From Emticicia sp. 21SJ11W-3 (GTDB lineage: Bacteria; Bacteroidota; Bacteroidia; Cytophagales; Spirosomataceae): a stretch of 64,000 bases of DNA. Position numbers and translations under genes: made by a program. The stretch is taken from assembly GCF_024138715.1 (NCBI RefSeq), contig NZ_CP092074.1, forward strand, positions 4,960,001-5,024,000. The letters are read 5' to 3'. Of the stretch, positions 1 to 64,000 are shown in pieces. Each line of letters opens with the position of its first letter. The stretch's first letter is position 1. A model generated the notes under the pieces. The model searched no databases. It saw only the letters and a list, made by a program, of their open reading frames with translations, and was not told the origin of the DNA.

Positions 1-210
1 GTGCCTGGGGCAGTCGCATTGGTTTTTGCTTTTAAACAAGCCCCACATAAAACCCTTTTTCTTTTTGTAGCGTCCACTTTTTTTTCTGCGGCCTTTGCCG
101 AGTTCTTCTTTTACGTTCGCTGTGCTTGGGGTGGCTGCACTAGCGGCTTGCGAAAACTCAGGAGTTACGGTTAAAACCCCGGCAATAAATAGTATTATCA
201 GTTTTTTCAT
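1..210 (-). CDS. Small lysine-rich secreted protein, partial at window edge
   Basis: An open frame runs from an ATG at 210 to the window edge, 70 codons without a stop, so the C-terminus is missing. The first 16 or so residues (MKKLIILFIAGVLT...) form a typical signal peptide with a Lys-Lys start and a hydrophobic core. An Ala/Ser/Thr-rich stretch follows, then a very basic segment rich in Lys and Arg (about residues 38-58) and a Gln-Cys-Asp-Cys-Pro motif near the edge. I do not recognise the family. Small basic exported proteins of this kind are common in Bacteroidota. The sequence shows export and charge only; the function is unknown. Confidence 0.6.
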   Translation of the reverse strand, partial: MKKLIILFIAGVLTVTPEFSQAASAATPSTANVKEELGKGRRKKSGRYKKKKGFMWGLFKSKNQCDCPRH

Positions 211-253
211 TGATTGAGTCTGTTTCAATTGGAACGAACCGATTCCGGCAAAA

Positions 254-547
254 TTACACTACCATTACACTTTCAACAGAAAAAGCCAGCGGGCTATCGG
301 CAAAAAGTGCTTTTGTATGGGCCCATACGGTTTTAAAGAGCGCCGTCTGCCTGTAATTATTCAGGGCTTCTTCACACTCCCAATGGCTGTGGGTCATAAA
401 AATGTTAGGCTGGTTCAGGTCTTGCATCAGTTCAAGATAACTACACCCGGGCATTGCTCTAATCTGCTCTTTTGAGCCATTGAAAATATGCAGGAACTCC
501 GGCACTTTTTCTTCCTGGAAAGTCATTCTTACGTATCTTACAAGCAT
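254..547 (-). CDS. Antibiotic biosynthesis monooxygenase (ABM) domain protein
   Basis: This is a 97-residue single-domain protein of the ABM / YgiN-like dimeric alpha-beta barrel family. Members are small cofactor-free oxygenases or quinol monooxygenases, and many are uncharacterised. Family signs are the opening MLVRYVRMTF, the GCSYLEL strand and the THSHWECEEALNNYRQT helix. I chose the ATG at 547 because family members begin with this first beta strand; an in-frame ATG at 583 would add 12 residues with no family counterpart. The gene stands alone, 43 bases upstream of the partial secreted protein's start. The exact substrate cannot be read from sequence. Confidence 0.8.
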   Translation of the reverse strand: MLVRYVRMTFQEEKVPEFLHIFNGSKEQIRAMPGCSYLELMQDLNQPNIFMTHSHWECEEALNNYRQTALFKTVWAHTKALFADSPLAFSVESVMVV

Positions 548-583
548 TGGGTAGTTTTTCACAAAAATATAAAAATTAAACAT

Positions 584-861
584 TCCTGCTTGTTAATCAG
601 CCTATATTCTGTAATAATAAACGCCAGTGATAGTACTTTTTTACTAAGCAGAGTAATGTTTATACCAGGTAAGTGCAGCAGGTCATTAATTTTTAAAATG
701 TTTTGCGATTTTCTGATATTATTGGGTTAAAATTAACTGTTTTTGCAATTTGCAAGGTTCGTTAACGTATTGGTATAAAATAGCCGAAAGAATATTTTTA
801 CTCTACATACGTTTTCTGGATAGCAATACCGCAAAAACTTTAAACCTGATTTTATTAACCT
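584..861. other. Intergenic stretch, no gene seen
   Basis: This divergent gap between the ABM protein and the PIG-L protein is AT-rich. Open frames reading through it are short and composition-driven, with no recognisable protein. It presumably holds the promoters of both flanking genes. I did not find a clean TTTG/TAnnTTTG pair. Confidence 0.4.
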
Positions 862-1755
862 ATGAAAAACGCCATTCAGACCCAGCTCATTTTCTTTGTG
901 CTTGCTTTTTTAACCTTGAACGCTTTCAGCCAGGGGCCAAAAGTATTGATAGTAACGGCACATCCGGACGACGAAACCATGTTTCCGGTTACGGTTTTCA
1001 AAATAACCCATGAAATGAAAGGCACCGCCGACCTGGCATTGATAACCGATGGCTCAGGTGGTTATAACGGGCTGGTGGCATCGAGCTATTATGGCAAAAA
1101 CATGACCGACTCGGCAACCGGACGCACCTACCTGCCGCTCATCCGGAAAAAAGAACTTATGTGTTCAGGCGAGGTGATGGGCATCCGGAATTTTTATTTC
1201 TTCGACCAGATTGATGATTTTTATCAACTGAACCCCGAACCGTTTTTATCGGGCGAGCGCTGGGAGATAGCATTTATTGAAAGAAAACTGGATAAGATTC
1301 TGGAACAGGGCCAGTACGATTACATTTTTTGTCTGGTTCCTGATGCGGGCCAGCATGCGCACCACAAATCGGCCACAATTATGGCATTGCGTGCAGCCCA
1401 ACGCATGAAAGGCGGAAAAAAACCGATTGTTCTGGGTGGCCTGGCAACCACGCGTGACTACACGTTTAAGTTCAGCGGCTTAGATAATTATCCTGAAACA
1501 AAGATTCTGGAATCGGCGCCGGTGTTTTATTTTGACAGGGCATACGGCTTTGGTGAAAACAACAAACACAGCTACATGATAGTGGCCGATTGGGTGAAAG
1601 CCTGCCATAAGTCGCAAAGCGGAGACATGAACTCGGCCATGCATAAGGGCGAACTGGAAACTTTCTGGTATTTTGCCATTAATAGTGAGCAGAATTTAGA
1701 GAAGACCCGCCTGTTTTTTGACCAGCTGAAGAGCAGTGGTTTCCCTACTAAATAA
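862..1755 (+). CDS. Secreted PIG-L (LmbE-like) family deacetylase
   Basis: This 297-residue protein has a signal peptide (residues 1-23, ending AFSQ) followed by a PIG-L / LmbE N-acetylglucosaminyl-deacetylase fold. The zinc-binding AHPDDE motif is at residues 33-38, and a HAHH cluster near 165-168 supplies the usual third histidine. Family members hydrolyse N-acetyl groups from GlcNAc-containing glycolipids or conjugates. The signal peptide places this one in the periplasm or outside the cell. It lies directly upstream of a NagB protein with its own C-terminal PIG-L domain, so both may act on N-acetyl amino sugars (inference). The 176-bp gap contains a promoter-like site, so the two genes are probably separate transcripts. 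Confidence 0.85.
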   Translation: MKNAIQTQLIFFVLAFLTLNAFSQGPKVLIVTAHPDDETMFPVTVFKITHEMKGTADLALITDGSGGYNGLVASSYYGKNMTDSATGRTYLPLIRKKELMCSGEVMGIRNFYFFDQIDDFYQLNPEPFLSGERWEIAFIERKLDKILEQGQYDYIFCLVPDAGQHAHHKSATIMALRAAQRMKGGKKPIVLGGLATTRDYTFKFSGLDNYPETKILESAPVFYFDRAYGFGENNKHSYMIVADWVKACHKSQSGDMNSAMHKGELETFWYFAINSEQNLEKTRLFFDQLKSSGFPTK

Positions 1756-1855
1756 ACCAGCTCTATGTTCAGAAAATCAGATTCCTAAATTAAGTGTGTG
1801 TTTTACATTTTTAAAAAAATTTAAAAATTAGTTTTTTTGAACAACAAAAAAATAC

Positions 1856-1883
1856 TTTGGTAATAAGAAAAGCCTTAAATTTG
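1856..1883 (+). promoter_or_regulatory. Bacteroidetes-type promoter for nagB
   Basis: TTTG at 1856-1859 and TAAATTTG at 1876-1883 match the Bacteroidetes sigma-ABfr consensus (TTTG, spacer, TAnnTTTG). The 16-nt spacer is slightly short. Transcription would start near 1890, giving a leader of about 40 nt before the nagB ATG at 1932. Confidence 0.5.
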
Positions 1884-1931
1884 CCGAATCTTACTACATG
1901 CTATTGCCTCTAATAACAAAACTACATTATA

Positions 1932-3854
1932 ATGGAACAGCAGATTATAACGAATGAACCTATTGCTTACGAGAAGATTCCTACCAAGATTTTTAAAGAC
2001 TCAAAAGATGCCTCAAAAGCAGTTGCTCAGGAAATTGCTGATTTGATTCGCGAAAAACAAAAACAAGGAAAACCATGTATACTAGGCCTGGCTACGGGTT
2101 CATCGCCCAAATCAGTTTACGCAGAGCTGGTACGCATGCACAATGAAGAAGGCCTCAGTTTTAAAAACGTGGTTTCTTTCAACCTTGATGAGTATTACCC
2201 AATGGAGCCTGACTCGCTGCAAAGTTATGTTTTGTTTATGAAGGAGCAGCTTTTTGACAGGGTAGATATGCCAAAGGAAAACTATTTTATTCCGGACGGC
2301 ACCATTCCTGCCAACAGGATAAAAGAATTCTGCGAAGAGTATGAAAGAAAAATAGATGCCATGGGCGGCCTTGACTTTCAGTTGCTGGGTATTGGCGCCA
2401 ATGGGCATATTGGTTTCAACGAGCCCGGCTCGCTGGTTAATTCAAGAACCCGACTGATGATGCTTGACCACTCTACACGCGTAGCGGCAGCTTCTGACTT
2501 CGGTGGCAGTCTGGTGAATGTTCCTAAAAAAGCCATTACGCTGGGTGTTTCAAAAATACTAAATGCCAAAAGAGTAGTTTTGCTGGCATGGGGCGAAAGA
2601 AAAGCTCCGGTAATAGCCGAGGCGGTAGAAGGACGCGTAACAGAGTCGGTTCCGGCTTCTTATTTACAAACGCATGCCAACACGCTTTTTGTAATTGACG
2701 AAAGAGCGGCTTCTGACCTTACCCGCATGAAAACCCCTTGGTTGGTTGAAGACGTGGAGTGGACCAGCAAAATGGTGAAAAAGGCGGTTACAACGCTTTC
2801 ACTTTCTTTGAGCAAGCCTATCCTGAAGCTAACCAATAAAGACTATAACGACAACGGTTTGAGCGACCTGTTGGCGCGTCACGGGCAGGCTTATGAGATC
2901 AACATTGATGTTTTCAATCAATTACAACATACTATTTCTGGCTGGCCGGGTGGCAAACCTAATGCCGACGACACCAACCGCCCAGAAAGAGCATTGCCTG
3001 CAAAAAAACGTGTGATTATTTTCAGCCCTCACCCGGATGACGATATTATTTCAATGGGTGGTACTTTCCAACGCCTGGTTGACCAGGGACACGATGTACA
3101 CGTGGGGTATCAGACATCGGGCAACATTGCGGTAGCAGATGATGAAGCCATTCGTTTCATTGATTTCGTGGTAGATTTCAACCACAAATTCGGTATTGAA
3201 AACAAAGAGACCCGGGCTCTTTTCAGTGAAGCCAAAGAGTTTTTGAAAAACAAAAAAGGCAGCGATATCGACAGCCCGGCTGTAAGATACGTAAAAGGTC
3301 TGATTCGCCGCGGAGAGGCCAAAGCTACCTGCCGATTTGTAGGTATACCTGAAGAAAACGTCCATTTTCTTGATATGCCTTTCTATGAAACCGGCCGTAT
3401 AGAGAAAAAACCATTAGGGCCGGACGATGTAAAGGTGGTGGCCGATTTGATAGAAGAAATAAAACCGCATCAGATATATGCCGCCGGCGACCTGGCCGAC
3501 CCACATGGCACACACAAAGTTTGTCTGGATGCTATCTTTGCTGCCATTGAAAACATCAAGCATAAAAACTTTATGAAAGACTGCTGGTTGTGGCTGTATC
3601 GTGGTGCATGGGCAGAGTGGGATATCCACGAAATTGAAATGGCCGTACCTATGTCGCCAGACCAGGTGTTGCAGAAACGTATGGGTATCTTTAAGCACCA
3701 GTCTCAGAAAGACGGCGTGGTGTTTCAGGGTAGCGATGCGCGCGAGTTCTGGCAACGTGCTGAAGAGCGTAACAGAGGTACTGCAGGTTTGTATAACAAG
3801 CTCGGCCTGGCAGAATATGAGGCAATGGAAGCTTTTGTACGTTGGAAGTTCTGA
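1932..3854 (+). CDS. nagB: Glucosamine-6-phosphate deaminase fused to a PIG-L domain
   Basis: This 640-residue two-domain protein combines NagB with a PIG-L domain. Residues about 15-260 are NagB, which converts glucosamine-6-phosphate to fructose-6-phosphate and ammonia. Visible motifs are LATGSSP (phosphate loop), FNLDEYYP with catalytic Asp86, and IGANGHIGFNEPGS with His159 and Glu164. Asn157 stands where E. coli has Asp141, as in Bacillus-type enzymes. A linker follows, and residues about 355-640 are a PIG-L domain with SPHPDDD at 365-371 and DPHGTH at 523-528. Fusions of this length are known in Bacteroidota. The start is the first ATG after a promoter-like site. The gene is monocistronic and ends in a strong hairpin. 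The PIG-L half may deacetylate a GlcNAc-6-P-like substrate, but that is inference. Confidence 0.92.
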   Translation: MEQQIITNEPIAYEKIPTKIFKDSKDASKAVAQEIADLIREKQKQGKPCILGLATGSSPKSVYAELVRMHNEEGLSFKNVVSFNLDEYYPMEPDSLQSYVLFMKEQLFDRVDMPKENYFIPDGTIPANRIKEFCEEYERKIDAMGGLDFQLLGIGANGHIGFNEPGSLVNSRTRLMMLDHSTRVAAASDFGGSLVNVPKKAITLGVSKILNAKRVVLLAWGERKAPVIAEAVEGRVTESVPASYLQTHANTLFVIDERAASDLTRMKTPWLVEDVEWTSKMVKKAVTTLSLSLSKPILKLTNKDYNDNGLSDLLARHGQAYEINIDVFNQLQHTISGWPGGKPNADDTNRPERALPAKKRVIIFSPHPDDDIISMGGTFQRLVDQGHDVHVGYQTSGNIAVADDEAIRFIDFVVDFNHKFGIENKETRALFSEAKEFLKNKKGSDIDSPAVRYVKGLIRRGEAKATCRFVGIPEENVHFLDMPFYETGRIEKKPLGPDDVKVVADLIEEIKPHQIYAAGDLADPHGTHKVCLDAIFAAIENIKHKNFMKDCWLWLYRGAWAEWDIHEIEMAVPMSPDQVLQKRMGIFKHQSQKDGVVFQGSDAREFWQRAEERNRGTAGLYNKLGLAEYEAMEAFVRWKF

Positions 3855-3877
3855 TAAATTCAACCAGATCTATAAAC

Positions 3878-3911
3878 AAAAAAGCGGTCTGATAACTCAA
3901 ACCGCTTTTTT
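3878..3911. terminator. Bidirectional rho-independent terminator
   Basis: A perfect 11-bp inverted repeat (AAAAAAGCGGT at 3878-3888 and ACCGCTTTTTT at 3901-3911) has a 12-nt loop. It has A and T tracts on both sides and lies between the convergent nagB and DsbD-N-like genes. Confidence 0.85.
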
Positions 3912-3934
3912 GTTGCCTTATGTTCAATAAAACC

Positions 3935-4396
3935 TTAAATAGTTTTTACCTCAAACTTAAATTTATCTTTGCCGGGTATGCACTTACCATCTTTGTTGGT
4001 GCAGGTCTGGCTTTCTATTTTGCCTTCAATCACCGGATTCGCCTTTGTGATTTTCACTTTCTGAATAAATTTGGCTTCATGCTCAAAGTAATGTACTTTG
4101 CCTCCCCATATATCGTCATACTTTTCTTTTGGTTTTACTGGCACCAGCTTGCCTACTAATGCGTAAGTGTCATTTTTGGTAAAATTGGCAGTGGTGGGCA
4201 GTGGGCCTTCTACTTTCAGTTCAGACGAATACATATACCAGTTGTCATCAATTTTAGCTGTAAAAACCAGATCAATGGTTTCACCTACCTTGGCCGAAGT
4301 TTTAGACGGAGTAAACGTCCACTTGGCTGGTTTAAGAATCTGGGCAGATGCTGCCAGAGAAGAAGCAAATAATACGATAAAAAGGATTTTTCTCAT
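3935..4396 (-). CDS. Stand-alone DsbD N-terminal-domain-like periplasmic protein
   Basis: This 153-residue protein has a signal peptide (MRKILFIVLFASSLAASAQ). The mature part resembles the N-terminal domain of the disulfide reductase DsbD: an immunoglobulin-like fold with a KVGETIDLVF strand, a WYMYSSEL segment and a late pair of cysteines (Cys132 and Cys139, in TCTNKDGKC). In DsbD the equivalent pair passes electrons to periplasmic thiol proteins. Here there is no transmembrane domain and no thioredoxin domain. In Bacteroidota such stand-alone copies often accompany or substitute for parts of full-length DsbD. The gene is convergent with nagB and 14 bp downstream of the exonuclease gene, suggesting cotranscription. 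The partner is unknown. Confidence 0.75.
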   Translation of the reverse strand: MRKILFIVLFASSLAASAQILKPAKWTFTPSKTSAKVGETIDLVFTAKIDDNWYMYSSELKVEGPLPTTANFTKNDTYALVGKLVPVKPKEKYDDIWGGKVHYFEHEAKFIQKVKITKANPVIEGKIESQTCTNKDGKCIPGKDKFKFEVKTI

Positions 4397-4410
4397 GTTG
4401 CTATTGATTA

Positions 4411-5154
4411 CTACTTTAATAATACTTCTATATTGTTTTCATTAATTAACGCCCAATCATTCATTTTCATATAAAGCTGGGTTAAAAGAATAACGTCGTC
4501 GGCGCAATATCGGGCAATCTTCAATAAATTTTTTTCTTTGTAATAAAGCTCGTTTATCTGGTCGCCGCTTATTCCTGTTTCACCATCCGGAATACCAAAA
4601 ATTGTGATAAGCAACTCTAATGAAACATAGTGCTTATGGTCTCCGAATTTCCAGAGGTCCAGCGTGTCAATATGCTTTATTTCCCAGGGCTTTTTGCCGG
4701 AAATCTGCAATACTGCCGGCAGCGAAATACCATTTACAAGCATCCGGCGACAGATATATGGAAAGTCGAACTCCTTTCCGTTATGCGCACAAAGCAGCAG
4801 GTTTTTACCTGCCTTATGTTTTTCAACAATACTCTTAAACTGCTTAAGTATTTCGGCTTCCGACTCCCCGCTTATCATCTTAACGCGAAGCGAAGGCTCA
4901 AGGTTCTCATCAAACACAATACCACCTACACCAATGCAGATTATTTTGCCAAATTCTGAATAAATAGATGCGCGGTTTAAATAGAAGAGATGGTCTGGCA
5001 ATTCTTCCTTTTCTTTGCTTTGCAGATACCCGGCCTTTTTTAGCCAAAGGCTTTTGAGCGGTTCATTTAGCAAATCGAAGTCAGGCTCCTGAGAAACCGT
5101 TTCAATATCAATAAAAAGAATGTTCTTAAGACTCTTTACATCGTTTTCAGTCAT
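4411..5154 (-). CDS. Predicted 3'-5' exonuclease (PolB-like, RNase H fold)
   Basis: This 247-residue protein has the DEDD exonuclease layout. ILFIDIET carries Asp16 and Glu18 (Exo I), CAHNGKEFDFPYI is Exo II, and YCADDVILL near the C-terminus is Exo III. This matches the predicted PolB-like 3'-5' exonuclease family common in Bacteroidota. It should degrade single-stranded DNA or RNA ends in a metal-dependent manner. The start is the first ATG of a well-behaved N-terminus (MTENDVKSLK) leading straight into Exo I. It lies between the acyltransferase gene (38 bp upstream) and the DsbD-N-like gene (14 bp downstream) on the same strand. The substrate is not known. Confidence 0.8.
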   Translation of the reverse strand: MTENDVKSLKNILFIDIETVSQEPDFDLLNEPLKSLWLKKAGYLQSKEKEELPDHLFYLNRASIYSEFGKIICIGVGGIVFDENLEPSLRVKMISGESEAEILKQFKSIVEKHKAGKNLLLCAHNGKEFDFPYICRRMLVNGISLPAVLQISGKKPWEIKHIDTLDLWKFGDHKHYVSLELLITIFGIPDGETGISGDQINELYYKEKNLLKIARYCADDVILLTQLYMKMNDWALINENNIEVLLK

Positions 5155-5192
5155 CAGCCTTGATTAAATAGTTTATAACAAAGTTAGGCAAA

Positions 5193-6026
5193 TCAGACGA
5201 CAAAATAAACCAACAGCGCCAGTAAAAGCCAGTAAACGGGCATCAGTACGATAAAAATGCCAAGGGCGATAGAGTCAAAAAACACACTGCCCCTGGTAAC
5301 TTTTCTTGACAAGGTTACGCTAAGCCAGTTGACAGGAAAATTAACCAGCGACCCGATATAATAAAACGGATTTTTAAAGAAACCGGTAGCAGGCAACCCC
5401 CTGTTCAGCAGGTCTTTCAGTTTGTCGGTTAAAGAGCGGTTAAACTCTTTCAGAAACAAGCCCTCTGAGGTATCCTGAGGCAGGTCGTTGCGGTAAGTAG
5501 GTTCGCCAATCTGTATATTCACTACTTTGCCGAATTTATCAAAATTATTATAGCTGATACCCACCGGCACTATAATTACCTCTATGCCATCGTTCCAGGC
5601 TTTTTGCGCCAGGCGACCAGTACCCTTCTTTAAAGGAAGTAGCTCTTTCTGGTGTATGCAAAGGCCCTCTGAGAAAATCAACACTATTTCTCCTTCTCTG
5701 AAAAGCTCAATACATTTTCTAAAAGTTTCATCATTTTCTCCCAGATACTCTTTACCCTCAGATAACCGGTACATGGGCATCATAAAAAGGCTGTTCAGCG
5801 CTTTTTTTGCCGCCGGTTTTTTAAAAACATCGCCTCGTGCCAATGACCATATCCGGCGATCGAAATGCGTACATAATAATACGGCATCAAGAAAAGAATT
5901 GGAATGATTTGACGCCAGCAACACAGCACCCGTTTTAGGGATGTTTTCTAGGCCACTTATATGAATGCGCTTGGTAAAAAATTTTAAAAGAAACCAGACG
6001 AAAGGTCTTAAAACGTAATATAGCAA
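5193..6026 (-). CDS. 1-acyl-sn-glycerol-3-phosphate acyltransferase-like (PlsC family)
   Basis: This 277-residue lysophospholipid acyltransferase-family protein has a hydrophobic N-terminus and a hydrophobic C-terminal hairpin (about 245-277). The acyltransferase motif is NHSNSFLDA at 40-48, with His41 and Asp47 separated by five residues rather than the classical four. This longer spacing occurs in a Bacteroidota subfamily I recall with NHPN-type motifs. The second motif, FSEGLCIHQKELLPLKKG, supplies the substrate-binding Glu-Gly. The likely role is acylation of a glycerol-phosphate or ornithine-type lipid at the inner membrane. A second PlsC homologue with the normal spacing lies at 9778-10521. 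The exact acceptor is uncertain. Confidence 0.75.
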   Translation of the reverse strand: MLYYVLRPFVWFLLKFFTKRIHISGLENIPKTGAVLLASNHSNSFLDAVLLCTHFDRRIWSLARGDVFKKPAAKKALNSLFMMPMYRLSEGKEYLGENDETFRKCIELFREGEIVLIFSEGLCIHQKELLPLKKGTGRLAQKAWNDGIEVIIVPVGISYNNFDKFGKVVNIQIGEPTYRNDLPQDTSEGLFLKEFNRSLTDKLKDLLNRGLPATGFFKNPFYYIGSLVNFPVNWLSVTLSRKVTRGSVFFDSIALGIFIVLMPVYWLLLALLVYFVV

Positions 6027-6393
6027 AGTATGATAAGTTTAGGTAGTACAAAAATAACCATGCACCCGGATTCAGCTAATATTTTTTGATTGATGATTAA
6101 AAAAAAGGCTCAAAAAGACCAAAAACAATGCTAAATACCGCGGTTTAACCCTCAAAATTCAGAAGAAATACGTTTATCTGCAAATAATTGGGTCAATTAG
6201 TATTTGTTTAACATTTTGTTGTAGTTTTTTGCTCAATATATTATAAAAAACTAATTCTCTTTGGTTTTCATACAGGTGTAAGTAATTTGGCACCGTATTT
6301 ACAACAAAACGCCACCGGAGCTGGTTTAAACAGCGTTTTTCTTATTGCTGTAAGATACGGCTCCATGAATCGTCCTAAGCCAAAGAAACAATT
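6027..6393. other. Gene-free divergent region with structured leader
   Basis: This 367-bp AT-rich region lies between the acyltransferase gene (minus) and the GapN-like gene (plus). I see no coding frame. The notable content is the nested inverted repeat at 6293-6360, listed separately. The rest presumably holds the two divergent promoters. Confidence 0.5.
6293..6360 (+). promoter_or_regulatory. Nested stem-loop before the GapN-like gene
   Basis: The outer arms are CCGTATTTACA (6293-6303) and TGTAAGATACGG (6349-6360), which pair with a single bulged G. Inside them AAAACGC (6306-6312) pairs with GCGTTTT (6333-6339), and ACC/GGT arms enclose GGAGCT-type sequence at the tip. It ends 33 nt before the ATG. 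There is no poly-U tract, so it is not a plain terminator. It could be a 5'-UTR regulatory structure. Confidence 0.4.
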
Positions 6394-8022
6394 ATGAGCA
6401 ATCTAAAAGAGAAAATCACGGCCATTTTTCCAAGTGCCGACCAAATTCCCGAAGCTTATCAGATTCCGCCCCTGCATCAGCGTGAATACCTGGTAGGAGG
6501 AGAAATGCGCCAGTGGAGCGGCGCCACGCAGGACGTCTACTCGCCGGTTTATGTAAAAGATGAAAACGGCAAGTTTGTCAGCAAGCACATAGGCAGTTTC
6601 CCGATTACTGATGTACCCCAAGCCATGGAGGCGCTTGATGCCGCCCTGAAAGCCTTTGACAACGGCCGCGGCGAATGGCCCACCATGAGTGTAAGCGAAC
6701 GCATTGCGTGCATGGAGAACTTCATTAAGAAGATGCTGGAAAAGAAAACAGAGATTGTAAATCTGCTGATGTTTGAGATTGGCAAGTCTCTGGCTGATTC
6801 AATTAAAGAATTTGACCGTACTGTAGAATACATATATGATACCATTGACTGCCTGAAAGACATTGACCGTGCGTCGTCGCGCTTTAAGATTGAGCAGGGC
6901 ATTATCGGGCAAATTCGCCGTTCGCCCTTTGGTGTGGTACTTTGTATGGGGCCATTTAATTATCCCCTTAACGAAACCTATACCACGTTGATACCGGCCA
7001 TTCTAATGGGTAATACTATTCTTTTCAAGCCACCTAAGCATGGCACGCTTTTGCATTACCCCATGCTTGAGGCCTTTAAAGAGTGTTTCCCGAAAGGGGT
7101 TGTCAATACCATATATGGCCGTGGCGCCAATGTGATACCGCCTATTATGCAAAGCGGCAAAATCAATATTCTCACCCTGATTGGGTCTAGTAAAGTAGCC
7201 AACGACCTGAAAAAAATGCACCCCAAGCTTAACCGCTTAAGAGCAGTTTTGGGGCTTGATGCCAAAAATGCTGGTATTGTGTTGAAAAATGCTGATGTTG
7301 AACTATCAGTGAAAGAGTGTATTCTGGGCTCGTTATCTTTTAACGGGCAACGCTGCACCGCCATCAAGATTATTTGGGTACACCGTTCTATTGCCAAGAA
7401 ATTCCTGAACAGATTTACCGAAGAACTTGAAAAGCTGAAATACGGTATGCCCTGGGAGGCCGGCGTTAATCTTACTCCGCTGCCGGAGCCTAACAAACCA
7501 GCCTACCTGACCGAGTGTATTGAAGATGCCAAAGCACACGGCGCCGAGGTAATGAACGAAGGCGGTGGCACAACGGTGCATTCTTTCTTTTACCCGGCAG
7601 TGTTGTATCCGGTAAATGAAAAAATGAAAGTGTACTCAGAAGAGCAGTTCGGGCCGCTGATTCCGATTGTACCATTTGACGACGTAGAAGAGCCTATACA
7701 ATATCTGCTCAACTCGTCGCACGGGCAGCAGGTAAGTATCTTTGGTACTAACCCTGATCAGATAGCCAATCTGATTGACCCGCTCGTGAACCAGGTAAGC
7801 CGCGTGAACATTAACGCCCAATGCCAGAGAGGCCCGGATACCTTCCCGTTCACAGGTAGAAAGGATTCGGCGGAAGGGACACTTTCGGTTGAAGATGCAC
7901 TGAGAGCTTTTTCAATCAGAACCGTGGTAGCTACCAAAGAAACCCCCGAAAACAAGAAGATTTTCAATGAAATTGTGGAAGAACACAGTTCACATTTTCT
8001 TTCAACCAAGTATATTTTCTAA
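6394..8022 (+). CDS. gapN: GapN-like NADP-dependent glyceraldehyde-3-phosphate dehydrogenase (ALDH superfamily)
   Basis: This 542-residue aldehyde dehydrogenase superfamily member is closest to non-phosphorylating, NADP-dependent GAPDH, which oxidises glyceraldehyde-3-phosphate to 3-phosphoglycerate. Visible motifs are GPFNYPLNETYTTLIPA, ILFKPPKHG (cofactor-binding Lys-Pro), FNGQRCTA with catalytic Cys321, and EEQFGP at 416-421. The general-base Glu expected in LELGGK is absent: by hand alignment VLGLDAKNAG puts Gly287 there. That departs from classic GapN, although I recall a GapN-like clade with this LGLDAKN signature. The gene is monocistronic, with a structured leader upstream and a strong terminator behind. 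Substrate assignment is family-based. Confidence 0.75.
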   Translation: MSNLKEKITAIFPSADQIPEAYQIPPLHQREYLVGGEMRQWSGATQDVYSPVYVKDENGKFVSKHIGSFPITDVPQAMEALDAALKAFDNGRGEWPTMSVSERIACMENFIKKMLEKKTEIVNLLMFEIGKSLADSIKEFDRTVEYIYDTIDCLKDIDRASSRFKIEQGIIGQIRRSPFGVVLCMGPFNYPLNETYTTLIPAILMGNTILFKPPKHGTLLHYPMLEAFKECFPKGVVNTIYGRGANVIPPIMQSGKINILTLIGSSKVANDLKKMHPKLNRLRAVLGLDAKNAGIVLKNADVELSVKECILGSLSFNGQRCTAIKIIWVHRSIAKKFLNRFTEELEKLKYGMPWEAGVNLTPLPEPNKPAYLTECIEDAKAHGAEVMNEGGGTTVHSFFYPAVLYPVNEKMKVYSEEQFGPLIPIVPFDDVEEPIQYLLNSSHGQQVSIFGTNPDQIANLIDPLVNQVSRVNINAQCQRGPDTFPFTGRKDSAEGTLSVEDALRAFSIRTVVATKETPENKKIFNEIVEEHSSHFLSTKYIF

Positions 8023-8024
8023 AG

Positions 8025-8052
8025 AAATGCCCCGTTACGGCGGGGCATTTTT
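8025..8052 (+). terminator. Rho-independent terminator after the GapN-like gene
   Basis: A perfect 10-bp stem (AAATGCCCCG at 8025-8034, CGGGGCATTT at 8041-8050) has a 6-nt loop and is followed by a T-rich run. It starts three bases after the stop codon. Confidence 0.85.
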
Positions 8053-8218
8053 CTCTTTTTATTTCCTGCCTTTGTTTGCCTTAAGCCCCCTGATAAAATA
8101 TAATCTCTTGAACGCCGTTTCTTCTGTAATCCAAATAAGTTTAACCGGGTTTTAGAATATTTTTATAATTTTGACAAAAATTTCATTAGAAGAAATCCCC
8201 AGCAATAACAAAAAACCT

Positions 8219-8767
8219 ATGAAGATTTTAACCAAAATAGTATTTTGTCTTCTTCTGACGGGAGTTTTTTATTCGTGCAAACGATCTTCCATACCTTCAA
8301 AGGGTTCGGTAATTGGTGAGTACGACGAAGATTTGTCTTCTGTGCGGCTGAAGTATGAAAAAAAGCCTGATTTTGACAGCCGCGACAATAAGACCGTGCG
8401 AGACAACCCCACTACTGCAACTAAAGATGAGATTCCGCTGAATGTTAACAATCAGGTAGATAAGGCTCTTGATGCCATGTCAGACCTGAACAAGAACATC
8501 CGTTATTCGGCAGGGTATCGGATACAGGTATATGTAGGCAACGAGCGCAGAGAAGTAGACGAGGCCAAATCATTTATATATTCGAATTTTCCTGACTTAA
8601 ATACTTATCTTTCATTCAGCCAGCCTACGTATCGGCTTAAAGCAGGTGATTTTCTGAGCCGCATGGAGGCCGAAAAATACTATAACACCATTCGCCAGCG
8701 CTATTCGGCAGCCATGATTGTGCCTGAAAGAATAGATGTACGTAAAAGCATGCAGCAGAACCGATAG
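8219..8767 (+). CDS. SPOR-domain lipoprotein
   Basis: This 182-residue lipoprotein starts at the ATG at 8219 (MKILTKIVFCLLLTGVFYSC). An upstream in-frame start at 8171 would bury the signal peptide, so I reject it. The lipobox FYSC gives lipidation at Cys20. After a low-complexity charged linker, the C-terminal 80 or so residues (YRIQVYVGNERREVDEAKSFI ... YRLKAGDFLSRMEAEKY) match the SPOR fold, a peptidoglycan-binding module that recognises denuded glycan strands. It is likely anchored to the outer-membrane inner leaflet and associated with septal wall. The gap of about 40 bp to fabD is compatible with cotranscription, though the functions differ. Confidence 0.8.
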   Translation: MKILTKIVFCLLLTGVFYSCKRSSIPSKGSVIGEYDEDLSSVRLKYEKKPDFDSRDNKTVRDNPTTATKDEIPLNVNNQVDKALDAMSDLNKNIRYSAGYRIQVYVGNERREVDEAKSFIYSNFPDLNTYLSFSQPTYRLKAGDFLSRMEAEKYYNTIRQRYSAAMIVPERIDVRKSMQQNR

Positions 8768-8807
8768 GCGAGCCTGATTATCTAACAACAAACCATTTTC
8801 ATTATTT

Positions 8808-9701
8808 ATGACAGCTTACGTTTTCCCCGGGCAGGGGGCTCAGTTCAGTGGCATGGGCAAAGACCTGAACGAGAATTTTCCCCAGGCCAAAACGCTTTTT
8901 GACAAAGCCAATGAAATTCTGGGTTTCGATATCACCAAAATTATGTTTGAGGGCACAGATGAAGACCTGAAACAAACAAATGTTACCCAACCTGCTGTCT
9001 TTCTTCACTCGGTAATTCTGGCTTTAAATATTCCCGATTTTAAACCTGATATGGTAGCCGGACACTCGCTGGGTGAGTTCTCGGCACTGGTTGCTGCCGG
9101 AGCCTTGTCTTTTGAAGACGGCCTGAGACTGGTGGCCCAAAGAGCCACGGCCATGCAACGTGCCTGCGAGCTGAACCCCTCAACTATGGCCGCTATTCTG
9201 AACCTGGATGATAAAAAAGTTGAAGATATTTGTGCTGATATATCGGCACGCCGCCCTGAAAACATCGTGGTGGCAGCCAATTATAACTGCCCCGGCCAGC
9301 TGGTTATTTCTGGTAGCATTGAGGGCATCAACATAGCCTGCGAAGAACTGAAAGCTGCCGGAGCCAAAAGAGCACTGGTGCTGCAGGTAGGTGGTGCGTT
9401 CCACTCGCCACTGATGGAACCCGCACGCGAAGAGCTGGCCAAGGCCATTGAAAATACTACTTTCTCAACGCCAAGCTGCCCGATTTACCAGAACGTAAAT
9501 GCCCAACCATCAACCGATATTGAAACTATCAAGGCCAATCTGATTGCACAATTAACGGCACCCGTACGCTGGACACAGTCTGTACAGAATATGGTAGCCG
9601 ATGGCGCCACTAAATTTATTGAATGTGGCCCGGGTAAAGTGTTGCAAGGCCTGGTGAAGAAAATATCACCCGAGGCTGAAACTGCCGGTGCCAGTTTGTA
9701 A
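8808..9701 (+). CDS. fabD: Malonyl-CoA:ACP transacylase
   Basis: This 297-residue protein has the full FabD layout. It opens YVFPGQGAQ, has the nucleophile elbow GHSLGE with Ser87, and GGAFHSPLM with catalytic His199. It moves malonyl groups from CoA to acyl carrier protein, supplying the fatty-acid synthase in the cytoplasm. The length is normal for the family. It lies near a PlsC homologue and an acyl-ACP desaturase, giving a loose lipid-synthesis neighbourhood, but it has its own very strong terminator and is convergent with plsC. No unusual features. Confidence 0.95.
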   Translation: MTAYVFPGQGAQFSGMGKDLNENFPQAKTLFDKANEILGFDITKIMFEGTDEDLKQTNVTQPAVFLHSVILALNIPDFKPDMVAGHSLGEFSALVAAGALSFEDGLRLVAQRATAMQRACELNPSTMAAILNLDDKKVEDICADISARRPENIVVAANYNCPGQLVISGSIEGINIACEELKAAGAKRALVLQVGGAFHSPLMEPAREELAKAIENTTFSTPSCPIYQNVNAQPSTDIETIKANLIAQLTAPVRWTQSVQNMVADGATKFIECGPGKVLQGLVKKISPEAETAGASL

Positions 9702-9719
9702 TAAAACTTAAACCCAATT

Positions 9720-9763
9720 AACGAAGAAGAGACGCAGGCCAAGGCCTGCGTCTCTTCTTCGTT
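9720..9763. terminator. Very long perfect hairpin terminator (fabD / plsC)
   Basis: A 21-bp uninterrupted inverted repeat (9720-9740 and 9743-9763) flanks two bases, AA. One arm begins AACGAAGAAGAGACGC and the other ends GCGTCTCTTCTTCGTT. It is followed by TTTT on the plus strand and lies between convergent genes, so it likely stops transcription from both sides. Confidence 0.85.
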
Positions 9764-9777
9764 TTATACAATTATTT

Positions 9778-10521
9778 TTACTTGCCTGCATTTAAAACCT
9801 GTGCTATGGCTTCTCTGGCTTGCTCGGCAATTTCGGTGGTGGTTTTGCCTTTGGGTTCTATGGCTTTCAGGGCTGTCCATGATAGCTTTGAAAAAGAGGT
9901 GAGCGGAAACATGCCATTGGTAGGGTTGAACCTTCTTGTACCCTGTATGGCTACCGGCACTACCAATGCATTGGGCGCTCTTTTAAGAAGAGCTGATATA
10001 CCGCCTTCGGCAAAGGGCTTCATTTCGTCTGTTCTAGAGCGGGTGCCTTCCGGAAATATAACAGCAGAAAAATTGTTTTCGTGGATATATTTACTCAATT
10101 TCAGAATTTCAGACACCGCCTGCTTGCCATCTTTGCGGTCTATGAGCGCGGCACCGCTTTTTCTGAGGTTATATGATATGCTGGGTATGCCCTTTGCGAG
10201 TTCTATTTTTGAAACAAAAATGGGTTGGTGTTTTCTTAAAAACCAGATAATTGCCGGGATATCAAAAGTACTCTGGTGGTTGGCTATAAAAACAATGGGG
10301 CGGTCGGTTGGATATGCTTCCTGTTGTTCAAAATGCACCGTAGTGCCGGTAATATAATAACTGGTTGTAAGCATCAGATTGAAGAAATCAACCGACTTCT
10401 TGTGCGCCTTTTTGCCGAAAACATTAAAAGCCACAACCTGTACTACATGAAAAATAACTAATAATAGTCCAAAATAGAGCAAATAAATAATACTGAGTAT
10501 GTAATCAAGAACTTTTTTCAT
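9778..10521 (-). CDS. plsC: 1-acyl-sn-glycerol-3-phosphate acyltransferase
   Basis: This 247-residue PlsC-family protein has an N-terminal transmembrane segment (about residues 8-32) and the classical HX4D motif NHQSTFD (His82, Asp87). FPEGTRSR and a later VPVAIQGTRR segment correspond to the glycerol-phosphate-binding motifs. It acylates lysophosphatidic acid to phosphatidic acid at the inner membrane. It is convergent with fabD and divergent from the acyl-ACP desaturase, so its position fits phospholipid synthesis. Of the two PlsC homologues in this window, this is the better candidate for the housekeeping enzyme. Confidence 0.88.
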   Translation of the reverse strand: MKKVLDYILSIIYLLYFGLLLVIFHVVQVVAFNVFGKKAHKKSVDFFNLMLTTSYYITGTTVHFEQQEAYPTDRPIVFIANHQSTFDIPAIIWFLRKHQPIFVSKIELAKGIPSISYNLRKSGAALIDRKDGKQAVSEILKLSKYIHENNFSAVIFPEGTRSRTDEMKPFAEGGISALLKRAPNALVVPVAIQGTRRFNPTNGMFPLTSFSKLSWTALKAIEPKGKTTTEIAEQAREAIAQVLNAGK

Positions 10522-10655
10522 GAAGTTTTTTTTTGTACAAAACTAGTCAGAAAATGGGCTTTTTCATAAATTAAGCCAATATTTTACTGTTTTCAGATAA
10601 AATAAACGTACCTTGCGGCGTTTTATAAAATAAAAGAGCTTTAAAAGACATTATC

Positions 10656-11636
10656 ATGGAATTATCCAATTTAAGACTAGAGGTGATGAAATTTGTAGGA
10701 CAAAAAATTGACTTTTTTGTTGAAGAATTTTTGAAACCCATCGAAACAAATTGGCAACCATCAGACTTTCTCCCAGACGCTACAAAAGAAGATTTTTTTC
10801 AGGAAGTAAAGCTTCTGCAAGAGAACGCCAGAGAATTGCCTTACGACTATATAGCTGTATTAATTGGTGACACCATTACAGAAGAAGCCCTGCCCACGTA
10901 TGAGTCCTGGCTGATTGATGTAGTAGGTGTTGACCAGGTAAACGAACCCAACGGATGGGCCAAATGGGTACGCCACTGGACAGCCGAAGAGAACCGCCAC
11001 GGAGACCTGCTCAATAAGTTTTTGTATTTGTCGGGTCGTGTAAATATGCGTGCAATGGAAACATCAACGCAATTTCTGATTGCCGATGGTTTTGATATTG
11101 GCACCGGCCGTGACCCTTACCGTAACTTTGTGTACACATCGTTTCAGGAGCTGGCCACCAATATTTCGCACCGCCGCACAGCCACCCTGGCCAAGAAATA
11201 TAACAACAACACGTTGTCTAAAATGTGTGGAGTGATTGCCTCTGACGAGATGCGCCATGCCAAAGCTTACAAAACCTTTATCAGCAATATTTTTGAAGTG
11301 GACCCGTCTGAAATGATGCTGGCCTTTGAAGATATGATGAAGAAGAAAATTGTTATGCCTGCCCACTTTTTAAGGGAAACAGGTGTTAAAATCGGCCAGA
11401 CTTTCTCGCATTTTTCAGATGCAGCGCAACGCTTGGGGGTATATACTACCGTAGACTACATTGAGATTATGGAATCTTTGCTTGATGAATGGAAAATTGC
11501 CGGCATAACCAATCTGAATGATGCAGGTGAACGCGCCCGCGATTACCTGATGGCATTACCTGCCAGGTTACGCCGTGTTGCCGAGCGTACGAAAGTACCG
11601 AATCTGGAATACGAATTTAGCTGGATTGCTTCTTAA
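10656..11636 (+). CDS. Acyl-ACP desaturase (stearoyl-ACP desaturase family)
   Basis: This 326-residue soluble di-iron desaturase carries both iron-binding motifs: EENRHG (Glu112, His115) and DEMRHA (Glu198, His201). Family members introduce a cis double bond into an acyl chain bound to acyl carrier protein, using oxygen and reduced ferredoxin. The long helical C-terminus is present, so the protein looks complete. The soluble plant-type desaturase is known in actinobacteria and some Bacteroidota. The neighbourhood (fabD, plsC) supports a role in membrane-lipid unsaturation. The position of the double bond cannot be inferred. Confidence 0.9.
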   Translation: MELSNLRLEVMKFVGQKIDFFVEEFLKPIETNWQPSDFLPDATKEDFFQEVKLLQENARELPYDYIAVLIGDTITEEALPTYESWLIDVVGVDQVNEPNGWAKWVRHWTAEENRHGDLLNKFLYLSGRVNMRAMETSTQFLIADGFDIGTGRDPYRNFVYTSFQELATNISHRRTATLAKKYNNNTLSKMCGVIASDEMRHAKAYKTFISNIFEVDPSEMMLAFEDMMKKKIVMPAHFLRETGVKIGQTFSHFSDAAQRLGVYTTVDYIEIMESLLDEWKIAGITNLNDAGERARDYLMALPARLRRVAERTKVPNLEYEFSWIAS

Positions 11637-11664
11637 AAGCCATTTTGATTGAAATAACCTGATG

Positions 11665-11696
11665 AATCCTGTTCTTTTACATAAAGGAGCAGGATT
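11665..11696. terminator. Terminator after the desaturase gene
   Basis: AATCCTG (11665-11671) pairs with CAGGATT (11690-11696), and the inner TTCTTT/AAAGGAG arms extend the stem with small mismatches. It is followed by a T-rich run on the plus strand. It abuts the stop codon of the convergent minus-strand gene. Confidence 0.65.
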
Positions 11697-12745
11697 TATT
11701 TTTTATCCCCATTGCTATTTGTGCAGAACTTCTCCCATAGCTGCGTGCCTCTGGCTTGTTGCAGGTTTTTTAGTTGCAGCAGGTCTTCGCACATTCTTTT
11801 GGTGTCTTTTTTAATTGCATAAGCGCTGGCTCTGCCATAGTACGCATCTACGTTTAAAGGGTTTTTCTCAAGGCTCCAGGTAAAGTTTCTGATGGCCTCG
11901 TTATAATTTCGTACAGAGAGATTGTATTTTCCTTCAGACAGAAACTCGTTCGACTCCGCCAAATCTGCCTCTGCTGCATCAGGGTCTGCTGATGAATTTT
12001 TCATTGCCTCGCGTTCTGACCAGCCTATATCAAAGCCCATTTTTACTTCTACGTTTACGGGTTTGCCTTCCCAAATGGCGGGTTTCCATTTGCCCTCTGT
12101 TTTTTTAATGGCAGCAATCAGTTTATTATTAAACCTTTCGCTGGTACTTCTCAAAATTTCAATGCCTTTTACCTCGCCTTTACTGGTTATAATAAACCGC
12201 GTATAAAAATCTGCAGCCCTGTACTCCGGGAAATCAAAATTATCTGAAATATAGGCACTGGCCGACATCTCAGCGTCCATAAAGAATGGCTCCAGGTAGT
12301 TGGGTTTCAGCACATAAATGGTATCACCACCACGGGTACGGTACTTTTCGGGCAAATAGCCAATGTTATATAAATGCGCCGGGGTAAAGATAATTTTCAA
12401 AGCATTGGCAGACGAGTCGGCAGTAATTTGCTGCAACACCAGTTTGATGTCGCTCAACTGTTCAATTTTATAGAAAGTATCGCCACCGATAATCAGCGTA
12501 TCATTTTTAATCTTGTAGGACCTGTCGCCGGATCTCCCCTCATAAACCGCCCTTACCGTGCCGTCTGTATTAAAAATATAACGTAACTGTAAATTATTGA
12601 TAGTTTTATCCAAAATAGGGCTGCCATCTTTTAACCGGATATCTTCTTTTATCCAGTCGCCCACTACACTGCTCATTAATTGCTGAGCCAATGCCCCTGT
12701 TGAAACACAAATCAAAAACAACGTCTTAAACATATTCCTATTCAA
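11696..12745 (-). CDS. Secreted protein with TonB C-terminal-like and TPR domains
   Basis: This protein of about 349 residues has a signal peptide (FKTLFLICVSTGALAQ). Residues about 22-100 form a lipocalin-like beta-rich segment (GDWIKEDI, LRYIFNTDGTVRAVY). Residues about 160-240 match a TonB C-terminal domain (FIITSKGEVKGIEILRSTSERFNNKL ... KWKPAIWEGKPV). The last 80 residues contain TPR-like helices (NYNEAIRNFTWSLEKNPLNVDAYYGRAS). There is no transmembrane anchor or proline-rich spacer, so it is not a canonical energy-transducing TonB. Similar secreted TonB-C proteins are frequent in Bacteroidota. An ATG at 12733 is an alternative start. The role is unknown. Confidence 0.7.
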   Translation of the reverse strand: MNRNMFKTLFLICVSTGALAQQLMSSVVGDWIKEDIRLKDGSPILDKTINNLQLRYIFNTDGTVRAVYEGRSGDRSYKIKNDTLIIGGDTFYKIEQLSDIKLVLQQITADSSANALKIIFTPAHLYNIGYLPEKYRTRGGDTIYVLKPNYLEPFFMDAEMSASAYISDNFDFPEYRAADFYTRFIITSKGEVKGIEILRSTSERFNNKLIAAIKKTEGKWKPAIWEGKPVNVEVKMGFDIGWSEREAMKNSSADPDAAEADLAESNEFLSEGKYNLSVRNYNEAIRNFTWSLEKNPLNVDAYYGRASAYAIKKDTKRMCEDLLQLKNLQQARGTQLWEKFCTNSNGDKK

Positions 12746-12820
12746 TATTTGTGTACGAAGTTAATAAAAACCCTCACATTGCCCCATGAGGCATCACATA
12801 TTTTTGAGTGGTTTTGGGTC

Positions 12821-13564
12821 TTACCTGGCCATCAGTTTATCATAAACCGGTTTCAGTTGCGCGTCTCCAAAGCCATAAATACCTTGTTGCTCAGTAAATA
12901 GCCTGAACACGTTATGGAAATCGGTTTCTCCGTTTTCTATAATTTCAGCCAGTACGCGCTCATGTCTGGGCGTTTGTCCTTCCGCCGGAAAACGGTCTAA
13001 ATGCGCCTGAATTACCTGCTTTAAATACGGAAAACAGGCCGATTGACGCTGCGATAATTGAGCAAAAGCCTGTAGGTCATGCCTGCGATATGCCTGCCAA
13101 AGGTCATTCCCCAGTTGAATATCTTCTGGCTCCAGTTTGATGCGGGTTGCAAGGCTTGCCTCCAAATCATCTACCCCGGCATGGCCGAACTCCTGCCAGA
13201 TATCGGCCTCAGCCAGAAAAGTCGGGTACACCACATACGTTTTTCTGTTATTGGGTTGGTTATGAATTAACGAAATAACAAACCACATATTGACCTGACA
13301 AAACAAGTCATACCCAAACCACAGATGGAAAGTGGCATCGTGCGGGGCATTCATTATCTGGTCAAACTCAGAAACCGAATAGGCCTGATATTCATCCAGA
13401 CTAATACCATGACTATCCGCGCGGGTCTGCCAGAAATCGGGCAGGTTATCTCCGGCCAGGCTGCCGTCAATCAGTGCCTCACGGGCAATCATAACATCTC
13501 CCTCTATTGTGGTCTCTTTAAAAATCAAGGCCAGGGAGTCTCCATTCAGAACGTGGTAAATCAT
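12821..13564 (-). CDS. DUF1835-family protein
   Basis: This 247-residue cytoplasmic protein begins MIYHVLNGDSLALIF, which together with the REALIDG segment is the hallmark of DUF1835. The C-terminal part (RHERVLAEIIENG) corresponds to the accompanying DUF3658-like region. No catalytic function is established for the family that I can name. It is the second gene of an apparent two-gene minus-strand operon with the GNAT acetyltransferase, 7 bp downstream of its stop codon. Confidence 0.75.
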   Translation of the reverse strand: MIYHVLNGDSLALIFKETTIEGDVMIAREALIDGSLAGDNLPDFWQTRADSHGISLDEYQAYSVSEFDQIMNAPHDATFHLWFGYDLFCQVNMWFVISLIHNQPNNRKTYVVYPTFLAEADIWQEFGHAGVDDLEASLATRIKLEPEDIQLGNDLWQAYRRHDLQAFAQLSQRQSACFPYLKQVIQAHLDRFPAEGQTPRHERVLAEIIENGETDFHNVFRLFTEQQGIYGFGDAQLKPVYDKLMAR

Positions 13565-13571
13565 TGCTTTT

Positions 13572-14321
13572 TCATTTTTTCACTTCTCCAATCAACATAA
13601 GGCCTACTACTTGCAGGCCGCCTTTCAGTAAAGTTGCCTTCGATGCTTTATTTTCTATATTACAGCGGGCAGCGGGTATTTTACCTGCCGCATGGCACAC
13701 CCGTTTCAGTTCCTGTATCAGATACGCCCCCAGGCCTTGCCGGCGGTGGCTCTCTTTTACTTCCATATACAAATCTGCAAAAGGTTTGTTATAGTGCAAT
13801 AAAAAATCTCCGTTGGCTACCTCTTCTCCGGCTTTCTCAAGCACATAACCGCTGTCGCTTTCTGTTTGTTTGCCGTAAAGGGCTTCAAATGATTGTCTGG
13901 TCTGAAAAGTTACCCCTGCGGGTGCAGGCAGATTGGCATGCGGGCCGTCTTCAAACAAAATAACAGGGGCATGTATATTAACGGCAAACTCATACAGCAT
14001 GGTGGTAAGCAACAGCGCATTGCTTTGGGTTTCTATATATTGAACGCCTGAAGCCGACAATAAGTATGGAAACACCCTGCTTGCCAGATGCTGATACATA
14101 GGCAGCAGATAAAACTCAAAGAGGATGTCGCGGTCAGGTATCTCCTGCCCTTTTACGGCGGCATAGCCAATCATGGTATCGTCAGCATAAAGCAGGTATG
14201 CGTCTGACCAGCGGCGTTCATGTGTAGCATTGTATCTTACCTGCCGGTTTATTTCCTGCAGAAACAAATGGCGATACGGCAGAATCTCCCCCAGCGTTAC
14301 CTTTTCGACTTTGAATGGCAT
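13572..14321 (-). CDS. GNAT-family N-acetyltransferase
   Basis: This 249-residue protein has a C-terminal GNAT domain. Acetyl-CoA binding is shown by SHRRQGLGAYLIQELKRV (the RxxGxG loop), followed by the late beta strand and a helix ending the domain. The N-terminal part (about 1-120) also looks like a degenerate GNAT or CoA-acyltransferase lobe (YLLYADDTMIGYAAVKGQ). The substrate is unknown. It is the first gene of a tight pair with the DUF1835 protein. Upstream (about 14320-14343) is a 7-bp inverted repeat, ATGATAT...ATATCAT, that overlaps the start. Confidence 0.8.
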   Translation of the reverse strand: MPFKVEKVTLGEILPYRHLFLQEINRQVRYNATHERRWSDAYLLYADDTMIGYAAVKGQEIPDRDILFEFYLLPMYQHLASRVFPYLLSASGVQYIETQSNALLLTTMLYEFAVNIHAPVILFEDGPHANLPAPAGVTFQTRQSFEALYGKQTESDSGYVLEKAGEEVANGDFLLHYNKPFADLYMEVKESHRRQGLGAYLIQELKRVCHAAGKIPAARCNIENKASKATLLKGGLQVVGLMLIGEVKK

Positions 14322-14409
14322 GATATAACAGGTTTGGATATCATACTTTTAAATTTTCTTGTAGCAATTTATTGAAAATTTGTGGGATTCTGGAAATTGA
14401 ATTTACTAA

Positions 14410-16623
14410 TCAGGTGTTTTCACTGCTTTGATTTTCATTCAGGTATTTTAATAAATCCTCTCCCCATTTTTTCCAGATTTGAATAGACATCTGGCAAAAA
14501 TGTAATGCTTTGGGTACTTGCTCATGGTAGGGATAGGCATTTACAAAGCCATTATATGATAAGCCTAATGATTTATCTTTTTCAGGTTCACGATATAAAT
14601 AAAAAATTGCAAAGTTATTAAGCGTTTCAGCTAGAGAAATTTGGTAGGCTCCCGGATTTTGTAGTGCTAAATGATGCCTTATTTGAAGAGCTTCCAAATA
14701 CTCCTCTTTGGCCTTCCCTAATTCATTTTTAGCACTATGTAAATTCCCCAGATTATTCAAAGTCATCGCCACATCAGGCTGATAGACTTGTGGATTGGTT
14801 TTAGCTAAGTTTTTATAAATCTCTAAGGCCTCCTGGTATTCCTTCTCAGCGTCTTCTAACTCATTTTTAGCACTATGTAAATTCCCCAGATTATTCAAAG
14901 TCATCGCCACATCAGGCTGATAGACTTGTGGATTGGTTTTAGCTAAGTTTCTCCTTATCTCTAAGGCCTCCTGGTATTCCTTCTCAGCGTCTTCTAACTC
15001 ATTTTTAGCCCTATGTAAAACAGCCAGATTATTCAAAGTAGTAGCCACATCAGGCTGATAGACTTGTGGATTGGTTTTAGCTAAGTTTCTTCTTATCTCT
15101 AAGGCCTCCTGGTATTCATTCTCAGCGTCTTCTAACTCATTTTTAGCACTATGTAAATTCCCCAGATTATTCAAAGTCATCGCCACATCAGGCTGATAGA
15201 CTTGTGGATTGGTTTTAGCTAAGTTTTTATAAATCTCTAAGGCCTCCTGGTATTCCTTCTCAGCGTCTTCTAACTCATTTTTAGCACTATGTAAATTCCC
15301 CAGATTATTCAAAGTCATCGCCACATCAGGCTGATAGACTTGTGGATTGGTTTTAGCTAAGTTTTTATAAATCTCTAAGGCCTCCTGGTATTCCTTCTCA
15401 GCGTCTTCTAACTCATTTTTAGCACTATGTAAATTCCCCAGATTATTCAAAGTCATCGCCACATCAGGCTGATAGACTTGTGGATTGGTTTTAGCTAAGT
15501 TTTTATAAATCTCTAAGGCCTCCTGGTATTCCTTCTCAGCGTCTTCTAACTCATTTTTAGCACTATGTAAATTCCCCAGATTATTCAAAGTCATCGCCAC
15601 ATCAGGCTGATAGACTTGTGGATTGGTTTTAGCTAAGTTTCTCCTTATCTCTAAGGCCTCCTGGTATTCCTTCTCAGCGTCTTCTAACTCATTTTTATCA
15701 CTATGTAAAACAGCCAGATTATTCAAAGTAGTAGCCACATAAGGCTGATAGACTTGTGGATTGGTTTTAGCTAAGTTTCTTCTTATCTCTAAGGCCTCCT
15801 GGTATTCATTCTCAGCGTCTTCTAACTCATTTTTATCACTATGCAAAACAGCCAGATTATTCAAAGTAGTAGCCACATAAGGCTGATAGACTTGTGGATT
15901 GGGTTTAGCTAAGTTTTTATAAATCTCAAGTGCTTCTTTATAAATTTCTATTGCCTCATTAAAAGAATTATTTTCCTGCAAAAAATAGGCATAAGGAAAT
16001 AAATTATCTGTATTCTTATTAGCGCTTATTGATTTTTTGAAGTATTCCTTTGTTAATGCAATTCGATTTGGTAAAGTAAAATCTATAGCGGTTAAACGTG
16101 CTAATAAGAGAAATTCATTAGCGTTATTCAATAATGCTTTTTCATTTTCCTCTACTTCTTTTTCTAATCTATCCTTTTTTTCTAATAAGGTGTTTTGCTC
16201 CTTACTCATGAACTCTTTCTCTGATTCTAAAAAAGCTCTTGCTTCATTTTGCTTTCCATCTAAAAAGTAAGCTCTTGCCTTTTCTAGCCTTTCAGTATTA
16301 ATTGGTATTTTAGTTAAATCATTGGCTAAAGAAATTATTTCTTTTTCAAATAAATCTATCTCTTTTTGAATAACTTCTATCTCTTTATTAATTAAAGAAA
16401 TTGATTCTGCTAAAAAGGGAATAGGTGTTTCTTTATATGCTTTTTGTGTTTTATCTAATTTTTCTAAATTATTCTGTAAGGTTTCTTTTAGCTTATTATA
16501 ATCATCAAACTTGTAAATATTAACAACAATTGTGTTGTTATCACCAACAATAACATTCCCTGTAGCATCGATTGAGCCACCTACATAGTTTTTAATATTT
16601 TCTAATATTTCGCCTTGCTCCAT
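14410..16623 (-). CDS. TPR protein with nine near-identical 46-residue repeats and GDN-motif N-terminus
   Basis: This 737-residue protein has three parts. Residues about 12-34 (VGGSIDATGNVIVGDNNT...) form a short turn-rich beta motif shared with the upstream gene product. Residues about 40-160 are predicted coiled coil or long helices (Glu/Lys/Leu-rich). The rest is tetratricopeptide repeats: one or two divergent copies, then nine tandem 46-residue units (PQVYQPDVAMTLNNLGNLHS type), then a divergent tail. The start ATG overlaps the stop of the preceding gene by one base (TAATG), so translation is probably coupled. The region is visibly richer in A+T than its neighbours. There is no enzymatic domain. 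It is likely a sensor or scaffold, perhaps of a conflict system (inference). Confidence 0.8.
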   Translation of the reverse strand: MEQGEILENIKNYVGGSIDATGNVIVGDNNTIVVNIYKFDDYNKLKETLQNNLEKLDKTQKAYKETPIPFLAESISLINKEIEVIQKEIDLFEKEIISLANDLTKIPINTERLEKARAYFLDGKQNEARAFLESEKEFMSKEQNTLLEKKDRLEKEVEENEKALLNNANEFLLLARLTAIDFTLPNRIALTKEYFKKSISANKNTDNLFPYAYFLQENNSFNEAIEIYKEALEIYKNLAKPNPQVYQPYVATTLNNLAVLHSDKNELEDAENEYQEALEIRRNLAKTNPQVYQPYVATTLNNLAVLHSDKNELEDAEKEYQEALEIRRNLAKTNPQVYQPDVAMTLNNLGNLHSAKNELEDAEKEYQEALEIYKNLAKTNPQVYQPDVAMTLNNLGNLHSAKNELEDAEKEYQEALEIYKNLAKTNPQVYQPDVAMTLNNLGNLHSAKNELEDAEKEYQEALEIYKNLAKTNPQVYQPDVAMTLNNLGNLHSAKNELEDAENEYQEALEIRRNLAKTNPQVYQPDVATTLNNLAVLHRAKNELEDAEKEYQEALEIRRNLAKTNPQVYQPDVAMTLNNLGNLHSAKNELEDAEKEYQEALEIYKNLAKTNPQVYQPDVAMTLNNLGNLHSAKNELGKAKEEYLEALQIRHHLALQNPGAYQISLAETLNNFAIFYLYREPEKDKSLGLSYNGFVNAYPYHEQVPKALHFCQMSIQIWKKWGEDLLKYLNENQSSENT
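14668..15909 (-). repeat. Nine tandem 138-bp repeats encoding TPR units
   Basis: The repeat period is exactly 138 bp. The anchor GATAGACTTGTGG recurs on the plus strand at 14781, 14919, 15057, 15195, 15333, 15471, 15609, 15747 and 15885. Units read from 14781, 15195, 15333 and 15471 look identical over all 138 bases by eye; the others differ at a handful of positions. Every unit keeps the reading frame, so unit gain or loss would lengthen or shorten the protein by 46 residues. Confidence 0.95.
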
Positions 16624-17024
16624 TACTTTCCTGTAGTATTATTATCGCCTACAACAAAATCTCCTTGTATCGAATTATCTCCTATCACTACATTTTTACT
16701 ATTAATGATTCTAATTGCTTCACCCTTAGATTCCTTTTCTTTAATTACCTGATACATTTCTTGCAAATACTTTTTTGATTCAGGATTATCCTCTATTTCA
16801 CTTTCCAAAATAGCTTGAACCATTTTTTGCCTAGATTCACTTTCAGGATTAGCTTTTAATTTTTCTAAAGCTTCTTTTGGCTTTCCATCGTCATTTAGAA
16901 AAAAAGGTCTAATCCAGTTAATTGTAGCGCTTGTAAAATCACTTGTAAAGTCTTGAAAGGTTTTATTGTCATTTAGTTTTTTAGCTAAATAGCCAACAAT
17001 AAGAGAAATTGTTACAGGTTCCAT
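16623..17024 (-). CDS. Small protein with C-terminal GDN-repeat motif, coupled to the TPR gene
   Basis: This 133-residue protein has an N-terminal hydrophobic or amphipathic stretch (ISLIVGYLAKKL), a helical middle (ALEKLKANPESESRQKMVQ) and a C-terminus with two short turns, NVVIGDNS and FVVGDNNT. The same motif opens the downstream TPR protein. I recall similar small proteins (helical body, trailing GDN motif) encoded beside or fused to TPR, CHAT or STAND proteins in cyanobacteria and other bacteria, but no function is established that I can name. It is first in the two-gene unit; its stop overlaps the next ATG. A TATTTTTG box at 17050-17057 lies about 26 nt upstream of the start. Confidence 0.7.
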   Translation of the reverse strand: MEPVTISLIVGYLAKKLNDNKTFQDFTSDFTSATINWIRPFFLNDDGKPKEALEKLKANPESESRQKMVQAILESEIEDNPESKKYLQEMYQVIKEKESKGEAIRIINSKNVVIGDNSIQGDFVVGDNNTTGK

Positions 17025-17032
17025 TGAGTTTC

Positions 17033-17057
17033 TTGATTTTTTATAAAATCAAAAATA
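17033..17057 (-). promoter_or_regulatory. Inverted repeat and -7-like box upstream of the GDN/TPR module
   Basis: TTGATTTT (17033-17040) and AAAATCAA (17045-17052) are perfect 8-bp arms around TTAT. On the minus strand TATTTTTG (17050-17057) matches TAnnTTTG, so the arms overlap the predicted start of transcription. No good TTTG -33 was found. It is a candidate operator only. Confidence 0.35.
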
Positions 17058-17119
17058 GCACAAAAACAGAGACCAGAAAATAAAAGAAGAAGAATTATAA
17101 TAGCAGAGGAAGGCTTAAA

Positions 17120-17154
17120 AAAAAACTCCCAAGAAACTAAGTTTCAAGGGAGTT
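17120..17154 (-). terminator. Terminator downstream of tRNA-His
   Basis: Read on the minus strand, ACTCCCTTGAAAC, a TTA loop and GTTTCTTGGGAGT form a 13-bp stem with two central T-T mismatches, followed by nine T residues. It lies just 3' of the tRNA. Confidence 0.75.
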
Positions 17155-17158
17155 GAAG

Positions 17159-17233
17159 GGAGGAATATGGGGCTCGAACCCACGACCTTCGGAACCACAA
17201 TCCGACGCTCTAACCGACTGAGCTAAGACCTCC
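17159..17233 (-). tRNA. tRNA-His (anticodon GTG)
   Basis: The cloverleaf is read on the minus strand. The D-arm is GCTCAGTCGGTTAGAGC, the anticodon stem-loop TCGGA-TTGTGGT-TCCGA has GTG at 34-36, and the T-arm is GTGGG-TTCGAGC-CCCAT. The extra 5' G pairs with C73, as required for tRNA-His. CCA is not encoded. In the acceptor stem GAGGTCT against ATTCCTC, positions 5:68 and 6:67 are mismatched (T-T and C-T), which is unusual. The identity is clear; integrity of the acceptor stem is less so. Confidence 0.85.
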
Positions 17234-17324
17234 GTGCCTGTTTAAGGATTGCAAATGTAGAGAGATTTTGCAAAAAATCAAAAAAAATTTGTTCAATTTT
17301 GCCCTTACTGCTAAATTCGATACC

Positions 17325-19430
17325 ATGAGCGAGCGAAGAACATCCTTTTTTGATACAAAAATTGAAAACCTGAGAGTAATAGGCCCTGCAAAAGTAGAGC
17401 TGCTCAACAAGGATCTCAATATCTTCACTTATGGCGATTTGATTGAATATTACCCCTTCCGGCATGAAGACCGCACACAGTTTCACCGCATCAGTGAGCT
17501 GAACGAGGCCATGAATGCAGCGCAAATTAAAGGCAGGGTGCGGTCGTGGGACAGAGTGGGCGAAGGCAACAAAGAACGGCTGGTGGCGCAGTTTACCGAT
17601 GGCACCGGAATGATGGAGCTTACGTGGTTTCAGGGGCTTACTTTTTTAGAAAAAACCCTGCGCCTGCAAGGCGAATACATTGTGTACGGCAAGCCTACTG
17701 TTTTTGGCAACAAATGGCAGATTAGTCATCCTGAAATGGACCCGCTCACACCGGAGAACGAACGCGGGGGGTATTTTCAGCCGGTGTATTCCTTGACAGA
17801 AAAACTACGCAGACGGTACATAGACAGCAAGCAGATAAGCCGTTGGATGAAAGTGCTGCTGGGCTCGGCCAGACCGCATATCCGTGAAACCCTGCCCGGT
17901 TCGCTGATTCAGAAGTTCAGGCTTATCTCAAAACAGGATGCACTATATCATATTCATCTGCCATTGAATGCCGAGACGCTCAGGCAGGCAACCCGCCGTT
18001 TAAAATTTGAGGAGCTGTTTTATAACCAGTTCAGGCTTATTAAGCAGAAACTTATCCGCAAGCAGGATTTTGCCGGACAGATATTTACCAAAACGCAGTT
18101 GCTCACCGAGTTTTATCAACATCACCTGCCTTTTGACCTGACCAATGCGCAGAAGAAGGTAATCCGTGAAATTTTTGAAGATTTGCGCTCGGGCAAGCAG
18201 ATGAATAGGCTATTGCAGGGGGATGTAGGCAGTGGTAAAACCATTGTGGCGTTTATTACCATGCTATTGGCCATAGACAACGGCGCGCAGGCTTGCCTGA
18301 TGGCGCCAACCGAGATATTGTCTGACCAGCATTATACCAACCTGAAAAGATTTGCCGATTTGATAGGCATTAAAATAGCCGAACTAACGGGCTCAGTCAA
18401 TAAAAAAGGCCGTAAAATTATTGATGATGGCATTCTTGACGGCAGCATTCAGATTCTGGTAGGTACCCACGCTTTGCTGGAAGACCACGTGCAGTTTAAA
18501 AATCTGGGCCTTTGTATTATTGATGAGCAACATCGTTTCGGAGTAGCGCAAAGAGCCAAACTTTGGGACAAAAACCGAAATTTCAGACCGCATATACTGG
18601 TAATGACCGCCACGCCGATTCCAAGAACACTGGCAATGACCTTGTATGGCGACCTGGACGTATCGGTGATAGACGAACTGCCGATGGGGCGCAAGCCTAT
18701 CAAGACCATCCACCGGTATGATTCTGACCGCCTGCGGGTTTTTGAGTTTATGCGTAGCGAAATCAGGAAAGGCAGGCAGGTATATGTGGTGTATCCGCTG
18801 ATTGAAGAATCGGAAACATTATCGTTCAAAAACCTGATGGACGGCTTTGAAAGCATTGCAAGGGCGTTTCCGGAATATGCGCTCAGCATTGTACACGGCA
18901 AAATGGGCTGGAAAGAAAAAGACTATGAAATGCAGCGTTTCAAAAATCAGGAAACACAGATAATGGTAGCCACTACCGTAATTGAAGTGGGTGTTGATGT
19001 ACCCAATGCATCGGTAATGGTAATAGAAAGTGCCAACCGCTTTGGTTTGTCGCAGTTGCACCAGCTAAGAGGCCGTGTGGGTCGTGGAGCAGAGCAGTCA
19101 TACTGTATACTGATGACCGACTTTAAGCTGGCCAAAGAAACCCGCACCCGTATTGAAACCATGGTAAGAACCAATAACGGTTTTGAGATATCAGAGGTTG
19201 ACTTGTCGCTCCGTGGGCCCGGAGATATGGCCGGAACCCAGCAAAGTGGTATGCTAGACCTGAAAGTGGCCGACCTGGCCAAAGACGGCGAGATACTGAA
19301 ATATGCCCGCGAAGCCGCCATTGAGATTCTGGATAATGACCCTGAGATTGAAAAGCCTGAAAATGCACCCGTAAGGCATCACCTGCTGAATCTGCGCAAT
19401 AACGAAACCAACTGGAGCCGCATTAGTTAG
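17325..19430 (+). CDS. recG: ATP-dependent DNA helicase RecG
   Basis: This protein of about 701 residues remodels stalled replication forks and branch-migrates Holliday junctions. The N-terminal wedge/OB domain (about 1-250) includes LRVIGPAKVELLNK. The helicase core has Walker A GDVGSGKT at 299-306, DEQH at 400-403 and TATPIPRT. The C-terminal domain has RGRVGRG and the RecG-specific TRIETMVRTNNGFEISEVDL region. I chose the ATG at 17325 (MSERRTSFF) because the upstream in-frame ATG at 17268 would start inside AT-rich sequence about 35 bp from the tRNA. The gene is followed by a SprT-like gene 72 bp downstream. Confidence 0.93.
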   Translation: MSERRTSFFDTKIENLRVIGPAKVELLNKDLNIFTYGDLIEYYPFRHEDRTQFHRISELNEAMNAAQIKGRVRSWDRVGEGNKERLVAQFTDGTGMMELTWFQGLTFLEKTLRLQGEYIVYGKPTVFGNKWQISHPEMDPLTPENERGGYFQPVYSLTEKLRRRYIDSKQISRWMKVLLGSARPHIRETLPGSLIQKFRLISKQDALYHIHLPLNAETLRQATRRLKFEELFYNQFRLIKQKLIRKQDFAGQIFTKTQLLTEFYQHHLPFDLTNAQKKVIREIFEDLRSGKQMNRLLQGDVGSGKTIVAFITMLLAIDNGAQACLMAPTEILSDQHYTNLKRFADLIGIKIAELTGSVNKKGRKIIDDGILDGSIQILVGTHALLEDHVQFKNLGLCIIDEQHRFGVAQRAKLWDKNRNFRPHILVMTATPIPRTLAMTLYGDLDVSVIDELPMGRKPIKTIHRYDSDRLRVFEFMRSEIRKGRQVYVVYPLIEESETLSFKNLMDGFESIARAFPEYALSIVHGKMGWKEKDYEMQRFKNQETQIMVATTVIEVGVDVPNASVMVIESANRFGLSQLHQLRGRVGRGAEQSYCILMTDFKLAKETRTRIETMVRTNNGFEISEVDLSLRGPGDMAGTQQSGMLDLKVADLAKDGEILKYAREAAIEILDNDPEIEKPENAPVRHHLLNLRNNETNWSRIS

Positions 19431-19502
19431 CAGTATCAATTTCTACTTTTTTGAAATATTTGCTGCTACAATTTTGTTAGATAAAAAAATACAGTGTCTT
19501 CC

Positions 19503-20204
19503 ATGTCTATTACAAGATTATTTAAATCAGTAAGCAAGGCTCTGCAGGAAAAACCTTTGCCGCCCTTACCGGTTTCTTACACGCCTGAAGTTGCCCAGAA
19601 AATGCTTGAAATGCTAAGCAGGCATGTGCCTGCACAGGCTGTTGATTATTGTCTGGCACTCTGGAAAGAGCAACCCTTCTCGTTTAAAATTACACGCACG
19701 CGCAGTTCATGCTTTGGTAACTATACATTTAAAGACGGGCTGCATAAAATAACCGTTAATAACGACCTGAACGCCTACGCTTTTGTAATTACGTATATAC
19801 ATGAAATTGCGCATCAGCGGGCCTGGCTTAACAAAACACGAAAGAAAATAGAGCCGCATGGGGCAGAATGGAAGAAAAACTTTCAGCAGTTAATGGCCCC
19901 CATTCTGAATCTGAGTGTTTTTCCGGAAACCGTTTTTGTACCCTTAAGCAAATACATGAGCAATCCTGCTGCTTCGTCGGTGAGTTATGCACCGCTGGCA
20001 AAAGCATTGCAAATGCACGAGCTGACACCCCCCAGCGGCGTTTTGTTATCAGACGTGGCCGATAACCAATGGTTTACTTTCCGCAATACGGTTTTTCAAA
20101 GGCTGGAAAAAAGACGCACCCGCGTTTTGTGTATGGAACGAAATTCAAGACGCAGATATACTATCCTGGCCACTGCCAGAGTTGATTTAATAGAAGAACA
20201 ATAA
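19503..20204 (+). CDS. SprT-like zinc metalloprotease domain protein
   Basis: This 233-residue protein carries a SprT-like domain, with HEIAH at residues 100-104 as the zinc-binding HExxH and a later His in PHGAEWKKNF. Eukaryotic relatives (Spartan) degrade DNA-protein crosslinks; bacterial SprT proteins are poorly characterised. The ATG at 19503 is preferred over a GTG at 19494 that adds only three residues. It sits between recG and porU, with porU starting 4 bp after its stop codon, so the pair is likely cotranscribed even though the functions seem unrelated. Confidence 0.8.
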   Translation: MSITRLFKSVSKALQEKPLPPLPVSYTPEVAQKMLEMLSRHVPAQAVDYCLALWKEQPFSFKITRTRSSCFGNYTFKDGLHKITVNNDLNAYAFVITYIHEIAHQRAWLNKTRKKIEPHGAEWKKNFQQLMAPILNLSVFPETVFVPLSKYMSNPAASSVSYAPLAKALQMHELTPPSGVLLSDVADNQWFTFRNTVFQRLEKRRTRVLCMERNSRRRYTILATARVDLIEEQ

Positions 20205-20208
20205 ATGG

Positions 20209-23200
20209 ATGCTGCTTTCCTCTATCAATAACATATCGGCCAGGTTTCTTAACTTTTCTTACTTACAGAAAAGCCGGTTTTTTATTGTGTGTATCAGTGT
20301 TTGGTCGAGTATTGGGCTTCAGGCACAGTCTTCCGTTTTAAGTAAAGGAGACTGGTACAAAATTGCAACTACGCAAACGGGTGTTTATAAAATCAATGCT
20401 GGGATACTGAGAAAGGCCGGGATTGACATCAGCAAAGTTAATCCGCAAAACATCAGGCTTTATGGTAATGGAGGCGCTATGTTACCGCAGGCCAACAATA
20501 CAACAAGACCAACAGACTTAAAAGAAAATGCCATTGAAGTAGCTGGCGAAAACGACGGCAAATTTGATGAGGCAGACTACATTCTTTTTTATGCCGAAAG
20601 CCCCCATACCATTACTTTTGATGCCGCTAAGCAGCAGTTCAGCCATCAGCAAAACTATTATTCTGACACCACTTTTTACTTCCTGACCATAGCCGATACC
20701 AAAGGCCTGCGTGTGGGCAATGCAAAAACCATAGAGGCATCAACCACCATCACTACTTTTGATGATTTCCGTTTTCATGAATCAGACCTGAAAAACCTCA
20801 TCAGCTCCGGCATCAGAGAGCTGGGCGGCTCCGGTCGCGAATGGTACGGCGAGCCCCTCGGAAACTTAACCGAAGTACATTTTGATGAAACCATAGAAGG
20901 GCTGGTGCCTAACTCTACAATCAAAATCAAGTCTGCCGGGGTTAGTGCAGCCTATGTATCCACCCAACTGGGTCTGAAACTTAACGGAAACACCCTGGGG
21001 AATATCACTTTTGCACCCATTAGAGCCGGCCAGTATGATGCCAAAGGAATTTATGACCTGAAAGGCACCGAAAGTGCGGCTACATTCACCTCTACTGTTA
21101 GCAGCGGCAATTCAATAAAACTTACTTATGCTTATAATAAGGCGGGGCAATCAACCGCTAACGCTTATCTGAATTACTACGAAATCCAGTCGAAACGAAA
21201 CCTGCAATTTTATGAATCGCAGACGCTTGTGCGGTCTCTGGAAAGTATGTCGAATCCCACAAGTCGTTTCAGAATAGCTCAAGCCTCGGCACAGTCAAAA
21301 ATATGGGATGTTACTAATCCGCAGGCCCCTGAAAATATTCCTTACACACTCAGTGGTTCAGAGTCTAGTTTTGGTGTGGCAACAGGCGGTGTTTTAAAAA
21401 CATTTGCCCTGTTTACAGACAAGAACCTACTGGAACCCAATACTATTGAAAAAACAGGCAATCAGAATCTACATAATGTGGAAGTGCCCGATTTGCTGAT
21501 TATCACATTACCTGAATGGAAAAATCAGGCACAACGGCTGGCTGATTTTAGAACCGAAAATGACGGGCTTTCAGTTTTGGTTGCTACTGCCGGTGAAGTA
21601 TATAATGAATTTGCATCAGGCAAACCCGATGTAAGCGCCATAAGGGATTTTGCCCGTTTTTTGTGGCTCAAAAAGCCCGGAAAATTAAAATACCTGCTCT
21701 TATTTGGCGATGCCACCTACGACTACAAAAATAATAACGGGTTTAACTATGTCAATCCCAATCTTTACATACCTACTTATGAAAGCCGGGAATCGCTGAA
21801 CCCGGTTTTTAGTTTTTCTTCAGACGATTACTTTGGTTTTCTGGAAACCCATGAAGGCGACTGGGCAGAGGATAACCAGGGGAATCATACGCTAGATATA
21901 GGTGTAGGCAGGCTACCGGCTAAAACCGCTGATGAAGCCGGAAACATGATTGATAAACTGATATACTATGCCCAAAACAATAAAACCATCGGTAAATGGC
22001 GAGGAAAAATTAGTTTTGTAGCCGATGACGGCGACGGGAACATCCACCAGTCAGACGCCGACAGGATTGCTGCATTGCTTGAAACCCAGGATAAAAATGT
22101 AGTTCTCAATAAAATATATCTCGATAATTACAAACTGGTGGGCACCCCAATTGGCACCATTGCGCCAGAAGCAAACAAAGCCCTTAACAAAGCCGTAAAT
22201 GAGGGTAGCCTGATTGTCAATTACAGCGGCCACGGTGGCCCGGATGGCTGGACCGAAGAAAAAATACTGACCATTGACCAGATTGATACCTGGAAGAATC
22301 TGGCCAATATGCCCTTGTTTCTGACAGCCACCTGCTCTTTCGGTCGGTTTGATGACCCTTCTGTAGTTTCGGGTGCCGAGCTTGCCTTGCTAAGCCCACG
22401 AGGTGCTGCCATAGGTTTGCTAACCACCACCAGGCCAGTTTATTCTTACACTAATTTTTTGCTGAACAACGCTTTTTACTCGGCTTTCGTCTTAAGTAAA
22501 CAAAACCCTTGCACAAAGCTGGGAGATGTGTTCAGGATAACTAAAAACAATTCGCTAAGCCATGTCAATAACCGTAACTTTTCTCTACTGGGCGACCCGT
22601 CTATGAAGCTGGCCTACCCTGCAGATAAAGTTATTATAACAAAAATTAATAACCAGAACCCAGAAACCCAAACACTAAAAGCACTGGCAAAGGTGAAACT
22701 AGAGGGCGAAGTCAGAAACCCAGAAACAGACCAGTTGATATCTGACTACAACGGTTATGCCCAGATATCTGTTTTTGATAAGCCCTCAACCCTGAGCACG
22801 CTGGGGCAAAAAACTGATAAATTCAGGTATCAGGCTTATCAGAACAAAATCTATGAGGGCAGGTTTGCTGTTAAAAACGGCGTTTTTTCAGCAGACTTCA
22901 TTGTTCCGAAAGACATTAATTATCAGCTCGGGCAGGGCAAAATCAATTGTTATGCCTTTCGTGCCGACAGCAGCAGCGACGCCATTGGAAGCTTTATTAA
23001 TCTTTGGGTAGGCGGCAGCGCGCCGGTAAACAGCACAGATACCAAAGGCCCTGAAATTGAACTTTTTGTAGATAAAAATAATGTACTTACTGCTAGCATT
23101 TTTGATGAAAACGGTATTAATTTGTCGCAGGCCGGCATTGGGCATGAAATGTTACTTACCCTGAACGACACATTACAAACAATTGTAAATCAGTATTTTA

Positions 23201-23646
23201 CAAACACAGCAGACTATACGAAAGGCGAACTGAAATATGCACTGGGAAAACTACCCACAGGCAAACACACCATTAAATTAAAAATATGGGATACTTATAA
23301 TAATTCTACGGAGGCAACGTTAGCTTTTTTAGTAGATAATGACTCATTCAGACTACTAAGCGCCTATAATTATCCAAATCCTTTTCAGGAAACAACCAGT
23401 TTTGTAATACAACATAACGCCGACGGCGAAGACCTTAACTTTTATATTGAGGTATTTGAAAAAACAGGCAAAAAGATTTACGAAAAACAGGAACAGTGCT
23501 ATGCCTGCCTGGGTAAACTTAACATAGAGATGACTCTCAGGTCGTCCGATTTAATCAGCGGAACTTATTTTTATAGAATTACTGCCGGATTTCTGAATAA
23601 AAGTGGAAAAACTTCTGCTTCGGGCAAATTACTATTTTGGAAGTAA
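20209..23646 (+). CDS. porU: Type IX secretion system sortase PorU
   Basis: This 1145-residue gingipain-like C25 peptidase is an outer-membrane sortase. It removes the C-terminal sorting domain of T9SS cargo and attaches the cargo to a lipid anchor. Evidence: a signal-like hydrophobic segment near residues 22-38, the N-terminal pattern LSKGDWYKIATTQTGVYKI and RLYGNGG, and the catalytic pair His675 (NYSGHGG) and Cys709 (LTATCSFG). The C-terminal part ends in FlgD/T9SS-like beta structure (YPNPFQETTSF). The length is normal. The gene is followed by porV, the usual order in Bacteroidota. PorU works in a complex with PorV, which shuttles cargo. Confidence 0.93.
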   Translation: MLLSSINNISARFLNFSYLQKSRFFIVCISVWSSIGLQAQSSVLSKGDWYKIATTQTGVYKINAGILRKAGIDISKVNPQNIRLYGNGGAMLPQANNTTRPTDLKENAIEVAGENDGKFDEADYILFYAESPHTITFDAAKQQFSHQQNYYSDTTFYFLTIADTKGLRVGNAKTIEASTTITTFDDFRFHESDLKNLISSGIRELGGSGREWYGEPLGNLTEVHFDETIEGLVPNSTIKIKSAGVSAAYVSTQLGLKLNGNTLGNITFAPIRAGQYDAKGIYDLKGTESAATFTSTVSSGNSIKLTYAYNKAGQSTANAYLNYYEIQSKRNLQFYESQTLVRSLESMSNPTSRFRIAQASAQSKIWDVTNPQAPENIPYTLSGSESSFGVATGGVLKTFALFTDKNLLEPNTIEKTGNQNLHNVEVPDLLIITLPEWKNQAQRLADFRTENDGLSVLVATAGEVYNEFASGKPDVSAIRDFARFLWLKKPGKLKYLLLFGDATYDYKNNNGFNYVNPNLYIPTYESRESLNPVFSFSSDDYFGFLETHEGDWAEDNQGNHTLDIGVGRLPAKTADEAGNMIDKLIYYAQNNKTIGKWRGKISFVADDGDGNIHQSDADRIAALLETQDKNVVLNKIYLDNYKLVGTPIGTIAPEANKALNKAVNEGSLIVNYSGHGGPDGWTEEKILTIDQIDTWKNLANMPLFLTATCSFGRFDDPSVVSGAELALLSPRGAAIGLLTTTRPVYSYTNFLLNNAFYSAFVLSKQNPCTKLGDVFRITKNNSLSHVNNRNFSLLGDPSMKLAYPADKVIITKINNQNPETQTLKALAKVKLEGEVRNPETDQLISDYNGYAQISVFDKPSTLSTLGQKTDKFRYQAYQNKIYEGRFAVKNGVFSADFIVPKDINYQLGQGKINCYAFRADSSSDAIGSFINLWVGGSAPVNSTDTKGPEIELFVDKNNVLTASIFDENGINLSQAGIGHEMLLTLNDTLQTIVNQYFTNTADYTKGELKYALGKLPTGKHTIKLKIWDTYNNSTEATLAFLVDNDSFRLLSAYNYPNPFQETTSFVIQHNADGEDLNFYIEVFEKTGKKIYEKQEQCYACLGKLNIEMTLRSSDLISGTYFYRITAGFLNKSGKTSASGKLLFWK

Positions 23647-23668
23647 ATAAGAAAAACTGTTATATTTG
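23636..23668 (+). promoter_or_regulatory. Promoter for porV
   Basis: TTTG at 23636-23639 (inside the end of porU), a 21-nt spacer and TATATTTG at 23661-23668 fit the Bacteroidetes consensus. This would give porV its own transcript with a leader of about 75 nt. Confidence 0.5.
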
Positions 23669-23749
23669 ATGCCTTGAAACAGTGGAATCCGATACATCAT
23701 ATAATTTTTTAAAGTACCCGCTTAAAGGGTGGAATGAAAAACAGCTCTC

Positions 23750-24940
23750 ATGAAAAGCAAATTATTGGCCACGTTGGCAAGTTTAGTCCTGATAAATTCT
23801 CTTTCAGCTCAAGCACAGGTAAAGCCCCTGAATGAGAAAAGAGTGGTCTCAACTGCTGTTCCGTTTCTCACGTTCTCACCAGACTCGCGAGGTGCTGCGC
23901 TGGGCGATGCCGGTGTGGCATCAACCCCTGACGCCAACTCATTGTTTTGGAACAGCGCCAAATTACCTTTCATTGACCGTGATTTGGGCTCAACCGTTTC
24001 ATACACACCCTGGTTGAGAGACATTGTAGACGACATGGGGCTTTTGCATGCTGCCATTTTTAAGAAACTCGAGAAAAACCAGGTTATTGGTTTTTCAATG
24101 ACCTATTTTGACCAGGGTAGAATTGACTTCATGAATCAATATGGCGAAAACACCGGAACTTTTGATTCAAGAGACATGAATATCACGGCAGGGTACTCCA
24201 GAAAACTGAGCAGAGACTTTGCCATGGGTATTAACCTAAAGTACATTCACTCTAATCTGGTTGGGTCTCAATCTATTAATCAGGTAGCCAGCAAACCTGC
24301 TAATACCGCTGCCGGCGACATCTCGTTCTTTTATATGAACGATTCGCCAACAGTAAAAAACCGTGAAAAAGGAGCCGCTTTTTCAGGTGGAGCCATGATT
24401 CAGAATATCGGCAGTAAAATCAGCTATGGCCGCGACAGATATTTTATTCCTACAAATCTGAAGTTAGGCGGTGCCATGAACTACCGGGTAAACAGCTACA
24501 ACCAGTTTAACTTTATGGTTGATGTCAACAAACTTCTGGTACCGACGCCTCCTTTAAGAGACAACAACGGAAATATAGTAAAAGGAAAAGACCCCAACGA
24601 GACCGGCCCTATACAGGCAATATTTTCCTCATTTACTGATGCGCCTGATGGCTTAAAAGAAGAATTAAGAGAGGTTACCGGCTCTTTTGGTGTTGAATAC
24701 CTGTATAATAACATGTTTGCCGTTCGTGGCGGATACTTTCTGCAAAGTGCCTTAAAAGGTGGCGAAAGATATGTTACCACAGGCTTGGGTCTGAAACTTA
24801 AAAACAGTTATGGCATTGATTTCGCGTACCTCATACCGGTTTCCCAGGGTAATGCGCTTGCCAATACCTGGCGTATTTCTTTGATATTTGATATGCAGTC
24901 GAAGAAAAACAAAGACGCTTCTGACGGAATTTCAGAATAA
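23750..24940 (+). CDS. porV: Type IX secretion system outer-membrane protein PorV
   Basis: This 396-residue beta-barrel of the PorV/LptO (FadL-like) family has a signal peptide ending LSAQAQ. The mature start VSTAVPFLTFSPDSRGAALGDAG is characteristic, followed by barrel strands. PorV receives cargo from the SprA translocon and hands it to PorU. It lies 103 bp after porU with its own likely promoter and a strong terminator behind. Identification rests on the N-terminal signature and on the porU neighbour. Confidence 0.93.
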   Translation: MKSKLLATLASLVLINSLSAQAQVKPLNEKRVVSTAVPFLTFSPDSRGAALGDAGVASTPDANSLFWNSAKLPFIDRDLGSTVSYTPWLRDIVDDMGLLHAAIFKKLEKNQVIGFSMTYFDQGRIDFMNQYGENTGTFDSRDMNITAGYSRKLSRDFAMGINLKYIHSNLVGSQSINQVASKPANTAAGDISFFYMNDSPTVKNREKGAAFSGGAMIQNIGSKISYGRDRYFIPTNLKLGGAMNYRVNSYNQFNFMVDVNKLLVPTPPLRDNNGNIVKGKDPNETGPIQAIFSSFTDAPDGLKEELREVTGSFGVEYLYNNMFAVRGGYFLQSALKGGERYVTTGLGLKLKNSYGIDFAYLIPVSQGNALANTWRISLIFDMQSKKNKDASDGISE

Positions 24941-24962
24941 GCTTAAATAAAGTAAGTAAAAC

Positions 24963-25000
24963 AAAAACCTCACAGATTTCTTAAATCTGTGAGGTTTTTG
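24963..25000 (+). terminator. Terminator after porV
   Basis: A perfect 17-bp stem (24963-24979 with 24983-24999) has a 3-nt CTT loop. The arms begin AAAAACCTCACAG and end CTGTGAGGTTTTT. A T-rich tail follows. Confidence 0.9.
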
Positions 25001-25051
25001 TTTTTAGCTTTGTAAATTTACTGTTTCAACCTTATAACCTCTTTTAATACT

Positions 25052-27280
25052 TTGAAACCTAGCTTTACAAAACCTTTTTACTTTATCTTTTACCTATGCA
25101 GCTTTGTTTTTCTCTCCCATGCCTTCGCCCAAAAGAAAAACGATAAAATAGAATACCACATTCATCGTGCCACATCAGCCGTCAGGATAGACGGCATACC
25201 AGATGAAAGAGCCTGGGCAGAAGCACAACTGGCCTCTGATTTCCATCAGGTGCTGCCTATGGATACCAGCAAAGCCTTTGTACGAACAGAGGTGAAGATG
25301 ACCTACGACGATAAAAACCTGTATGTGCTGTTTATAAACTACGAAAAAGTACCGGGGCCTTATATGGTTGAATCACTGAAGCGGGATTTTAATTTCGGAA
25401 AAAATGACAACGACCTGCTCTTTATAGATACTTTTGACGACCAGACCAACGGCTTTACATTTGGTGCCAACGCACATGGTGCCCAGTGGGACGGCCTCTT
25501 GTATAATGGCAGTTCGGCCAACCTGAGTTGGGAGAACAAGTGGACTTCTGAAGTAAAATATGACGACGACAAATGGATTTGGGAGGCCGCAATACCGTTT
25601 AAAACTCTGCGCTATAAAAAAGGAATTACCCGCTGGGGCGTTAATTTCAGCCGGCTAGACCTAAAAACTACTGAGAAATCTGCCTGGGCGCCTGTTCCCC
25701 GGCAGTTCCCTACTGCATCGTTGGCATACGCCGCCTCTTTGGTGTGGGACGAAGCCCCACCACAGGTGGGTTCAAACATCTCTATTATTCCGTATGCCCT
25801 TGGGGGTGTAAGGGCAAATCAGGAAGCCAACTCGCCCACGAAATTCAGAAGAGACCTAGGTTTTGATGCCAAAATAGGGCTTACTTCCTCATTAAATCTT
25901 GACCTGACTGTCAACCCCGACTTCTCGCAGGTTGAAGTTGACCAGCAGCAAACCAATCTCGACCGTTTTGAGCTATTATTCCCTGAAAGAAGACAGTTTT
26001 TTCTTGAAAACGGCGATTTATTCTCCAATTTCGGTTACCAGAACATCCGTCCGTTTTTTTCGCGGCGAATAGGCTTAAATGCTCCCATTAACTTTGGAGT
26101 CCGTTTGAGCGGCAAGCTCAATAAAGACTGGCGGATTGGCTTTATGGATATGCAAACCGGAAAAAATGACTTAGGAGTACCTGCTCAGAATTTCGGTGTC
26201 ATTGCCCTGCAACGACGAATGTTTGCCCGTTCAAATATCGCCATCATGATGGTAAACAAAGAAACCCTCAACTACAGCAACACTTCAGATTCGCTTGTTA
26301 AACTTAACGGACTGACACAGTTTAACCGCAACCTGGGTATTGAATACAATCTGGCCTCAAAAAAAAATGACTGGACGGGTAAACTACTCTATTTAACATC
26401 TTTTACCCCCAATACTAAAAATAACGACGATGTTTTTGCCGGTAATATTCTTTATACCTCTAAAAAATGGGTAACGGGTATACAGGCAGAACGCGTAGGA
26501 TACAGTTATTCGGCTGAGGTTGGGTATGTTCCTCGCATCAACTATGGTAAACTGAACCCCCAGATTGCCTATCTGATGTTTCCGAAGGCAGGTGGAACCA
26601 TTCTAAGCCACGGGCCAACTGTTATGCTTACTCATTACTTTACAAAAGATTTTACGCAGGAAACAGAAAACGAAAAACTGATTGGCTATAAATTCAATTT
26701 CAGAAAGACCAACACCTTGTTTATCTGGGGTGCGCATAATTATGTAAAACTGTTAAGCGCTTTTGACCCCACCAATTATGCCCGGGTGTTTTTACCGGCG
26801 GGAAGTGAACACAAATGGGATTCTTTCGGTTTTGATTATACATCCAAACCCCAGGCATTACTTACCTATCTGGTTTCAACGCGTTATGGAGGCTACTATG
26901 CTAACGGAACCCGCCTGCGCTTAAACGGAGAGGTGGGTTATCGATTCCAGCCTTTTGTGGCCATTACCATGAGCGCCAATTATAACCGCCTGGCGTTTGA
27001 GCAAGACCCCGTTCTGCCTAAAGAATTAATAAATAAACAATATAATCTCTGGCTGTTGGGTCCGAAAATCGATGTTACCTTTACAAATAAATTGTTCCTG
27101 ACTAACTTTGTACAGTTTAACAACCAGAATAACAATTTCAATATCAATACCCGTCTGCAGTGGCGTTACAGCCCGGCATCAGACCTGTTTCTGGTTTATA
27201 CCGACAATTATTTTTCTGATACTTTTCAGGTCAGAAACCGCAGCCTGGTTGTTAAATTTACGTATTGGTGGAACGTCTGA
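25052..27280 (+). CDS. DUF5916 outer-membrane protein with CBM9-like domain
   Basis: This 742-residue protein has a signal peptide (FYFIFYLCSFVFLSHAFAQ). A CBM9-like beta-sandwich (about 35-230, including AVRIDGIPDERAWAEAQ and VKMTYDDKNLYVLF) is followed by the DUF5916 region, probably an outer-membrane beta-barrel ending in a C-terminal aromatic strand (LVVKFTYWWNV). Family members are widespread in Bacteroidota, sometimes beside hydrolases; the function is not settled. The start appears to be TTG at 25052: no in-frame ATG precedes the signal peptide, since a stop at 25013-25015 closes the frame. The first internal ATG would delete the signal. Confidence 0.8.
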   Translation: MKPSFTKPFYFIFYLCSFVFLSHAFAQKKNDKIEYHIHRATSAVRIDGIPDERAWAEAQLASDFHQVLPMDTSKAFVRTEVKMTYDDKNLYVLFINYEKVPGPYMVESLKRDFNFGKNDNDLLFIDTFDDQTNGFTFGANAHGAQWDGLLYNGSSANLSWENKWTSEVKYDDDKWIWEAAIPFKTLRYKKGITRWGVNFSRLDLKTTEKSAWAPVPRQFPTASLAYAASLVWDEAPPQVGSNISIIPYALGGVRANQEANSPTKFRRDLGFDAKIGLTSSLNLDLTVNPDFSQVEVDQQQTNLDRFELLFPERRQFFLENGDLFSNFGYQNIRPFFSRRIGLNAPINFGVRLSGKLNKDWRIGFMDMQTGKNDLGVPAQNFGVIALQRRMFARSNIAIMMVNKETLNYSNTSDSLVKLNGLTQFNRNLGIEYNLASKKNDWTGKLLYLTSFTPNTKNNDDVFAGNILYTSKKWVTGIQAERVGYSYSAEVGYVPRINYGKLNPQIAYLMFPKAGGTILSHGPTVMLTHYFTKDFTQETENEKLIGYKFNFRKTNTLFIWGAHNYVKLLSAFDPTNYARVFLPAGSEHKWDSFGFDYTSKPQALLTYLVSTRYGGYYANGTRLRLNGEVGYRFQPFVAITMSANYNRLAFEQDPVLPKELINKQYNLWLLGPKIDVTFTNKLFLTNFVQFNNQNNNFNINTRLQWRYSPASDLFLVYTDNYFSDTFQVRNRSLVVKFTYWWNV

Positions 27281-27358
27281 TTTTAAGTGGTCATAATGAA
27301 CCGCTATCACATACCTGCCAAACCAGATTTGCTTATTACTATTCAATCATAACAACTC

Positions 27359-28240
27359 ATGAAAGCCTTATTATTCTTATTGTTTCCGGTTTTAGCAATG
27401 GCACAAACTACACCATTTGAAATTGAAGGCCACCGTGGTGCACGGGGTCTCCTGCCCGAAAATACCATTCCTTCGTTCAAAAAAGCAATTGACCTGGGGG
27501 CCCATGTCATTGAACTGGACGTTGTCATCTCTAAAGACAAAAAAGTGGTGGTTTCGCACGACACCTATTTTAATCCTGACATCACCACCGACCCCGACGG
27601 TATATTTATAACTAAAGAAACCCAGGGGAATCTGTACCAGATGGACTACAAGCAAATAAAAAAATATGATGTGGGGGCACGTGGCAACAAAGGGTTTCCT
27701 GAGCAGGAAAAAATGAAAGCGCACAAACCCCTGCTGACAGAAATGATAAGAGAAATAGAAAAATATACCAGACAAAAAGGCTTGCCTCCGGTAAAGTATA
27801 ATATAGAAATAAAAAGCAGTGAAAAAGAAATTGGCAAAACCCAGCCAGAGGTAGCTGAGTTCTCAGATCTGGTTTATAAAATAATTGTGAAAGAATTGCC
27901 TTTAGAAAGAGTAAACATGCAGAGCTTTGACTACAACGTTCTGAAACACTGGAATGCCCAGACTCTGGCCGGTAAATACAAAAAAATTGCCGTTGCTGTG
28001 CTCATTGAGCCCCGCGCCAATAACGACGTACAGGTGAATCTGGACAAGCTGGGCTTTAAGCCCGACATCTGGAGCCCCTATTTTACGCAGGTAACTACCG
28101 AAAGGGTAAAACAACTGCACGAACTGGGCATAAGGGTGATTCCGTGGACGGTTAACAAAAGAGAAGACATGGAAAAAATAAAGGCGCTGGGCTGTGATGG
28201 CGTAATAACCGACTACCCTGACAGGGCAAAAGGCTTGTAA
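27359..28240 (+). CDS. Secreted glycerophosphodiester phosphodiesterase
   Basis: This 293-residue protein has a short signal peptide (MKALLFLLFPVLAMA) and a GDPD TIM-barrel. Catalytic signatures are GHRGARGLLPEN (His25, Glu34), IELDV (Glu52, Asp54) and VVSHD (His67). It hydrolyses glycerophosphodiesters to glycerol-3-phosphate and an alcohol, in the periplasm or outside. The C-terminal GVITDYPD is also typical. It lies 78 bp after the DUF5916 gene with no obvious terminator between, so cotranscription is possible. Phospholipid or teichoic-type substrates are possible; the specific one is unknown. Confidence 0.9.
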   Translation: MKALLFLLFPVLAMAQTTPFEIEGHRGARGLLPENTIPSFKKAIDLGAHVIELDVVISKDKKVVVSHDTYFNPDITTDPDGIFITKETQGNLYQMDYKQIKKYDVGARGNKGFPEQEKMKAHKPLLTEMIREIEKYTRQKGLPPVKYNIEIKSSEKEIGKTQPEVAEFSDLVYKIIVKELPLERVNMQSFDYNVLKHWNAQTLAGKYKKIAVAVLIEPRANNDVQVNLDKLGFKPDIWSPYFTQVTTERVKQLHELGIRVIPWTVNKREDMEKIKALGCDGVITDYPDRAKGL

Positions 28241-28360
28241 TGGTGTTTTCGCAAACAATTGCTCCGGCATTGTGTTGATTTAAAAAACAAGATTATTGAA
28301 ATTGCGTACAAGCAAAGAAATTTACATAATTTACACAGTAATCCAGAATTCATAAATGTC

Positions 28361-29881
28361 GTGAGCATTTTAAACGATATACTTGGTTTTTTTATCAAGA
28401 GAAGAATAGAGCGTATTGAAGAGTTTTTGCAATATCCTATTGAAACCCAACAACGTATCTTTCATGAACTGATAGAAAGCGCCCGTTTTACCGAATGGGG
28501 TCTTAAATATGGCTATGGCAGTATTGAAACCATAAAAGATTTTCAGGAAAGGGTTCCTGTTTCGACCTACGAAGAGTTGTACCCCTACATTGAAAGGGTA
28601 CTGAAAGGCGAGCAGAACGTGCTATGGTCGTCTGACATCAAATGGTTCTCCAAATCGTCAGGTACAACTAACAGCAGAAGCAAATTCCTTCCGGTATCAG
28701 AAGAGTCGCTGGAAGACTGCCACTACAGAGGCGGTAAAGACGTAATGACCCTGTACCTGAACAACCGCCCCGAAACAAAGCTTTTTGAGGGTAAAGGATT
28801 GTCTATCGGTGGCACACTCCATAAAAATCCGTTTAATCCTAATACGCAGGCAGGCGACATATCGGCAGTGATTATGAAAAACCTGCCTACCTGGGCCGAT
28901 TTCATACGTACTCCACCTATTGATGTTGCGCTGATGGAAAACTGGGAAGAAAAAATGGAGCAGATGATAGAAATTTGCTCGCAGGAAAACGTAACCAGTA
29001 TTCTTGGCGTACCCACCTGGACAGTAGTGTTGCTTGAAAACATTATGGAACGCGCCGGAAAGAAAAACATGCTTGAGGTATGGGAAAACTTTGAAGTATT
29101 TGTGCATGGCGCGGTGGCGTTTCAGCCTTACAGAGAGTTGTTCAGAAAAAAATTCTTCCCTTCTGACCAGGTGGCCTACATGGAAACCTACAATGCGTCA
29201 GAAGGCTTTTTTGCCATACAGGATGAACTAAGCCGGGTAGGCGAAATGCTTTTGATGCTTGATTACGGCGTTTTCTATGAGTTTATACCCATGGAAGAAT
29301 GGGACAAAGACCACCCGAAAACAATTTTACTGGACGAGGTTGAACTGGATAAAAACTATGCGCTGGTGATATCGACCAATGCTGGCCTTTGGAGATATAA
29401 AATTGGTGATACCGTAAAGTTCACTTCAAAATATCCGTTCAGAATAAAGGTAAGCGGCCGTACGAAACACTTTATTAATGCTTTTGGCGAAGAAGTGGTA
29501 ATTGAAAATGCAGACATAGCCATAACAGAAGCCTGCCAGGCCACCGGCACCACAATGGTTGATTATACCGCCGGCCCGGTTTACATGGGTGAAGGCAACA
29601 AAGGCTGCCATGAATGGGTGATAGAATTTTCTAAAAAACCGGTTGATGAACACCTGTTTGTGCAAACATTGGACGAAACCCTGCGAAAGGTAAATTCTGA
29701 TTACGATGCCAAACGCTATAAAGACATGGCACTGCATGCGCCGAAGGTACATTTTGTAGAAAACGGCACTTTTTATCAGTGGATGTCGAAGCGTGGTAAG
29801 CTTGGCGGGCAAAACAAAGTGCCGCGCCTGAGTAATTCTCGCGAGTACATAGATGATATACTTGATATGGTAAAAAGTTGA
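28361..29881 (+). CDS. GH3 auxin-responsive-promoter family protein (acyl-adenylate/amide synthetase fold)
   Basis: This protein of about 507 residues has the GH3 fold related to ANL adenylating enzymes. Plant members conjugate amino acids to jasmonate or auxin; the bacterial substrates are not known. Visible motifs are SSGTTNSRSKFLPVS (phosphate-binding loop), ETYNASEGFFA and LWRYKIGDTVKF. I chose the GTG at 28361, giving SILNDILGFFIKRRIERIEEF, which matches the usual Bacteroidota N-terminus. The longer frame from a TTG at 28259 adds 34 residues with no counterpart. The gene is followed by a strong terminator before sbcD. Confidence 0.82.
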   Translation: MSILNDILGFFIKRRIERIEEFLQYPIETQQRIFHELIESARFTEWGLKYGYGSIETIKDFQERVPVSTYEELYPYIERVLKGEQNVLWSSDIKWFSKSSGTTNSRSKFLPVSEESLEDCHYRGGKDVMTLYLNNRPETKLFEGKGLSIGGTLHKNPFNPNTQAGDISAVIMKNLPTWADFIRTPPIDVALMENWEEKMEQMIEICSQENVTSILGVPTWTVVLLENIMERAGKKNMLEVWENFEVFVHGAVAFQPYRELFRKKFFPSDQVAYMETYNASEGFFAIQDELSRVGEMLLMLDYGVFYEFIPMEEWDKDHPKTILLDEVELDKNYALVISTNAGLWRYKIGDTVKFTSKYPFRIKVSGRTKHFINAFGEEVVIENADIAITEACQATGTTMVDYTAGPVYMGEGNKGCHEWVIEFSKKPVDEHLFVQTLDETLRKVNSDYDAKRYKDMALHAPKVHFVENGTFYQWMSKRGKLGGQNKVPRLSNSREYIDDILDMVKS

Positions 29882-29908
29882 TGCCAGTAATTACTGTAAT
29901 TCTTGCTG

Positions 29909-29941
29909 AAGCCACTAATTTTGTAATTGAGTGGCTTTTTT
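29909..29941 (+). terminator. Terminator after the GH3 gene
   Basis: AAGCCACTAATT (29909-29920) pairs with AATTGAGTGGCTT (29925-29937) with one bulged G and a TTGT loop. A run of T residues follows. Confidence 0.85.
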
Positions 29942-29989
29942 AATTCTTGTAAAAAACCACCTGTTCTTGCGCTGTAACCATAACAACCC

Positions 29990-31213
29990 ATGAAAATCTT
30001 ACATACTGCCGACTGGCACCTAGGAAAAAGGCTCGATAATTACCATCGGCTTGACGAACAACGGGAAGTGTTGCAGGAAATCTGTGAGATTGCCGAGCGT
30101 GAAGCCGTTGATGCCGTTGTGGTAGCAGGAGATTTGTTCGATAACTTCAACCCGTCGTCTGAGGCGATGGAATTACTCTATTCTACGCTTCACCGGTTGT
30201 CAGACAACGGTAGCCGTGCCGTAATAGCCATTGCCGGCAACCATGACTCGCCCGAACGAATTGAGGTGCCTGATGCCCTGGCCCGTGCCTGTGGTATTCT
30301 GTTCGCGGGCTTTCCTAACATGAAGGTAAAACCCTTTAAGACCAAAGCCGGGCTTGAGCTGACGAAGGTCGATAATGGTTTTGTAGAACTTAAAATACCC
30401 GATAATGATTTCCCTCTTCGTATTATACTAACGCCTTACGCCAATGAACAACGCCTGAAAACATTTTTGGGCTTAGCAGACACAGACGGGGTCCTTCGTG
30501 CACATCTGCAAAACCATTGGCAGACACTGGCCGACGAATATCTCGACAACAACGGCTTTAATATGCTGGCCACTCACCTTTTCTTTATGAAAAAAGACGG
30601 GGTAATGCCCGAAGAGCCGGAAGACGAAAGACCGATTCTGCATATTGGCGGCGCGTCGGTTATTTATTCAGAAAACGTACCGGCACAAGTACATTATGTG
30701 GCACTGGGGCATTTGCACCGGTATCAGGTAATAGATACAGTACCTGCGCCGGTAATTTACGCGAGCAGTCCGCTGGCCTATAGTTTTTCAGAAGCCAACC
30801 AAACCAAATATGTAGTTTTAATTGAGGCCGAGGCAGGCAGGTTAAGCAGCTATCAGCCCATTGCACTCACCAAAGGCAAACAATTGCTGAGCAAGAGATT
30901 CGAAAGCATTGATGATGCACTGGTTTGGCTGCAAGAAAACCCTCATGCGCTGGTGCAGCTCACGATCGTGTCTGACAAGTATCTGGAAGCCACAGAGAAG
31001 AAACGTTTGCTGGATGCCCACGACGGCCTGATTCAGATAATACCTGAAATCAGAAGCCTGAACGACGGCTCTTCAGAGGCTTCAAAAATTAACCTTACTA
31101 TGAGCGTCGAAAAGCTGTTTGAAGAATATTTTAAGAGCAAAAAAGGACAGGAGGTTTCAGAAGAACTGATGCTGCTGCTGAAAGAAGTACTTGCCGAAGG
31201 AGAAGAACAGTAA
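29990..31213 (+). CDS. sbcD: Exonuclease SbcCD subunit D (Mre11-like nuclease)
   Basis: This 407-residue calcineurin-like phosphoesterase has the metal-ligand motifs of Mre11/SbcD: ADWHLGKR (Asp8, His10), AGDLFDNFNPS, AGNHDSPER, ATHLFF and GHLHRYQ. With SbcC it forms the nuclease complex that cuts DNA hairpins and blocked double-strand ends. The downstream sbcC starts 14 bp after its stop codon, so they form an operon. Length and start (MKILHTADWHL) are standard. Confidence 0.95.
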   Translation: MKILHTADWHLGKRLDNYHRLDEQREVLQEICEIAEREAVDAVVVAGDLFDNFNPSSEAMELLYSTLHRLSDNGSRAVIAIAGNHDSPERIEVPDALARACGILFAGFPNMKVKPFKTKAGLELTKVDNGFVELKIPDNDFPLRIILTPYANEQRLKTFLGLADTDGVLRAHLQNHWQTLADEYLDNNGFNMLATHLFFMKKDGVMPEEPEDERPILHIGGASVIYSENVPAQVHYVALGHLHRYQVIDTVPAPVIYASSPLAYSFSEANQTKYVVLIEAEAGRLSSYQPIALTKGKQLLSKRFESIDDALVWLQENPHALVQLTIVSDKYLEATEKKRLLDAHDGLIQIIPEIRSLNDGSSEASKINLTMSVEKLFEEYFKSKKGQEVSEELMLLLKEVLAEGEEQ

Positions 31214-31227
31214 AACCGATTGAAAGT

Positions 31228-33870
31228 ATGATTCCGCAATATCTTAAAATTAAAGGGCTTTACTCTTACAAAAGCCTGCAGGAGATAGATTTCTACAACC
31301 TTACAGATGCCACGCTGTTTGGTATCTTCGGTTCTGTTGGCAGTGGTAAGTCGTCCATACTGGAAGCCATTGTTTTTGCACTTTATGGAGATACAGAACG
31401 CCTGAATAAATCGGGCGATGAGCGCTATTATAATATGACCAATCTCAGTTCTAACGAACTGTTCATTGAATTTACCTGCCTCGCCGGAAAAGACGACACT
31501 AAGTATCGCTTTGTTGTGCAAGGTAAACGAAGCAACAAAAACTTTAAAGAAGTAAAAGTAGAACGGAAGGTCTATCAGTGGCTTAATGAGACATGGATGC
31601 CGGTATCTCTGGAGGAAGTAACCGAAAACGCCATTGGTTTAAGCTATGAAAATTTCCGTCGGACAGTCATAATTCCACAGGGCAATTTTCAGGAGTTTAT
31701 AGAATTGAAAGGCCGGGACCGCTCAGAAATGATGAAAGTGCTATTTGGCCTTGAACGTTTTGACCTGGCCGAAAAGAACAAACGCCTGACCGAACGGAAT
31801 CTGCAGGAATTACAAAGAATAGAAGGCCAGCTATTAAGTTTAGGCGAAGATACTCCCGAAAGCATTGCTCAGCAAGAGCAGGAGCTACAGTTAAAAAAAG
31901 AGATGAGCAAAAGTCTGGAGGCAGAACTTTTGCTAAAACGCAATGAAGAAAAGCAGCAGAACGAACTGCTCAAGCTGTTTTCTAACCTGAATGCCACTAC
32001 CCGCAGGCATGAGCTGCTGAAAGAAAAAGAGAAATGGTTTAAAATGCGGGAAGAAAAACTGAAACTTTATGAAAAATGTGTCTTGAATTTCAAATCGTTA
32101 TTTGACCAGAAAACGATAAAAGAAAAAGAATATAATCGTGAAAAAAACGAGATAAACGCTAATAAGGCCACATTGGTCGACAAACAATCGCGCTTTCAGT
32201 CTATTCTTATAGAATTGGATAAAATTAAGCCTTTTTATGAAAAACGAGAGGAATATATCGAGAAAGCCAAAGAATTAAACACCATCAAAAGTCTAAAGAC
32301 AATTGAAAAAGATAAAAACACCTTACAAGAAAGAATAATCAAAGGCAAAGAATTATTAAAAAACAAAGAAGAGATCATACAAGGCCTTTTGCAGGACAAA
32401 CATATACTGGAGCAAACCCTGGAAAAGAGAAAAGCCGAACTGAAAGAACAAAAAACCGAGTTAAAGCTAGATGAGGAACTGCTGCATCTAAGAGTTCAGA
32501 AATCGTTACAGCAATTTGCTGACGCGCTGAAAGACAACGAGCCTTGTCCGCTTTGCGGTTCAGTGCATCACCCTGAAATTCTTAGCTCTAATGATGACTT
32601 TGATGCAAAAATCAGCCTGGTTGTCCGCCAGAAAGAAAGCCTGAAAACCGAAATAGAACAAGCAGAAGCCAGAATTAAAAATACCCTTGCGCAAATTGAA
32701 AAAGAAAATGCCGATAGAGCCTCGTATGAAAGGGCGCTATCTAAACTCACCGAACAGCTTGCCGGTTTTGAGGCACAAAAAGAAGTATTTTCAGGACAGT
32801 TAAAATTTCTGAACTGGTCTGATTATGATTCCCTTGGCATTGCAGACATAGAAACCCAACAAATACAAGCAGAAAACGAGCATAAAAGAATTATTGAAAG
32901 CTTTACCCGCCTGGATGTAGAACACCGCTCGGTAGAAGGTCTGATAAAAACAACTGAGGGGGTATTGACAACGCTGCTGGCCAATCTTGATAAACAGACA
33001 AAGGCTTTGCAAACCATACAGCATAGCATTAACCTGCAATTGAAACAGGATGGTTTTCTGACTGAGACAGATGTGCAGGAAATACTGAAACAAAACCTGA
33101 TGATTGAAAAAGAACGACAGGAGATTCAGGCGTTTCAGACAGATTTACAGGCTACCGAACAAACCCTGGAACAATTGCTGAAAGATACGGAAGGCCGTAA
33201 ATATGATGCAGAAACACACACCCAGATAAAAGAAACCATTAAGATAAGTGAAACCCGGTTTAATGATCTGAAGAAAGAAGAAGGCAGGCTTGAAAAAGAG
33301 ATTCAGAGCGCTATTGAAAACCTGAAAACCAGGCAACTGCTTACCGCAGAAAAGAAAAGACTTGAAATAAGAAAAGACAACCTTGACACCCTGCAAAAGC
33401 TATTCAAAGCCAATGGGTTTGTTGATTTTGTGTCGAGCATTTACCTGAAAAACCTGGCCAATGCAGCTAATGAGCGTTTCCACCGTATGACACGCCACCA
33501 ATTGCACCTGGAAATAAATGCCGATAATGATTTTGAGGTGAGAGACCTGCTGAACGGCGGCAAAACCCGATTGCTAAAGACCCTCTCTGGCGGGCAGAAA
33601 TTTCAGGCTGCCTTATCGCTGGCCCTGGCACTTGCAGATAATATTCATAACCGGGTGCAGTCGCGCCATAATTTCTTCTTTCTGGACGAAGGGTTCGGCT
33701 CGCTTGACAAAGACTCCTTACAGATTGTTTTTGAGACGCTTAAGTCTTTGCGCAAAGAAAATCGTATTGTAGGTATTATATCGCACGTAGAAGAATTACA
33801 ACAGGAGATACAGACATACCTGAAAATTGAAAATACCGAAGACGGCAGCAAGGTTTCAAAAAGCTGGTAA
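31228..33870 (+). CDS. sbcC: Exonuclease SbcCD subunit C (Rad50-like SMC ATPase)
   Basis: This 880-residue SMC-family ATPase has Walker A GSVGSGKS at 35-42, two long coiled-coil arms and a zinc hook CPLC at 440-443. The ABC signature LSGGQ is at about 786-790 and Walker B FFLDEGFG has Asp820/Glu821. It bridges DNA ends and drives SbcD. This is somewhat shorter than E. coli SbcC (about 1050), mainly in the coiled coils, which is common. Second gene of the sbcDC operon, ending before a bidirectional terminator. Confidence 0.95.
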   Translation: MIPQYLKIKGLYSYKSLQEIDFYNLTDATLFGIFGSVGSGKSSILEAIVFALYGDTERLNKSGDERYYNMTNLSSNELFIEFTCLAGKDDTKYRFVVQGKRSNKNFKEVKVERKVYQWLNETWMPVSLEEVTENAIGLSYENFRRTVIIPQGNFQEFIELKGRDRSEMMKVLFGLERFDLAEKNKRLTERNLQELQRIEGQLLSLGEDTPESIAQQEQELQLKKEMSKSLEAELLLKRNEEKQQNELLKLFSNLNATTRRHELLKEKEKWFKMREEKLKLYEKCVLNFKSLFDQKTIKEKEYNREKNEINANKATLVDKQSRFQSILIELDKIKPFYEKREEYIEKAKELNTIKSLKTIEKDKNTLQERIIKGKELLKNKEEIIQGLLQDKHILEQTLEKRKAELKEQKTELKLDEELLHLRVQKSLQQFADALKDNEPCPLCGSVHHPEILSSNDDFDAKISLVVRQKESLKTEIEQAEARIKNTLAQIEKENADRASYERALSKLTEQLAGFEAQKEVFSGQLKFLNWSDYDSLGIADIETQQIQAENEHKRIIESFTRLDVEHRSVEGLIKTTEGVLTTLLANLDKQTKALQTIQHSINLQLKQDGFLTETDVQEILKQNLMIEKERQEIQAFQTDLQATEQTLEQLLKDTEGRKYDAETHTQIKETIKISETRFNDLKKEEGRLEKEIQSAIENLKTRQLLTAEKKRLEIRKDNLDTLQKLFKANGFVDFVSSIYLKNLANAANERFHRMTRHQLHLEINADNDFEVRDLLNGGKTRLLKTLSGGQKFQAALSLALALADNIHNRVQSRHNFFFLDEGFGSLDKDSLQIVFETLKSLRKENRIVGIISHVEELQQEIQTYLKIENTEDGSKVSKSW

Positions 33871-33907
33871 AAATATCAAATCAAGCGAAATTTATCACGA
33901 ATATTTT

Positions 33908-33944
33908 AAAACGAGGGATCCGCAAAAGAATAAGCCCTCGTTTT
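33908..33944. terminator. Bidirectional terminator (sbcC / hemC)
   Basis: AAAACGAGGG (33908-33917) and CCCTCGTTTT (33935-33944) form a 10-bp stem with a 17-nt loop between the convergent sbcC and hemC genes. Confidence 0.75.
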
Positions 33945-33948
33945 AATT

Positions 33949-34887
33949 CTATATTTTCTCTTTTATCTCTCTCAGTATTTCATGTCCGCCATCTGCCAAA
34001 ACGCGTTCAGCTACTTTTATACCCAGTGCTTCGGGGTCGTCAACAGTTGATTCTTCTACTACTTTAATGAGTCTCTTACCGTCAAGACTTATCAGCCCGG
34101 CTGTCATTTTCAAATGCAAGCCTCCTTGTTCGTTGGGTTCTAAAGATGCTTTACCGAAAGACGGAATAGAACAGCCCCCCTGTAATTTTTTCAGATAGGC
34201 CCTTTCTGCCAAAAGGCATTTCTGGGTTTGGGCATCGTTAATTAACATTCCAATCATCAGGCGTTTTTCTTCTGCCAGCGTCTTTGATGCCTCAATGGCT
34301 ACACACCCCTGCCCTACCGGCGGCACAAATTCTGTCAATGGCAGGTGTTCAGCTATCAGGTCATCATAATGCATACGGTGTACACCTGCATAAGCCAGCA
34401 GCAAGGCATCACATTGCTTTTCTTCCAGTTTGCGCAGGCGTGTTTGTAAATTACCGCGCATATCTACCACCTGTATATGCGGATAGTAATACTTCAGCAT
34501 TGCCACCCTGCGGGTTGACGACGTACCTACTACAAATGGCTCACCACTTTGTAAAGACAGATTCTTATTGAAGCTCACCAGCACATCATTTACCAACTCG
34601 CGTTCAGTAAAGGCAATAATCTCAAGGTCTGCTGCCAGCTCAGACTGCAAATCTTTGGCAGAATGAACGGCAATGTCTATTTCACCACTCCGTAACTGGT
34701 CTTCCAGTTCTTCCGTAAAAACGCCTTTGCTACCAATTTTAGACAAAGAGCGGTCTAATATTTTATCACCTTTGGTTTCTATAATTACAATCTCGGTCTC
34801 TACGCCTTTGGCTTTTAGTTTATCTTCTACGTAATACGCCTGCCATAGTGCCAGCTTGCTTCCGCGGGTGCCAATTTTTATTTTCAT
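33949..34887 (-). CDS. hemC: Hydroxymethylbilane synthase (porphobilinogen deaminase)
   Basis: This 312-residue HemC polymerises four porphobilinogens into hydroxymethylbilane in tetrapyrrole (heme) synthesis. The dipyrromethane cofactor cysteine is Cys239 in LQGGCSIP. The N-terminal IGTRGSKLALWQAYYV, the catalytic DIAVHSAKDLQSE and the arginine-rich GTSSTRRVAML segments are all present. It is the last gene of a minus-strand operon after holB (13-bp gap). Confidence 0.95.
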   Translation of the reverse strand: MKIKIGTRGSKLALWQAYYVEDKLKAKGVETEIVIIETKGDKILDRSLSKIGSKGVFTEELEDQLRSGEIDIAVHSAKDLQSELAADLEIIAFTERELVNDVLVSFNKNLSLQSGEPFVVGTSSTRRVAMLKYYYPHIQVVDMRGNLQTRLRKLEEKQCDALLLAYAGVHRMHYDDLIAEHLPLTEFVPPVGQGCVAIEASKTLAEEKRLMIGMLINDAQTQKCLLAERAYLKKLQGGCSIPSFGKASLEPNEQGGLHLKMTAGLISLDGKRLIKVVEESTVDDPEALGIKVAERVLADGGHEILREIKEKI

Positions 34888-34900
34888 GTACGTTTACTTT

Positions 34901-36007
34901 TTATGCTTTTGCCATTAAGCGGGCTATCATTAACGAAATATCTAAAAAAAGTATTTTTGCCCGGGCATTGCGCTCTATATGGTAATGTGCTTCGCTGAAT
35001 AGCTCGGTTATCTGCTCCAGGTTATTGAGGTTAATAGCGGCAGAGAATCGCTGCACAAAAACCAGCTCTTCATTTTCAAGCCTTACCAGGCTTTCACCAC
35101 CATTGGTATATAAAAACATTTCTCTGAACAAGCTCAGGCCATATTCAAGCATTGCTTTTTGCTGCTCTTTGCTTTTGGTATCAAACTCATCGGCCATTGG
35201 CACCAGTTTCGACACATTAGTCGCATAGCACATCCGCATCCAGTTTGCAAACCAGGCATGATCATTATCTTCGGCCTTGTCTATCATCTCAAGCACACTA
35301 TGCATATTGCCTTCCGACAGAAAAGCAATCTGCTTTGCTCGTTCATGGGGCATGTCGCGGTATTTCAACAAATAGCTGATAATTTCCTGCTCTGTAAATT
35401 TTCTGACAGCCACCCTCTGTGTGCGTGATATAATGGTTGTTAGTAATCGCTCCATGCTGTTTACTACCAGCAAAAATAAGGTTTGCTCTGGTGGTTCTTC
35501 CAGAATCTTCAATAAAGCATTGGCCGTAGTGTTGTGGAAATATTCAGCCTGCCATATAATTACAATCTTGTAGCCTCCTTCGTACGATTTCAACGAAAGC
35601 TTCTGGATAAGTTGTCGGGCTTCTTCAGCAGGTATATTTCCTTGTTTTACCCCAATTTTCTCCAGCCAGTCGGGTAAGTTACCGTAAGGCGTTTCATTAA
35701 CAAATGCACGCCATTGAGACATAAAGTTTTCTGAAAGCACACTTTTACCCCCAGCCGTAGGAAAAATATAGTTGACATCCGGATGTGCCAGTTTACTCAT
35801 TTTTAAACAACTGGCACAGCGGCCACAGGCATCGTCAGACTGCTTGTCTTCACAATTAATGTACGTAGCATAAGCCAGGGCCAGCGCCAGGTTGGCGGTT
35901 CCTTCATTGCCATGAAATAACTGCGCATGCGCCACATGGTTATTGGCAACAGTACCAATAAGCGACTGTTTAATATCTTCAAGACCTGTGATTTCGCGAA
36001 AAAGCAT
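34901..36007 (-). CDS. holB: DNA polymerase III delta' subunit-like protein
   Basis: This 368-residue clamp-loader subunit has a zinc-binding cluster Cys52, Cys61, Cys64, Cys67. The P-loop region is degenerate: HGNEGTAN replaces GxxGxGKT, as expected for the non-ATPase delta' subunit. The AAA+ core continues with TTANALLKILEEPPE and the SRTQ sensor region. It helps load the beta clamp in the replisome. It sits between the GlmU-like gene (23 bp upstream) and hemC (13 bp downstream) in one minus-strand operon. Confidence 0.88.
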   Translation of the reverse strand: MLFREITGLEDIKQSLIGTVANNHVAHAQLFHGNEGTANLALALAYATYINCEDKQSDDACGRCASCLKMSKLAHPDVNYIFPTAGGKSVLSENFMSQWRAFVNETPYGNLPDWLEKIGVKQGNIPAEEARQLIQKLSLKSYEGGYKIVIIWQAEYFHNTTANALLKILEEPPEQTLFLLVVNSMERLLTTIISRTQRVAVRKFTEQEIISYLLKYRDMPHERAKQIAFLSEGNMHSVLEMIDKAEDNDHAWFANWMRMCYATNVSKLVPMADEFDTKSKEQQKAMLEYGLSLFREMFLYTNGGESLVRLENEELVFVQRFSAAINLNNLEQITELFSEAHYHIERNARAKILFLDISLMIARLMAKA

Positions 36008-36030
36008 GATGCAAAGTTAAGACATTATCA

Positions 36031-37212
36031 TCAAATAGACGATTCTGTCTCATGAATGTATTGCAGGATTTGCAGATCGGCGGCAGAAAGTTGGGTTTCA
36101 CGCCTTTTCATGGTCTCGTTTATCACCTGAATGGCTTTGTTGAAACGATATGGCACATAGCCGGAGTCGGCGCCACCCCACCTGAAAGAAGGCACGTGCT
36201 TGTTCTGAAAACCTGCACCGAAAATATTAGAACATACCCCTGCTACCGTACCCGTGTTAAACATGGTGCTGATACCCGCTTTGGTGTAGTCGCCCATGAA
36301 CAAGCCACAGAACAATTCTCCGCTTTTTTCCAGCTGACGGCTTACGTAACTATATAACTTTACGTCGGTGTAATCATTTTTCAGGTTTGAGTTATTCGTA
36401 TTGGCTCCCAGGTTACACCACTCACCAATTACTGAATTACCCAGAAAACCATCATGCGCCTTATTACTATAGGCAGTTAATATAGAGTTACCTACCTCAC
36501 CCCCTGCCCTGCAAAACGGCCCCAGCGTGGTATTGGCTCGCATCTTGCTCCCCCAGGCTACTATACTGCCCTCATCGGCAGAAAAAGGACCAATGATAAT
36601 GGCACCTTCCTGTACTGTAGCATTTTTACCAATGTATACCGGACCATTTTCGGCATTAATTATGGCTGCTTTGATAATGGCGCCTTCTTCAACAAATACG
36701 TTTTCTGGCGCATAAATACGGGTAAAGGGGTCTGTAACCGGCTGTGTGTATCGGCCTTGCGTTACCAATAGATAATCAGCCTTAATCTGGTTTCCGTTAT
36801 TAAGGTAGATATCGGGCAGGTTTTTCAGAATAGTCAGTTGCGTTGCGGGAAATTCTTTTAACCCATATCGCGAGTAATCTATCGGGAAATTAAGCTTTTC
36901 TTTGGTTTTTATTGCAAGCGTTGTGTCTCCTTCAACAAGTGCTTCGCCATTATTCAACTGGCTGATTTCTGATAGTAACCGGGCATCTGGGCAAACGGCT
37001 CCATTAATGTAAAGATTATTATCAGTGGCAATATCTTCAAATTTTGTTTGCAGGTAGTTTTCTGTCAGAAAAGAAACCTTTGTATGCAGCATCCTTTCCC
37101 ACTTTTCAGCAATGGTGAGTATCCCGCATCTGATACCGGCTACCGGTTTGGTAAATGTAAACGGCTTTAGCTGATTTCTTATCTGAATGTCGTCAAAAAC
37201 AATGTAGTTCAT
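36031..37212 (-). CDS. GlmU-like sugar nucleotidyltransferase (Bacteroidetes type)
   Basis: This 393-residue protein pairs an N-terminal nucleotidyltransferase-like domain (about 1-170, starting MNYIVFDDIQIRNQLKPFTFTKPV) with a C-terminal left-handed beta-helix. The helix hexapeptides include PVYIGKNATVQEGAIIIGPF and GNSVIGEWCNLGANTNNSNLKN. It matches the alternative GlmU family of Bacteroidota, which probably makes UDP-GlcNAc from glucosamine-1-phosphate for cell-wall and LPS synthesis. The N-terminal domain lacks the canonical LAAGxGTR loop of E. coli GlmU, a known property of this variant. First gene of the operon with holB and hemC. Confidence 0.82.
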   Translation of the reverse strand: MNYIVFDDIQIRNQLKPFTFTKPVAGIRCGILTIAEKWERMLHTKVSFLTENYLQTKFEDIATDNNLYINGAVCPDARLLSEISQLNNGEALVEGDTTLAIKTKEKLNFPIDYSRYGLKEFPATQLTILKNLPDIYLNNGNQIKADYLLVTQGRYTQPVTDPFTRIYAPENVFVEEGAIIKAAIINAENGPVYIGKNATVQEGAIIIGPFSADEGSIVAWGSKMRANTTLGPFCRAGGEVGNSILTAYSNKAHDGFLGNSVIGEWCNLGANTNNSNLKNDYTDVKLYSYVSRQLEKSGELFCGLFMGDYTKAGISTMFNTGTVAGVCSNIFGAGFQNKHVPSFRWGGADSGYVPYRFNKAIQVINETMKRRETQLSAADLQILQYIHETESSI

Positions 37213-37325
37213 CTGATTTCCTTTAGTTTTTCCGGCGGTAAAGATAACTAAAATTTACCTCTGTAGAAATTTGGCCTGGGTTAACAAATGCTATACCTTT
37301 ATAATCACTTAAATGAAACCACCTG

Positions 37326-38201
37326 ATGAAAAAAATAGTTGTTTTTGGTGCTACAGGTATGCTAGGCAAGCCCGTTACCAAAGCCTTAATTGAGGCCGGA
37401 TTTGAGGTAAGTGTTATGGTAAGAAATGAACCACAAGCCGCTGACTTTTTGGAGGGCGCTAAAATCATTAAAGGAAATTTAAAGAATGAAGCTGATGTTG
37501 AAAAGGCGATTCGCGGGCAAGACGGGGTTTTTCTGAGCCTTTCGGTGCTTCAAACAGAAAAGGAATCTGACTGGCATACCGAGCAACAGGGTATAGACAC
37601 TATTCTTGCAGTAGCTAAGCGAGAAGGCATTAAGCGGATAGGATACCTGTCTTCTCTGGTGCATCTTTATCAGGGTATGGACGGTTTTGACTGGTGGGTG
37701 TTCAGGGTTAAACAAGAGGCAGTAAGCAAGATAAAGACCGCTGGTATCCCTTATACTATCTTTTATCCTTCTACTTTTATGGAGAGTATATTTTACCAGT
37801 CCAGACAAGGGAATATGATTGCATTGGGAGGAACATCAGCGTATCCTCTCTATTACATAGCTGCTGATGACTATGCGCTACAGGTAGCCAATTCATTCAA
37901 GATACTTGCGGATGAAAACAAAGAGTATGTAGTGCAAGGCACAGAGGCCTTTACACAAGACGAAGCCGCCAAACTCTTTGTAAAGTATTACACCAAAGAA
38001 AAACTACGCACTATTTGGGCCCCTATGTTTATGATGAAACTGATGGGGGTTATCAGCCGGAAGTTTGATTATGGCTACCATATTGTAACCGCGCTGAATA
38101 AATACCCTGAAAAATTTGAAGCGGCCAACACCTGGGAAGAGCTGGGCAAGCCAGCCATTACGCTAAAGGCTTTTGCCCGGCAATTAAGTTTAAAACCATA
38201 A
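37326..38201 (+). CDS. NmrA-like NAD(P)-binding protein
   Basis: This 291-residue atypical short-chain dehydrogenase has an N-terminal Rossmann motif (GATGMLGKPV) and an NmrA-type body including GVFLSLSVLQ and IGYLSSLVHL. Such proteins are redox sensors, epimerase-like enzymes or quinone reductases; the precise activity cannot be read. It is divergent from the GlmU-like operon and convergent with the sugar dehydrogenase gene. No signal peptide, so it is cytoplasmic. Confidence 0.78.
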   Translation: MKKIVVFGATGMLGKPVTKALIEAGFEVSVMVRNEPQAADFLEGAKIIKGNLKNEADVEKAIRGQDGVFLSLSVLQTEKESDWHTEQQGIDTILAVAKREGIKRIGYLSSLVHLYQGMDGFDWWVFRVKQEAVSKIKTAGIPYTIFYPSTFMESIFYQSRQGNMIALGGTSAYPLYYIAADDYALQVANSFKILADENKEYVVQGTEAFTQDEAAKLFVKYYTKEKLRTIWAPMFMMKLMGVISRKFDYGYHIVTALNKYPEKFEAANTWEELGKPAITLKAFARQLSLKP

Positions 38202-38209
38202 GCAAAAAA

Positions 38210-38234
38210 ATATCCCCTGCCAATGAGGGGATAT
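38210..38234. terminator. Terminator between NmrA-like and sugar dehydrogenase genes
   Basis: ATATCCCCT (38210-38218) and AGGGGATAT (38226-38234) form a perfect 9-bp stem with a 7-nt loop. The A-tract upstream would serve the minus strand; the T-tract downstream is interrupted. Confidence 0.7.
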
Positions 38235-38267
38235 CTGATTGTTTTTATAACTGTCGTAGTATTGTAC

Positions 38268-39464
38268 TTATTTTTTAGCAATTCTGTATAATCTTCCCTG
38301 GTCGGTAACGGCATACAATGCGCCATCTTTACCCTGGGTTACATCGCGGAAACGTTGGTATTCTTCAGAAAGCAGACGTTCTTCGCCCACTACTTTATCA
38401 TTTTCAATTACCAGCCGTGCAATATGCATACCGCTGAGGCAGCCAATAAACAAGTTGTTTTTCCACTCAGGAATCATATTACCGCTGTAGAAGGTCATTC
38501 CGCTTGGCGATACTGACGGGTCCCAGTAGTATACCGGTTGTTCCATGCCTTCTTTTTGCTGAATTACATCACCAATGCTTTTTCCGCTGTATTCAATACC
38601 ATAGGTAATGGTTGGCCAGCCATAGTTTTTACCAGCGCGAACGTGATTCACCTCGTCACCACCTCTCGGGCCAAACTCATTAGAGTAAAGCTCGCCTGTA
38701 ACCGGATGAAATGCCAGACCTTGTACGTTACGGTGACCATAAGAATACAATTCTGGTTTTGCGCCTTCCTGCCCTTCAAACGGATTACCCTTTACAGGCT
38801 TACCGTCAGTAGTTATATGAATAACTTTACCCAGGCTTGAGTTAAGTGCCTGTGCCTGCGGACGGGTAACGAGGTCTGAACGCTCGCCGGTACTTACAAA
38901 AAGATTGCCGCTTTTATCGAAAAGAATACGGCCACCATAGTGTAGCGTGCCTTTATGTGCTGGTGTAGCGCGGTAGATTACTATTGCCCCTTCAATTTTA
39001 GACTCGTCGGCCGACAATTTACCTTTCGCCACTGATGTATGTGTACCACCTTCTACGTTCTCAGAGAATGTCCAGTAAACCATGCGGTTCTTAGCAAATG
39101 CCGGGTCAATTGTAATACCCAGAAGCCCGCCTTGTCCGTTTGAGTTCACTTCAGGCAGGCCGTTAATGGGTTTGCTCAATTCGCCGCTTATTTTAGCAAT
39201 GCGCAGATTCCCGCGTTTTTCAGTAATCAACAATCGGCCGTCCGGAAGGCTGGTAACACCCCAGGGAGAGGTCAGCCCTTCGGTAAGTACTTTAAACCCA
39301 TAAGGTGTTTTTGTTTTTATGCCCGCTGTTCTGGTTTGGCCTTCAAAAGCAGGTTTATAGTTTGAATTAGGAGCCTTAGTTTCAACAGGCGGCAAAGTTC
39401 CCTGTGCAAAAGAGGCATAACTAACCGAAATAAACGCTAAAGAAAGTAGTGTCGTTTTTTTCAT
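38268..39464 (-). CDS. Secreted PQQ-dependent sugar dehydrogenase family protein
   Basis: This 398-residue protein has a signal peptide (MKKTTLLSLAFISVSYASFA) and a six-bladed propeller of the glucose/sorbosone dehydrogenase (Asd) family. Repeated blade signatures include LTSPWGVTSLPDGRLLITEKRG, LHYGGRILFDKSGNLFVSTGERS, YGHRNVQGLAFHP and NEFGPRGGDEVNHV. Members oxidise aldose sugars in the periplasm using PQQ. No PQQ-synthesis genes appear in the window; many Bacteroidota use external PQQ or have proteins of uncertain cofactor. The gene is monocistronic. Confidence 0.85.
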   Translation of the reverse strand: MKKTTLLSLAFISVSYASFAQGTLPPVETKAPNSNYKPAFEGQTRTAGIKTKTPYGFKVLTEGLTSPWGVTSLPDGRLLITEKRGNLRIAKISGELSKPINGLPEVNSNGQGGLLGITIDPAFAKNRMVYWTFSENVEGGTHTSVAKGKLSADESKIEGAIVIYRATPAHKGTLHYGGRILFDKSGNLFVSTGERSDLVTRPQAQALNSSLGKVIHITTDGKPVKGNPFEGQEGAKPELYSYGHRNVQGLAFHPVTGELYSNEFGPRGGDEVNHVRAGKNYGWPTITYGIEYSGKSIGDVIQQKEGMEQPVYYWDPSVSPSGMTFYSGNMIPEWKNNLFIGCLSGMHIARLVIENDKVVGEERLLSEEYQRFRDVTQGKDGALYAVTDQGRLYRIAKK

Positions 39465-39916
39465 ATATATTTTAAAATTAAAGTATCAATTCAGGTTGAA
39501 TGTTACAGAAGTGTTTTTTATGCCTGGCAATTCGTTTGCAATATAAGCATCTTATTGCTTACATGCTGCTACATAGGCCCAAGTATCCGTTTTTTAACAA
39601 TGGTCTGGCTTTAAATAATTCCTATGACCTCAAAAAAAACACCCAAATTTACTAACAGATTTTCATTCTGGTTATGCTGTCGGTATCATTTTAGACCAAG
39701 CAGTTGTTCTCACCTACCAATATTGCCGGTAGTTAGACCAAAGCCATAGCGCTGATAAGAATTTGGCTGATATATGGCCTTAAATCAATCATTAACATTG
39801 GCATAATAAATGGCCATAACCGTATTATCATGAAATTTATTCTGTAATAAGAAACTTTTTAAGCCGGATTAGCTGTTGTGTCTTTCCCCACTTACATTTT
39901 CACTGAAATTTTACTC
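39465..39916. other. Gene-free divergent region
   Basis: About 450 bp lie between the sugar dehydrogenase (minus) and the Hsp70-like gene (plus). I see no coding frame. It contains small hairpins (TAAGCA...TGCTTA near 39546-39563 and CTACC...GGTAG near 39715-39734) and a direct repeat TTAGACCAA near 39691 and 39736. None is convincing as a known element. It must hold both promoters. Confidence 0.4.
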
Positions 39917-41194
39917 ATGAGTCAGTTTATTTACGGAATTGATTTTGGCACTACTAATTCGGCCCTGGTTGTTCTTGATACTACCACCAATAACATTGTT
40001 AAGTTATTTACTACGCCTTCTTTATTATTTTTTCCGGATACCGGCAGGGCGGAAGATGCACTGGCATTCTCGATTGGCCACGAAGCGGTAGAACGATACG
40101 TAGAAAGCCGCCGGAAAGGACGCTTCATGAAATCAATCAAGAAGGTTTTACCCAATAAGAGCTTTGTTGATACGCGTATAGGTACCAAACGTTATACGAT
40201 TGAGGATCTGGTTTCGCTGATTCTGATTCACCTGAAAAAACAGGCGGATGAATTTTTAGGAGAGAATATAACAACGGCAGTTATCGGGCGACCGGTGGTA
40301 TTTGACGAAAACCCTGAGAAAGACGCACTGGCTCAGGAACGTCTCTCTAAAGCAGCCAGAATTGCCGGTTTTACTGAGTTTTATTTTCAGATGGAGCCCA
40401 TTGGTGCGGCTTTTACTTATGAGCGCCAGCTGGCCAAAAAAGAACTGGTTCTGGTAGCTGACTTTGGTGGTGGTACGTCAGATTTTTCATTGATGCATCT
40501 GAATCCTGATGCGGTGCATCAGGCCGACAGAAAAGCCGATATGATTGCCAAAGGCGGGGTTTATATTGGTGGCGACAGCTTTGATTCTGACATTATGTGG
40601 CACAAAGGCACGCCTCATTTTGGCCGTGGGGTAAAAGAAGAACTGACACCGGGCAAATCTCTGGATTTACCGCTGTCTTACTTTCAGAATATCTGTTCGT
40701 GGGAAAAAATGAACTTTCTGGATACCCTTCGGATGAGAACCAACATTGGTAAATCTTATGTGTTTTCGGGCAAAAATCCGCTGGTGAAAAACCTGCTGAC
40801 TCTGATAGAAGACAACCTGGGTTATGTGCTTTTTAAACAGATTGAAAAAACTAAAATAGACCTTACGCATGAAGAAGAAGCTGTGTTTGAGTTCAGCCAA
40901 CATGAGATTGATTTCAGGGAAAATATTTCAATGAATGAATTTGAGCACCAGATAATTAATAAAAACCTGGAAAAGATTGAGGATTATCTGCTGGAGTTTC
41001 TGAAAAAACACAAAATTGAGGCTAAAAATATTGACGCCATCTTTATGACCGGAGGTACATCAATGGTGCGCCCGTTGAAGAATATTTTTGTGGAAAGGTT
41101 CGGAGATGACAAGGTAAAATCGGGCGATAACTTTAACAGTGTGGCTATGGGATTAGCCTATAGCTTTAAGGTATTGCAACAGGAGTTTAAGTAA
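39917..41194 (+). CDS. Hsp70-family protein (YegD-like)
   Basis: This protein of about 425 residues has the Hsp70 ATPase fold: IDFGTTNSALV (phosphate 1), VADFGGGTSDFSLM (phosphate 2) and FMTGGTSMVRPL (adenosine). It lacks the DnaK substrate-binding domain, so it is YegD-like rather than a standard chaperone. The ATG at 39917 (MSQFIYGIDFGTTN) is chosen over a GTG at 39878, which adds a non-conserved tail before the first ATPase strand. Role unknown. Monocistronic with a very strong bidirectional terminator. Confidence 0.82.
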   Translation: MSQFIYGIDFGTTNSALVVLDTTTNNIVKLFTTPSLLFFPDTGRAEDALAFSIGHEAVERYVESRRKGRFMKSIKKVLPNKSFVDTRIGTKRYTIEDLVSLILIHLKKQADEFLGENITTAVIGRPVVFDENPEKDALAQERLSKAARIAGFTEFYFQMEPIGAAFTYERQLAKKELVLVADFGGGTSDFSLMHLNPDAVHQADRKADMIAKGGVYIGGDSFDSDIMWHKGTPHFGRGVKEELTPGKSLDLPLSYFQNICSWEKMNFLDTLRMRTNIGKSYVFSGKNPLVKNLLTLIEDNLGYVLFKQIEKTKIDLTHEEEAVFEFSQHEIDFRENISMNEFEHQIINKNLEKIEDYLLEFLKKHKIEAKNIDAIFMTGGTSMVRPLKNIFVERFGDDKVKSGDNFNSVAMGLAYSFKVLQQEFK

Positions 41195-41230
41195 AACAAA
41201 ACCCCGTCTATTCTGGCGGGGTTTTGTTTT
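41193..41230. terminator. Bidirectional terminator (Hsp70-like / DUF4374)
   Basis: A perfect 14-bp stem (AAAACAAAACCCCG at 41193-41206, CGGGGTTTTGTTTT at 41217-41230) has a 10-nt loop between convergent genes. Confidence 0.88.
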
Positions 41231-41235
41231 GAACC

Positions 41236-42540
41236 TTATTTAGTAAGTTTAATGAAACCGACGGCCATACCACCGGCTGTTAAATCAAATACTTTTTTGC
41301 TGGTTCCGGTAACTGGGTCATGCTCATAAAAGCCGTTCATTTTCAGGTCTTCATTGTATGTCTGAAGATATAACTTGCCATTTACAATGCTGTTGTTTGG
41401 GTAGGCGAATCCGGCAGTTAAAGGAATATCCTGAATAATAGTAGCTGTTTGGGCATTCAAATCAAGTTTTGCCCAACGCTGGTTGGCACCATAAAAAGCC
41501 AGGCTTCTTAACTGGTTGTATTCGGTCTCGGTAATAGTACCATTGGCCATTTTGGCAATAAGCGCCAATAAAGCCGGGGGGTCCTGCTGTCCGGATATAC
41601 AGGCATACGCTATACCGTTACCATAGTATATACCTCCCAGAACCAACTGGAACATCAGGTTGGTTTGTCCGATTTTATCAACAGGATTAAATGCATAATT
41701 TGGGTCGAAATCAGTTGTACCTGCCGGAATCTTCAGTATTTTAGGTCTTGACCCCTTTCTTGAGTTAGGGCCCAATTGGCCGTCAAGACCATATTGGCCC
41801 TGTGTAATTACAAATATGTTTCCCTGCTCGTCAATCAACGGATGATCAAACCCACGGGCAATGGGATAAGTGGCGTTCTGAAAGGTCAGTGTTTTTTCCC
41901 ATTGATTGTTGTTCAGGTTTACTACCTCTGCATGCACATCAAGGAGGTCATAAAACTGCCCGGTGTCAAAATTATCTGCTACCAGAAAAAGAAACAATTT
42001 ATTATCCTGCTTTCGGTAAACCACATGCGAATAGTTGTCTCTGCTTAACCCAGAACTCTTCGCTTTAGACATATCAACATCTGTAATTTTCTGCATGGTT
42101 GCCGGATTAAAAAGGGCAACCCCTTTTTTGTCCCAGGTAGTATAAACACCCAGTGTTTCAGAAATAATCAATACCTGATTCAGAGAGCCAAGTAAAGGCA
42201 GACTGGCAACTTCTACCAGATTACCGGTTTCTTTAGACACCGCAATTTTAGATAGTACGTTCTCGCCTTTCAGGTTGTTACTGAAAATAAAGTTTTTCCA
42301 TACGGCTCTCGTATACAAAAAATTATAGCTGGTTTTGGTGGTAATATCAATATTACCTGTTGGCATTGACGAATAGTAACCGGCATAATAGCTATTGCCG
42401 GCGGTGGTTTGAGATACCGAAGATATTACGAAGCCGTCTTCATAATACTTCGATTGTTCTTCTTTAGTTTCAGGTTCTGTGGTTTCGCAGGCAAACAAGG
42501 CAGCAGCCAGGAGCCCCAAAAAAAGTAGTCTGGTTTTCAT
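41236..42540 (-). CDS. DUF4374 lipoprotein (iron-uptake associated)
   Basis: This 434-residue lipoprotein has a lipobox at LLAAALFAC and a beta-propeller-like body typical of DUF4374. In Bacteroidota the family is encoded next to TonB-dependent receptors for siderophores or heme and PepSY proteins, as here. It is probably a surface or periplasmic binding protein. It is 6 bp after the TonB receptor gene and shares its operon. The substrate is unknown. Confidence 0.82.
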   Translation of the reverse strand: MKTRLLFLGLLAAALFACETTEPETKEEQSKYYEDGFVISSVSQTTAGNSYYAGYYSSMPTGNIDITTKTSYNFLYTRAVWKNFIFSNNLKGENVLSKIAVSKETGNLVEVASLPLLGSLNQVLIISETLGVYTTWDKKGVALFNPATMQKITDVDMSKAKSSGLSRDNYSHVVYRKQDNKLFLFLVADNFDTGQFYDLLDVHAEVVNLNNNQWEKTLTFQNATYPIARGFDHPLIDEQGNIFVITQGQYGLDGQLGPNSRKGSRPKILKIPAGTTDFDPNYAFNPVDKIGQTNLMFQLVLGGIYYGNGIAYACISGQQDPPALLALIAKMANGTITETEYNQLRSLAFYGANQRWAKLDLNAQTATIIQDIPLTAGFAYPNNSIVNGKLYLQTYNEDLKMNGFYEHDPVTGTSKKVFDLTAGGMAVGFIKLTK

Positions 42541-42546
42541 TATCTA

Positions 42547-44868
42547 TTAAAATTTAGTGATTTCGTAAATCAGTTTTGCATTGAAACTGGTACCGGCGCG
42601 TGGCACCAGAAAGTTGTCGAACAGCGCTGCATTGAGTACATTCAGTACGTTAATTGAGGCCGTAAGATTTTGCACCGGAAACTTGTAAGAACAGCCTACA
42701 TCTACCCTGTGTTGCACCGGCACAAAGGCATCTGGGGTGGTTTTGTAACTATTGTTTTTACCAATCATGATGTGGTTAAACGGCGCTACATAATTGTAAA
42801 AAGCGTAAGCTCTGAAAAACGAGTTTCTGATGCCCAGCCCATTCTTTTGCCAGGCAAGCTCGAGGTTACCGAAGAAATTAGGGTTATTAGGAAATGCCGA
42901 CCCAACCAGATATTGATTTTTAGGGTCTTTTACCTGTGTGAAATTTTTGCGTAAAAAGGTGATGTTTGCACTTAAACTCCAGGTATTGTTATATTTTAGT
43001 GTAGCTTCGCCTTCTGTGCCGAGGGTTCTTGCCTGATCGGCGTTTTCATAGATTCTGGTGATGTTTGAGCCTAGAAAGATGATGTCGTTCTGCCTGCGAT
43101 AAAAGCCATTGACAGCACCGGATATGGCAAGCACCTGGTCTGATTTATTCAGATAAGAAATACCGGCGTTCAGATTGTTACTGCTTTCGGGCAATAGATT
43201 GGTGTTCCGAAGAATATCAGCCCCGTTACCAACAAACTGATAAAACTGCGGAATGAGAAATCCTTTTTCGTAAGACACCCGCGCAAAAAGGCTTTCTGAC
43301 AGGTCATATTTCAGCCCGGCATTCCACCCCCAGAATCCATCCTTCTTTCTAATCATCATAAACGTGCTGTTTTCGGCTCCGTTCAACACAAAATCATACC
43401 GTTTTACTGCCGCCGACAAAGTAAGATGCGACAACACAAGCCCTTCGTATTGTAGGCCAGAGATATTCTTCATCAGGGTCTGAGGAATACGCAGGTAATC
43501 TTTGGCGTGGTCTGATTCAAGATAATCAATGCCCTTTAGTCTTTGGCTGGCAAATAAATTAGAGGCCAGTAGTTTATGATTCGGCGCCAGTTGTATCACC
43601 AGGCTGCTGCGGTTTATCCAGCTACGGCTGTAGTTATCAGTTAATCTTTCGGCAACGTATTCGCCGGGTGTGTTACGCCCTACAATTTTACCGCTCCAGC
43701 TATATACATTTGCGGTGGTATCTTTATAGGTTAAAAGCTGGTCGCTCCAGTTGCCGATGGTTTTAAATAGTATTTTTTCATCCAGAAAAGACTTGTCGTA
43801 CTTAATGGTAGCTGCCAGGTTTTCAGCATGATAATCTGCTTCACCAAACGGAATATGCGATATTCTGGCACCATTCTGCAACTCTTTATATCCTTTCGAG
43901 TAATTCATAGTCAGTCTCAGCTCATCTGCCCAGGGTTTACTATGAACCCCGGCAGTAAGGCCTCCGTAAAAAAACCGGAATTTGTCATGAAAACGCTTCA
44001 CTTTTTCAACGCGGTTGGTTTCATACACCAGGGCTTTCATGGTGTAGTCGTTATCTGATTGATTATAAGCAGCCGAAAAATTGACAAAGTAATTCTGCTT
44101 ATTGGTCAGGCTCAGATTTACATCAGCCAGATGCGTATTAAATGACCCAACATTGTATGAGGCGCGAAAGGTATTATGCGATTTCTGTTCAGTGATAATA
44201 TTTATACCTCCGCCCAGTGCATCGGTGCCCACATCAACCGGTAAAACGCCCTTGTAAATATCCAAACGCTTTACATTAGCTAAAGGCAGTGTTGAAATAT
44301 CGAAATTAGGATACAGCAATTCCATCGGGATACCGTCAATATATACTCTGATTGCATCACCTCTGATACCGTTAATAGATATATCAGAGCGGTCGCCCAT
44401 AGAACTTGAACGCCGGATTCGCACACCAGAAACCCGGTCGATTACGTCGGTCAGCAATACATTCTGAGTAATTACATTCTTAATTTCAATACTTTTAATG
44501 GCTATAGGCTTGGTTTCCTGCAATCGGCTTTGTTTTTCCTGCTTTACTGTTACTTCCTGCAGCTGGGTATCTGAGTTTTTCAGTATTATCTCTTCAAAAA
44601 CAGAGGCATTTTTGCTGACTCTTACTTTTTTCTCAAAGCCTTCATAACCAATTGAGCTGGCAAAGAGCACATACTCACCTGCTGAAACCCCCTTGATTTC
44701 AAATTTTCCGCTGCTATCAGTCAGAGTGGCTATGTTTGTATTTTTTAAAGAAACACTTGCAAAAGGCACGGCTTCGCCTGTAGTAGTTTTAATCTGGCCT
44801 TTAATAACGTTGCTTTGGGCAAGCAACAGATAAGGAGTAAATAATAGCAATAATAATTGTGCTTTCAT
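42547..44868 (-). CDS. TonB-dependent outer-membrane receptor
   Basis: This 773-residue receptor has a signal peptide (MKAQLLLLLFTPYLLLA). A carboxypeptidase-regulatory-like domain (about 20-100: GEAVPFASVSLKNTNIATLTD) precedes a TonB plug (VLLTDVIDRVSGVRIRR, GVLPVDVGTDALGGGINI) and a 22-strand barrel. I chose the ATG at 44868; the upstream ATG at 44940 would place 24 residues before the signal peptide. With the DUF4374 lipoprotein and divergent PepSY genes it forms a likely iron or heme-siderophore uptake locus (inference). A TAACTTTG promoter box at 44890-44897 and an overlapping palindrome suggest metal-dependent control. Confidence 0.9.
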   Translation of the reverse strand: MKAQLLLLLFTPYLLLAQSNVIKGQIKTTTGEAVPFASVSLKNTNIATLTDSSGKFEIKGVSAGEYVLFASSIGYEGFEKKVRVSKNASVFEEIILKNSDTQLQEVTVKQEKQSRLQETKPIAIKSIEIKNVITQNVLLTDVIDRVSGVRIRRSSSMGDRSDISINGIRGDAIRVYIDGIPMELLYPNFDISTLPLANVKRLDIYKGVLPVDVGTDALGGGINIITEQKSHNTFRASYNVGSFNTHLADVNLSLTNKQNYFVNFSAAYNQSDNDYTMKALVYETNRVEKVKRFHDKFRFFYGGLTAGVHSKPWADELRLTMNYSKGYKELQNGARISHIPFGEADYHAENLAATIKYDKSFLDEKILFKTIGNWSDQLLTYKDTTANVYSWSGKIVGRNTPGEYVAERLTDNYSRSWINRSSLVIQLAPNHKLLASNLFASQRLKGIDYLESDHAKDYLRIPQTLMKNISGLQYEGLVLSHLTLSAAVKRYDFVLNGAENSTFMMIRKKDGFWGWNAGLKYDLSESLFARVSYEKGFLIPQFYQFVGNGADILRNTNLLPESSNNLNAGISYLNKSDQVLAISGAVNGFYRRQNDIIFLGSNITRIYENADQARTLGTEGEATLKYNNTWSLSANITFLRKNFTQVKDPKNQYLVGSAFPNNPNFFGNLELAWQKNGLGIRNSFFRAYAFYNYVAPFNHIMIGKNNSYKTTPDAFVPVQHRVDVGCSYKFPVQNLTASINVLNVLNAALFDNFLVPRAGTSFNAKLIYEITKF

Positions 44869-44889
44869 TCGAGATTTAGTTTGAAAGCA

Positions 44890-44925
44890 CAAAGTTATTA
44901 TATTATTTGGAATTAGTCTAAATAA
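44890..44925. promoter_or_regulatory. Divergent promoter with a 23-bp imperfect palindrome (Fur/DtxR-like operator)
   Basis: The palindrome at 44903-44925 has arms TTATTTGGAAT and AGTCTAAATAA that match at 9 of 11 positions around a central T. It lies just upstream of the minus-strand box TAACTTTG (44890-44897) of the TonB receptor and between the two divergent operons. The TTTAGA...TCTAAA-type arms resemble iron-repressor boxes described for Bacteroidota. The repressor identity is inferred. Confidence 0.5.
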
Positions 44926-44961
44926 ATATAATATTTGCAAAAATAAAATTCACCCAAGTAT

Positions 44962-45216
44962 ATGATTGGTATCTTACTGATAACAACCGGAACCTTTTTG
45001 CATTATTCAAAGTCGAAGTATTTTCCAAAAAGTATAAAACCAGCTAAAAGCAATGTTTGGTTAAACCTGCTTTCTATAATTGCCGGGGCGGGTCTGTTAA
45101 TTGACAATTGGGGCTGGGCTAGTGGGTTGTTATATGCCTTATGCGCTTACATGCTTGCTACTGTGGTATTACAAATAGCCCTGATTACTATTGATGAACT
45201 CTCCAAAAAATCCTGA
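44962..45216 (+). CDS. Small membrane protein, DUF3325-like
   Basis: This 84-residue protein has two or three transmembrane segments (MIGILLITTGTFLHY; LLSIIAGAGLL; ASGLLYALCAYMLATVVLQIAL). The GWASGLLYALCAY pattern recalls DUF3325, a small inner-membrane protein next to PepSY reductases in pseudomonad siderophore loci. The similarity is my reading, not a search result. It leads a three-gene run with the DUF3649-like and PepSY genes, divergent from the TonB receptor. Confidence 0.55.
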   Translation: MIGILLITTGTFLHYSKSKYFPKSIKPAKSNVWLNLLSIIAGAGLLIDNWGWASGLLYALCAYMLATVVLQIALITIDELSKKS

Positions 45217-45233
45217 ATTAACTAATTTAATCC

Positions 45234-45521
45234 ATGCCAGCTAAAAAAGAGTATTTATCAAGCCCCGGCCAAAGAGCGCTAAAAATAGCTACGGCTATTC
45301 TGGGTGGTTATTTTCTTTCTATTACGTTTCATTTATGCCTTGGGGCGCTGATGCCTGCTGAGGGCCGGAACGTAGTAATGCTTACATCCACATTTACCCT
45401 CTTTTTTATTTGGGGAGTGTTGATGATTCTGCCGTTTCTGGCTAAAAACGCCTGGAAGATCCTTGGGCTTTACTTACTGCTTATTCTTTTATTTTCTGTT
45501 ACCGTATTCTTTATCCGTTAA
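45234..45521 (+). CDS. Small membrane protein, DUF3649-like
   Basis: This 95-residue protein has a basic N-terminus and three hydrophobic segments (IATAILGGYFLSITFHLCLG; LTSTFTLFFIWGVLMILPF; ILGLYLLLILLFSVTVFF). The AILGGY start and WGVLMILP region resemble DUF3649, the companion of PepSY proteins in some iron-uptake loci. The assignment is tentative. It lies 17 bp after the first small gene and 5 bp before the PepSY gene. Confidence 0.55.
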   Translation: MPAKKEYLSSPGQRALKIATAILGGYFLSITFHLCLGALMPAEGRNVVMLTSTFTLFFIWGVLMILPFLAKNAWKILGLYLLLILLFSVTVFFIR

Positions 45522-45526
45522 TACAA

Positions 45527-47137
45527 ATGAAATTAAGTGGCTTACCTAACAGGGCTTTTCATATACTTTTTCATACCCACACTGTTTCAGGCATTACTAT
45601 CAGCTTTGTGCTGTATGTAATTTTTTTTGCAGGTGCCTTTACGCTCTTCAAAGATGAATTTTATCAATGGGAAAACCCCAAAGCACGGCATCCGATTACA
45701 AAACCTGTAGATTACGATGCCCTACTGGCAAAGATTAAGACGAAGCAGCCGGGTTTTGATGTTAATGATGATGTTTTCATTTATCTTCCTACCAGCCATA
45801 AGCCGGTTGTGGGCTTTTTTGGCCACCAGGTACCTAAAAACAAAATGGAAGAAGACCACTTTCATGCACAGTATTATCCTGAGAATAACCAATTACATAT
45901 AGGAGAAGAACCCTCTACCATTGGAGAAACACTATACCGCTTACATTTTCTGGATCAGATTCCTTTTTATATTGGCCGATACATAGCTGGTTTTGTGGCG
46001 CACTTTTTTCTTTTTGCCGTTTTTACCGGAGTTCTGATTCACTGGCGGAACATTGTAACGAAGTTCTACGGGTTTTCATTAAAGGGAACATTAAAACAAA
46101 TCTGGACCAGCTCGCACACTACGCTTGGTATGCTGGGTTTGCCTTTTCAGTTAATGTATGCCATTACAGGCGCTTATTATATGTTGTCTATCCTGATACT
46201 TTTGCCGGTGGTGATGGTTTTCTTTAACGGAGACCAGAAGAAAGTATTTGCCTTGATACGCCCAGCAGATGCCATAGTACTGAACGAGAAGTCGCCACTG
46301 GCCCGAAACCATGTCAGCATTAGCCGCTCGCTGGATGAAATAAGAGCAAAATACCCCGATTTTATGCTTAAAAGAGTAAACCTGAAGCACTATGGCAGGG
46401 AAGATGCCCTGATGACTGTATACGGAAAAGACCCGAATTATTTTTCAGGCGATGGTATGCTTGCCATACAATTAAAAGACGGCAAAAAAGTGGTAGACAT
46501 GATGCCCGGCAACAAAACCTACGTGCAGTCGGTATTATTTGGTATAGCGCGGGTACACTTTGCCACTTTTGGAGGGGTGTTACTTAAATTCATCTATTTT
46601 TTTCTGGCACTAATAACCTGCTTTGTAATTATCAGCGGAGTTTTGTTATGGAAAGAAGCACGCAACAAAAAAAACTATACCGTCAGGCAAAAGCGCTTTC
46701 ATCATCGGGTAACTATGGGTTATCTGGCTATCTGTTTCGGGCTGTTTCCGGCTATTGCCCTATTGTTTATAGCAGAAAGGGTTATTCCGGCAGGCCTCAT
46801 TAATCATGTTCAACTGGTCAATACTACTTTCTTCCTTTCATGGCTGGTTTTAACCCTGGCCGGACTATTCTGGAAAACCGAAGCCGGGCTTACCCGCGGT
46901 TATCTGGTTTCTGGCGGGGTGCTGTCATTGTTTGTGCCAGTAGCCAATGGCTTCTGTACGGATGACTGGCTCTGGAAGACCCTGAGCAACAGGCAGTACA
47001 ATTTAGCCGCGGTAGATTTCTTCTGGCTGGCAACAGGTATAATATGCCTCACGCTGGTTGCCCGATTCTGGAAAAAGCCCGATGCGAAACCCCAAACCCC
47101 GGTTACCCAAAACCATAAAGCCATGCTAAAAAGCTAA
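45527..47137 (+). CDS. PepSY-associated membrane protein (PiuB-like)
   Basis: This 536-residue inner-membrane protein of the PepSY-TM / PiuB family has an N-terminal helix (ISFVLYVIFFAGAFTLF), a PepSY periplasmic domain (about 110-170 and 280-340) and more membrane segments at about 150-175, 195-230, 340-370 and 395-470. Pseudomonad relatives (FpvG) reduce ferric siderophores in the periplasm, releasing iron. Here it is the last gene of a plus-strand operon divergent from a TonB receptor, consistent with iron reduction (inference). No CXXC or heme motif is obvious. Confidence 0.82.
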   Translation: MKLSGLPNRAFHILFHTHTVSGITISFVLYVIFFAGAFTLFKDEFYQWENPKARHPITKPVDYDALLAKIKTKQPGFDVNDDVFIYLPTSHKPVVGFFGHQVPKNKMEEDHFHAQYYPENNQLHIGEEPSTIGETLYRLHFLDQIPFYIGRYIAGFVAHFFLFAVFTGVLIHWRNIVTKFYGFSLKGTLKQIWTSSHTTLGMLGLPFQLMYAITGAYYMLSILILLPVVMVFFNGDQKKVFALIRPADAIVLNEKSPLARNHVSISRSLDEIRAKYPDFMLKRVNLKHYGREDALMTVYGKDPNYFSGDGMLAIQLKDGKKVVDMMPGNKTYVQSVLFGIARVHFATFGGVLLKFIYFFLALITCFVIISGVLLWKEARNKKNYTVRQKRFHHRVTMGYLAICFGLFPAIALLFIAERVIPAGLINHVQLVNTTFFLSWLVLTLAGLFWKTEAGLTRGYLVSGGVLSLFVPVANGFCTDDWLWKTLSNRQYNLAAVDFFWLATGIICLTLVARFWKKPDAKPQTPVTQNHKAMLKS

Positions 47138-47320
47138 TGCCTACGTATAAACACCGGGGTGGCTAAACTTTAAATAAAAATTGTACTTTATGAAGTATTA
47201 CCTGTGATTATCAGGTAATTTGAACTAATCAGTATAATTTTTCCATTATTTTTACAGAAAAGATTCACTAACGGCAAAAGTGTTAAGTTATTGAGTCATA
47301 AGCATTTATTGTAAAGATTT

Positions 47321-47578
47321 ATGGAAACCTTAGGATATATAGCAGGCATATTAACCACGGTTGCGTTTGTGCCTCAAGTACTTCAAATCTACAAAACCAA
47401 ATCGGCCAAAGATGTATCGCTGGCCATGTTTCTTATTTTTACTACTGGTGTTGTTATGTGGCTGGTTTATGGTATAAAAGTTAATGCTTTTCCGGTTATT
47501 GCTGCCAATGGTGTAACACTCATTTTGTCTTTGGTAATTCTCTTCTTCAAGTTTAAGTATAAAAACCACTCGCTTTAG
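47321..47578 (+). CDS. SemiSWEET-family small transporter
   Basis: This 85-residue protein has three transmembrane helices (LGYIAGILTTVAFVPQVLQIY; VSLAMFLIFTTGVVMWLVYGI; FPVIAANGVTLILSLVILFF). The PQ motif in VPQ and the KSAKDVS loop are characteristic of SemiSWEET sugar transporters, which work as dimers. It lies about 220 bp upstream of xylA; xylA has its own promoter-like site, so the pairing with sugar catabolism is only suggestive. Confidence 0.9.
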   Translation: METLGYIAGILTTVAFVPQVLQIYKTKSAKDVSLAMFLIFTTGVVMWLVYGIKVNAFPVIAANGVTLILSLVILFFKFKYKNHSL

Positions 47579-47700
47579 TAAGTTGAAAGGGTTTAAAGCG
47601 CTGCACTTTTAATTATCAGAATTTTCTTACAATTTTGAACAGGCATTTTCATGTCTGGTTTTTTTGTTTTTATGCCCACCTAAACCTGTTTTGCAAATAC

Positions 47701-47734
47701 TTTGAATAAAAATCAAAAAATAATTGTAAGTTTG
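47701..47734 (+). promoter_or_regulatory. Promoter for xylA
   Basis: TTTG at 47701-47704, a 22-nt spacer and TAAGTTTG at 47727-47734 match the Bacteroidetes promoter consensus. The predicted leader is about 55 nt. Confidence 0.6.
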
Positions 47735-47796
47735 ACACTTAATAATTTACTTGCATCAAATTTTAAAATTATTCATAGCTCAACCGACCAGCAATC

Positions 47797-49137
47797 ATGG
47801 CAAATTTAAAAGTTACCATAGGTGAAAAAGAGTATTTTCCTTTTATTAAGGGGCCTATTTCCTATGAAGGTAAAGAATCAAATAATTATTTGGCGTTTAA
47901 ATATTACGATGCCAATCGTGTAGTAGCAGGCAAAACCATGGCAGAACACCTGCGCTTTGCAACTGCCTACTGGCATACTTTCTGTGGCACAGGCGGCGAC
48001 CCGTTTGGCCCCGGCACAAAAGATTTTCCTTGGGACCAGGCCGGCGACCCCATGCAGGCAGCCAAAGACAAGCTGGATGCAGCGTTTGAGTTCATGACCA
48101 AACTGGGCACCCCTTACTATTGTTTCCACGATATTGATATCGCCCCTGAAGGCAATTCACAAAGCGAATTCGAACAAAACTTAAAAACCATTGTTGCGCT
48201 TGCCAAGAAAAAACAAGAAGAAAGCGGTGTGAAATTATTGTGGGGTACCGCCAACCTGTTTTCGCACAAACGCTATATGAATGGTGCGTCTACCAATCCT
48301 GACTTTGCGGTTGTGGCACATGGTGGCTTGCAAGTAAAGAACGCCATTGATGCAACTATCGCCTTAGGCGGTGAAGGTTACGTATTCTGGGGAGGTCGCG
48401 AAGGTTATATGTCGCTTCTGAATACCAATACTAAACGTGAAATTGACCACCTGGCGCAATTCCTGACTATCGCTCGCGATTATGCACGCAGCCAGGGATT
48501 CACCGGTAAATTCTATATCGAGCCAAAACCTTGTGAGCCATCGAAACATCAGTATGATTACGATGCGCAAACGGTTATCGGCTTCTTGCGTAATTATGGT
48601 TTAGATAAAGATTTCCAGATTAATGCTGAAGTAAACCACGCTACATTGGCAGGCCATACTTTTGCTCATGAATTGCAAATGGCAGCTGACGCCGGTATGC
48701 TGGGCAGTATTGATGCCAACCGCGGCGACTACCAGAACGGTTGGGATACAGACCAGTTCCCTATCGATTTGTTTGAACTGACCGAGGCTATGCTGGTTAT
48801 TTTGGAAGCAGGTGGTTTCCAGACAGGTGGTATTAACTTTGATGCCAAAACCCGCAGAAACTCAACCGACCTTGAAGATATCTTTATTGCACACATTGCA
48901 GGTATGGACGCATTTGCCAGAGCCTTGTTAATTGCCAACGATATACTTGAGAAATCGGAATACAAAAAACTACGTGCCAACCGTTATGCTTCGTTCGACA
49001 GCGGCGACGGTGCCGCATTTGAAGCAGGTAAACTAACGCTGACCGACCTGAGAGACATTGCTTTGAGAGACGGTGAGCCTAAAGTTATCAGCGGCAAGCA
49101 GGAATTGTTTGAGATGATTATCAATCAATACATCTAA
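47797..49137 (+). CDS. xylA: Xylose isomerase
   Basis: This 446-residue class II xylose isomerase converts D-xylose to D-xylulose (and glucose to fructose) using divalent metals. Catalytic His111 and Asp114 lie in [11 protein letters not shown]. Metal and substrate motifs include [44 protein letters not shown] and GSIDANRGD. The length is normal. A strong promoter-like site precedes it and a perfect hairpin follows. No xylulokinase gene appears in this window. Confidence 0.96.
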
Positions 49138-49154
49138 TCTCTAATATGTTATAT

Positions 49155-49189
49155 AAAAGCCCTGTAAAATAGAAATTACAGGGCTTTTT
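49155..49189 (+). terminator. Terminator after xylA
   Basis: A perfect 13-bp stem (AAAAGCCCTGTAA at 49155-49167, TTACAGGGCTTTT at 49176-49188) has an 8-nt loop and a T tail. Confidence 0.9.
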
Positions 49190-49221
49190 ATATGAATTTT
49201 CAATTAATTTTATTGCTGCTG

Positions 49222-49252
49222 ATTGCCAATTAAAATATTTACCTTAATTTTG
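49222..49252 (+). promoter_or_regulatory. Promoter for guaB
   Basis: ATTG at 49222-49225, a 19-nt spacer and TAATTTTG at 49245-49252 fit TTG/TAnnTTTG. Transcription would start near 49259, giving a leader of about 26 nt. Confidence 0.55.
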
Positions 49253-49284
49253 CTTGGCAAATAAGAAAACGTAATTTATTTGCT

Positions 49285-50751
49285 ATGTTAGATTCTTCAA
49301 AGTTGCTTTACGAAGCACTCACCTACGACGACGTTCTCCTCGTTCCGGCTTATTCAGAAGTTCTTCCCCGCGATACGCAAACGAAAACTTACCTGACGCA
49401 AAATATACAATTGAATATTCCTCTCATTTCGGCGGCTATGGATACCGTTACCGAATATGAAATGGCTATTGCTATGGCACAGGAAGGGGGTATCGGTATT
49501 ATCCACAAAAACATGACCATTGAACAACAAGCCGAGCAGGTACGCAAGGTGAAACGTTCTGAAAGCGGCATGATTATAGACCCCATTACACTGAGCGAAG
49601 GCGCCCTTATCGGCGATGCCTTACGTTTAATGGCTGAGTTCAGGGTAGGTGGTATACCGGTTATTGACGAAAACAATAAATTGAAGGGTATTGTAACCAA
49701 CAGGGATTTGCGTTTCCAGACGGAAATGACAAAACCCATTGTGGATATAATGACTAAAGATAACCTGATAGTTGGATATGAAGGAGCAGGCCTGGCAGAA
49801 GCGGAAGAGATTCTGAAAAACTATAAGATTGAAAAATTACCGATAGTTGACAGAGAGTATCGCCTGATAGGTTTAATTACCTACCGTGATATTCTGAAAA
49901 AGAAAGACCGCCCCAACGCAGCTAAAGACCGCCTGGGTCGTCTGATTGCCGGAGCCGCAGTTGGCGTTACACCAGATATTGAAAAACGCGTAGAAAGCCT
50001 CATAAAAGCCGGTGTGGATGTTGTAAGTATTGACACTGCACACGGACACTCAAAGGGTGTTATTGAAACCCTTAAACGTATCAAGCTGGCGTTTCCGAAA
50101 CTGGATGTAATTGTTGGAAACATTGCCACAGCCGAAGCAGCCGAAGCGCTGGCCAAAGCAGGTGCAGATGCCATTAAGGTTGGTGTAGGGCCGGGCAGTA
50201 TTTGTACCACGCGTATTATAGCAGGTATAGGTATGCCGCAGTTATCGGCCATTGCCGATTCAGCTGTTGCCGCAGCTAAATACGGTGTTCCGGTTATTGC
50301 CGATGGCGGTATACGTTTCTCGGGCGATATCACCAAAGCCATTGCCGCAGGTGCAAACACGGTAATGATGGGTTCATTATTGGCCGGCACCGAAGAAGCC
50401 CCTGGAGAAATGGTTATCTACGAAGGACGTAAATTTAAAACGTACCGTGGTATGGGTTCAGTAGAAGCCATGGAAGATGGCTCGAAAGACCGTTATTTCC
50501 AGGATGCCGAAGATGATATCAAAAAGCTGGTTCCGGAAGGCATTGTAGGTCGTGTACCTTACAAAGGCCGTGCTGCCGAGATTCTGTACCAAATGGTAGG
50601 CGGCTTAAAAGCCGGTATGGGTTATTGCGGCGCTGGAGACATAGCTACCTTACAACAGGCTAAATTTGTAAAAATAACAGCAGCCGGTATTAAAGAAAGC
50701 CATCCGCACGATATCCAGATTATGCGTGAGGCGCCGAATTATTCGAGGTAA
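49285..50751 (+). CDS. guaB: IMP dehydrogenase
   Basis: This 488-residue protein catalyses the first committed step of GMP synthesis, IMP to XMP with NAD. The catalytic cysteine is Cys307 in [10 protein letters not shown]. Two CBS domains occupy about residues 95-205. The active-site flap region RGMGSVEAM and the C-terminal [14 protein letters not shown] segment are intact. It has its own promoter-like site and terminator. Ordinary housekeeping gene. Confidence 0.97.
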
Positions 50752-50780
50752 GAATAACATCTTCCAGATAAATACTCTTG

Positions 50781-50811
50781 AGAGGCTCCGCGTGGGCCTC
50801 TTTTGTTTTTT
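50781..50811 (+). terminator. Terminator after guaB
   Basis: AGAGGC (50781-50786) and GCCTCT (50796-50801) plus an inner CC/GG form a bulged stem, followed by a T-rich run. Confidence 0.7.
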
Positions 50812-50851
50812 CTATCCTAATCAATGGTCATGGTTTTTTGCCTACTTATTT

Positions 50852-50874
50852 TATATTTGTAGTTTAAACTACAA
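50852..50874 (+). promoter_or_regulatory. Perfect 18-bp palindrome at the GH43-like gene start
   Basis: TTGTAGTTTAAACTACAA (50857-50874) is a perfect palindrome. It overlaps TATATTTG (50852-50859), a -7-like box, and ends three bases before the ATG at 50878. A dimeric repressor bound here would cover the promoter and transcription start. No good -33 element at normal spacing was seen. Confidence 0.5.
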
Positions 50875-50877
50875 CCT

Positions 50878-52668
50878 ATGAAACGCTTTCAACTATTATT
50901 CAGCCTGTTATTCATTACTTCTTTTAGCCTGGCGCAAAGCCCTCAGCTGAACATTGCCAAACCAAAACCATTTAAGCAGAAAACCTTCTGCAATCCGATG
51001 GATATTAACTACCAGTATAACTGGGAACAGACCAACGAAAAAATATCGTATCGCTCAGGTGCCGACCCTGTGATTATCACCCATAAAAATGAATACTATT
51101 TGTTCCATACTATTCAGGGTGGATACTGGAAATCGAAAGACCTGCTGAACTGGCATTATATTATACCCAGCCGCTGGCCAATGGAAGATATGTGCGCACC
51201 TGCGGCCATTTCGGTGAGAGATACACTTTACCTTTTCCAATCAACCTTTCAGCAAAGACCTATTTTTTATACTACCACGCCAGAGAACGGCAAACTGCAT
51301 TTTTATAACCGCTGGTTGCCGCAATTACCTAAAGATATTGGCCCGTGGGACCCCGCCCTATTCCATGACGAGGACACCGACCGCTGGTTTATGTACTGGG
51401 GGTCTTCAAACGTGTATCCGCTTTTCGGAGCCGAACTCGACAAAAACAAAAACCTGACTTATAAAGAGAAAAACAATTATAAAGGGCTGATATACCTGCA
51501 TCCGGAAAAACACGGTTGGGAGCGCTTTGGCCGCGACCACCGCGACACCATCAAGCCATTTACCGAAGGCGCATGGATGACCAAACATAACGGCAAATAC
51601 TACCTGCAATATGGCGCACCGGGTACAGAATATAACGTGTACGCCAACGGTACTTATGTAGGCGATGACCCGCTGGGCCCATTTACGTATGCACCTTATA
51701 ATCCGGTTTCGTACAAACCCGGTGGATTCATGACAGGTATGGGGCATGGAAATACTTTCAAAGATTTATACGGCAACTACTGGAACACCGGCACGCCCTG
51801 GATTGCCGTAAACTGGAATTTTGAACGCCGGATAGAGATGGTTCCGGCGGGGTTTGATAAAGACGGACAAATGTATGCCAATACCCGCTTTGCGGATTTC
51901 CCTCAAATATTGCCTACCAAAAAATGGACAGATAAAAACGAGCTTTTTGCAGGATGGATGCTGCTCTCTTACAAAAAACCGGTTAGGTCTTCTTCGGTGC
52001 AGGATGAGAAGTTCTCGGCCAATCTGGTAACGGACGAAAACCCCCGGACCTTCTGGGTAGCTAAAACCAACAAAAGCGGCGAAACACTAACAATTGATTT
52101 AGAAAAACCACAGGATGTGCATTCGCTGCAAATCAATTATACCGATTATAAGTCTGATATTTACGATAGCGCCTTGCCAAAGGTGTATATTCAATACAGA
52201 TTGTATGCTTCAACAGACGCCAAAAACTGGACAAAGATTGTAGATAACACGAACGAGCAAAGAGACCGCCCCAATGCGTATGAAGAACTGGCAAAACCTG
52301 TAAGAGCACGCTACATTAAATTTGAAAATGTACATGTGCCAATGCCTAACCTGGCCATAAGCGATATCAGGATTTTTGGAAAAGGAACTGGCAAGGCTCC
52401 GGTAACACCAGAAGGACTGACCGCAAGCCGACAAACTGACGAACGCAATGCAGACATCAGCTGGCAGAAAGTGCCTGACGCAGTGGGCTATAATATTTTA
52501 TGGGGCATCGCCCCTGATAAGCTGTATCAGACTTACCAGATATGGGGAGACGCCCCTTCTAATCTTGAACTAAGGGCCTTAACGGTTGGGCAAAAGTACT
52601 ACTTTGCTATTGAGGCCTTTAATGAAAACGGCGTTTCTGCCGTAAGCCGGGTAGTTGGCCCTAAATAA
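50878..52668 (+). CDS. Secreted GH43-like glycoside hydrolase with discoidin and Fn3 domains
   Basis: This 596-residue protein has a signal peptide (LLFSLLFITSFSLA). The GH43-like five-bladed propeller spans about 40-350, with candidate acid/base residues Asp63 (SGADPVI), Asp158 (GPWDPALF) and Glu230 (FTEGAWM). A discoidin (F5/8-type) beta-sandwich (about 365-505) follows, then a fibronectin type III domain (about 510-596). GH43 members act on arabinan, xylan or galactan; the substrate is unknown here. It is monocistronic. Its stop directly abuts the stop of the convergent Gfo/Idh gene, with no spacer. An 18-bp palindrome overlaps the promoter. Confidence 0.85.
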   Translation: MKRFQLLFSLLFITSFSLAQSPQLNIAKPKPFKQKTFCNPMDINYQYNWEQTNEKISYRSGADPVIITHKNEYYLFHTIQGGYWKSKDLLNWHYIIPSRWPMEDMCAPAAISVRDTLYLFQSTFQQRPIFYTTTPENGKLHFYNRWLPQLPKDIGPWDPALFHDEDTDRWFMYWGSSNVYPLFGAELDKNKNLTYKEKNNYKGLIYLHPEKHGWERFGRDHRDTIKPFTEGAWMTKHNGKYYLQYGAPGTEYNVYANGTYVGDDPLGPFTYAPYNPVSYKPGGFMTGMGHGNTFKDLYGNYWNTGTPWIAVNWNFERRIEMVPAGFDKDGQMYANTRFADFPQILPTKKWTDKNELFAGWMLLSYKKPVRSSSVQDEKFSANLVTDENPRTFWVAKTNKSGETLTIDLEKPQDVHSLQINYTDYKSDIYDSALPKVYIQYRLYASTDAKNWTKIVDNTNEQRDRPNAYEELAKPVRARYIKFENVHVPMPNLAISDIRIFGKGTGKAPVTPEGLTASRQTDERNADISWQKVPDAVGYNILWGIAPDKLYQTYQIWGDAPSNLELRALTVGQKYYFAIEAFNENGVSAVSRVVGPK

Positions 52669-53757
52669 TTATTTTAGTTCAATGGTTTTTTTGGCTTTGG
52701 CCGATTTCACGGCCGCATCCAGAATTTCCATGGCAACCATATTGATTTTCAATGACCCTAAATCATTTTCAGATTTTACTTTGCCTCGTACCACCGCGGC
52801 AAAGTAACTGAATGGGTCGTTCAGCGGATACGCTAATGGTTTAATCTCTACCTTTTCTTCCGGTGGGGCGTTTCTATCTCCTTTTCTTACACGCATTTGC
52901 TGGGTTCTATCTGCAATGATATATCCGTTTTTGCCATAGAATTCTGCATCTTTTCTGTCAAATGGCCAATTCCATGAAGCCTGAAATATACCTTGTGCTT
53001 TAGGATAAGTTACAATAATAGTAGCCTCATCATCCACTTTTGGGTAAGTTTCGGGTTTGATAGTCTGCGTAACAGCTGTTACCGATAGAGGTCTTTCGCC
53101 TTTCATAATCCAGGCCATAATATCGGTTCCGTAACAACCAAAGTCAATAATTGCGCCGCCGCCGTTTTTTACGGGGTCAGCCAGCCAGTCGAGAAACGTT
53201 TTACTAACCCCTATTTCTTTAGGGCCAGAGTGACCGTCATGTATCACCACCTTTCTGATTTCACCAATTTCATTGCGCTCATTAATCATTTTGTAGGCTT
53301 CATGATTACTTGCATACCAGGTGGTTTCATAATTGGTCAATAACTGAATCTTATGCTTTTTGGCCAGTGCCTCCATTTGTTTGGCAGTTTCAAAATTAAC
53401 CGCTAATGGTTTTTCAACCATTACATGCACTCCCTTTGGGGCACATTTCTGTACAGTTTCCAGATGCTCAATAATACTTCTGAAATCGCAGACGGCTTCC
53501 GGTTTTGCTTTCTCAATCATTTCGTCGAGACTGGCATACCACAGGCTTTCGGGCAATTTGTATTCTGCCAGGTATTTCATGGCCAATGCCTTATCCGGTT
53601 CGGCAAAGCCCACAATCTCAACACCTTCGTGCTTAATGGTATGCAGAATTTGCCGAACGTGGTCGTGTGTCATACCCACAATACCCATACGTACCGGTTT
53701 ATCTTGCGCAAAAGTTACCTGAATGGTAACCAACAGGAGAAGAAAAATTTTTTTCAT
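52669..53757 (-). CDS. Secreted Gfo/Idh/MocA-family oxidoreductase
   Basis: This 362-residue NAD(P)-dependent dehydrogenase has a signal peptide (MKKIFLLLLVTIQVTFA). The Rossmann start is MGIVGMTHDHV, and MVEKPLAVN is the characteristic EKP motif. The C-terminal domain holds a GGAIIDFGCYGTDI sequence with the typical His/Tyr substrate region. Exported members of this family are common in Bacteroidota, and a subset acts on glycosides through transient oxidation. It is convergent with the GH43-like gene; shared polysaccharide use is speculative. Confidence 0.85.
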   Translation of the reverse strand: MKKIFLLLLVTIQVTFAQDKPVRMGIVGMTHDHVRQILHTIKHEGVEIVGFAEPDKALAMKYLAEYKLPESLWYASLDEMIEKAKPEAVCDFRSIIEHLETVQKCAPKGVHVMVEKPLAVNFETAKQMEALAKKHKIQLLTNYETTWYASNHEAYKMINERNEIGEIRKVVIHDGHSGPKEIGVSKTFLDWLADPVKNGGGAIIDFGCYGTDIMAWIMKGERPLSVTAVTQTIKPETYPKVDDEATIIVTYPKAQGIFQASWNWPFDRKDAEFYGKNGYIIADRTQQMRVRKGDRNAPPEEKVEIKPLAYPLNDPFSYFAAVVRGKVKSENDLGSLKINMVAMEILDAAVKSAKAKKTIELK

Positions 53758-53842
53758 AGGTTTAAATAAGGTTGAATAAAAACAAATTTAATTAAAAAGC
53801 GCAGCAAAGACTTTTTTTAAGGAATCTTTTCACGATAAACCC

Positions 53843-53850
53843 TATTTTTG
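53843..53850 (+). promoter_or_regulatory. -7-like box upstream of gldA
   Basis: TATTTTTG (53843-53850) matches TAnnTTTG, about 80 nt before the ATG at 53933. A clear -33 element was not found, so this is a weak call. Confidence 0.3.
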
Positions 53851-53932
53851 CGTTAAGAACCTATAAAACCATTACATGTATCGATTACCCAGGGGATTAA
53901 TATCGGTACTGATATCATAGAACAGCCAGACC

Positions 53933-54640
53933 ATGTCTATTAAAGTTCAGCACCTCAGCAAAGTTTACGGCACACAAAAAGCTGTTGATAATATATCTTT
54001 TGAAGTAAAAAAAGGAGAAATTCTGGGGTTTCTGGGCCCAAATGGTGCCGGAAAATCAACGACCATGAAAATCCTGACGGGGTATATTCCGGCTACCGAA
54101 GGCACTGCCGAGGTAAGTGGCTTTGATGTAAAAACGGCGCCTATTCAGGTTAAAAAGAATGTAGGATACCTGCCTGAACATAATCCGCTGTATCTGGATA
54201 TGTACGTGATGGAATTTCTATCCTTTGCAGGCTCACTTTATGGCCTGAAAGGACGAGACCTGGAAATTAAAATAGATAACACGATAGAGCGCGTTGGGCT
54301 TGGGCTTGAAAAACACAAAAAAATAGGGCAGCTATCAAAAGGTTACCGACAACGTGTCGGCCTTGCCCAAGCGTTGATACATAACCCGGATGTGTTGATT
54401 TTAGACGAACCAACCACCGGCCTTGACCCTAACCAACTGGTTGAAATACGAGACCTCATTAAGCACATAGGCAAAGACAAAACCGTTATTTTCAGTACAC
54501 ACATCATGCAGGAGGTAGAGGCCATCTGCGACCGCGTGGTAATCATTAACCGTGGGAAAATTGTAGCCGACAGCACCCTATCTGAACTGAAAAAAGATGG
54601 CAAGGCAATGGAAGAGGTTTTTCGGGAGTTGACGGTGTGA
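53933..54640 (+). CDS. gldA: ABC transporter ATP-binding protein, GldA-like
   Basis: This 235-residue ATPase closely resembles GldA, the ATP-binding subunit of the gliding ABC complex (with GldF and GldG): Walker A GPNGAGKST at 35-43, GYLPEHNPLYLDMYV, signature LSKGYRQRVGLAQ, Walker B VLILDEPTTGLD and the FSTHIMQEVEAICDRVV segment. GldA proteins I recall are about 300 residues. This one lacks the region between the helical end (IVADSTLSEL) and the terminal motif (EEVFRELT), so it looks internally shortened. No gldF or gldG is nearby. An alternative is a generic ABC-2 exporter ATPase. Confidence 0.75.
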   Translation: MSIKVQHLSKVYGTQKAVDNISFEVKKGEILGFLGPNGAGKSTTMKILTGYIPATEGTAEVSGFDVKTAPIQVKKNVGYLPEHNPLYLDMYVMEFLSFAGSLYGLKGRDLEIKIDNTIERVGLGLEKHKKIGQLSKGYRQRVGLAQALIHNPDVLILDEPTTGLDPNQLVEIRDLIKHIGKDKTVIFSTHIMQEVEAICDRVVIINRGKIVADSTLSELKKDGKAMEEVFRELTV

Positions 54641-54783
54641 TCTTTAAAATATAAATAATGAATTAATTTTTTTTGATGAATATATCCATTATAAGTATTT
54701 TTGTGGCACTAATGCTGATTGTGACTAATTGAAATAATTACCTGTAGGCTAAAAAATTCTTCTAAACCATATGCAACCTTCTT

Positions 54784-57495
54784 ATGATTAAACATTTACT
54801 GTGCGTTTTTGGATTTATTCTTAGTTATTTATCTTTTGCTTCAGGAAAATCAGATTTGACCATAAACGATGAGTTAGAGTTTTTCAATATTAAAGAAAAA
54901 TATTGCCGCGAAGAAAAGGTAACTTTAAAATTTAATATCCCAAATTACATTCCGGCAAATACCAAGTTCAACGTATATGTTCAGAATTATATTTCTAAAT
55001 TCCATTTAGGGACTACTACTCAAAATTCCATTGAGGTACAGATGCCTGACTTTAATTTAGATGTTATTTATTTTGCATTAGAAAGTGAAGATGGTAAATA
55101 TAAAACTTCAAGCAAATCATTTGATATTGTTGGTGCTGCAAAACCCTATATTATTGCACAAATTACCTCTAGTAATATCTCTTCTTATGATGCTACACAT
55201 TGTGAAGGCTCCTCTACAAAGCTTTTAATAAGGTCTCCAGAATCTGTCAATTTTCAATGGTTGAAGAATGGTATTGATATTCCTGGAGCAAACGATACCT
55301 ATTACGATGCCAAAGACGCTGGTATCTATACTGTAAAGGCTACTTACAGTGGATGTTCTAAAGAATCTACATCTATTAAGATAAAAGTTGGTGAAATACC
55401 ACAGCCAAGCATTTCCTCTTTTATAAGAAGTCAATATGCTTGTAATGGATTTTCGGTTCCGATACAAGCATTTGGAGATTTTCCATACACAATATATAGT
55501 TGGCAACATAATGGTCAAACTGTAGAGCAAAAAACACAAAATGACTTATTTGAAGCAAAAAAAAGCGGTTATTATAAAGTAACTGCGCATCAGGGGTCAT
55601 GTAAAGCTTCTTCTGATTCTCTTTGGATTGAAATCGGACAAAAACTCACTAATTCTATTTCTACTTATAATTATGTTCAGGTAATTGATAGTAAGATAAC
55701 TCTGTGTAATACCCTGACCGCTACCTTTACTCACCTGGATTATTACGTTTCTAATAACGATGATTCTGACGTTAATGCATTGAATAAATACGGCTTCAAT
55801 TTTCAATGGAAACGTAACGATGAGAGTATCAGCGGTGCTACTAAGAGAATTTATACTGCTTCAGAACCGGGAGTTTATTATCTGCAACTGACTCAGGGCG
55901 ATTGCATAGTTAATTCAAGGAAATATGAAATTGTTAGACGAGACACCTTACTCACAAAAATAGGGCATAAGCTTCCTTTCTCTGATGCCCAAAAAACCAT
56001 TTCGTTATGCAAAAGCACAAATAATTATGGGATAAATGTATCCCCTATTTACTCTGAAATCTGGGCCTGGAATATAGATTTTTATAAAGATGGAAAATTA
56101 CTAGAAACCAGAACAGCTAATAAAGGTATGAATACCTACAGCTATTTCGAAATAAAAGATTCCGGCAAATATTCTGCAAAAATTTATCCGCCTGACCAAA
56201 AAACATGCATTGCATTAACTGATACGGCCGTTTTCAATTTGGTTGACGACATTGTGCAATTTCCTACAAGTACCTATTATTTTTGTGAAGATCCGATTTC
56301 TATTTCCACGCCGTTTAAAAGTAAATCTTATGAATGGAAACAAAATAATGAAACAATTTCAAATGCTTCTTCGCTAAGTATCAATAAAGAAGGAACTTAC
56401 ACGCTAGATATTAAAGAGACAAATACCTGTGGTTACAAAAAAACCTTTATCATTAAAAAAGGTATACAACCTGAATTGGCACATTTTTACAATTATCACG
56501 ATTATAGTACAAATTCCATCGATTTATGTTATGAAAAACAGGCCTCTATCATAATTAAAAATATAAATTATTCTCAATACAATAGAAATCCTGATTACTC
56601 TTTTGAATGGTACATAAATCAACAAAAAGTCCCCTTTAGCGATTATAGCCTTGACCCTCAACAATCCGGAATTTATCAGGCAAAAGTAAAATACAAATCT
56701 TGCGAAGCCTTTACAAATACGCTAAACGTTGAAATAACAAGTATCAACAATCAGATTTCTCCTCATGCAGACAGCATGGGCATATGTGCAAATAGTAATC
56801 CGTATATCCTTGAGGCGGTTTCGGAAAACGGTTACAGATACAAGTGGTTTAAAGATGATGTGGTTATGGGAGAAACAACATCGAGCCTGAAAGCTACTCA
56901 ACCAGGTACCTACAAAGCTCTTATTCAATACAAAGATTGCGAATCTACAACCCGCAAAATAAAAATCTACTCAAATATCCCCACCGCAACCATATCAGGC
57001 GATACCACATTAAATATAGGTGATACCGCCAATCTTAAATTGTCTTTTACTGCAAGCCCGCCTTTTTCGTATAAACTGAGTAATAATGAAACGGGTGTAT
57101 CTGAGAAAAATACTATCATTCACCCTGTGAAAGTTATTGAAGGCAATATTTTCAAATTAACCTCTGTAAGCAATACCTGTGGTGAAGGTACCGTGTCTGG
57201 AGAAGCGAAGATACAGGTTCTTATTCTTGCCAATGAGCCGCTGATTGGCCATAAAATTACTATAGCGCCTGTTCCTGCCGAGAGTTATTGTGAAATGACT
57301 TTTGATTTACCGATATCGCAAGAAGTATCTTATCAGCTGCTGGACATGAAAGGCCGACAATTATCGGAAAAGAATTTAGGGAATATAACCTACAAGAAGC
57401 AATACCTTAATCTGAATCAATTATCGGCAGGAGAATACCTGATTAGGATTCAAGTTGGGAAAGACCTGGTTACAAGAAAATTGATTAAGTACTAA
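54784..57495 (+). CDS. T9SS-secreted multi-domain protein with Ig-like repeats
   Basis: This 903-residue protein has a signal peptide (LLCVFGFILSYLSFA), a series of Ig-like domains and a C-terminal T9SS type A sorting domain from about residue 822 (ITIAPVPAESY ... NLNQLSAGEYLIRIQVG). Repeated signatures are WLKNG-, WKRND- and WKQNNE-type strands with paired cysteines and closing pieces such as AGIYTVKATY and PGTYKALIQY. It should be exported by the T9SS (porU and porV are in this window) and anchored or released at the surface, perhaps as an adhesin. The coding sequence is visibly more AT-rich than its neighbours. Specific ligand unknown. Confidence 0.85.
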   Translation: MIKHLLCVFGFILSYLSFASGKSDLTINDELEFFNIKEKYCREEKVTLKFNIPNYIPANTKFNVYVQNYISKFHLGTTTQNSIEVQMPDFNLDVIYFALESEDGKYKTSSKSFDIVGAAKPYIIAQITSSNISSYDATHCEGSSTKLLIRSPESVNFQWLKNGIDIPGANDTYYDAKDAGIYTVKATYSGCSKESTSIKIKVGEIPQPSISSFIRSQYACNGFSVPIQAFGDFPYTIYSWQHNGQTVEQKTQNDLFEAKKSGYYKVTAHQGSCKASSDSLWIEIGQKLTNSISTYNYVQVIDSKITLCNTLTATFTHLDYYVSNNDDSDVNALNKYGFNFQWKRNDESISGATKRIYTASEPGVYYLQLTQGDCIVNSRKYEIVRRDTLLTKIGHKLPFSDAQKTISLCKSTNNYGINVSPIYSEIWAWNIDFYKDGKLLETRTANKGMNTYSYFEIKDSGKYSAKIYPPDQKTCIALTDTAVFNLVDDIVQFPTSTYYFCEDPISISTPFKSKSYEWKQNNETISNASSLSINKEGTYTLDIKETNTCGYKKTFIIKKGIQPELAHFYNYHDYSTNSIDLCYEKQASIIIKNINYSQYNRNPDYSFEWYINQQKVPFSDYSLDPQQSGIYQAKVKYKSCEAFTNTLNVEITSINNQISPHADSMGICANSNPYILEAVSENGYRYKWFKDDVVMGETTSSLKATQPGTYKALIQYKDCESTTRKIKIYSNIPTATISGDTTLNIGDTANLKLSFTASPPFSYKLSNNETGVSEKNTIIHPVKVIEGNIFKLTSVSNTCGEGTVSGEAKIQVLILANEPLIGHKITIAPVPAESYCEMTFDLPISQEVSYQLLDMKGRQLSEKNLGNITYKKQYLNLNQLSAGEYLIRIQVGKDLVTRKLIKY

Positions 57496-57592
57496 ATCGA
57501 GATTTTCTTAATAGAAGAATTAAAAGAAACAGATGAGATGCTCCATTGAAAAGCATTTTATATGTTTCTTTGTATAAAAACCATGAAATAGA

Positions 57593-58327
57593 ATGCTTGA
57601 AATCTGTTGCTTTTCTTTAGAATCATGCCTGACAGCCCAGAAGGCCGGGGCGTATCGGGTTGAGTTATGTGGAGGTATGTTTGAGGGCGGAACCACCCCT
57701 TCAGCAGGATTAATAAAATTGGCTCGCCAGCATCTTTCAATCAAATTGTATGTCATGATTCGTCCGCGCGGAGGAGATTTCTGTTATTCAGATACTGAAT
57801 TTGAGGTAATGAAAGCCGATATACAAACTGCCAAAGAATTGGGAGCAGACGGTGTAGTGTTTGGTATCCTGAATCCGGACGGTACGGTTGATGCCATCCG
57901 TACAAAAGAATTAGTTGAACTGGCTCGGCCCATGAAAGTAACCTTTCACAGAGCATTTGATGTAAGCGTAGAGCCTTTTGAGGCGTTGGAAGCGGTTATT
58001 GAAACCGGCTGCGAAAGAATACTTACCTCAGGGCAAAAGAATACCGCCATTGACGGCATAGGCCTACTGAAACAATTAGCTGAAAAGGCAGCCAATAGAA
58101 TAGAAATTATGGCAGGCAGTGGTGTAAGCGCCCAGAACGCAGCGCAATTGTTAGAGGCGGGTGTCCATGCCCTGCACATGACAGGCAAAGGCATTGTAAA
58201 CAGTAGAATGGAATACCGCAAGGCGGATGTGAGTATGGCAAGCGCAGCCCTTACTAACGAATTTGAAATTTATGAAGCCGATTTTGATAAATGCACGGCA
58301 GTAGCAGAGATTATCGATAATGCCTGA
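57593..58327 (+). CDS. cutC: Copper homeostasis protein CutC
   Basis: This 244-residue TIM-barrel protein starts LEICCFSLESCLTAQKAGAYRVELCGG. It has the FEGGTTPSAGLI and MIRPRGGDFCYSDTEFEVM segments characteristic of CutC, and ends with the GSGVSAQNAAQLLEAGVHALHMTG strand. CutC is linked to copper tolerance, but its biochemical role is still uncertain. Cytoplasmic. It follows the T9SS cargo gene by about 100 bp with no clear terminator between. Confidence 0.9.
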   Translation: MLEICCFSLESCLTAQKAGAYRVELCGGMFEGGTTPSAGLIKLARQHLSIKLYVMIRPRGGDFCYSDTEFEVMKADIQTAKELGADGVVFGILNPDGTVDAIRTKELVELARPMKVTFHRAFDVSVEPFEALEAVIETGCERILTSGQKNTAIDGIGLLKQLAEKAANRIEIMAGSGVSAQNAAQLLEAGVHALHMTGKGIVNSRMEYRKADVSMASAALTNEFEIYEADFDKCTAVAEIIDNA

Positions 58328-58491
58328 TATCCTTTACCCAAAACTTTAAGTTTCATGCAATTCTTCTATTGCTGAAACTGGCGTATTGGTTAAAATGGAA
58401 TTGCGATTTTCATTACATGTTGTCTGATAAGGTGATTGATTACTAAATTATTGACGAATACTTTTAGTGTTATGTTAATCGGTATTCTGCG

Positions 58492-60363
58492 TCAGACAAA
58501 TTTAAAATGATAGTTTTCTTCTTTTAACCTGCTGATTACAACGGCTGCGTTGACGGCCTGCATTAATCTTATCCCAACTATGTTTTCAGCGGGGGTAAAT
58601 CCTTCTTCGGGTTTAATGTTAATAAAATTATTGATGATTTTATGTTTGTCAAGGTACTTATCAAAAATAAATTCATATTTATTAAGACTTGAGATTGTCT
58701 GAAGCAAAGACTTTTGACTCTTTATTTTGTTTTGGTATCCGGGTGAATATGGAAGTTTATCCATTCGTCTGGTAATCTCATCAGGCACATTTCCTTTCAT
58801 AATGTTTCTAATAAGACTTCTTGGGATTCCTCCTTTCACAAAAAAAGGCAGAGGAATATCCATCAAAAACTCCAGAATGGACTTATCTAAGTAAGGAACG
58901 GCCGATTCTATGCCGAAAGCAGCGTTTCTTGTATGAAACATAGCAGTTATTTTTCCGAAACGGCCTTCATTTATCTGATACTCAGCATTCGAATGAAAAT
59001 CTTTCAAAGGAGTATATTCGATTACCCTGTGGCTGTATTTTTTTACAAAATCACTTTTCAGCGTAGTTTCATTTTGCCAGTTTATCCTCCCCATTTTTAA
59101 CAAAGGTCGAAGATGCCTGTATAACTCTGTATGGGGAATAAATTTCTTAACAAACACTTGTAACATTGATAGGTTTTCCCGCTTTCCAAACTCTTTTATT
59201 AGCTGTAACGCCTCTTTAAATTGCCTTTGATAGATTAATTGATAAACAACCAAATCACCTTTCCATGAAACCCCAAAGTCTCCTCCGTACCCGGTAAATA
59301 AAGTATGTACTTTTTTTTCTCTGGCTAAGGAGAGTATTGCTTTATCCAGATAATGAAATGGATTTGGAATACTTTCGTCGAATAAAAAACTTTCGTTTAA
59401 ACTATCAATAGATCCGATTTCGGAAGAATCAACAAAATTTTGTATAATATTAGGATACCGCCTCCCAATGGATTCGATGTATTTACGCTCATCTCTGGCA
59501 ATGCCCTCATAGCCAACAGGCAATACCGAGGAAAAAGTATAAAGAGGTTTGTTTCTTTTTTGCAGCAGGTCTGAAAGTACAAAAGCCAGGCAAGAAGAAT
59601 CAAGCCCGCCACTTAGAGTAAGACCAACCGGCCGTTCATAGTCCAGCCTTTTTTCAACGGCGTTATAGACTAAATGAAGCAGACAGTCGTACCAATCCTG
59701 CTCTTTTTTAAAAGAATATTTTCCACTTGCTTGCAGGCGCCAGTATTTTTCTATGCCAACTTTTCCACGTTTAAGTGTTAGTATGTTGCCGCCACAGAGC
59801 GAAAACACCTCCTGATTGTAAGTGTGCACGGGTAGTCCCTTTTTAAAAAAGTAATCAATCAGCACATCCTCATTGAAAATATCAGGTGTTTGCTTAACGG
59901 CGGTAACACCTTTTATTTCATTACAAAAGATAAATTCATCTTCAGAATCATAATAATATAATGGTCTATGACCTACCGGGTCGGCTGCCGCAAAGAGTTC
60001 ATGGCTTGCTTTGTTCCATATCACAAACGCAAATTCTCCTTCCAGAAATTGTACGCATTTTTCGCCCCACTTGTAAAATGCCATCAATATAAGCTGGGCA
60101 TCATTTAGTAAATTTACGTTATTGCCCAACATAGAAGCTAATTCGGGCCTGTTATCTATACGGGCATCTGCCGTAATAATTAGGTGCGCCAGGTAAGGGT
60201 ATGCATCTTCAATAAGGTGGGTATTTCCCAAGACTATATCCGTGTCTGTCCATGACGAGCCATCATCTGGCTTAATGCGAGAAACAGACTGAAAAACCTT
60301 TTCCAGAATAGTCTCATCTACCTTTTTCCCGGTTTTATTGATACGTCCGAATATTAAACCCAT
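58492..60363 (-). CDS. Asparagine synthetase-like protein, candidate lasso peptide cyclase (C)
   Basis: This 623-residue protein has the AsnB layout. An N-terminal glutaminase-like domain (about 1-210) begins MGLIFGRINKTG, so the nucleophile Cys that normally follows Met is absent and glutaminase activity should be lost. The C-terminal ATP-binding synthetase domain has the PP-loop SGGLDSS at 251-257 and a LFTGYGGDFGVS segment. Loss of the Cys is typical of beta-lactam synthetases and of lasso cyclases, which adenylate a carboxylate and form a macrolactam. Neighbours (HPrK-like kinase, PqqD protein, small precursor) favour the lasso role. It is the last of the locus on this strand. Alternative: another AsnB-like amide synthetase. 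Confidence 0.78.
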   Translation of the reverse strand: MGLIFGRINKTGKKVDETILEKVFQSVSRIKPDDGSSWTDTDIVLGNTHLIEDAYPYLAHLIITADARIDNRPELASMLGNNVNLLNDAQLILMAFYKWGEKCVQFLEGEFAFVIWNKASHELFAAADPVGHRPLYYYDSEDEFIFCNEIKGVTAVKQTPDIFNEDVLIDYFFKKGLPVHTYNQEVFSLCGGNILTLKRGKVGIEKYWRLQASGKYSFKKEQDWYDCLLHLVYNAVEKRLDYERPVGLTLSGGLDSSCLAFVLSDLLQKRNKPLYTFSSVLPVGYEGIARDERKYIESIGRRYPNIIQNFVDSSEIGSIDSLNESFLFDESIPNPFHYLDKAILSLAREKKVHTLFTGYGGDFGVSWKGDLVVYQLIYQRQFKEALQLIKEFGKRENLSMLQVFVKKFIPHTELYRHLRPLLKMGRINWQNETTLKSDFVKKYSHRVIEYTPLKDFHSNAEYQINEGRFGKITAMFHTRNAAFGIESAVPYLDKSILEFLMDIPLPFFVKGGIPRSLIRNIMKGNVPDEITRRMDKLPYSPGYQNKIKSQKSLLQTISSLNKYEFIFDKYLDKHKIINNFINIKPEEGFTPAENIVGIRLMQAVNAAVVISRLKEENYHFKFV

Positions 60364-60416
60364 AGTTTGATTAATCTTTTTATGGAGGATTTTTTGAAGA
60401 AGACTCTTTCAATAGT

Positions 60417-61322
60417 CTATTGAAGGATAGAAGCTTCAATATGGTTTATCAGGTCTTCGGGGTTGCAGACAAGTGGCCTCGATACTTCAAGAATAACTGC
60501 AGACTTTGAAAGTTCTGTTAGAATCGTAAAGCTACGGGATAGCATAGTATTACTTTGTAATAGAATGGGCCGGTAAATATGACTTCTTAACGCCTCAAAG
60601 GCGTTAATTCCGCTTAGAGTTTTAATACTTACATCAGGGATATCCTTTTTTTTAATAATATAAATTTTCTTTAAAGGATATTGATCTTTGTTAAATTGCT
60701 TATGAAAAAAGATGCCGAATTTTTCCAAATCATATTTGATTCTGAACGAGCGGTCACGGAAAGTATCATCATTAAGTTTTTCGATTGTGTCATCCCAGAG
60801 TTTAATCATCGGATATGAAGCACTGGCCAGTACCATTTGGTCTTCATCTTTTTTTAGTACCAGTACATCATCCCCAAATATATTAAACCCTCTTTTAATT
60901 AAACCTGCCAGAGTAGTCGATTTCCCGGCCTGAGATTCGCCCGCAATTAGAATCAAAGCTTCATTGCGAATAATGGCAGAAGCATGGAAAGGCAATAATT
61001 TCCTTTGAGTGAGGATTCCGGCCATCACAGTTGCCAGAATATAAAGCCTGATGGTTCGCATTTCCTGTTCAGCGCAGGGTTCAACTACCACGGTGTGTCC
61101 ACCAAAAGCATAATAATTAGCAACGTTGGTAACTTTAAACAACAATGCCTGCTCGTCAATTTTGTAGAAGAATCCTTTTTTTGTTAACTGAATACCACTG
61201 ATAGTTTCTGGTGTTATGCCATATTTAATTACTAAATCTGGTACAGAAAATTCGCAAGACAGTAATTCCGGAAATTCAATTTCCGATAAAATACGCAAAC
61301 CAAACCCCCAATAATTAAACAT
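60417..61322 (-). CDS. HPr kinase-like protein, candidate lasso precursor kinase (K)
   Basis: This 301-residue protein is related to the C-terminal catalytic domain of HPr kinase. PFHASA precedes the P-loop GESQAGKST at 128-136, followed by FNIFGDDVLVLKK. It lacks the N-terminal domain of true HPrK. In the paeninodin locus such a kinase phosphorylates the C-terminal Ser of the lasso precursor, and the precursor here ends in Ser. It lies 53 bp upstream of the cyclase gene on the same strand, so they are likely cotranscribed. Divergent from the PqqD gene. Role inferred from family and context. Confidence 0.75.
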   Translation of the reverse strand: MFNYWGFGLRILSEIEFPELLSCEFSVPDLVIKYGITPETISGIQLTKKGFFYKIDEQALLFKVTNVANYYAFGGHTVVVEPCAEQEMRTIRLYILATVMAGILTQRKLLPFHASAIIRNEALILIAGESQAGKSTTLAGLIKRGFNIFGDDVLVLKKDEDQMVLASASYPMIKLWDDTIEKLNDDTFRDRSFRIKYDLEKFGIFFHKQFNKDQYPLKKIYIIKKKDIPDVSIKTLSGINAFEALRSHIYRPILLQSNTMLSRSFTILTELSKSAVILEVSRPLVCNPEDLINHIEASILQ

Positions 61323-61340
61323 TAAATCTAAATATATTTA

Positions 61341-61348
61341 TAAATTTG
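61341..61348 (+). promoter_or_regulatory. -7-like promoter box upstream of the PqqD-like gene
   Basis: TAAATTTG (61341-61348) fits TAnnTTTG in the short gap between the divergent kinase and PqqD genes. No good -33 was found. The predicted leader would be roughly 30-40 nt. Confidence 0.35.
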
Positions 61349-61388
61349 CCTGATAATTGTGCCAAGTATCGGCAATGGTTATCAAAAA

Positions 61389-61685
61389 ATGATAGAAATG
61401 AAAAAGTTATTACACCTTGAAAGTTTTGTTGCCCGCAAAACAAATGATTTGCAATTCGTTGAATTTGATAATGAAACAGTCATAATGGATTTGAAAAGTG
61501 GCAACTATATTAACCTGAATCATACTGGAGCTATAATCTGGCTATACTTGGAACAGCCCATTCTTGTAAAAGATTTGATTCAGAAGCTCATGCAGAAATT
61601 CAAAGTAGAAGAATCTCAGTGTACAATTGATACCCTGGAATGCCTCAATTTAATGTATTCAGGAAATATTGTAGTGGTGAACTGA
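61389..61685 (+). CDS. PqqD-like RRE protein, candidate lasso B1
   Basis: This small protein of about 98 residues (start ATG at 61389; a GTG at 61359 would give 108) resembles the PqqD fold used as a RiPP recognition element: FVEFDNETVIMDLKSGNYINLNHTGAIIWLYLEQP followed by a helix (LVKDLIQKLMQKF) and DTLECLNLMYSGNIVV. In lasso pathways this B1 protein binds the leader peptide and brings it to the leader peptidase and cyclase. It lies between the kinase and the precursor gene, transcribed opposite to both. Confidence 0.75.
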   Translation: MIEMKKLLHLESFVARKTNDLQFVEFDNETVIMDLKSGNYINLNHTGAIIWLYLEQPILVKDLIQKLMQKFKVEESQCTIDTLECLNLMYSGNIVVVN

Positions 61686-61702
61686 AATGTAAGGCTTAAA
61701 AA

Positions 61703-61755
61703 TACTCACATCTGCAAACACTCCTGTATTTATTCTCATGTTACAGATGTGAGTA
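61703..61755. terminator. Inverted repeat between the PqqD-like and precursor genes
   Basis: TACTCACATCTG (61703-61714) and CAGATGTGAGTA (61744-61755) form a perfect 12-bp stem with a 29-nt loop between convergent genes. Either a weak bidirectional terminator or a protein-binding site. The T-tracts are poor. Confidence 0.45.
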
Positions 61756-61768
61756 ATTTATGCTAGCA

Positions 61769-61912
61769 TTAGCTTATTTCAGATGCATAATCTTCTCCTG
61801 CATCGCTCGAACCCATAGTTACTTCCATTATAGAAAGTATTTCTACTGAGGGTTTTGTCCATTCTTCAAGGGTAAATGTGTCTTGAGCACTTTCAGTTTT
61901 TTCTGTTTTCAT
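61769..61912 (-). CDS. Predicted lasso peptide precursor (47 residues)
   Basis: A short ORF from ATG at 61912 to TAA at 61769 encodes 47 residues. The leader (1-33) holds WTKPSVEIL, a WxxP variant of the YxxP recognition motif, and ends Thr32-Met33, giving the penultimate Thr typical of lasso leaders. The predicted core GSSDAGEDYASEIS (34-47) starts with Gly. Glu at core position 7 or Asp at 8 could form the macrolactam ring; the AGE at 5-7 resembles the 7-residue ring of xanthomonins as I recall it. It ends in Ser, the residue an HPrK-like kinase could phosphorylate. The surrounding C, K and B1 candidates support the call. No mass or homology data were available. Confidence 0.7.
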   Translation of the reverse strand: MKTEKTESAQDTFTLEEWTKPSVEILSIMEVTMGSSDAGEDYASEIS

Positions 61913-61939
61913 AATTTAATGTATTTAAAAAATGGTATA

Positions 61940-61966
61940 ATAGCAAGATGCTATTTCACAAAGCTA
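61940..61966 (-). promoter_or_regulatory. -7 box and hairpin upstream of the precursor gene
   Basis: On the minus strand TAGCTTTG (61959-61966) fits TAnnTTTG, about 47 nt before the ATG. A small hairpin, ATAGCA-AGA-TGCTAT (61940-61954), lies between the box and the start codon and could be an operator or leader structure. Confidence 0.4.
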
Positions 61967-62093
61967 ATGAAACTAAGCGAATAATAAAAAAATGGTTTTT
62001 TGAATACAAGTTTACTTTTTAAATGGTAGCAAACATTGGATTTGTACAGGATCAATTTATACTATTGGGCATTGATTGCAAACAAAAAGTGAA

Positions 62094-62129
62094 ACCCCGA
62101 AAATACTGAAAGCATCGTATTTTCGGGGT
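62094..62129 (-). terminator. Terminator after argG
   Basis: ACCCCGAAAATAC (62094-62106) and GTATTTTCGGGGT (62117-62129) form a perfect 13-bp stem with a 10-nt loop. Read on the minus strand it is followed by a T-rich segment downstream of argG. Confidence 0.8.
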
Positions 62130-62182
62130 CTCGCTTATAGTAATCAATTAAAAGCCAATAACTTTTTATTAATGTTATTGCC

Positions 62183-63379
62183 TTACTTCTTCGCAGCCAG
62201 TTCGGCAATTTTTTCATGAATCATTACCTGATTGGACATGATTTTAGAGAAACCTCTTACATCATCGCCAGACCACGCATTGTTCATTTCTCCATAGCTG
62301 CCAAATACCGGCGACATCATATCGTAGTCTGACTTGATACCCAATAACTGGAAATGATACGGTGCCAGTTGCACACGCACCTCACCAGTTACATTGGTTT
62401 GGGTACTTTCAAGAAACGTTTCAATATTACGCATCAGTGGCTCAAGGAATTGGCCTTCGTGCAAAAGCATACCATACCATTCGGCAAGGTTCTGCTTCCA
62501 GTATTGCTGCCATTTGGTAAGCACGTGTTTCTCTAACAAATGGTGTGCCTTGATGATAATCAACGGAGCAGCGGCCTCGAATCCTACACGGCCTTTAATA
62601 CCGATAATGGTATCGCCCACGTGGATGTCACGGCCAATCCCATACGGAGAGGCTAGCTCTGACAAACGACGGATGGCATCTACCGGATTTTTAAACCGGC
62701 GGCCGTTTACACCTTTCAGTTCACCTTTTATGAATTGTAGCGTTATTTCGCTTCCTTTTTTCCTGGTTACCTGTGTCGGGAATGCGCTTTCGGGTAAGAA
62801 CCCATCAGAAGTGAGGGTTTCTTTACCTCCTACTGAGGTTCCCCATAAACCCTTATTAATTGAGTAGGCTGCTTTATGCCATTCGCGCACTACGCCTTTC
62901 GACTTCAGAAAATCTATTTCAGCCTCACGCGACAAACGCAGGTCACGGATAGGCGTAATAATTTGTGCATTAGGAAGAACGATTCTGAAAACCATATCAA
63001 AACGAACCTGGTCGTTTCCGGCACCTGTGCTTCCGTGTGCAACAGCTTCGGCGCCAATTTCTTTGGCGTAGTCAGCCACTGCTACTGCCTGAAACATACG
63101 CTCGGCACTTACTGAAAGCGGATACGTATTGTTTTTCAGGATATTGCCATATACCAGATACCTGATACATTTCTGATAATATTCGCCTACCATGCGGGCG
63201 GTATGATGGTTTTTAACGCCCAGTTCATACGCCTTTGTTTCAATATCCTTGATTTCTTCTTCTGTAAACCCACCCGTATCAACCAATACGGAATGCACTT
63301 CATGACCCAGCTCTTCGGTCAGGTACTTTACGCAAAACGAGGTGTCTAATCCTCCACTATAGGCTAAAACAACTTTCAT
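62183..63379 (-). CDS. argG: Argininosuccinate synthase
   Basis: This 398-residue ATP-dependent enzyme condenses citrulline and aspartate in arginine synthesis. It opens KVVLAYSGGLDTS with the PP-loop, and has AHGSTGAGNDQVRF, the KAAYSINKGLWGTSVGG signature, and a C-terminal end that matches in length. The start ATG is immediately followed by the conserved strand. It is upstream of the precursor gene on the same strand but separated by 270 bp and a terminator, so it is not part of the lasso locus. Confidence 0.95.
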   Translation of the reverse strand: MKVVLAYSGGLDTSFCVKYLTEELGHEVHSVLVDTGGFTEEEIKDIETKAYELGVKNHHTARMVGEYYQKCIRYLVYGNILKNNTYPLSVSAERMFQAVAVADYAKEIGAEAVAHGSTGAGNDQVRFDMVFRIVLPNAQIITPIRDLRLSREAEIDFLKSKGVVREWHKAAYSINKGLWGTSVGGKETLTSDGFLPESAFPTQVTRKKGSEITLQFIKGELKGVNGRRFKNPVDAIRRLSELASPYGIGRDIHVGDTIIGIKGRVGFEAAAPLIIIKAHHLLEKHVLTKWQQYWKQNLAEWYGMLLHEGQFLEPLMRNIETFLESTQTNVTGEVRVQLAPYHFQLLGIKSDYDMMSPVFGSYGEMNNAWSGDDVRGFSKIMSNQVMIHEKIAELAAKK

Positions 63380-63518
63380 AATTATATCAGCCGCCGAAAC
63401 GGAATATAGGTTTTAATAAAATTTTGCAAAAATAGGACTTCTACCGTTAAATTCCCGTTTATAATCTAAATATAATTACAGAATAGTACATAAACGTTTA
63501 AATCAGGTTATATCAGTT

Positions 63519-64000
63519 ATGTATAAATTTTTTGCTCAATTATCGCTGGCAACTTTTCTGTTTTCCTGTGTTAGCGGCTCGCCATCAACTGTTGAATTAT
63601 CTCCCCAAAAAGAGGAGAAAATTCCTGAGAGAAGTTTTCTGGCTTTGGGAGACTCTTACACTATAGGCGAAAGTGTATTGGAAAAAGACCGCTGGGCTAA
63701 CCAGCTCATTGAATTGCTGAAAAGTGATTTTACAATAAATAGGTTTGACGTAGTAGCAGGAACCGGCTGGACCACCCGTAACCTTGCCGATGCCGTGGCC
63801 CGCACCAAACCTGCAGGCACTTACAATATGGTGTCGCTTATGATTGGCGTTAACAACCAGTTTAACGGCCAAAGCATTGATACCTATAAAAAAGAATTTA
63901 CCGAACTCTTGGAAACAAGCGCTACCCTTGCCCATGCTGATGCCCGGCGTGTGTTTGTTTTGTCGATACCCGACTACAGTATTACGCCCTATGCACAGGC
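63519..64000 (+). CDS. SGNH/GDSL-hydrolase lipoprotein, partial
   Basis: An open frame from ATG at 63519 (MYKFFAQLSLATFLFSC) runs to the window edge with no stop, giving 160 complete residues so far. The lipobox FLFSC predicts lipidation at Cys17. The SGNH fold is shown by ALGDSYTIGE (block I, catalytic Ser) and MIGVNNQF (block III, Asn). Such enzymes are esterases or acyl hydrolases. The C-terminal catalytic Asp-x-x-His is beyond the edge. Divergent from argG. Confidence 0.8.
   Translation, partial: MYKFFAQLSLATFLFSCVSGSPSTVELSPQKEEKIPERSFLALGDSYTIGESVLEKDRWANQLIELLKSDFTINRFDVVAGTGWTTRNLADAVARTKPAGTYNMVSLMIGVNNQFNGQSIDTYKKEFTELLETSATLAHADARRVFVLSIPDYSITPYAQ

Follow-up and report, generated by a model that had tools for sequence, protein, structure and literature searches.

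Four adjacent genes of the Bacteroidota bacterium Emticicia sp. 21SJ11W-3 most likely make a small phosphate-tagged lasso peptide, and are read here as a Bacteroidota variant of the phosphorylated lasso pathways. Lasso components lie scattered over this genome. The four genes are found in a stretch of 64,000 nucleotides (the window) and supply four of the five activities expected for such a product: a macrolactam synthetase or cyclase (C), an HPrK-like kinase (K), a discrete RRE protein (B1) and a precursor peptide (A), the transglutaminase-like leader peptidase B2 not being encoded within the cluster (Table 1). We put the probability of a phospho-lasso pathway with B2 not encoded locally at roughly 0.7. 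The observations behind it are the gene identities, the phylogeny of C, the kinase residues, the fold of a structural model, a precursor anatomy shared with other loci, and a window devoid of B2. An earlier note on this DNA had proposed four adjacent genes C, K, B1 and A, and all four reading frames are indeed open at the positions and on the strands it gave.

Table 1. Features of the locus in window coordinates and, in the last three lines, genes of the Chitinophaga sp. CF118 locus (L070) in L070 coordinates.
Feature	Coordinates	Strand	Length	Remarks
C, lasso macrolactam synthetase (AsnB-like, no Cys2)	58492..60363	-	623 aa	
K-C junction	60364..60416		53 nt	site of B2 in Chitinophaga sp. CF118 (L070); no B2 here
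K, HPrK-like kinase	60417..61322	-	301 aa	P-loop GESQAGKST
K/B1 divergent short region	61323..61388			presumed promoter region for both genes
B1, PqqD-like discrete RRE	61359..61685	+	108 aa	
A, precursor peptide	61769..61912	-	47 aa	
A, proposed leader	61814-61912		residues 1-33	WTKP = residues 18-21
A, proposed core	61772-61813			GSSDAGEDYASEIS; ring Gly1 to Asp8 or Glu7
L070 K	10001-10906			
L070 B2	10908-11339			
L070 C	11345-13216			

The first of these genes had been described as encoding an AsnB-like protein without the glutaminase cysteine, and this is so: C begins MGLIFG, with Gly at position 2 where asparagine synthetase B has its Cys2 nucleophile, whereas all five AsnB references start MC. 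It carries the motifs SGGLDSS (at 251) and GYGGD (at 358) and matches Pfam Asn_synthase above the cut-off (89.9 bits), while among NCBIfam models the lasso one, lass_lactam_cya, scores best (291.9 bits versus 171.4 for asn_synth_AEB), both below their curated cut-offs. In a 34-row tree, six reference rows of which were labelled from gene context (four annotated only as “asparagine synthase-related”, a Paenibacillus record without annotation, and a Halopiger row annotated asnB but counted as a lasso cyclase on account of the B1 and B2 genes next to it), the five AsnB rows stand on one side of a branch with 100/100 support and C stands with the lasso cyclases. Phylogeny, to which the earlier note had left the choice, thus places C in the lasso clade, and the tree rejects it as an asparagine synthetase. 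C belongs to a five-member 100/100 clade with the cyclases of Chitinophaga sp. CF118, L074, L077 and the 2.97-Mb locus of the window's own genome, and falls outside a 100/99 clade that contains the Priestia aryabhattai, Paenibacillus and Butyrivibrio cyclases. The Chitinophaga enzyme, 41% identical, is nearest in the tree, the direct pairing of the two having a support of only 90/23.

The precursor-like peptide of 47 residues postulated earlier has also held up, as A contains the full lasso precursor pattern: a WxxP leader motif, Thr at -2, Gly1, an acidic residue at core position 7 or 8 (Glu7/Asp8) and a C-terminal Ser, from which sequence pattern the cleavage site and ring residue are predicted. 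The last residue, core Ser14, is the proposed site of phosphorylation. The WTKP leader motif and the terminal Ser are those of the paeninodin family; the score with NCBIfam lasso_PadeA_fam is 15.0 bits (E 0.016), below the cut-off of 27, with PQQ_syn_pqqA slightly better (15.3 bits, E 0.014; also below its cut-off), and the Priestia control reaches 57.7 bits with lasso_PadeA_fam. A strict pattern, composed after the peptide had been seen (W/Y-x-x-P, Thr(-2), a small residue 1, an acidic residue at about 7-9, a final Ser), is matched by one of the 287 small ORFs in the window and by none of the 26,502 small ORFs from 60 first-order Markov sequences, each 64 kb long, and we therefore reject the small ORF as a chance product. 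Without the final Ser the pattern again finds one of 287 in the window but 21 of 26,502 Markov ORFs, about one per three windows, so that chance is unlikely for the full pattern and not for the looser one. Across 43 other loci of at least 10 kb, 23 of the 3,393 small ORFs fit the strict pattern and represent 14 different peptides, the window's own among them, a count that is no independent control because 41 of the 43 hold K or C and most were chosen for them. Precursor-like peptides do occur beside homologous K or C genes in relatives, a conservation that the earlier note had proposed to look for: among 46 candidates (the window's included), hand-picked after first screens that allowed W, Y or F in the xxP motif and after pattern matches unlike precursors had been excluded by eye, all have WxxP, 40 end in Ser, and 15 have Thr(-2) together with a small first core residue and an acidic one at 7-9. 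It is hence most improbable that C is an ordinary asparagine synthetase with a random small ORF beside it, a reading that the Pfam domain name and the 21 looser matches would suit but that the missing Cys2, the tree, the strict-pattern result and the similar precursors beside homologues all contradict.

K was announced as an HPrK-like kinase, and its residues and its model both agree. It retains the His-Lys-Asp-Asp set (H113, K134, D151, D152) described for these kinases in the accessible part of PMC9266682, and its predicted structure (pLDDT 85.6, pTM 0.83) has HprK/P 1kkl_B as the best Foldseek match (E 2.9e-06), the TM-scores being near 0.3 by query and near 0.5 by target and PEPCK ranking beside HprK/P. 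The Pfam Hpr_kinase_C score of 27.4 bits lies below the cut-off of 33.3, and the P-loop has Gln131 where eight of ten aligned kinases have Gly. K is 47% identical to its Aquirufa homologue, 52% to that of a Bacteroidales metagenome-assembled genome (MAG) and 32% to a Paenibacillus kinase whose locus contains C, A, B1 and B2 ORFs as well. There are also relatives that combine K, B1 and an NTP transferase but have no cyclase: the linear polyphosphorylated peptides (LPPs) of Bacillota share with our locus K, a discrete RRE and a [Y/W]xxP leader but differ in having no cyclase and in their SpI-type peptidase, phosphorylation at Ser3 and YxxP (PMC13381572, in its accessible text), and in the Emticicia loci L085 and L080, likewise of this type, no C was found. 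A linear phosphorylated peptide rather than a lasso is nonetheless an improbable product here, since the window has a full-length C of the lasso clade, and the core of A offers Gly1 and Glu7/Asp8.

B1, whose start is likelier ATG 61389 or 61398 than GTG 61359, matches Pfam PqqD at 50 bits, above the cut-off, as expected of the PqqD-like RRE protein it had been called, and NCBIfam lasso_PqqD_Bac at 60.1 bits, below the cut-off of 80; profile searches suggested in the earlier note thus find lasso models for both C and B1, below curated cut-offs. According to the accessible text of PMC13381572, Gly at the position of LppB N33 marks paeninodin-like RREs. The window B1 and six other Bacteroidota B1 proteins have Asn there and that of Priestia aryabhattai has Gly, the column being placed through Priestia in an alignment from which LppB and PbaB1 are absent. 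Because of this Asn, the earlier label “paeninodin-type” is valid for the precursor and kinase and not for the RRE; nor does it apply to the gene set as a whole, since B2 and a D-type exporter are absent from the window.

The division of the genes between strands (C and K minus, B1 plus, A minus) was described at the outset as unlike the usual single-strand operon, but relatives are two-stranded as well: in L046, C and B1 lie opposite K, B2 and the precursors, and in L070, B1 lies opposite K-B2-C-A. The Bacteroidota -7 promoter motif is TAnnTTTG. It is fitted by TAAATTTG on the plus strand of the K/B1 region (for B1) and by TAGCTTTG upstream of A, both being motif matches without a chance control, and the scan found no match for K.

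In the pathway we propose, B1 would bind the WTKP leader of A, as homology suggests, and K would phosphorylate the C-terminal Ser hydroxyl of the precursor before cyclisation, as the paeninodin-type kinases and the conserved terminal Ser suggest. The leader would be cut after Met(-1), and C would then join Gly1 to the side chain of Asp8 (or Glu7) as a macrolactam with the tail threaded. Leader removal is the weakest step. No B2 was found in the window with Pfam PF13471, with a seven-row profile at E 0.1 or by inspection of ORFs. Neither was a D-type ABC exporter, the one ORF in a motif scan (31228-33870) being SbcC/RAD50-like and a 235-aa ABC ATPase without a membrane domain (53933-54640) lying outside the locus. 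In Chitinophaga sp. CF118, the nearest relative found with a complete set (A, B1, B2, C, K and an ABC exporter), B2 lies between K and C, an interval from which it appears to have been lost in the window. A B2 hidden in the locus was rejected, PF13471 and the profile being blank there, and because K and C equal their Chitinophaga counterparts in length (301 and 623 aa).

Only one intact B2 is present in the genome, at 0.919 Mb, and its subfamily is a divergent one. It shares 25% identity with its counterpart in the nearest complete locus, the B1 beside it shares 23% with that of the window, and in its adjoining precursor, by our reading, Thr(-2) is impossible with the sole post-WxxP acidic residue at core 7-9. 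Supply in trans is uncertain because peptidase, B1 and precursor all diverge; it is the most likely source of leader removal, one we favour only tentatively. More widely, K usually has a B2 for a neighbour: of 88 kinase matches in 150 genomes, 54 (the window genome's own broken B2 included) have a B2 match within 10 kb, 41 of them within 510 nt. The other 34 have none that near, 20 of these in genomes with a B2 match elsewhere, and these last two figures are inflated by divergent B2s and contig ends.

Somewhat doubtful, yet to be taken seriously, is the reading that the lasso cluster was acquired recently and is decaying; it would have lost B2 (and a transporter), and A would be at most phosphorylated and never matured. 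The site is lineage-specific: C or K of the window occurs there in none of ten other genomes of the genus, in which cutC and argG are 59-111 bp apart in five, separated by about 1.6 kb that includes a sulfatase gene in three, 53 kb apart in one and on separate contigs in one. Decay would also suit the lower GC of the locus (0.366 versus 0.418 for the window), a B2 at 3.6157 Mb of the same genome that is interrupted by stops near transposase genes, and a locus at 3.94 Mb with only K and A; between seemingly the same flanks (compared by eye), Emticicia C21 carries K, B2, B1, A and a nucleotidyltransferase. Against decay, C, K, B1 and A are open and of their relatives' length, the catalytic residues are kept, and the precursor retains Thr(-2) and its final Ser. 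It is unlikely that the leader is removed without B2, by another host protease or through an internal start at Met(-1) and methionine aminopeptidase, which would yield exactly Gly1. Met does directly precede Gly1, and a Bacteroidales MAG (L069/G150) has K, C and A without B1 or B2 within 10 kb; but Met(-1) need not be meaningful because it is shared by precursors of Bacillota that do have a B2 gene alongside (Priestia L127, Paenibacillus L128), and the MAG, whose A lacks the Thr(-2) pattern, may have lost B2 in assembly because its B1 sits at a contig edge; in the draft the profile detects no B2, and Pfam gives just a match to Transglut_core3 that stays below the cut-off. L077 was rejected as another B2-less locus; it seemed so because the extracted locus stopped short of a B2 just beyond.

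A phospho-lasso pathway without local B2, our preferred reading, could belong to a dispersed system in which scattered kinase, cyclase and precursor loci, mostly peptidase-less, share a B2 in trans or a B2-independent leader removal, a possibility we raise with reserve. If true, lasso peptides would have their equivalent of the RiPP systems whose maturation enzymes are remote, and this in a branch of Bacteroidota that puts paeninodin-like precursors on a non-paeninodin RRE. The missing B2 makes it testable whether maturation uses a peptidase from another, divergent locus or none.

The paeninodin-type gene order in Bacillota is C A K B1 B2 D (PMC5067487, in its accessible part). With the paeninodin-type loci of Priestia aryabhattai (L127) and Paenibacillus (L128), the window shares an HPrK-like K, a discrete B1, a lasso C and a precursor with a WxxP leader, Thr(-2) and C-terminal Ser; unlike them, it lacks B2 and a D-type exporter, has genes on both strands and Asn for Gly in B1, and its C lies outside their clade. 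The locus of Chitinophaga sp. CF118 is closer, with B1 divergent from K and a precursor with Thr(-2), Gly1, Asp8 and final Ser, but there A follows C, and a 585-aa ABC exporter (ABC_membrane, ABC_tran) is encoded. Outside Bacillota, the Bsf-type of Bradymonas sediminis is likewise a lasso pathway with its own kinase and a discrete B1, and differs in that BsfK targets Ser3 and in a precursor with a YxxP leader, Ile(-2) and a terminal Asp (PMC10368454, accessible text). The Bacteroidota symbiont Amoebophilus asiaticus has a transcribed putative lasso cluster, Aasi_0899-0902, for which the accessible part of the source names no kinase (PMC8831229).

A 2026 study, as far as its accessible text goes, confines paeninodins to Bacillota and finds WxxP in most lasso leaders of that phylum, unlike other phyla (PMC13381572). 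Yet the WxxP motif, the kinase and the terminal Ser recur in Bacteroidota, on RREs with Asn replacing the paeninodin Gly; confirmation of the products would mean that the Trp leader and C-terminal phosphorylation are not bound to the Bacillota RRE. We found no description of kinase-bearing Bacteroidota lasso clusters in the literature searched and make no claim that they are unpublished, because coverage was partial and Tietz 2017 reportedly already named Bacteroidetes an underexplored lasso source (PMC7533575, seen in part). The earlier note was aware of no well-studied Bacteroidota example of the set, and in this the locus turns out to be unexceptional. Its kind is not rare: of the 150 genomes sampled from the family, 67 (counting the window's own) have kinase matches (E <=0.001), named relatives come from Chitinophaga, Aquirufa, Mucilaginibacter, Pedobacter and other Emticicia, and a search of related genomes for the same neighbourhood, as the note had advised, yielded precursor-like peptides beside K or C and the complete Chitinophaga set. 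Two minor observations may be added: the K of Priestia aryabhattai L127 carries the annotation “aldolase”, and for sulfotransferase-linked precursors a reading with Ile/Val at -2 is plausible but ambiguous.

The window most likely carries a phosphorylated-lasso locus that belongs to a kind widespread in Bacteroidota and does not encode its leader peptidase locally; the identity of the locus is well supported, and the chemistry of its pathway is predicted. The four ORFs proposed by the earlier note at 58492-61912, for a lasso cyclase (C), an HPrK-like kinase (K), a discrete PqqD-like RRE protein (B1) and a precursor peptide (A), are all present, in a window that forms part of one 5.18-Mb contig. 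Of 10 other genomes of the genus, five have 59-111 bp between cutC and argG. In three, those whose argG is most similar (97-98%), a sulfatase gene separates the two (sulfatase identity from a Pfam run on one of them); in one they lie 53 kb from each other and in one on separate contigs. No DNA similarity to the window's cutC-argG gap was found in the five gaps compared. The locus is thus specific to the window lineage among the genomes compared. Its GC content is 0.366 versus 0.418 for the window.

Genes of the locus and its flanks (window positions), and lasso-type loci and parts in the same genome (B2, leader peptidase)
Feature	Position	Strand	Content
cutC, flank of locus	57593-58327	+	
C	58492-60363	-	ORF in window
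K	60417-61322	-	ORF in window
B1	61359-61685	+	ORF in window
A	61769-61912	-	ORF in window
argG, other flank	62183-63379	-	
Genome site	919 kb		C, K, sulfotransferase, B1, B2, A
Genome site	1.19 Mb		B1, no partner found
Genome site	2.97 Mb		K, sulfotransferase, two A, C
Genome site	3.20 Mb		C, no partner found
Genome site	3.32 Mb		C, four A-like ORFs
Genome site	3.61 Mb		C, A, weakly sulfotransferase-like ORF (below cut-off), JmjC/cupin protein, K, B1, broken B2
Genome site	3.94 Mb		K, A
Genome site	window		C, K, B1, A

Window C has Asn_synthase and GATase_7 domains (Pfam) and begins MGLIFG, without Cys2, in agreement with its description as an AsnB-like protein lacking the glutaminase Cys. 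Among NCBIfam models, the lasso cyclase one scores highest for it, but below cut-off. As to whether it is a macrolactam synthetase or an asparagine synthetase, a 34-row tree sets five AsnB rows on one side of a 100/100 branch and places window C with the lasso cyclases, where it shares a five-member clade (100/100) with the cyclases of Chitinophaga sp. CF118, loci L077 and L074, and its own genome's 2.97-Mb site; the Chitinophaga protein is 41% identical, their direct pairing being supported 90/23 only.

Window K matches the Pfam HPrK model weakly (27.4 bits, below the cut-off of 33.3), HPrK is the first PDB match for a ten-kinase profile (E 4.7e-06), and the best structural matches of its AlphaFold model (pLDDT 85.6, pTM 0.83) are HprK/P and PEPCK, the former with TM-scores near 0.3 (query) and 0.5 (target). 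The His-Lys-Asp-Asp catalytic set of lasso kinases (PMC9266682) is kept as H113, K134, D151 and D152, and Gln131 replaces the P-loop Gly of eight of ten aligned kinases. Phosphorylation of a C-terminal Ser by HPrK-like kinases is established in Bacillota and a proteobacterium (PMC8498205, PMC9266682), and that of Ser3 in Bradymonas (PMC10368454). On plasmids, window K is best matched by proteins of Paenibacillus cellulosilyticus (31.8%) and Priestia aryabhattai (29.9%), the latter encoded in a locus annotated with a lasso cyclase, a paeninodin family peptide, PqqD and B2. Of 150 genomes of the family, 67 have a match to window K, counting the window's own genome; the weakest of these matches may be other HPrK relatives. 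Seventeen loci belong to Chitinophaga, Aquirufa, Mucilaginibacter, Pedobacter, Emticicia and several MAGs.

The precursor reads MKTEKTESAQDTFTLEEWTKPSVEILSIMEVTM followed by GSSDAGEDYASEIS, with the proposed cleavage site between them. Its full pattern, written post hoc (W/Y-x-x-P, Thr(-2), small residue 1, an acidic residue at about 7-9, final Ser), occurs in one of 287 small ORFs of the window and in none of 26,502 in Markov sequence, where 21 match if the final Ser is dropped. Across 43 other loci, 23 of 3,393 small ORFs match (14 distinct peptides, the window's own among them), a count that shows recurrence and is no control because 41 of these loci hold K or C. The earlier note had made its case depend on similar peptides beside homologous genes, and 46 candidates, hand-picked, do adjoin K or C homologues: WxxP is present in 46/46, final Ser in 40/46 and Thr(-2) in 15/46. 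The initial screens permitted W, Y or F with final Ser optional, but selection by hand may be biased towards W. Aquirufa beregesia has a tandem array of eight precursor-like ORFs (L046 10696-12929) whose leaders are similar and whose cores vary; six of them end in FS.

The assignment to the paeninodin type stands in part. Judged from sequence, the locus would work like a paeninodin pathway, but falls outside the Gly definition of its RREs, and neither B2 nor the ABC exporter D is present in the window. Paeninodins are said to be restricted to Bacillota, their RREs marked by Gly instead of Asn (PMC13381572). Window B1, a PqqD-family RRE (Pfam, NCBIfam), aligns with Asn at this position, as do six other Bacteroidota B1s; the Priestia aryabhattai B1 has Gly, and four other references Asn or Asp. 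An orphan B1 at 1.194 Mb of the window genome (L119 8276-8635, minus strand) has no K, C, B2 or precursor detected in a 17-kb stretch.

Among the 150 genomes, B2 matches lie within 10 kb of 54 of 88 kinase matches, 41 of them within 510 nt. In Chitinophaga sp. CF118, B2 separates the other two genes, starting 1 nt from K and ending 5 nt from C, whereas the window has none in its 53-nt K-C gap. The one intact B2 of the genome (918998-919423), detected with Pfam PF13471 and with a seven-row profile, lies 4.1 Mb from the locus on the contig, or ~1.08 Mb if the contig is circular. It belongs to a divergent subfamily, being 25% identical to the Chitinophaga B2 and 50-58% identical to three B2s from the genus and family (L120, L122, L123). 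Supply in trans from 919 kb is possible but not well supported, because this B2 is divergent and the neighbouring precursor shows no Thr(-2) when read so that the sole acidic residue following WxxP falls at core 7-9. Another B2 is interrupted by stops at 3.6157 Mb (PF13471 and profile), and a weak profile match with stops lies at 2.724 Mb (E 0.005). The 3.61-Mb remnant (L010 12480-13060) has stops plus frame changes; a Mutator-type transposase gene follows within a few hundred bases (13401-14630), with a near-copy at 16677-17906.

The genome as a whole holds five kinase matches, six Asn_synthase matches, four B1 and one intact B2. Three Emticicia loci, in which no cyclase was found, combine K with an A-like peptide (L085 10001-13715, which adds B1, B2 and a PF14907 nucleotidyltransferase; L080 10001-11984, which adds B1; L045 8823-10044) and resemble the cyclase-free linear polyphosphorylated peptides described for Bacillota; at the matching site the window genome has K and A only.

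Sulfotransferase-like genes near K (L009, which is the 919-kb site, L011, L048, the same site as L073, L051, L074-L079, L082, L084 and L122-L124; PF00685 for L009, L011 and L074, a home-made profile for the others) suggest a further or alternative tailoring step, and some Firmicutes lasso clusters were already known to contain such a gene (PMC8498205). Beside the 919-kb precursor lie six similar ORFs of 173-176 aa (L009, G000:C1:914000-929000, 9641-13455, minus strand) starting MDEYIG, MDEYVG or MDEYLG, the one tested matching Pfam Phage Tail Collar; on an Azospirillum plasmid, too, a lasso-type locus (L132) has three neighbouring genes with a tail fiber protein annotation.
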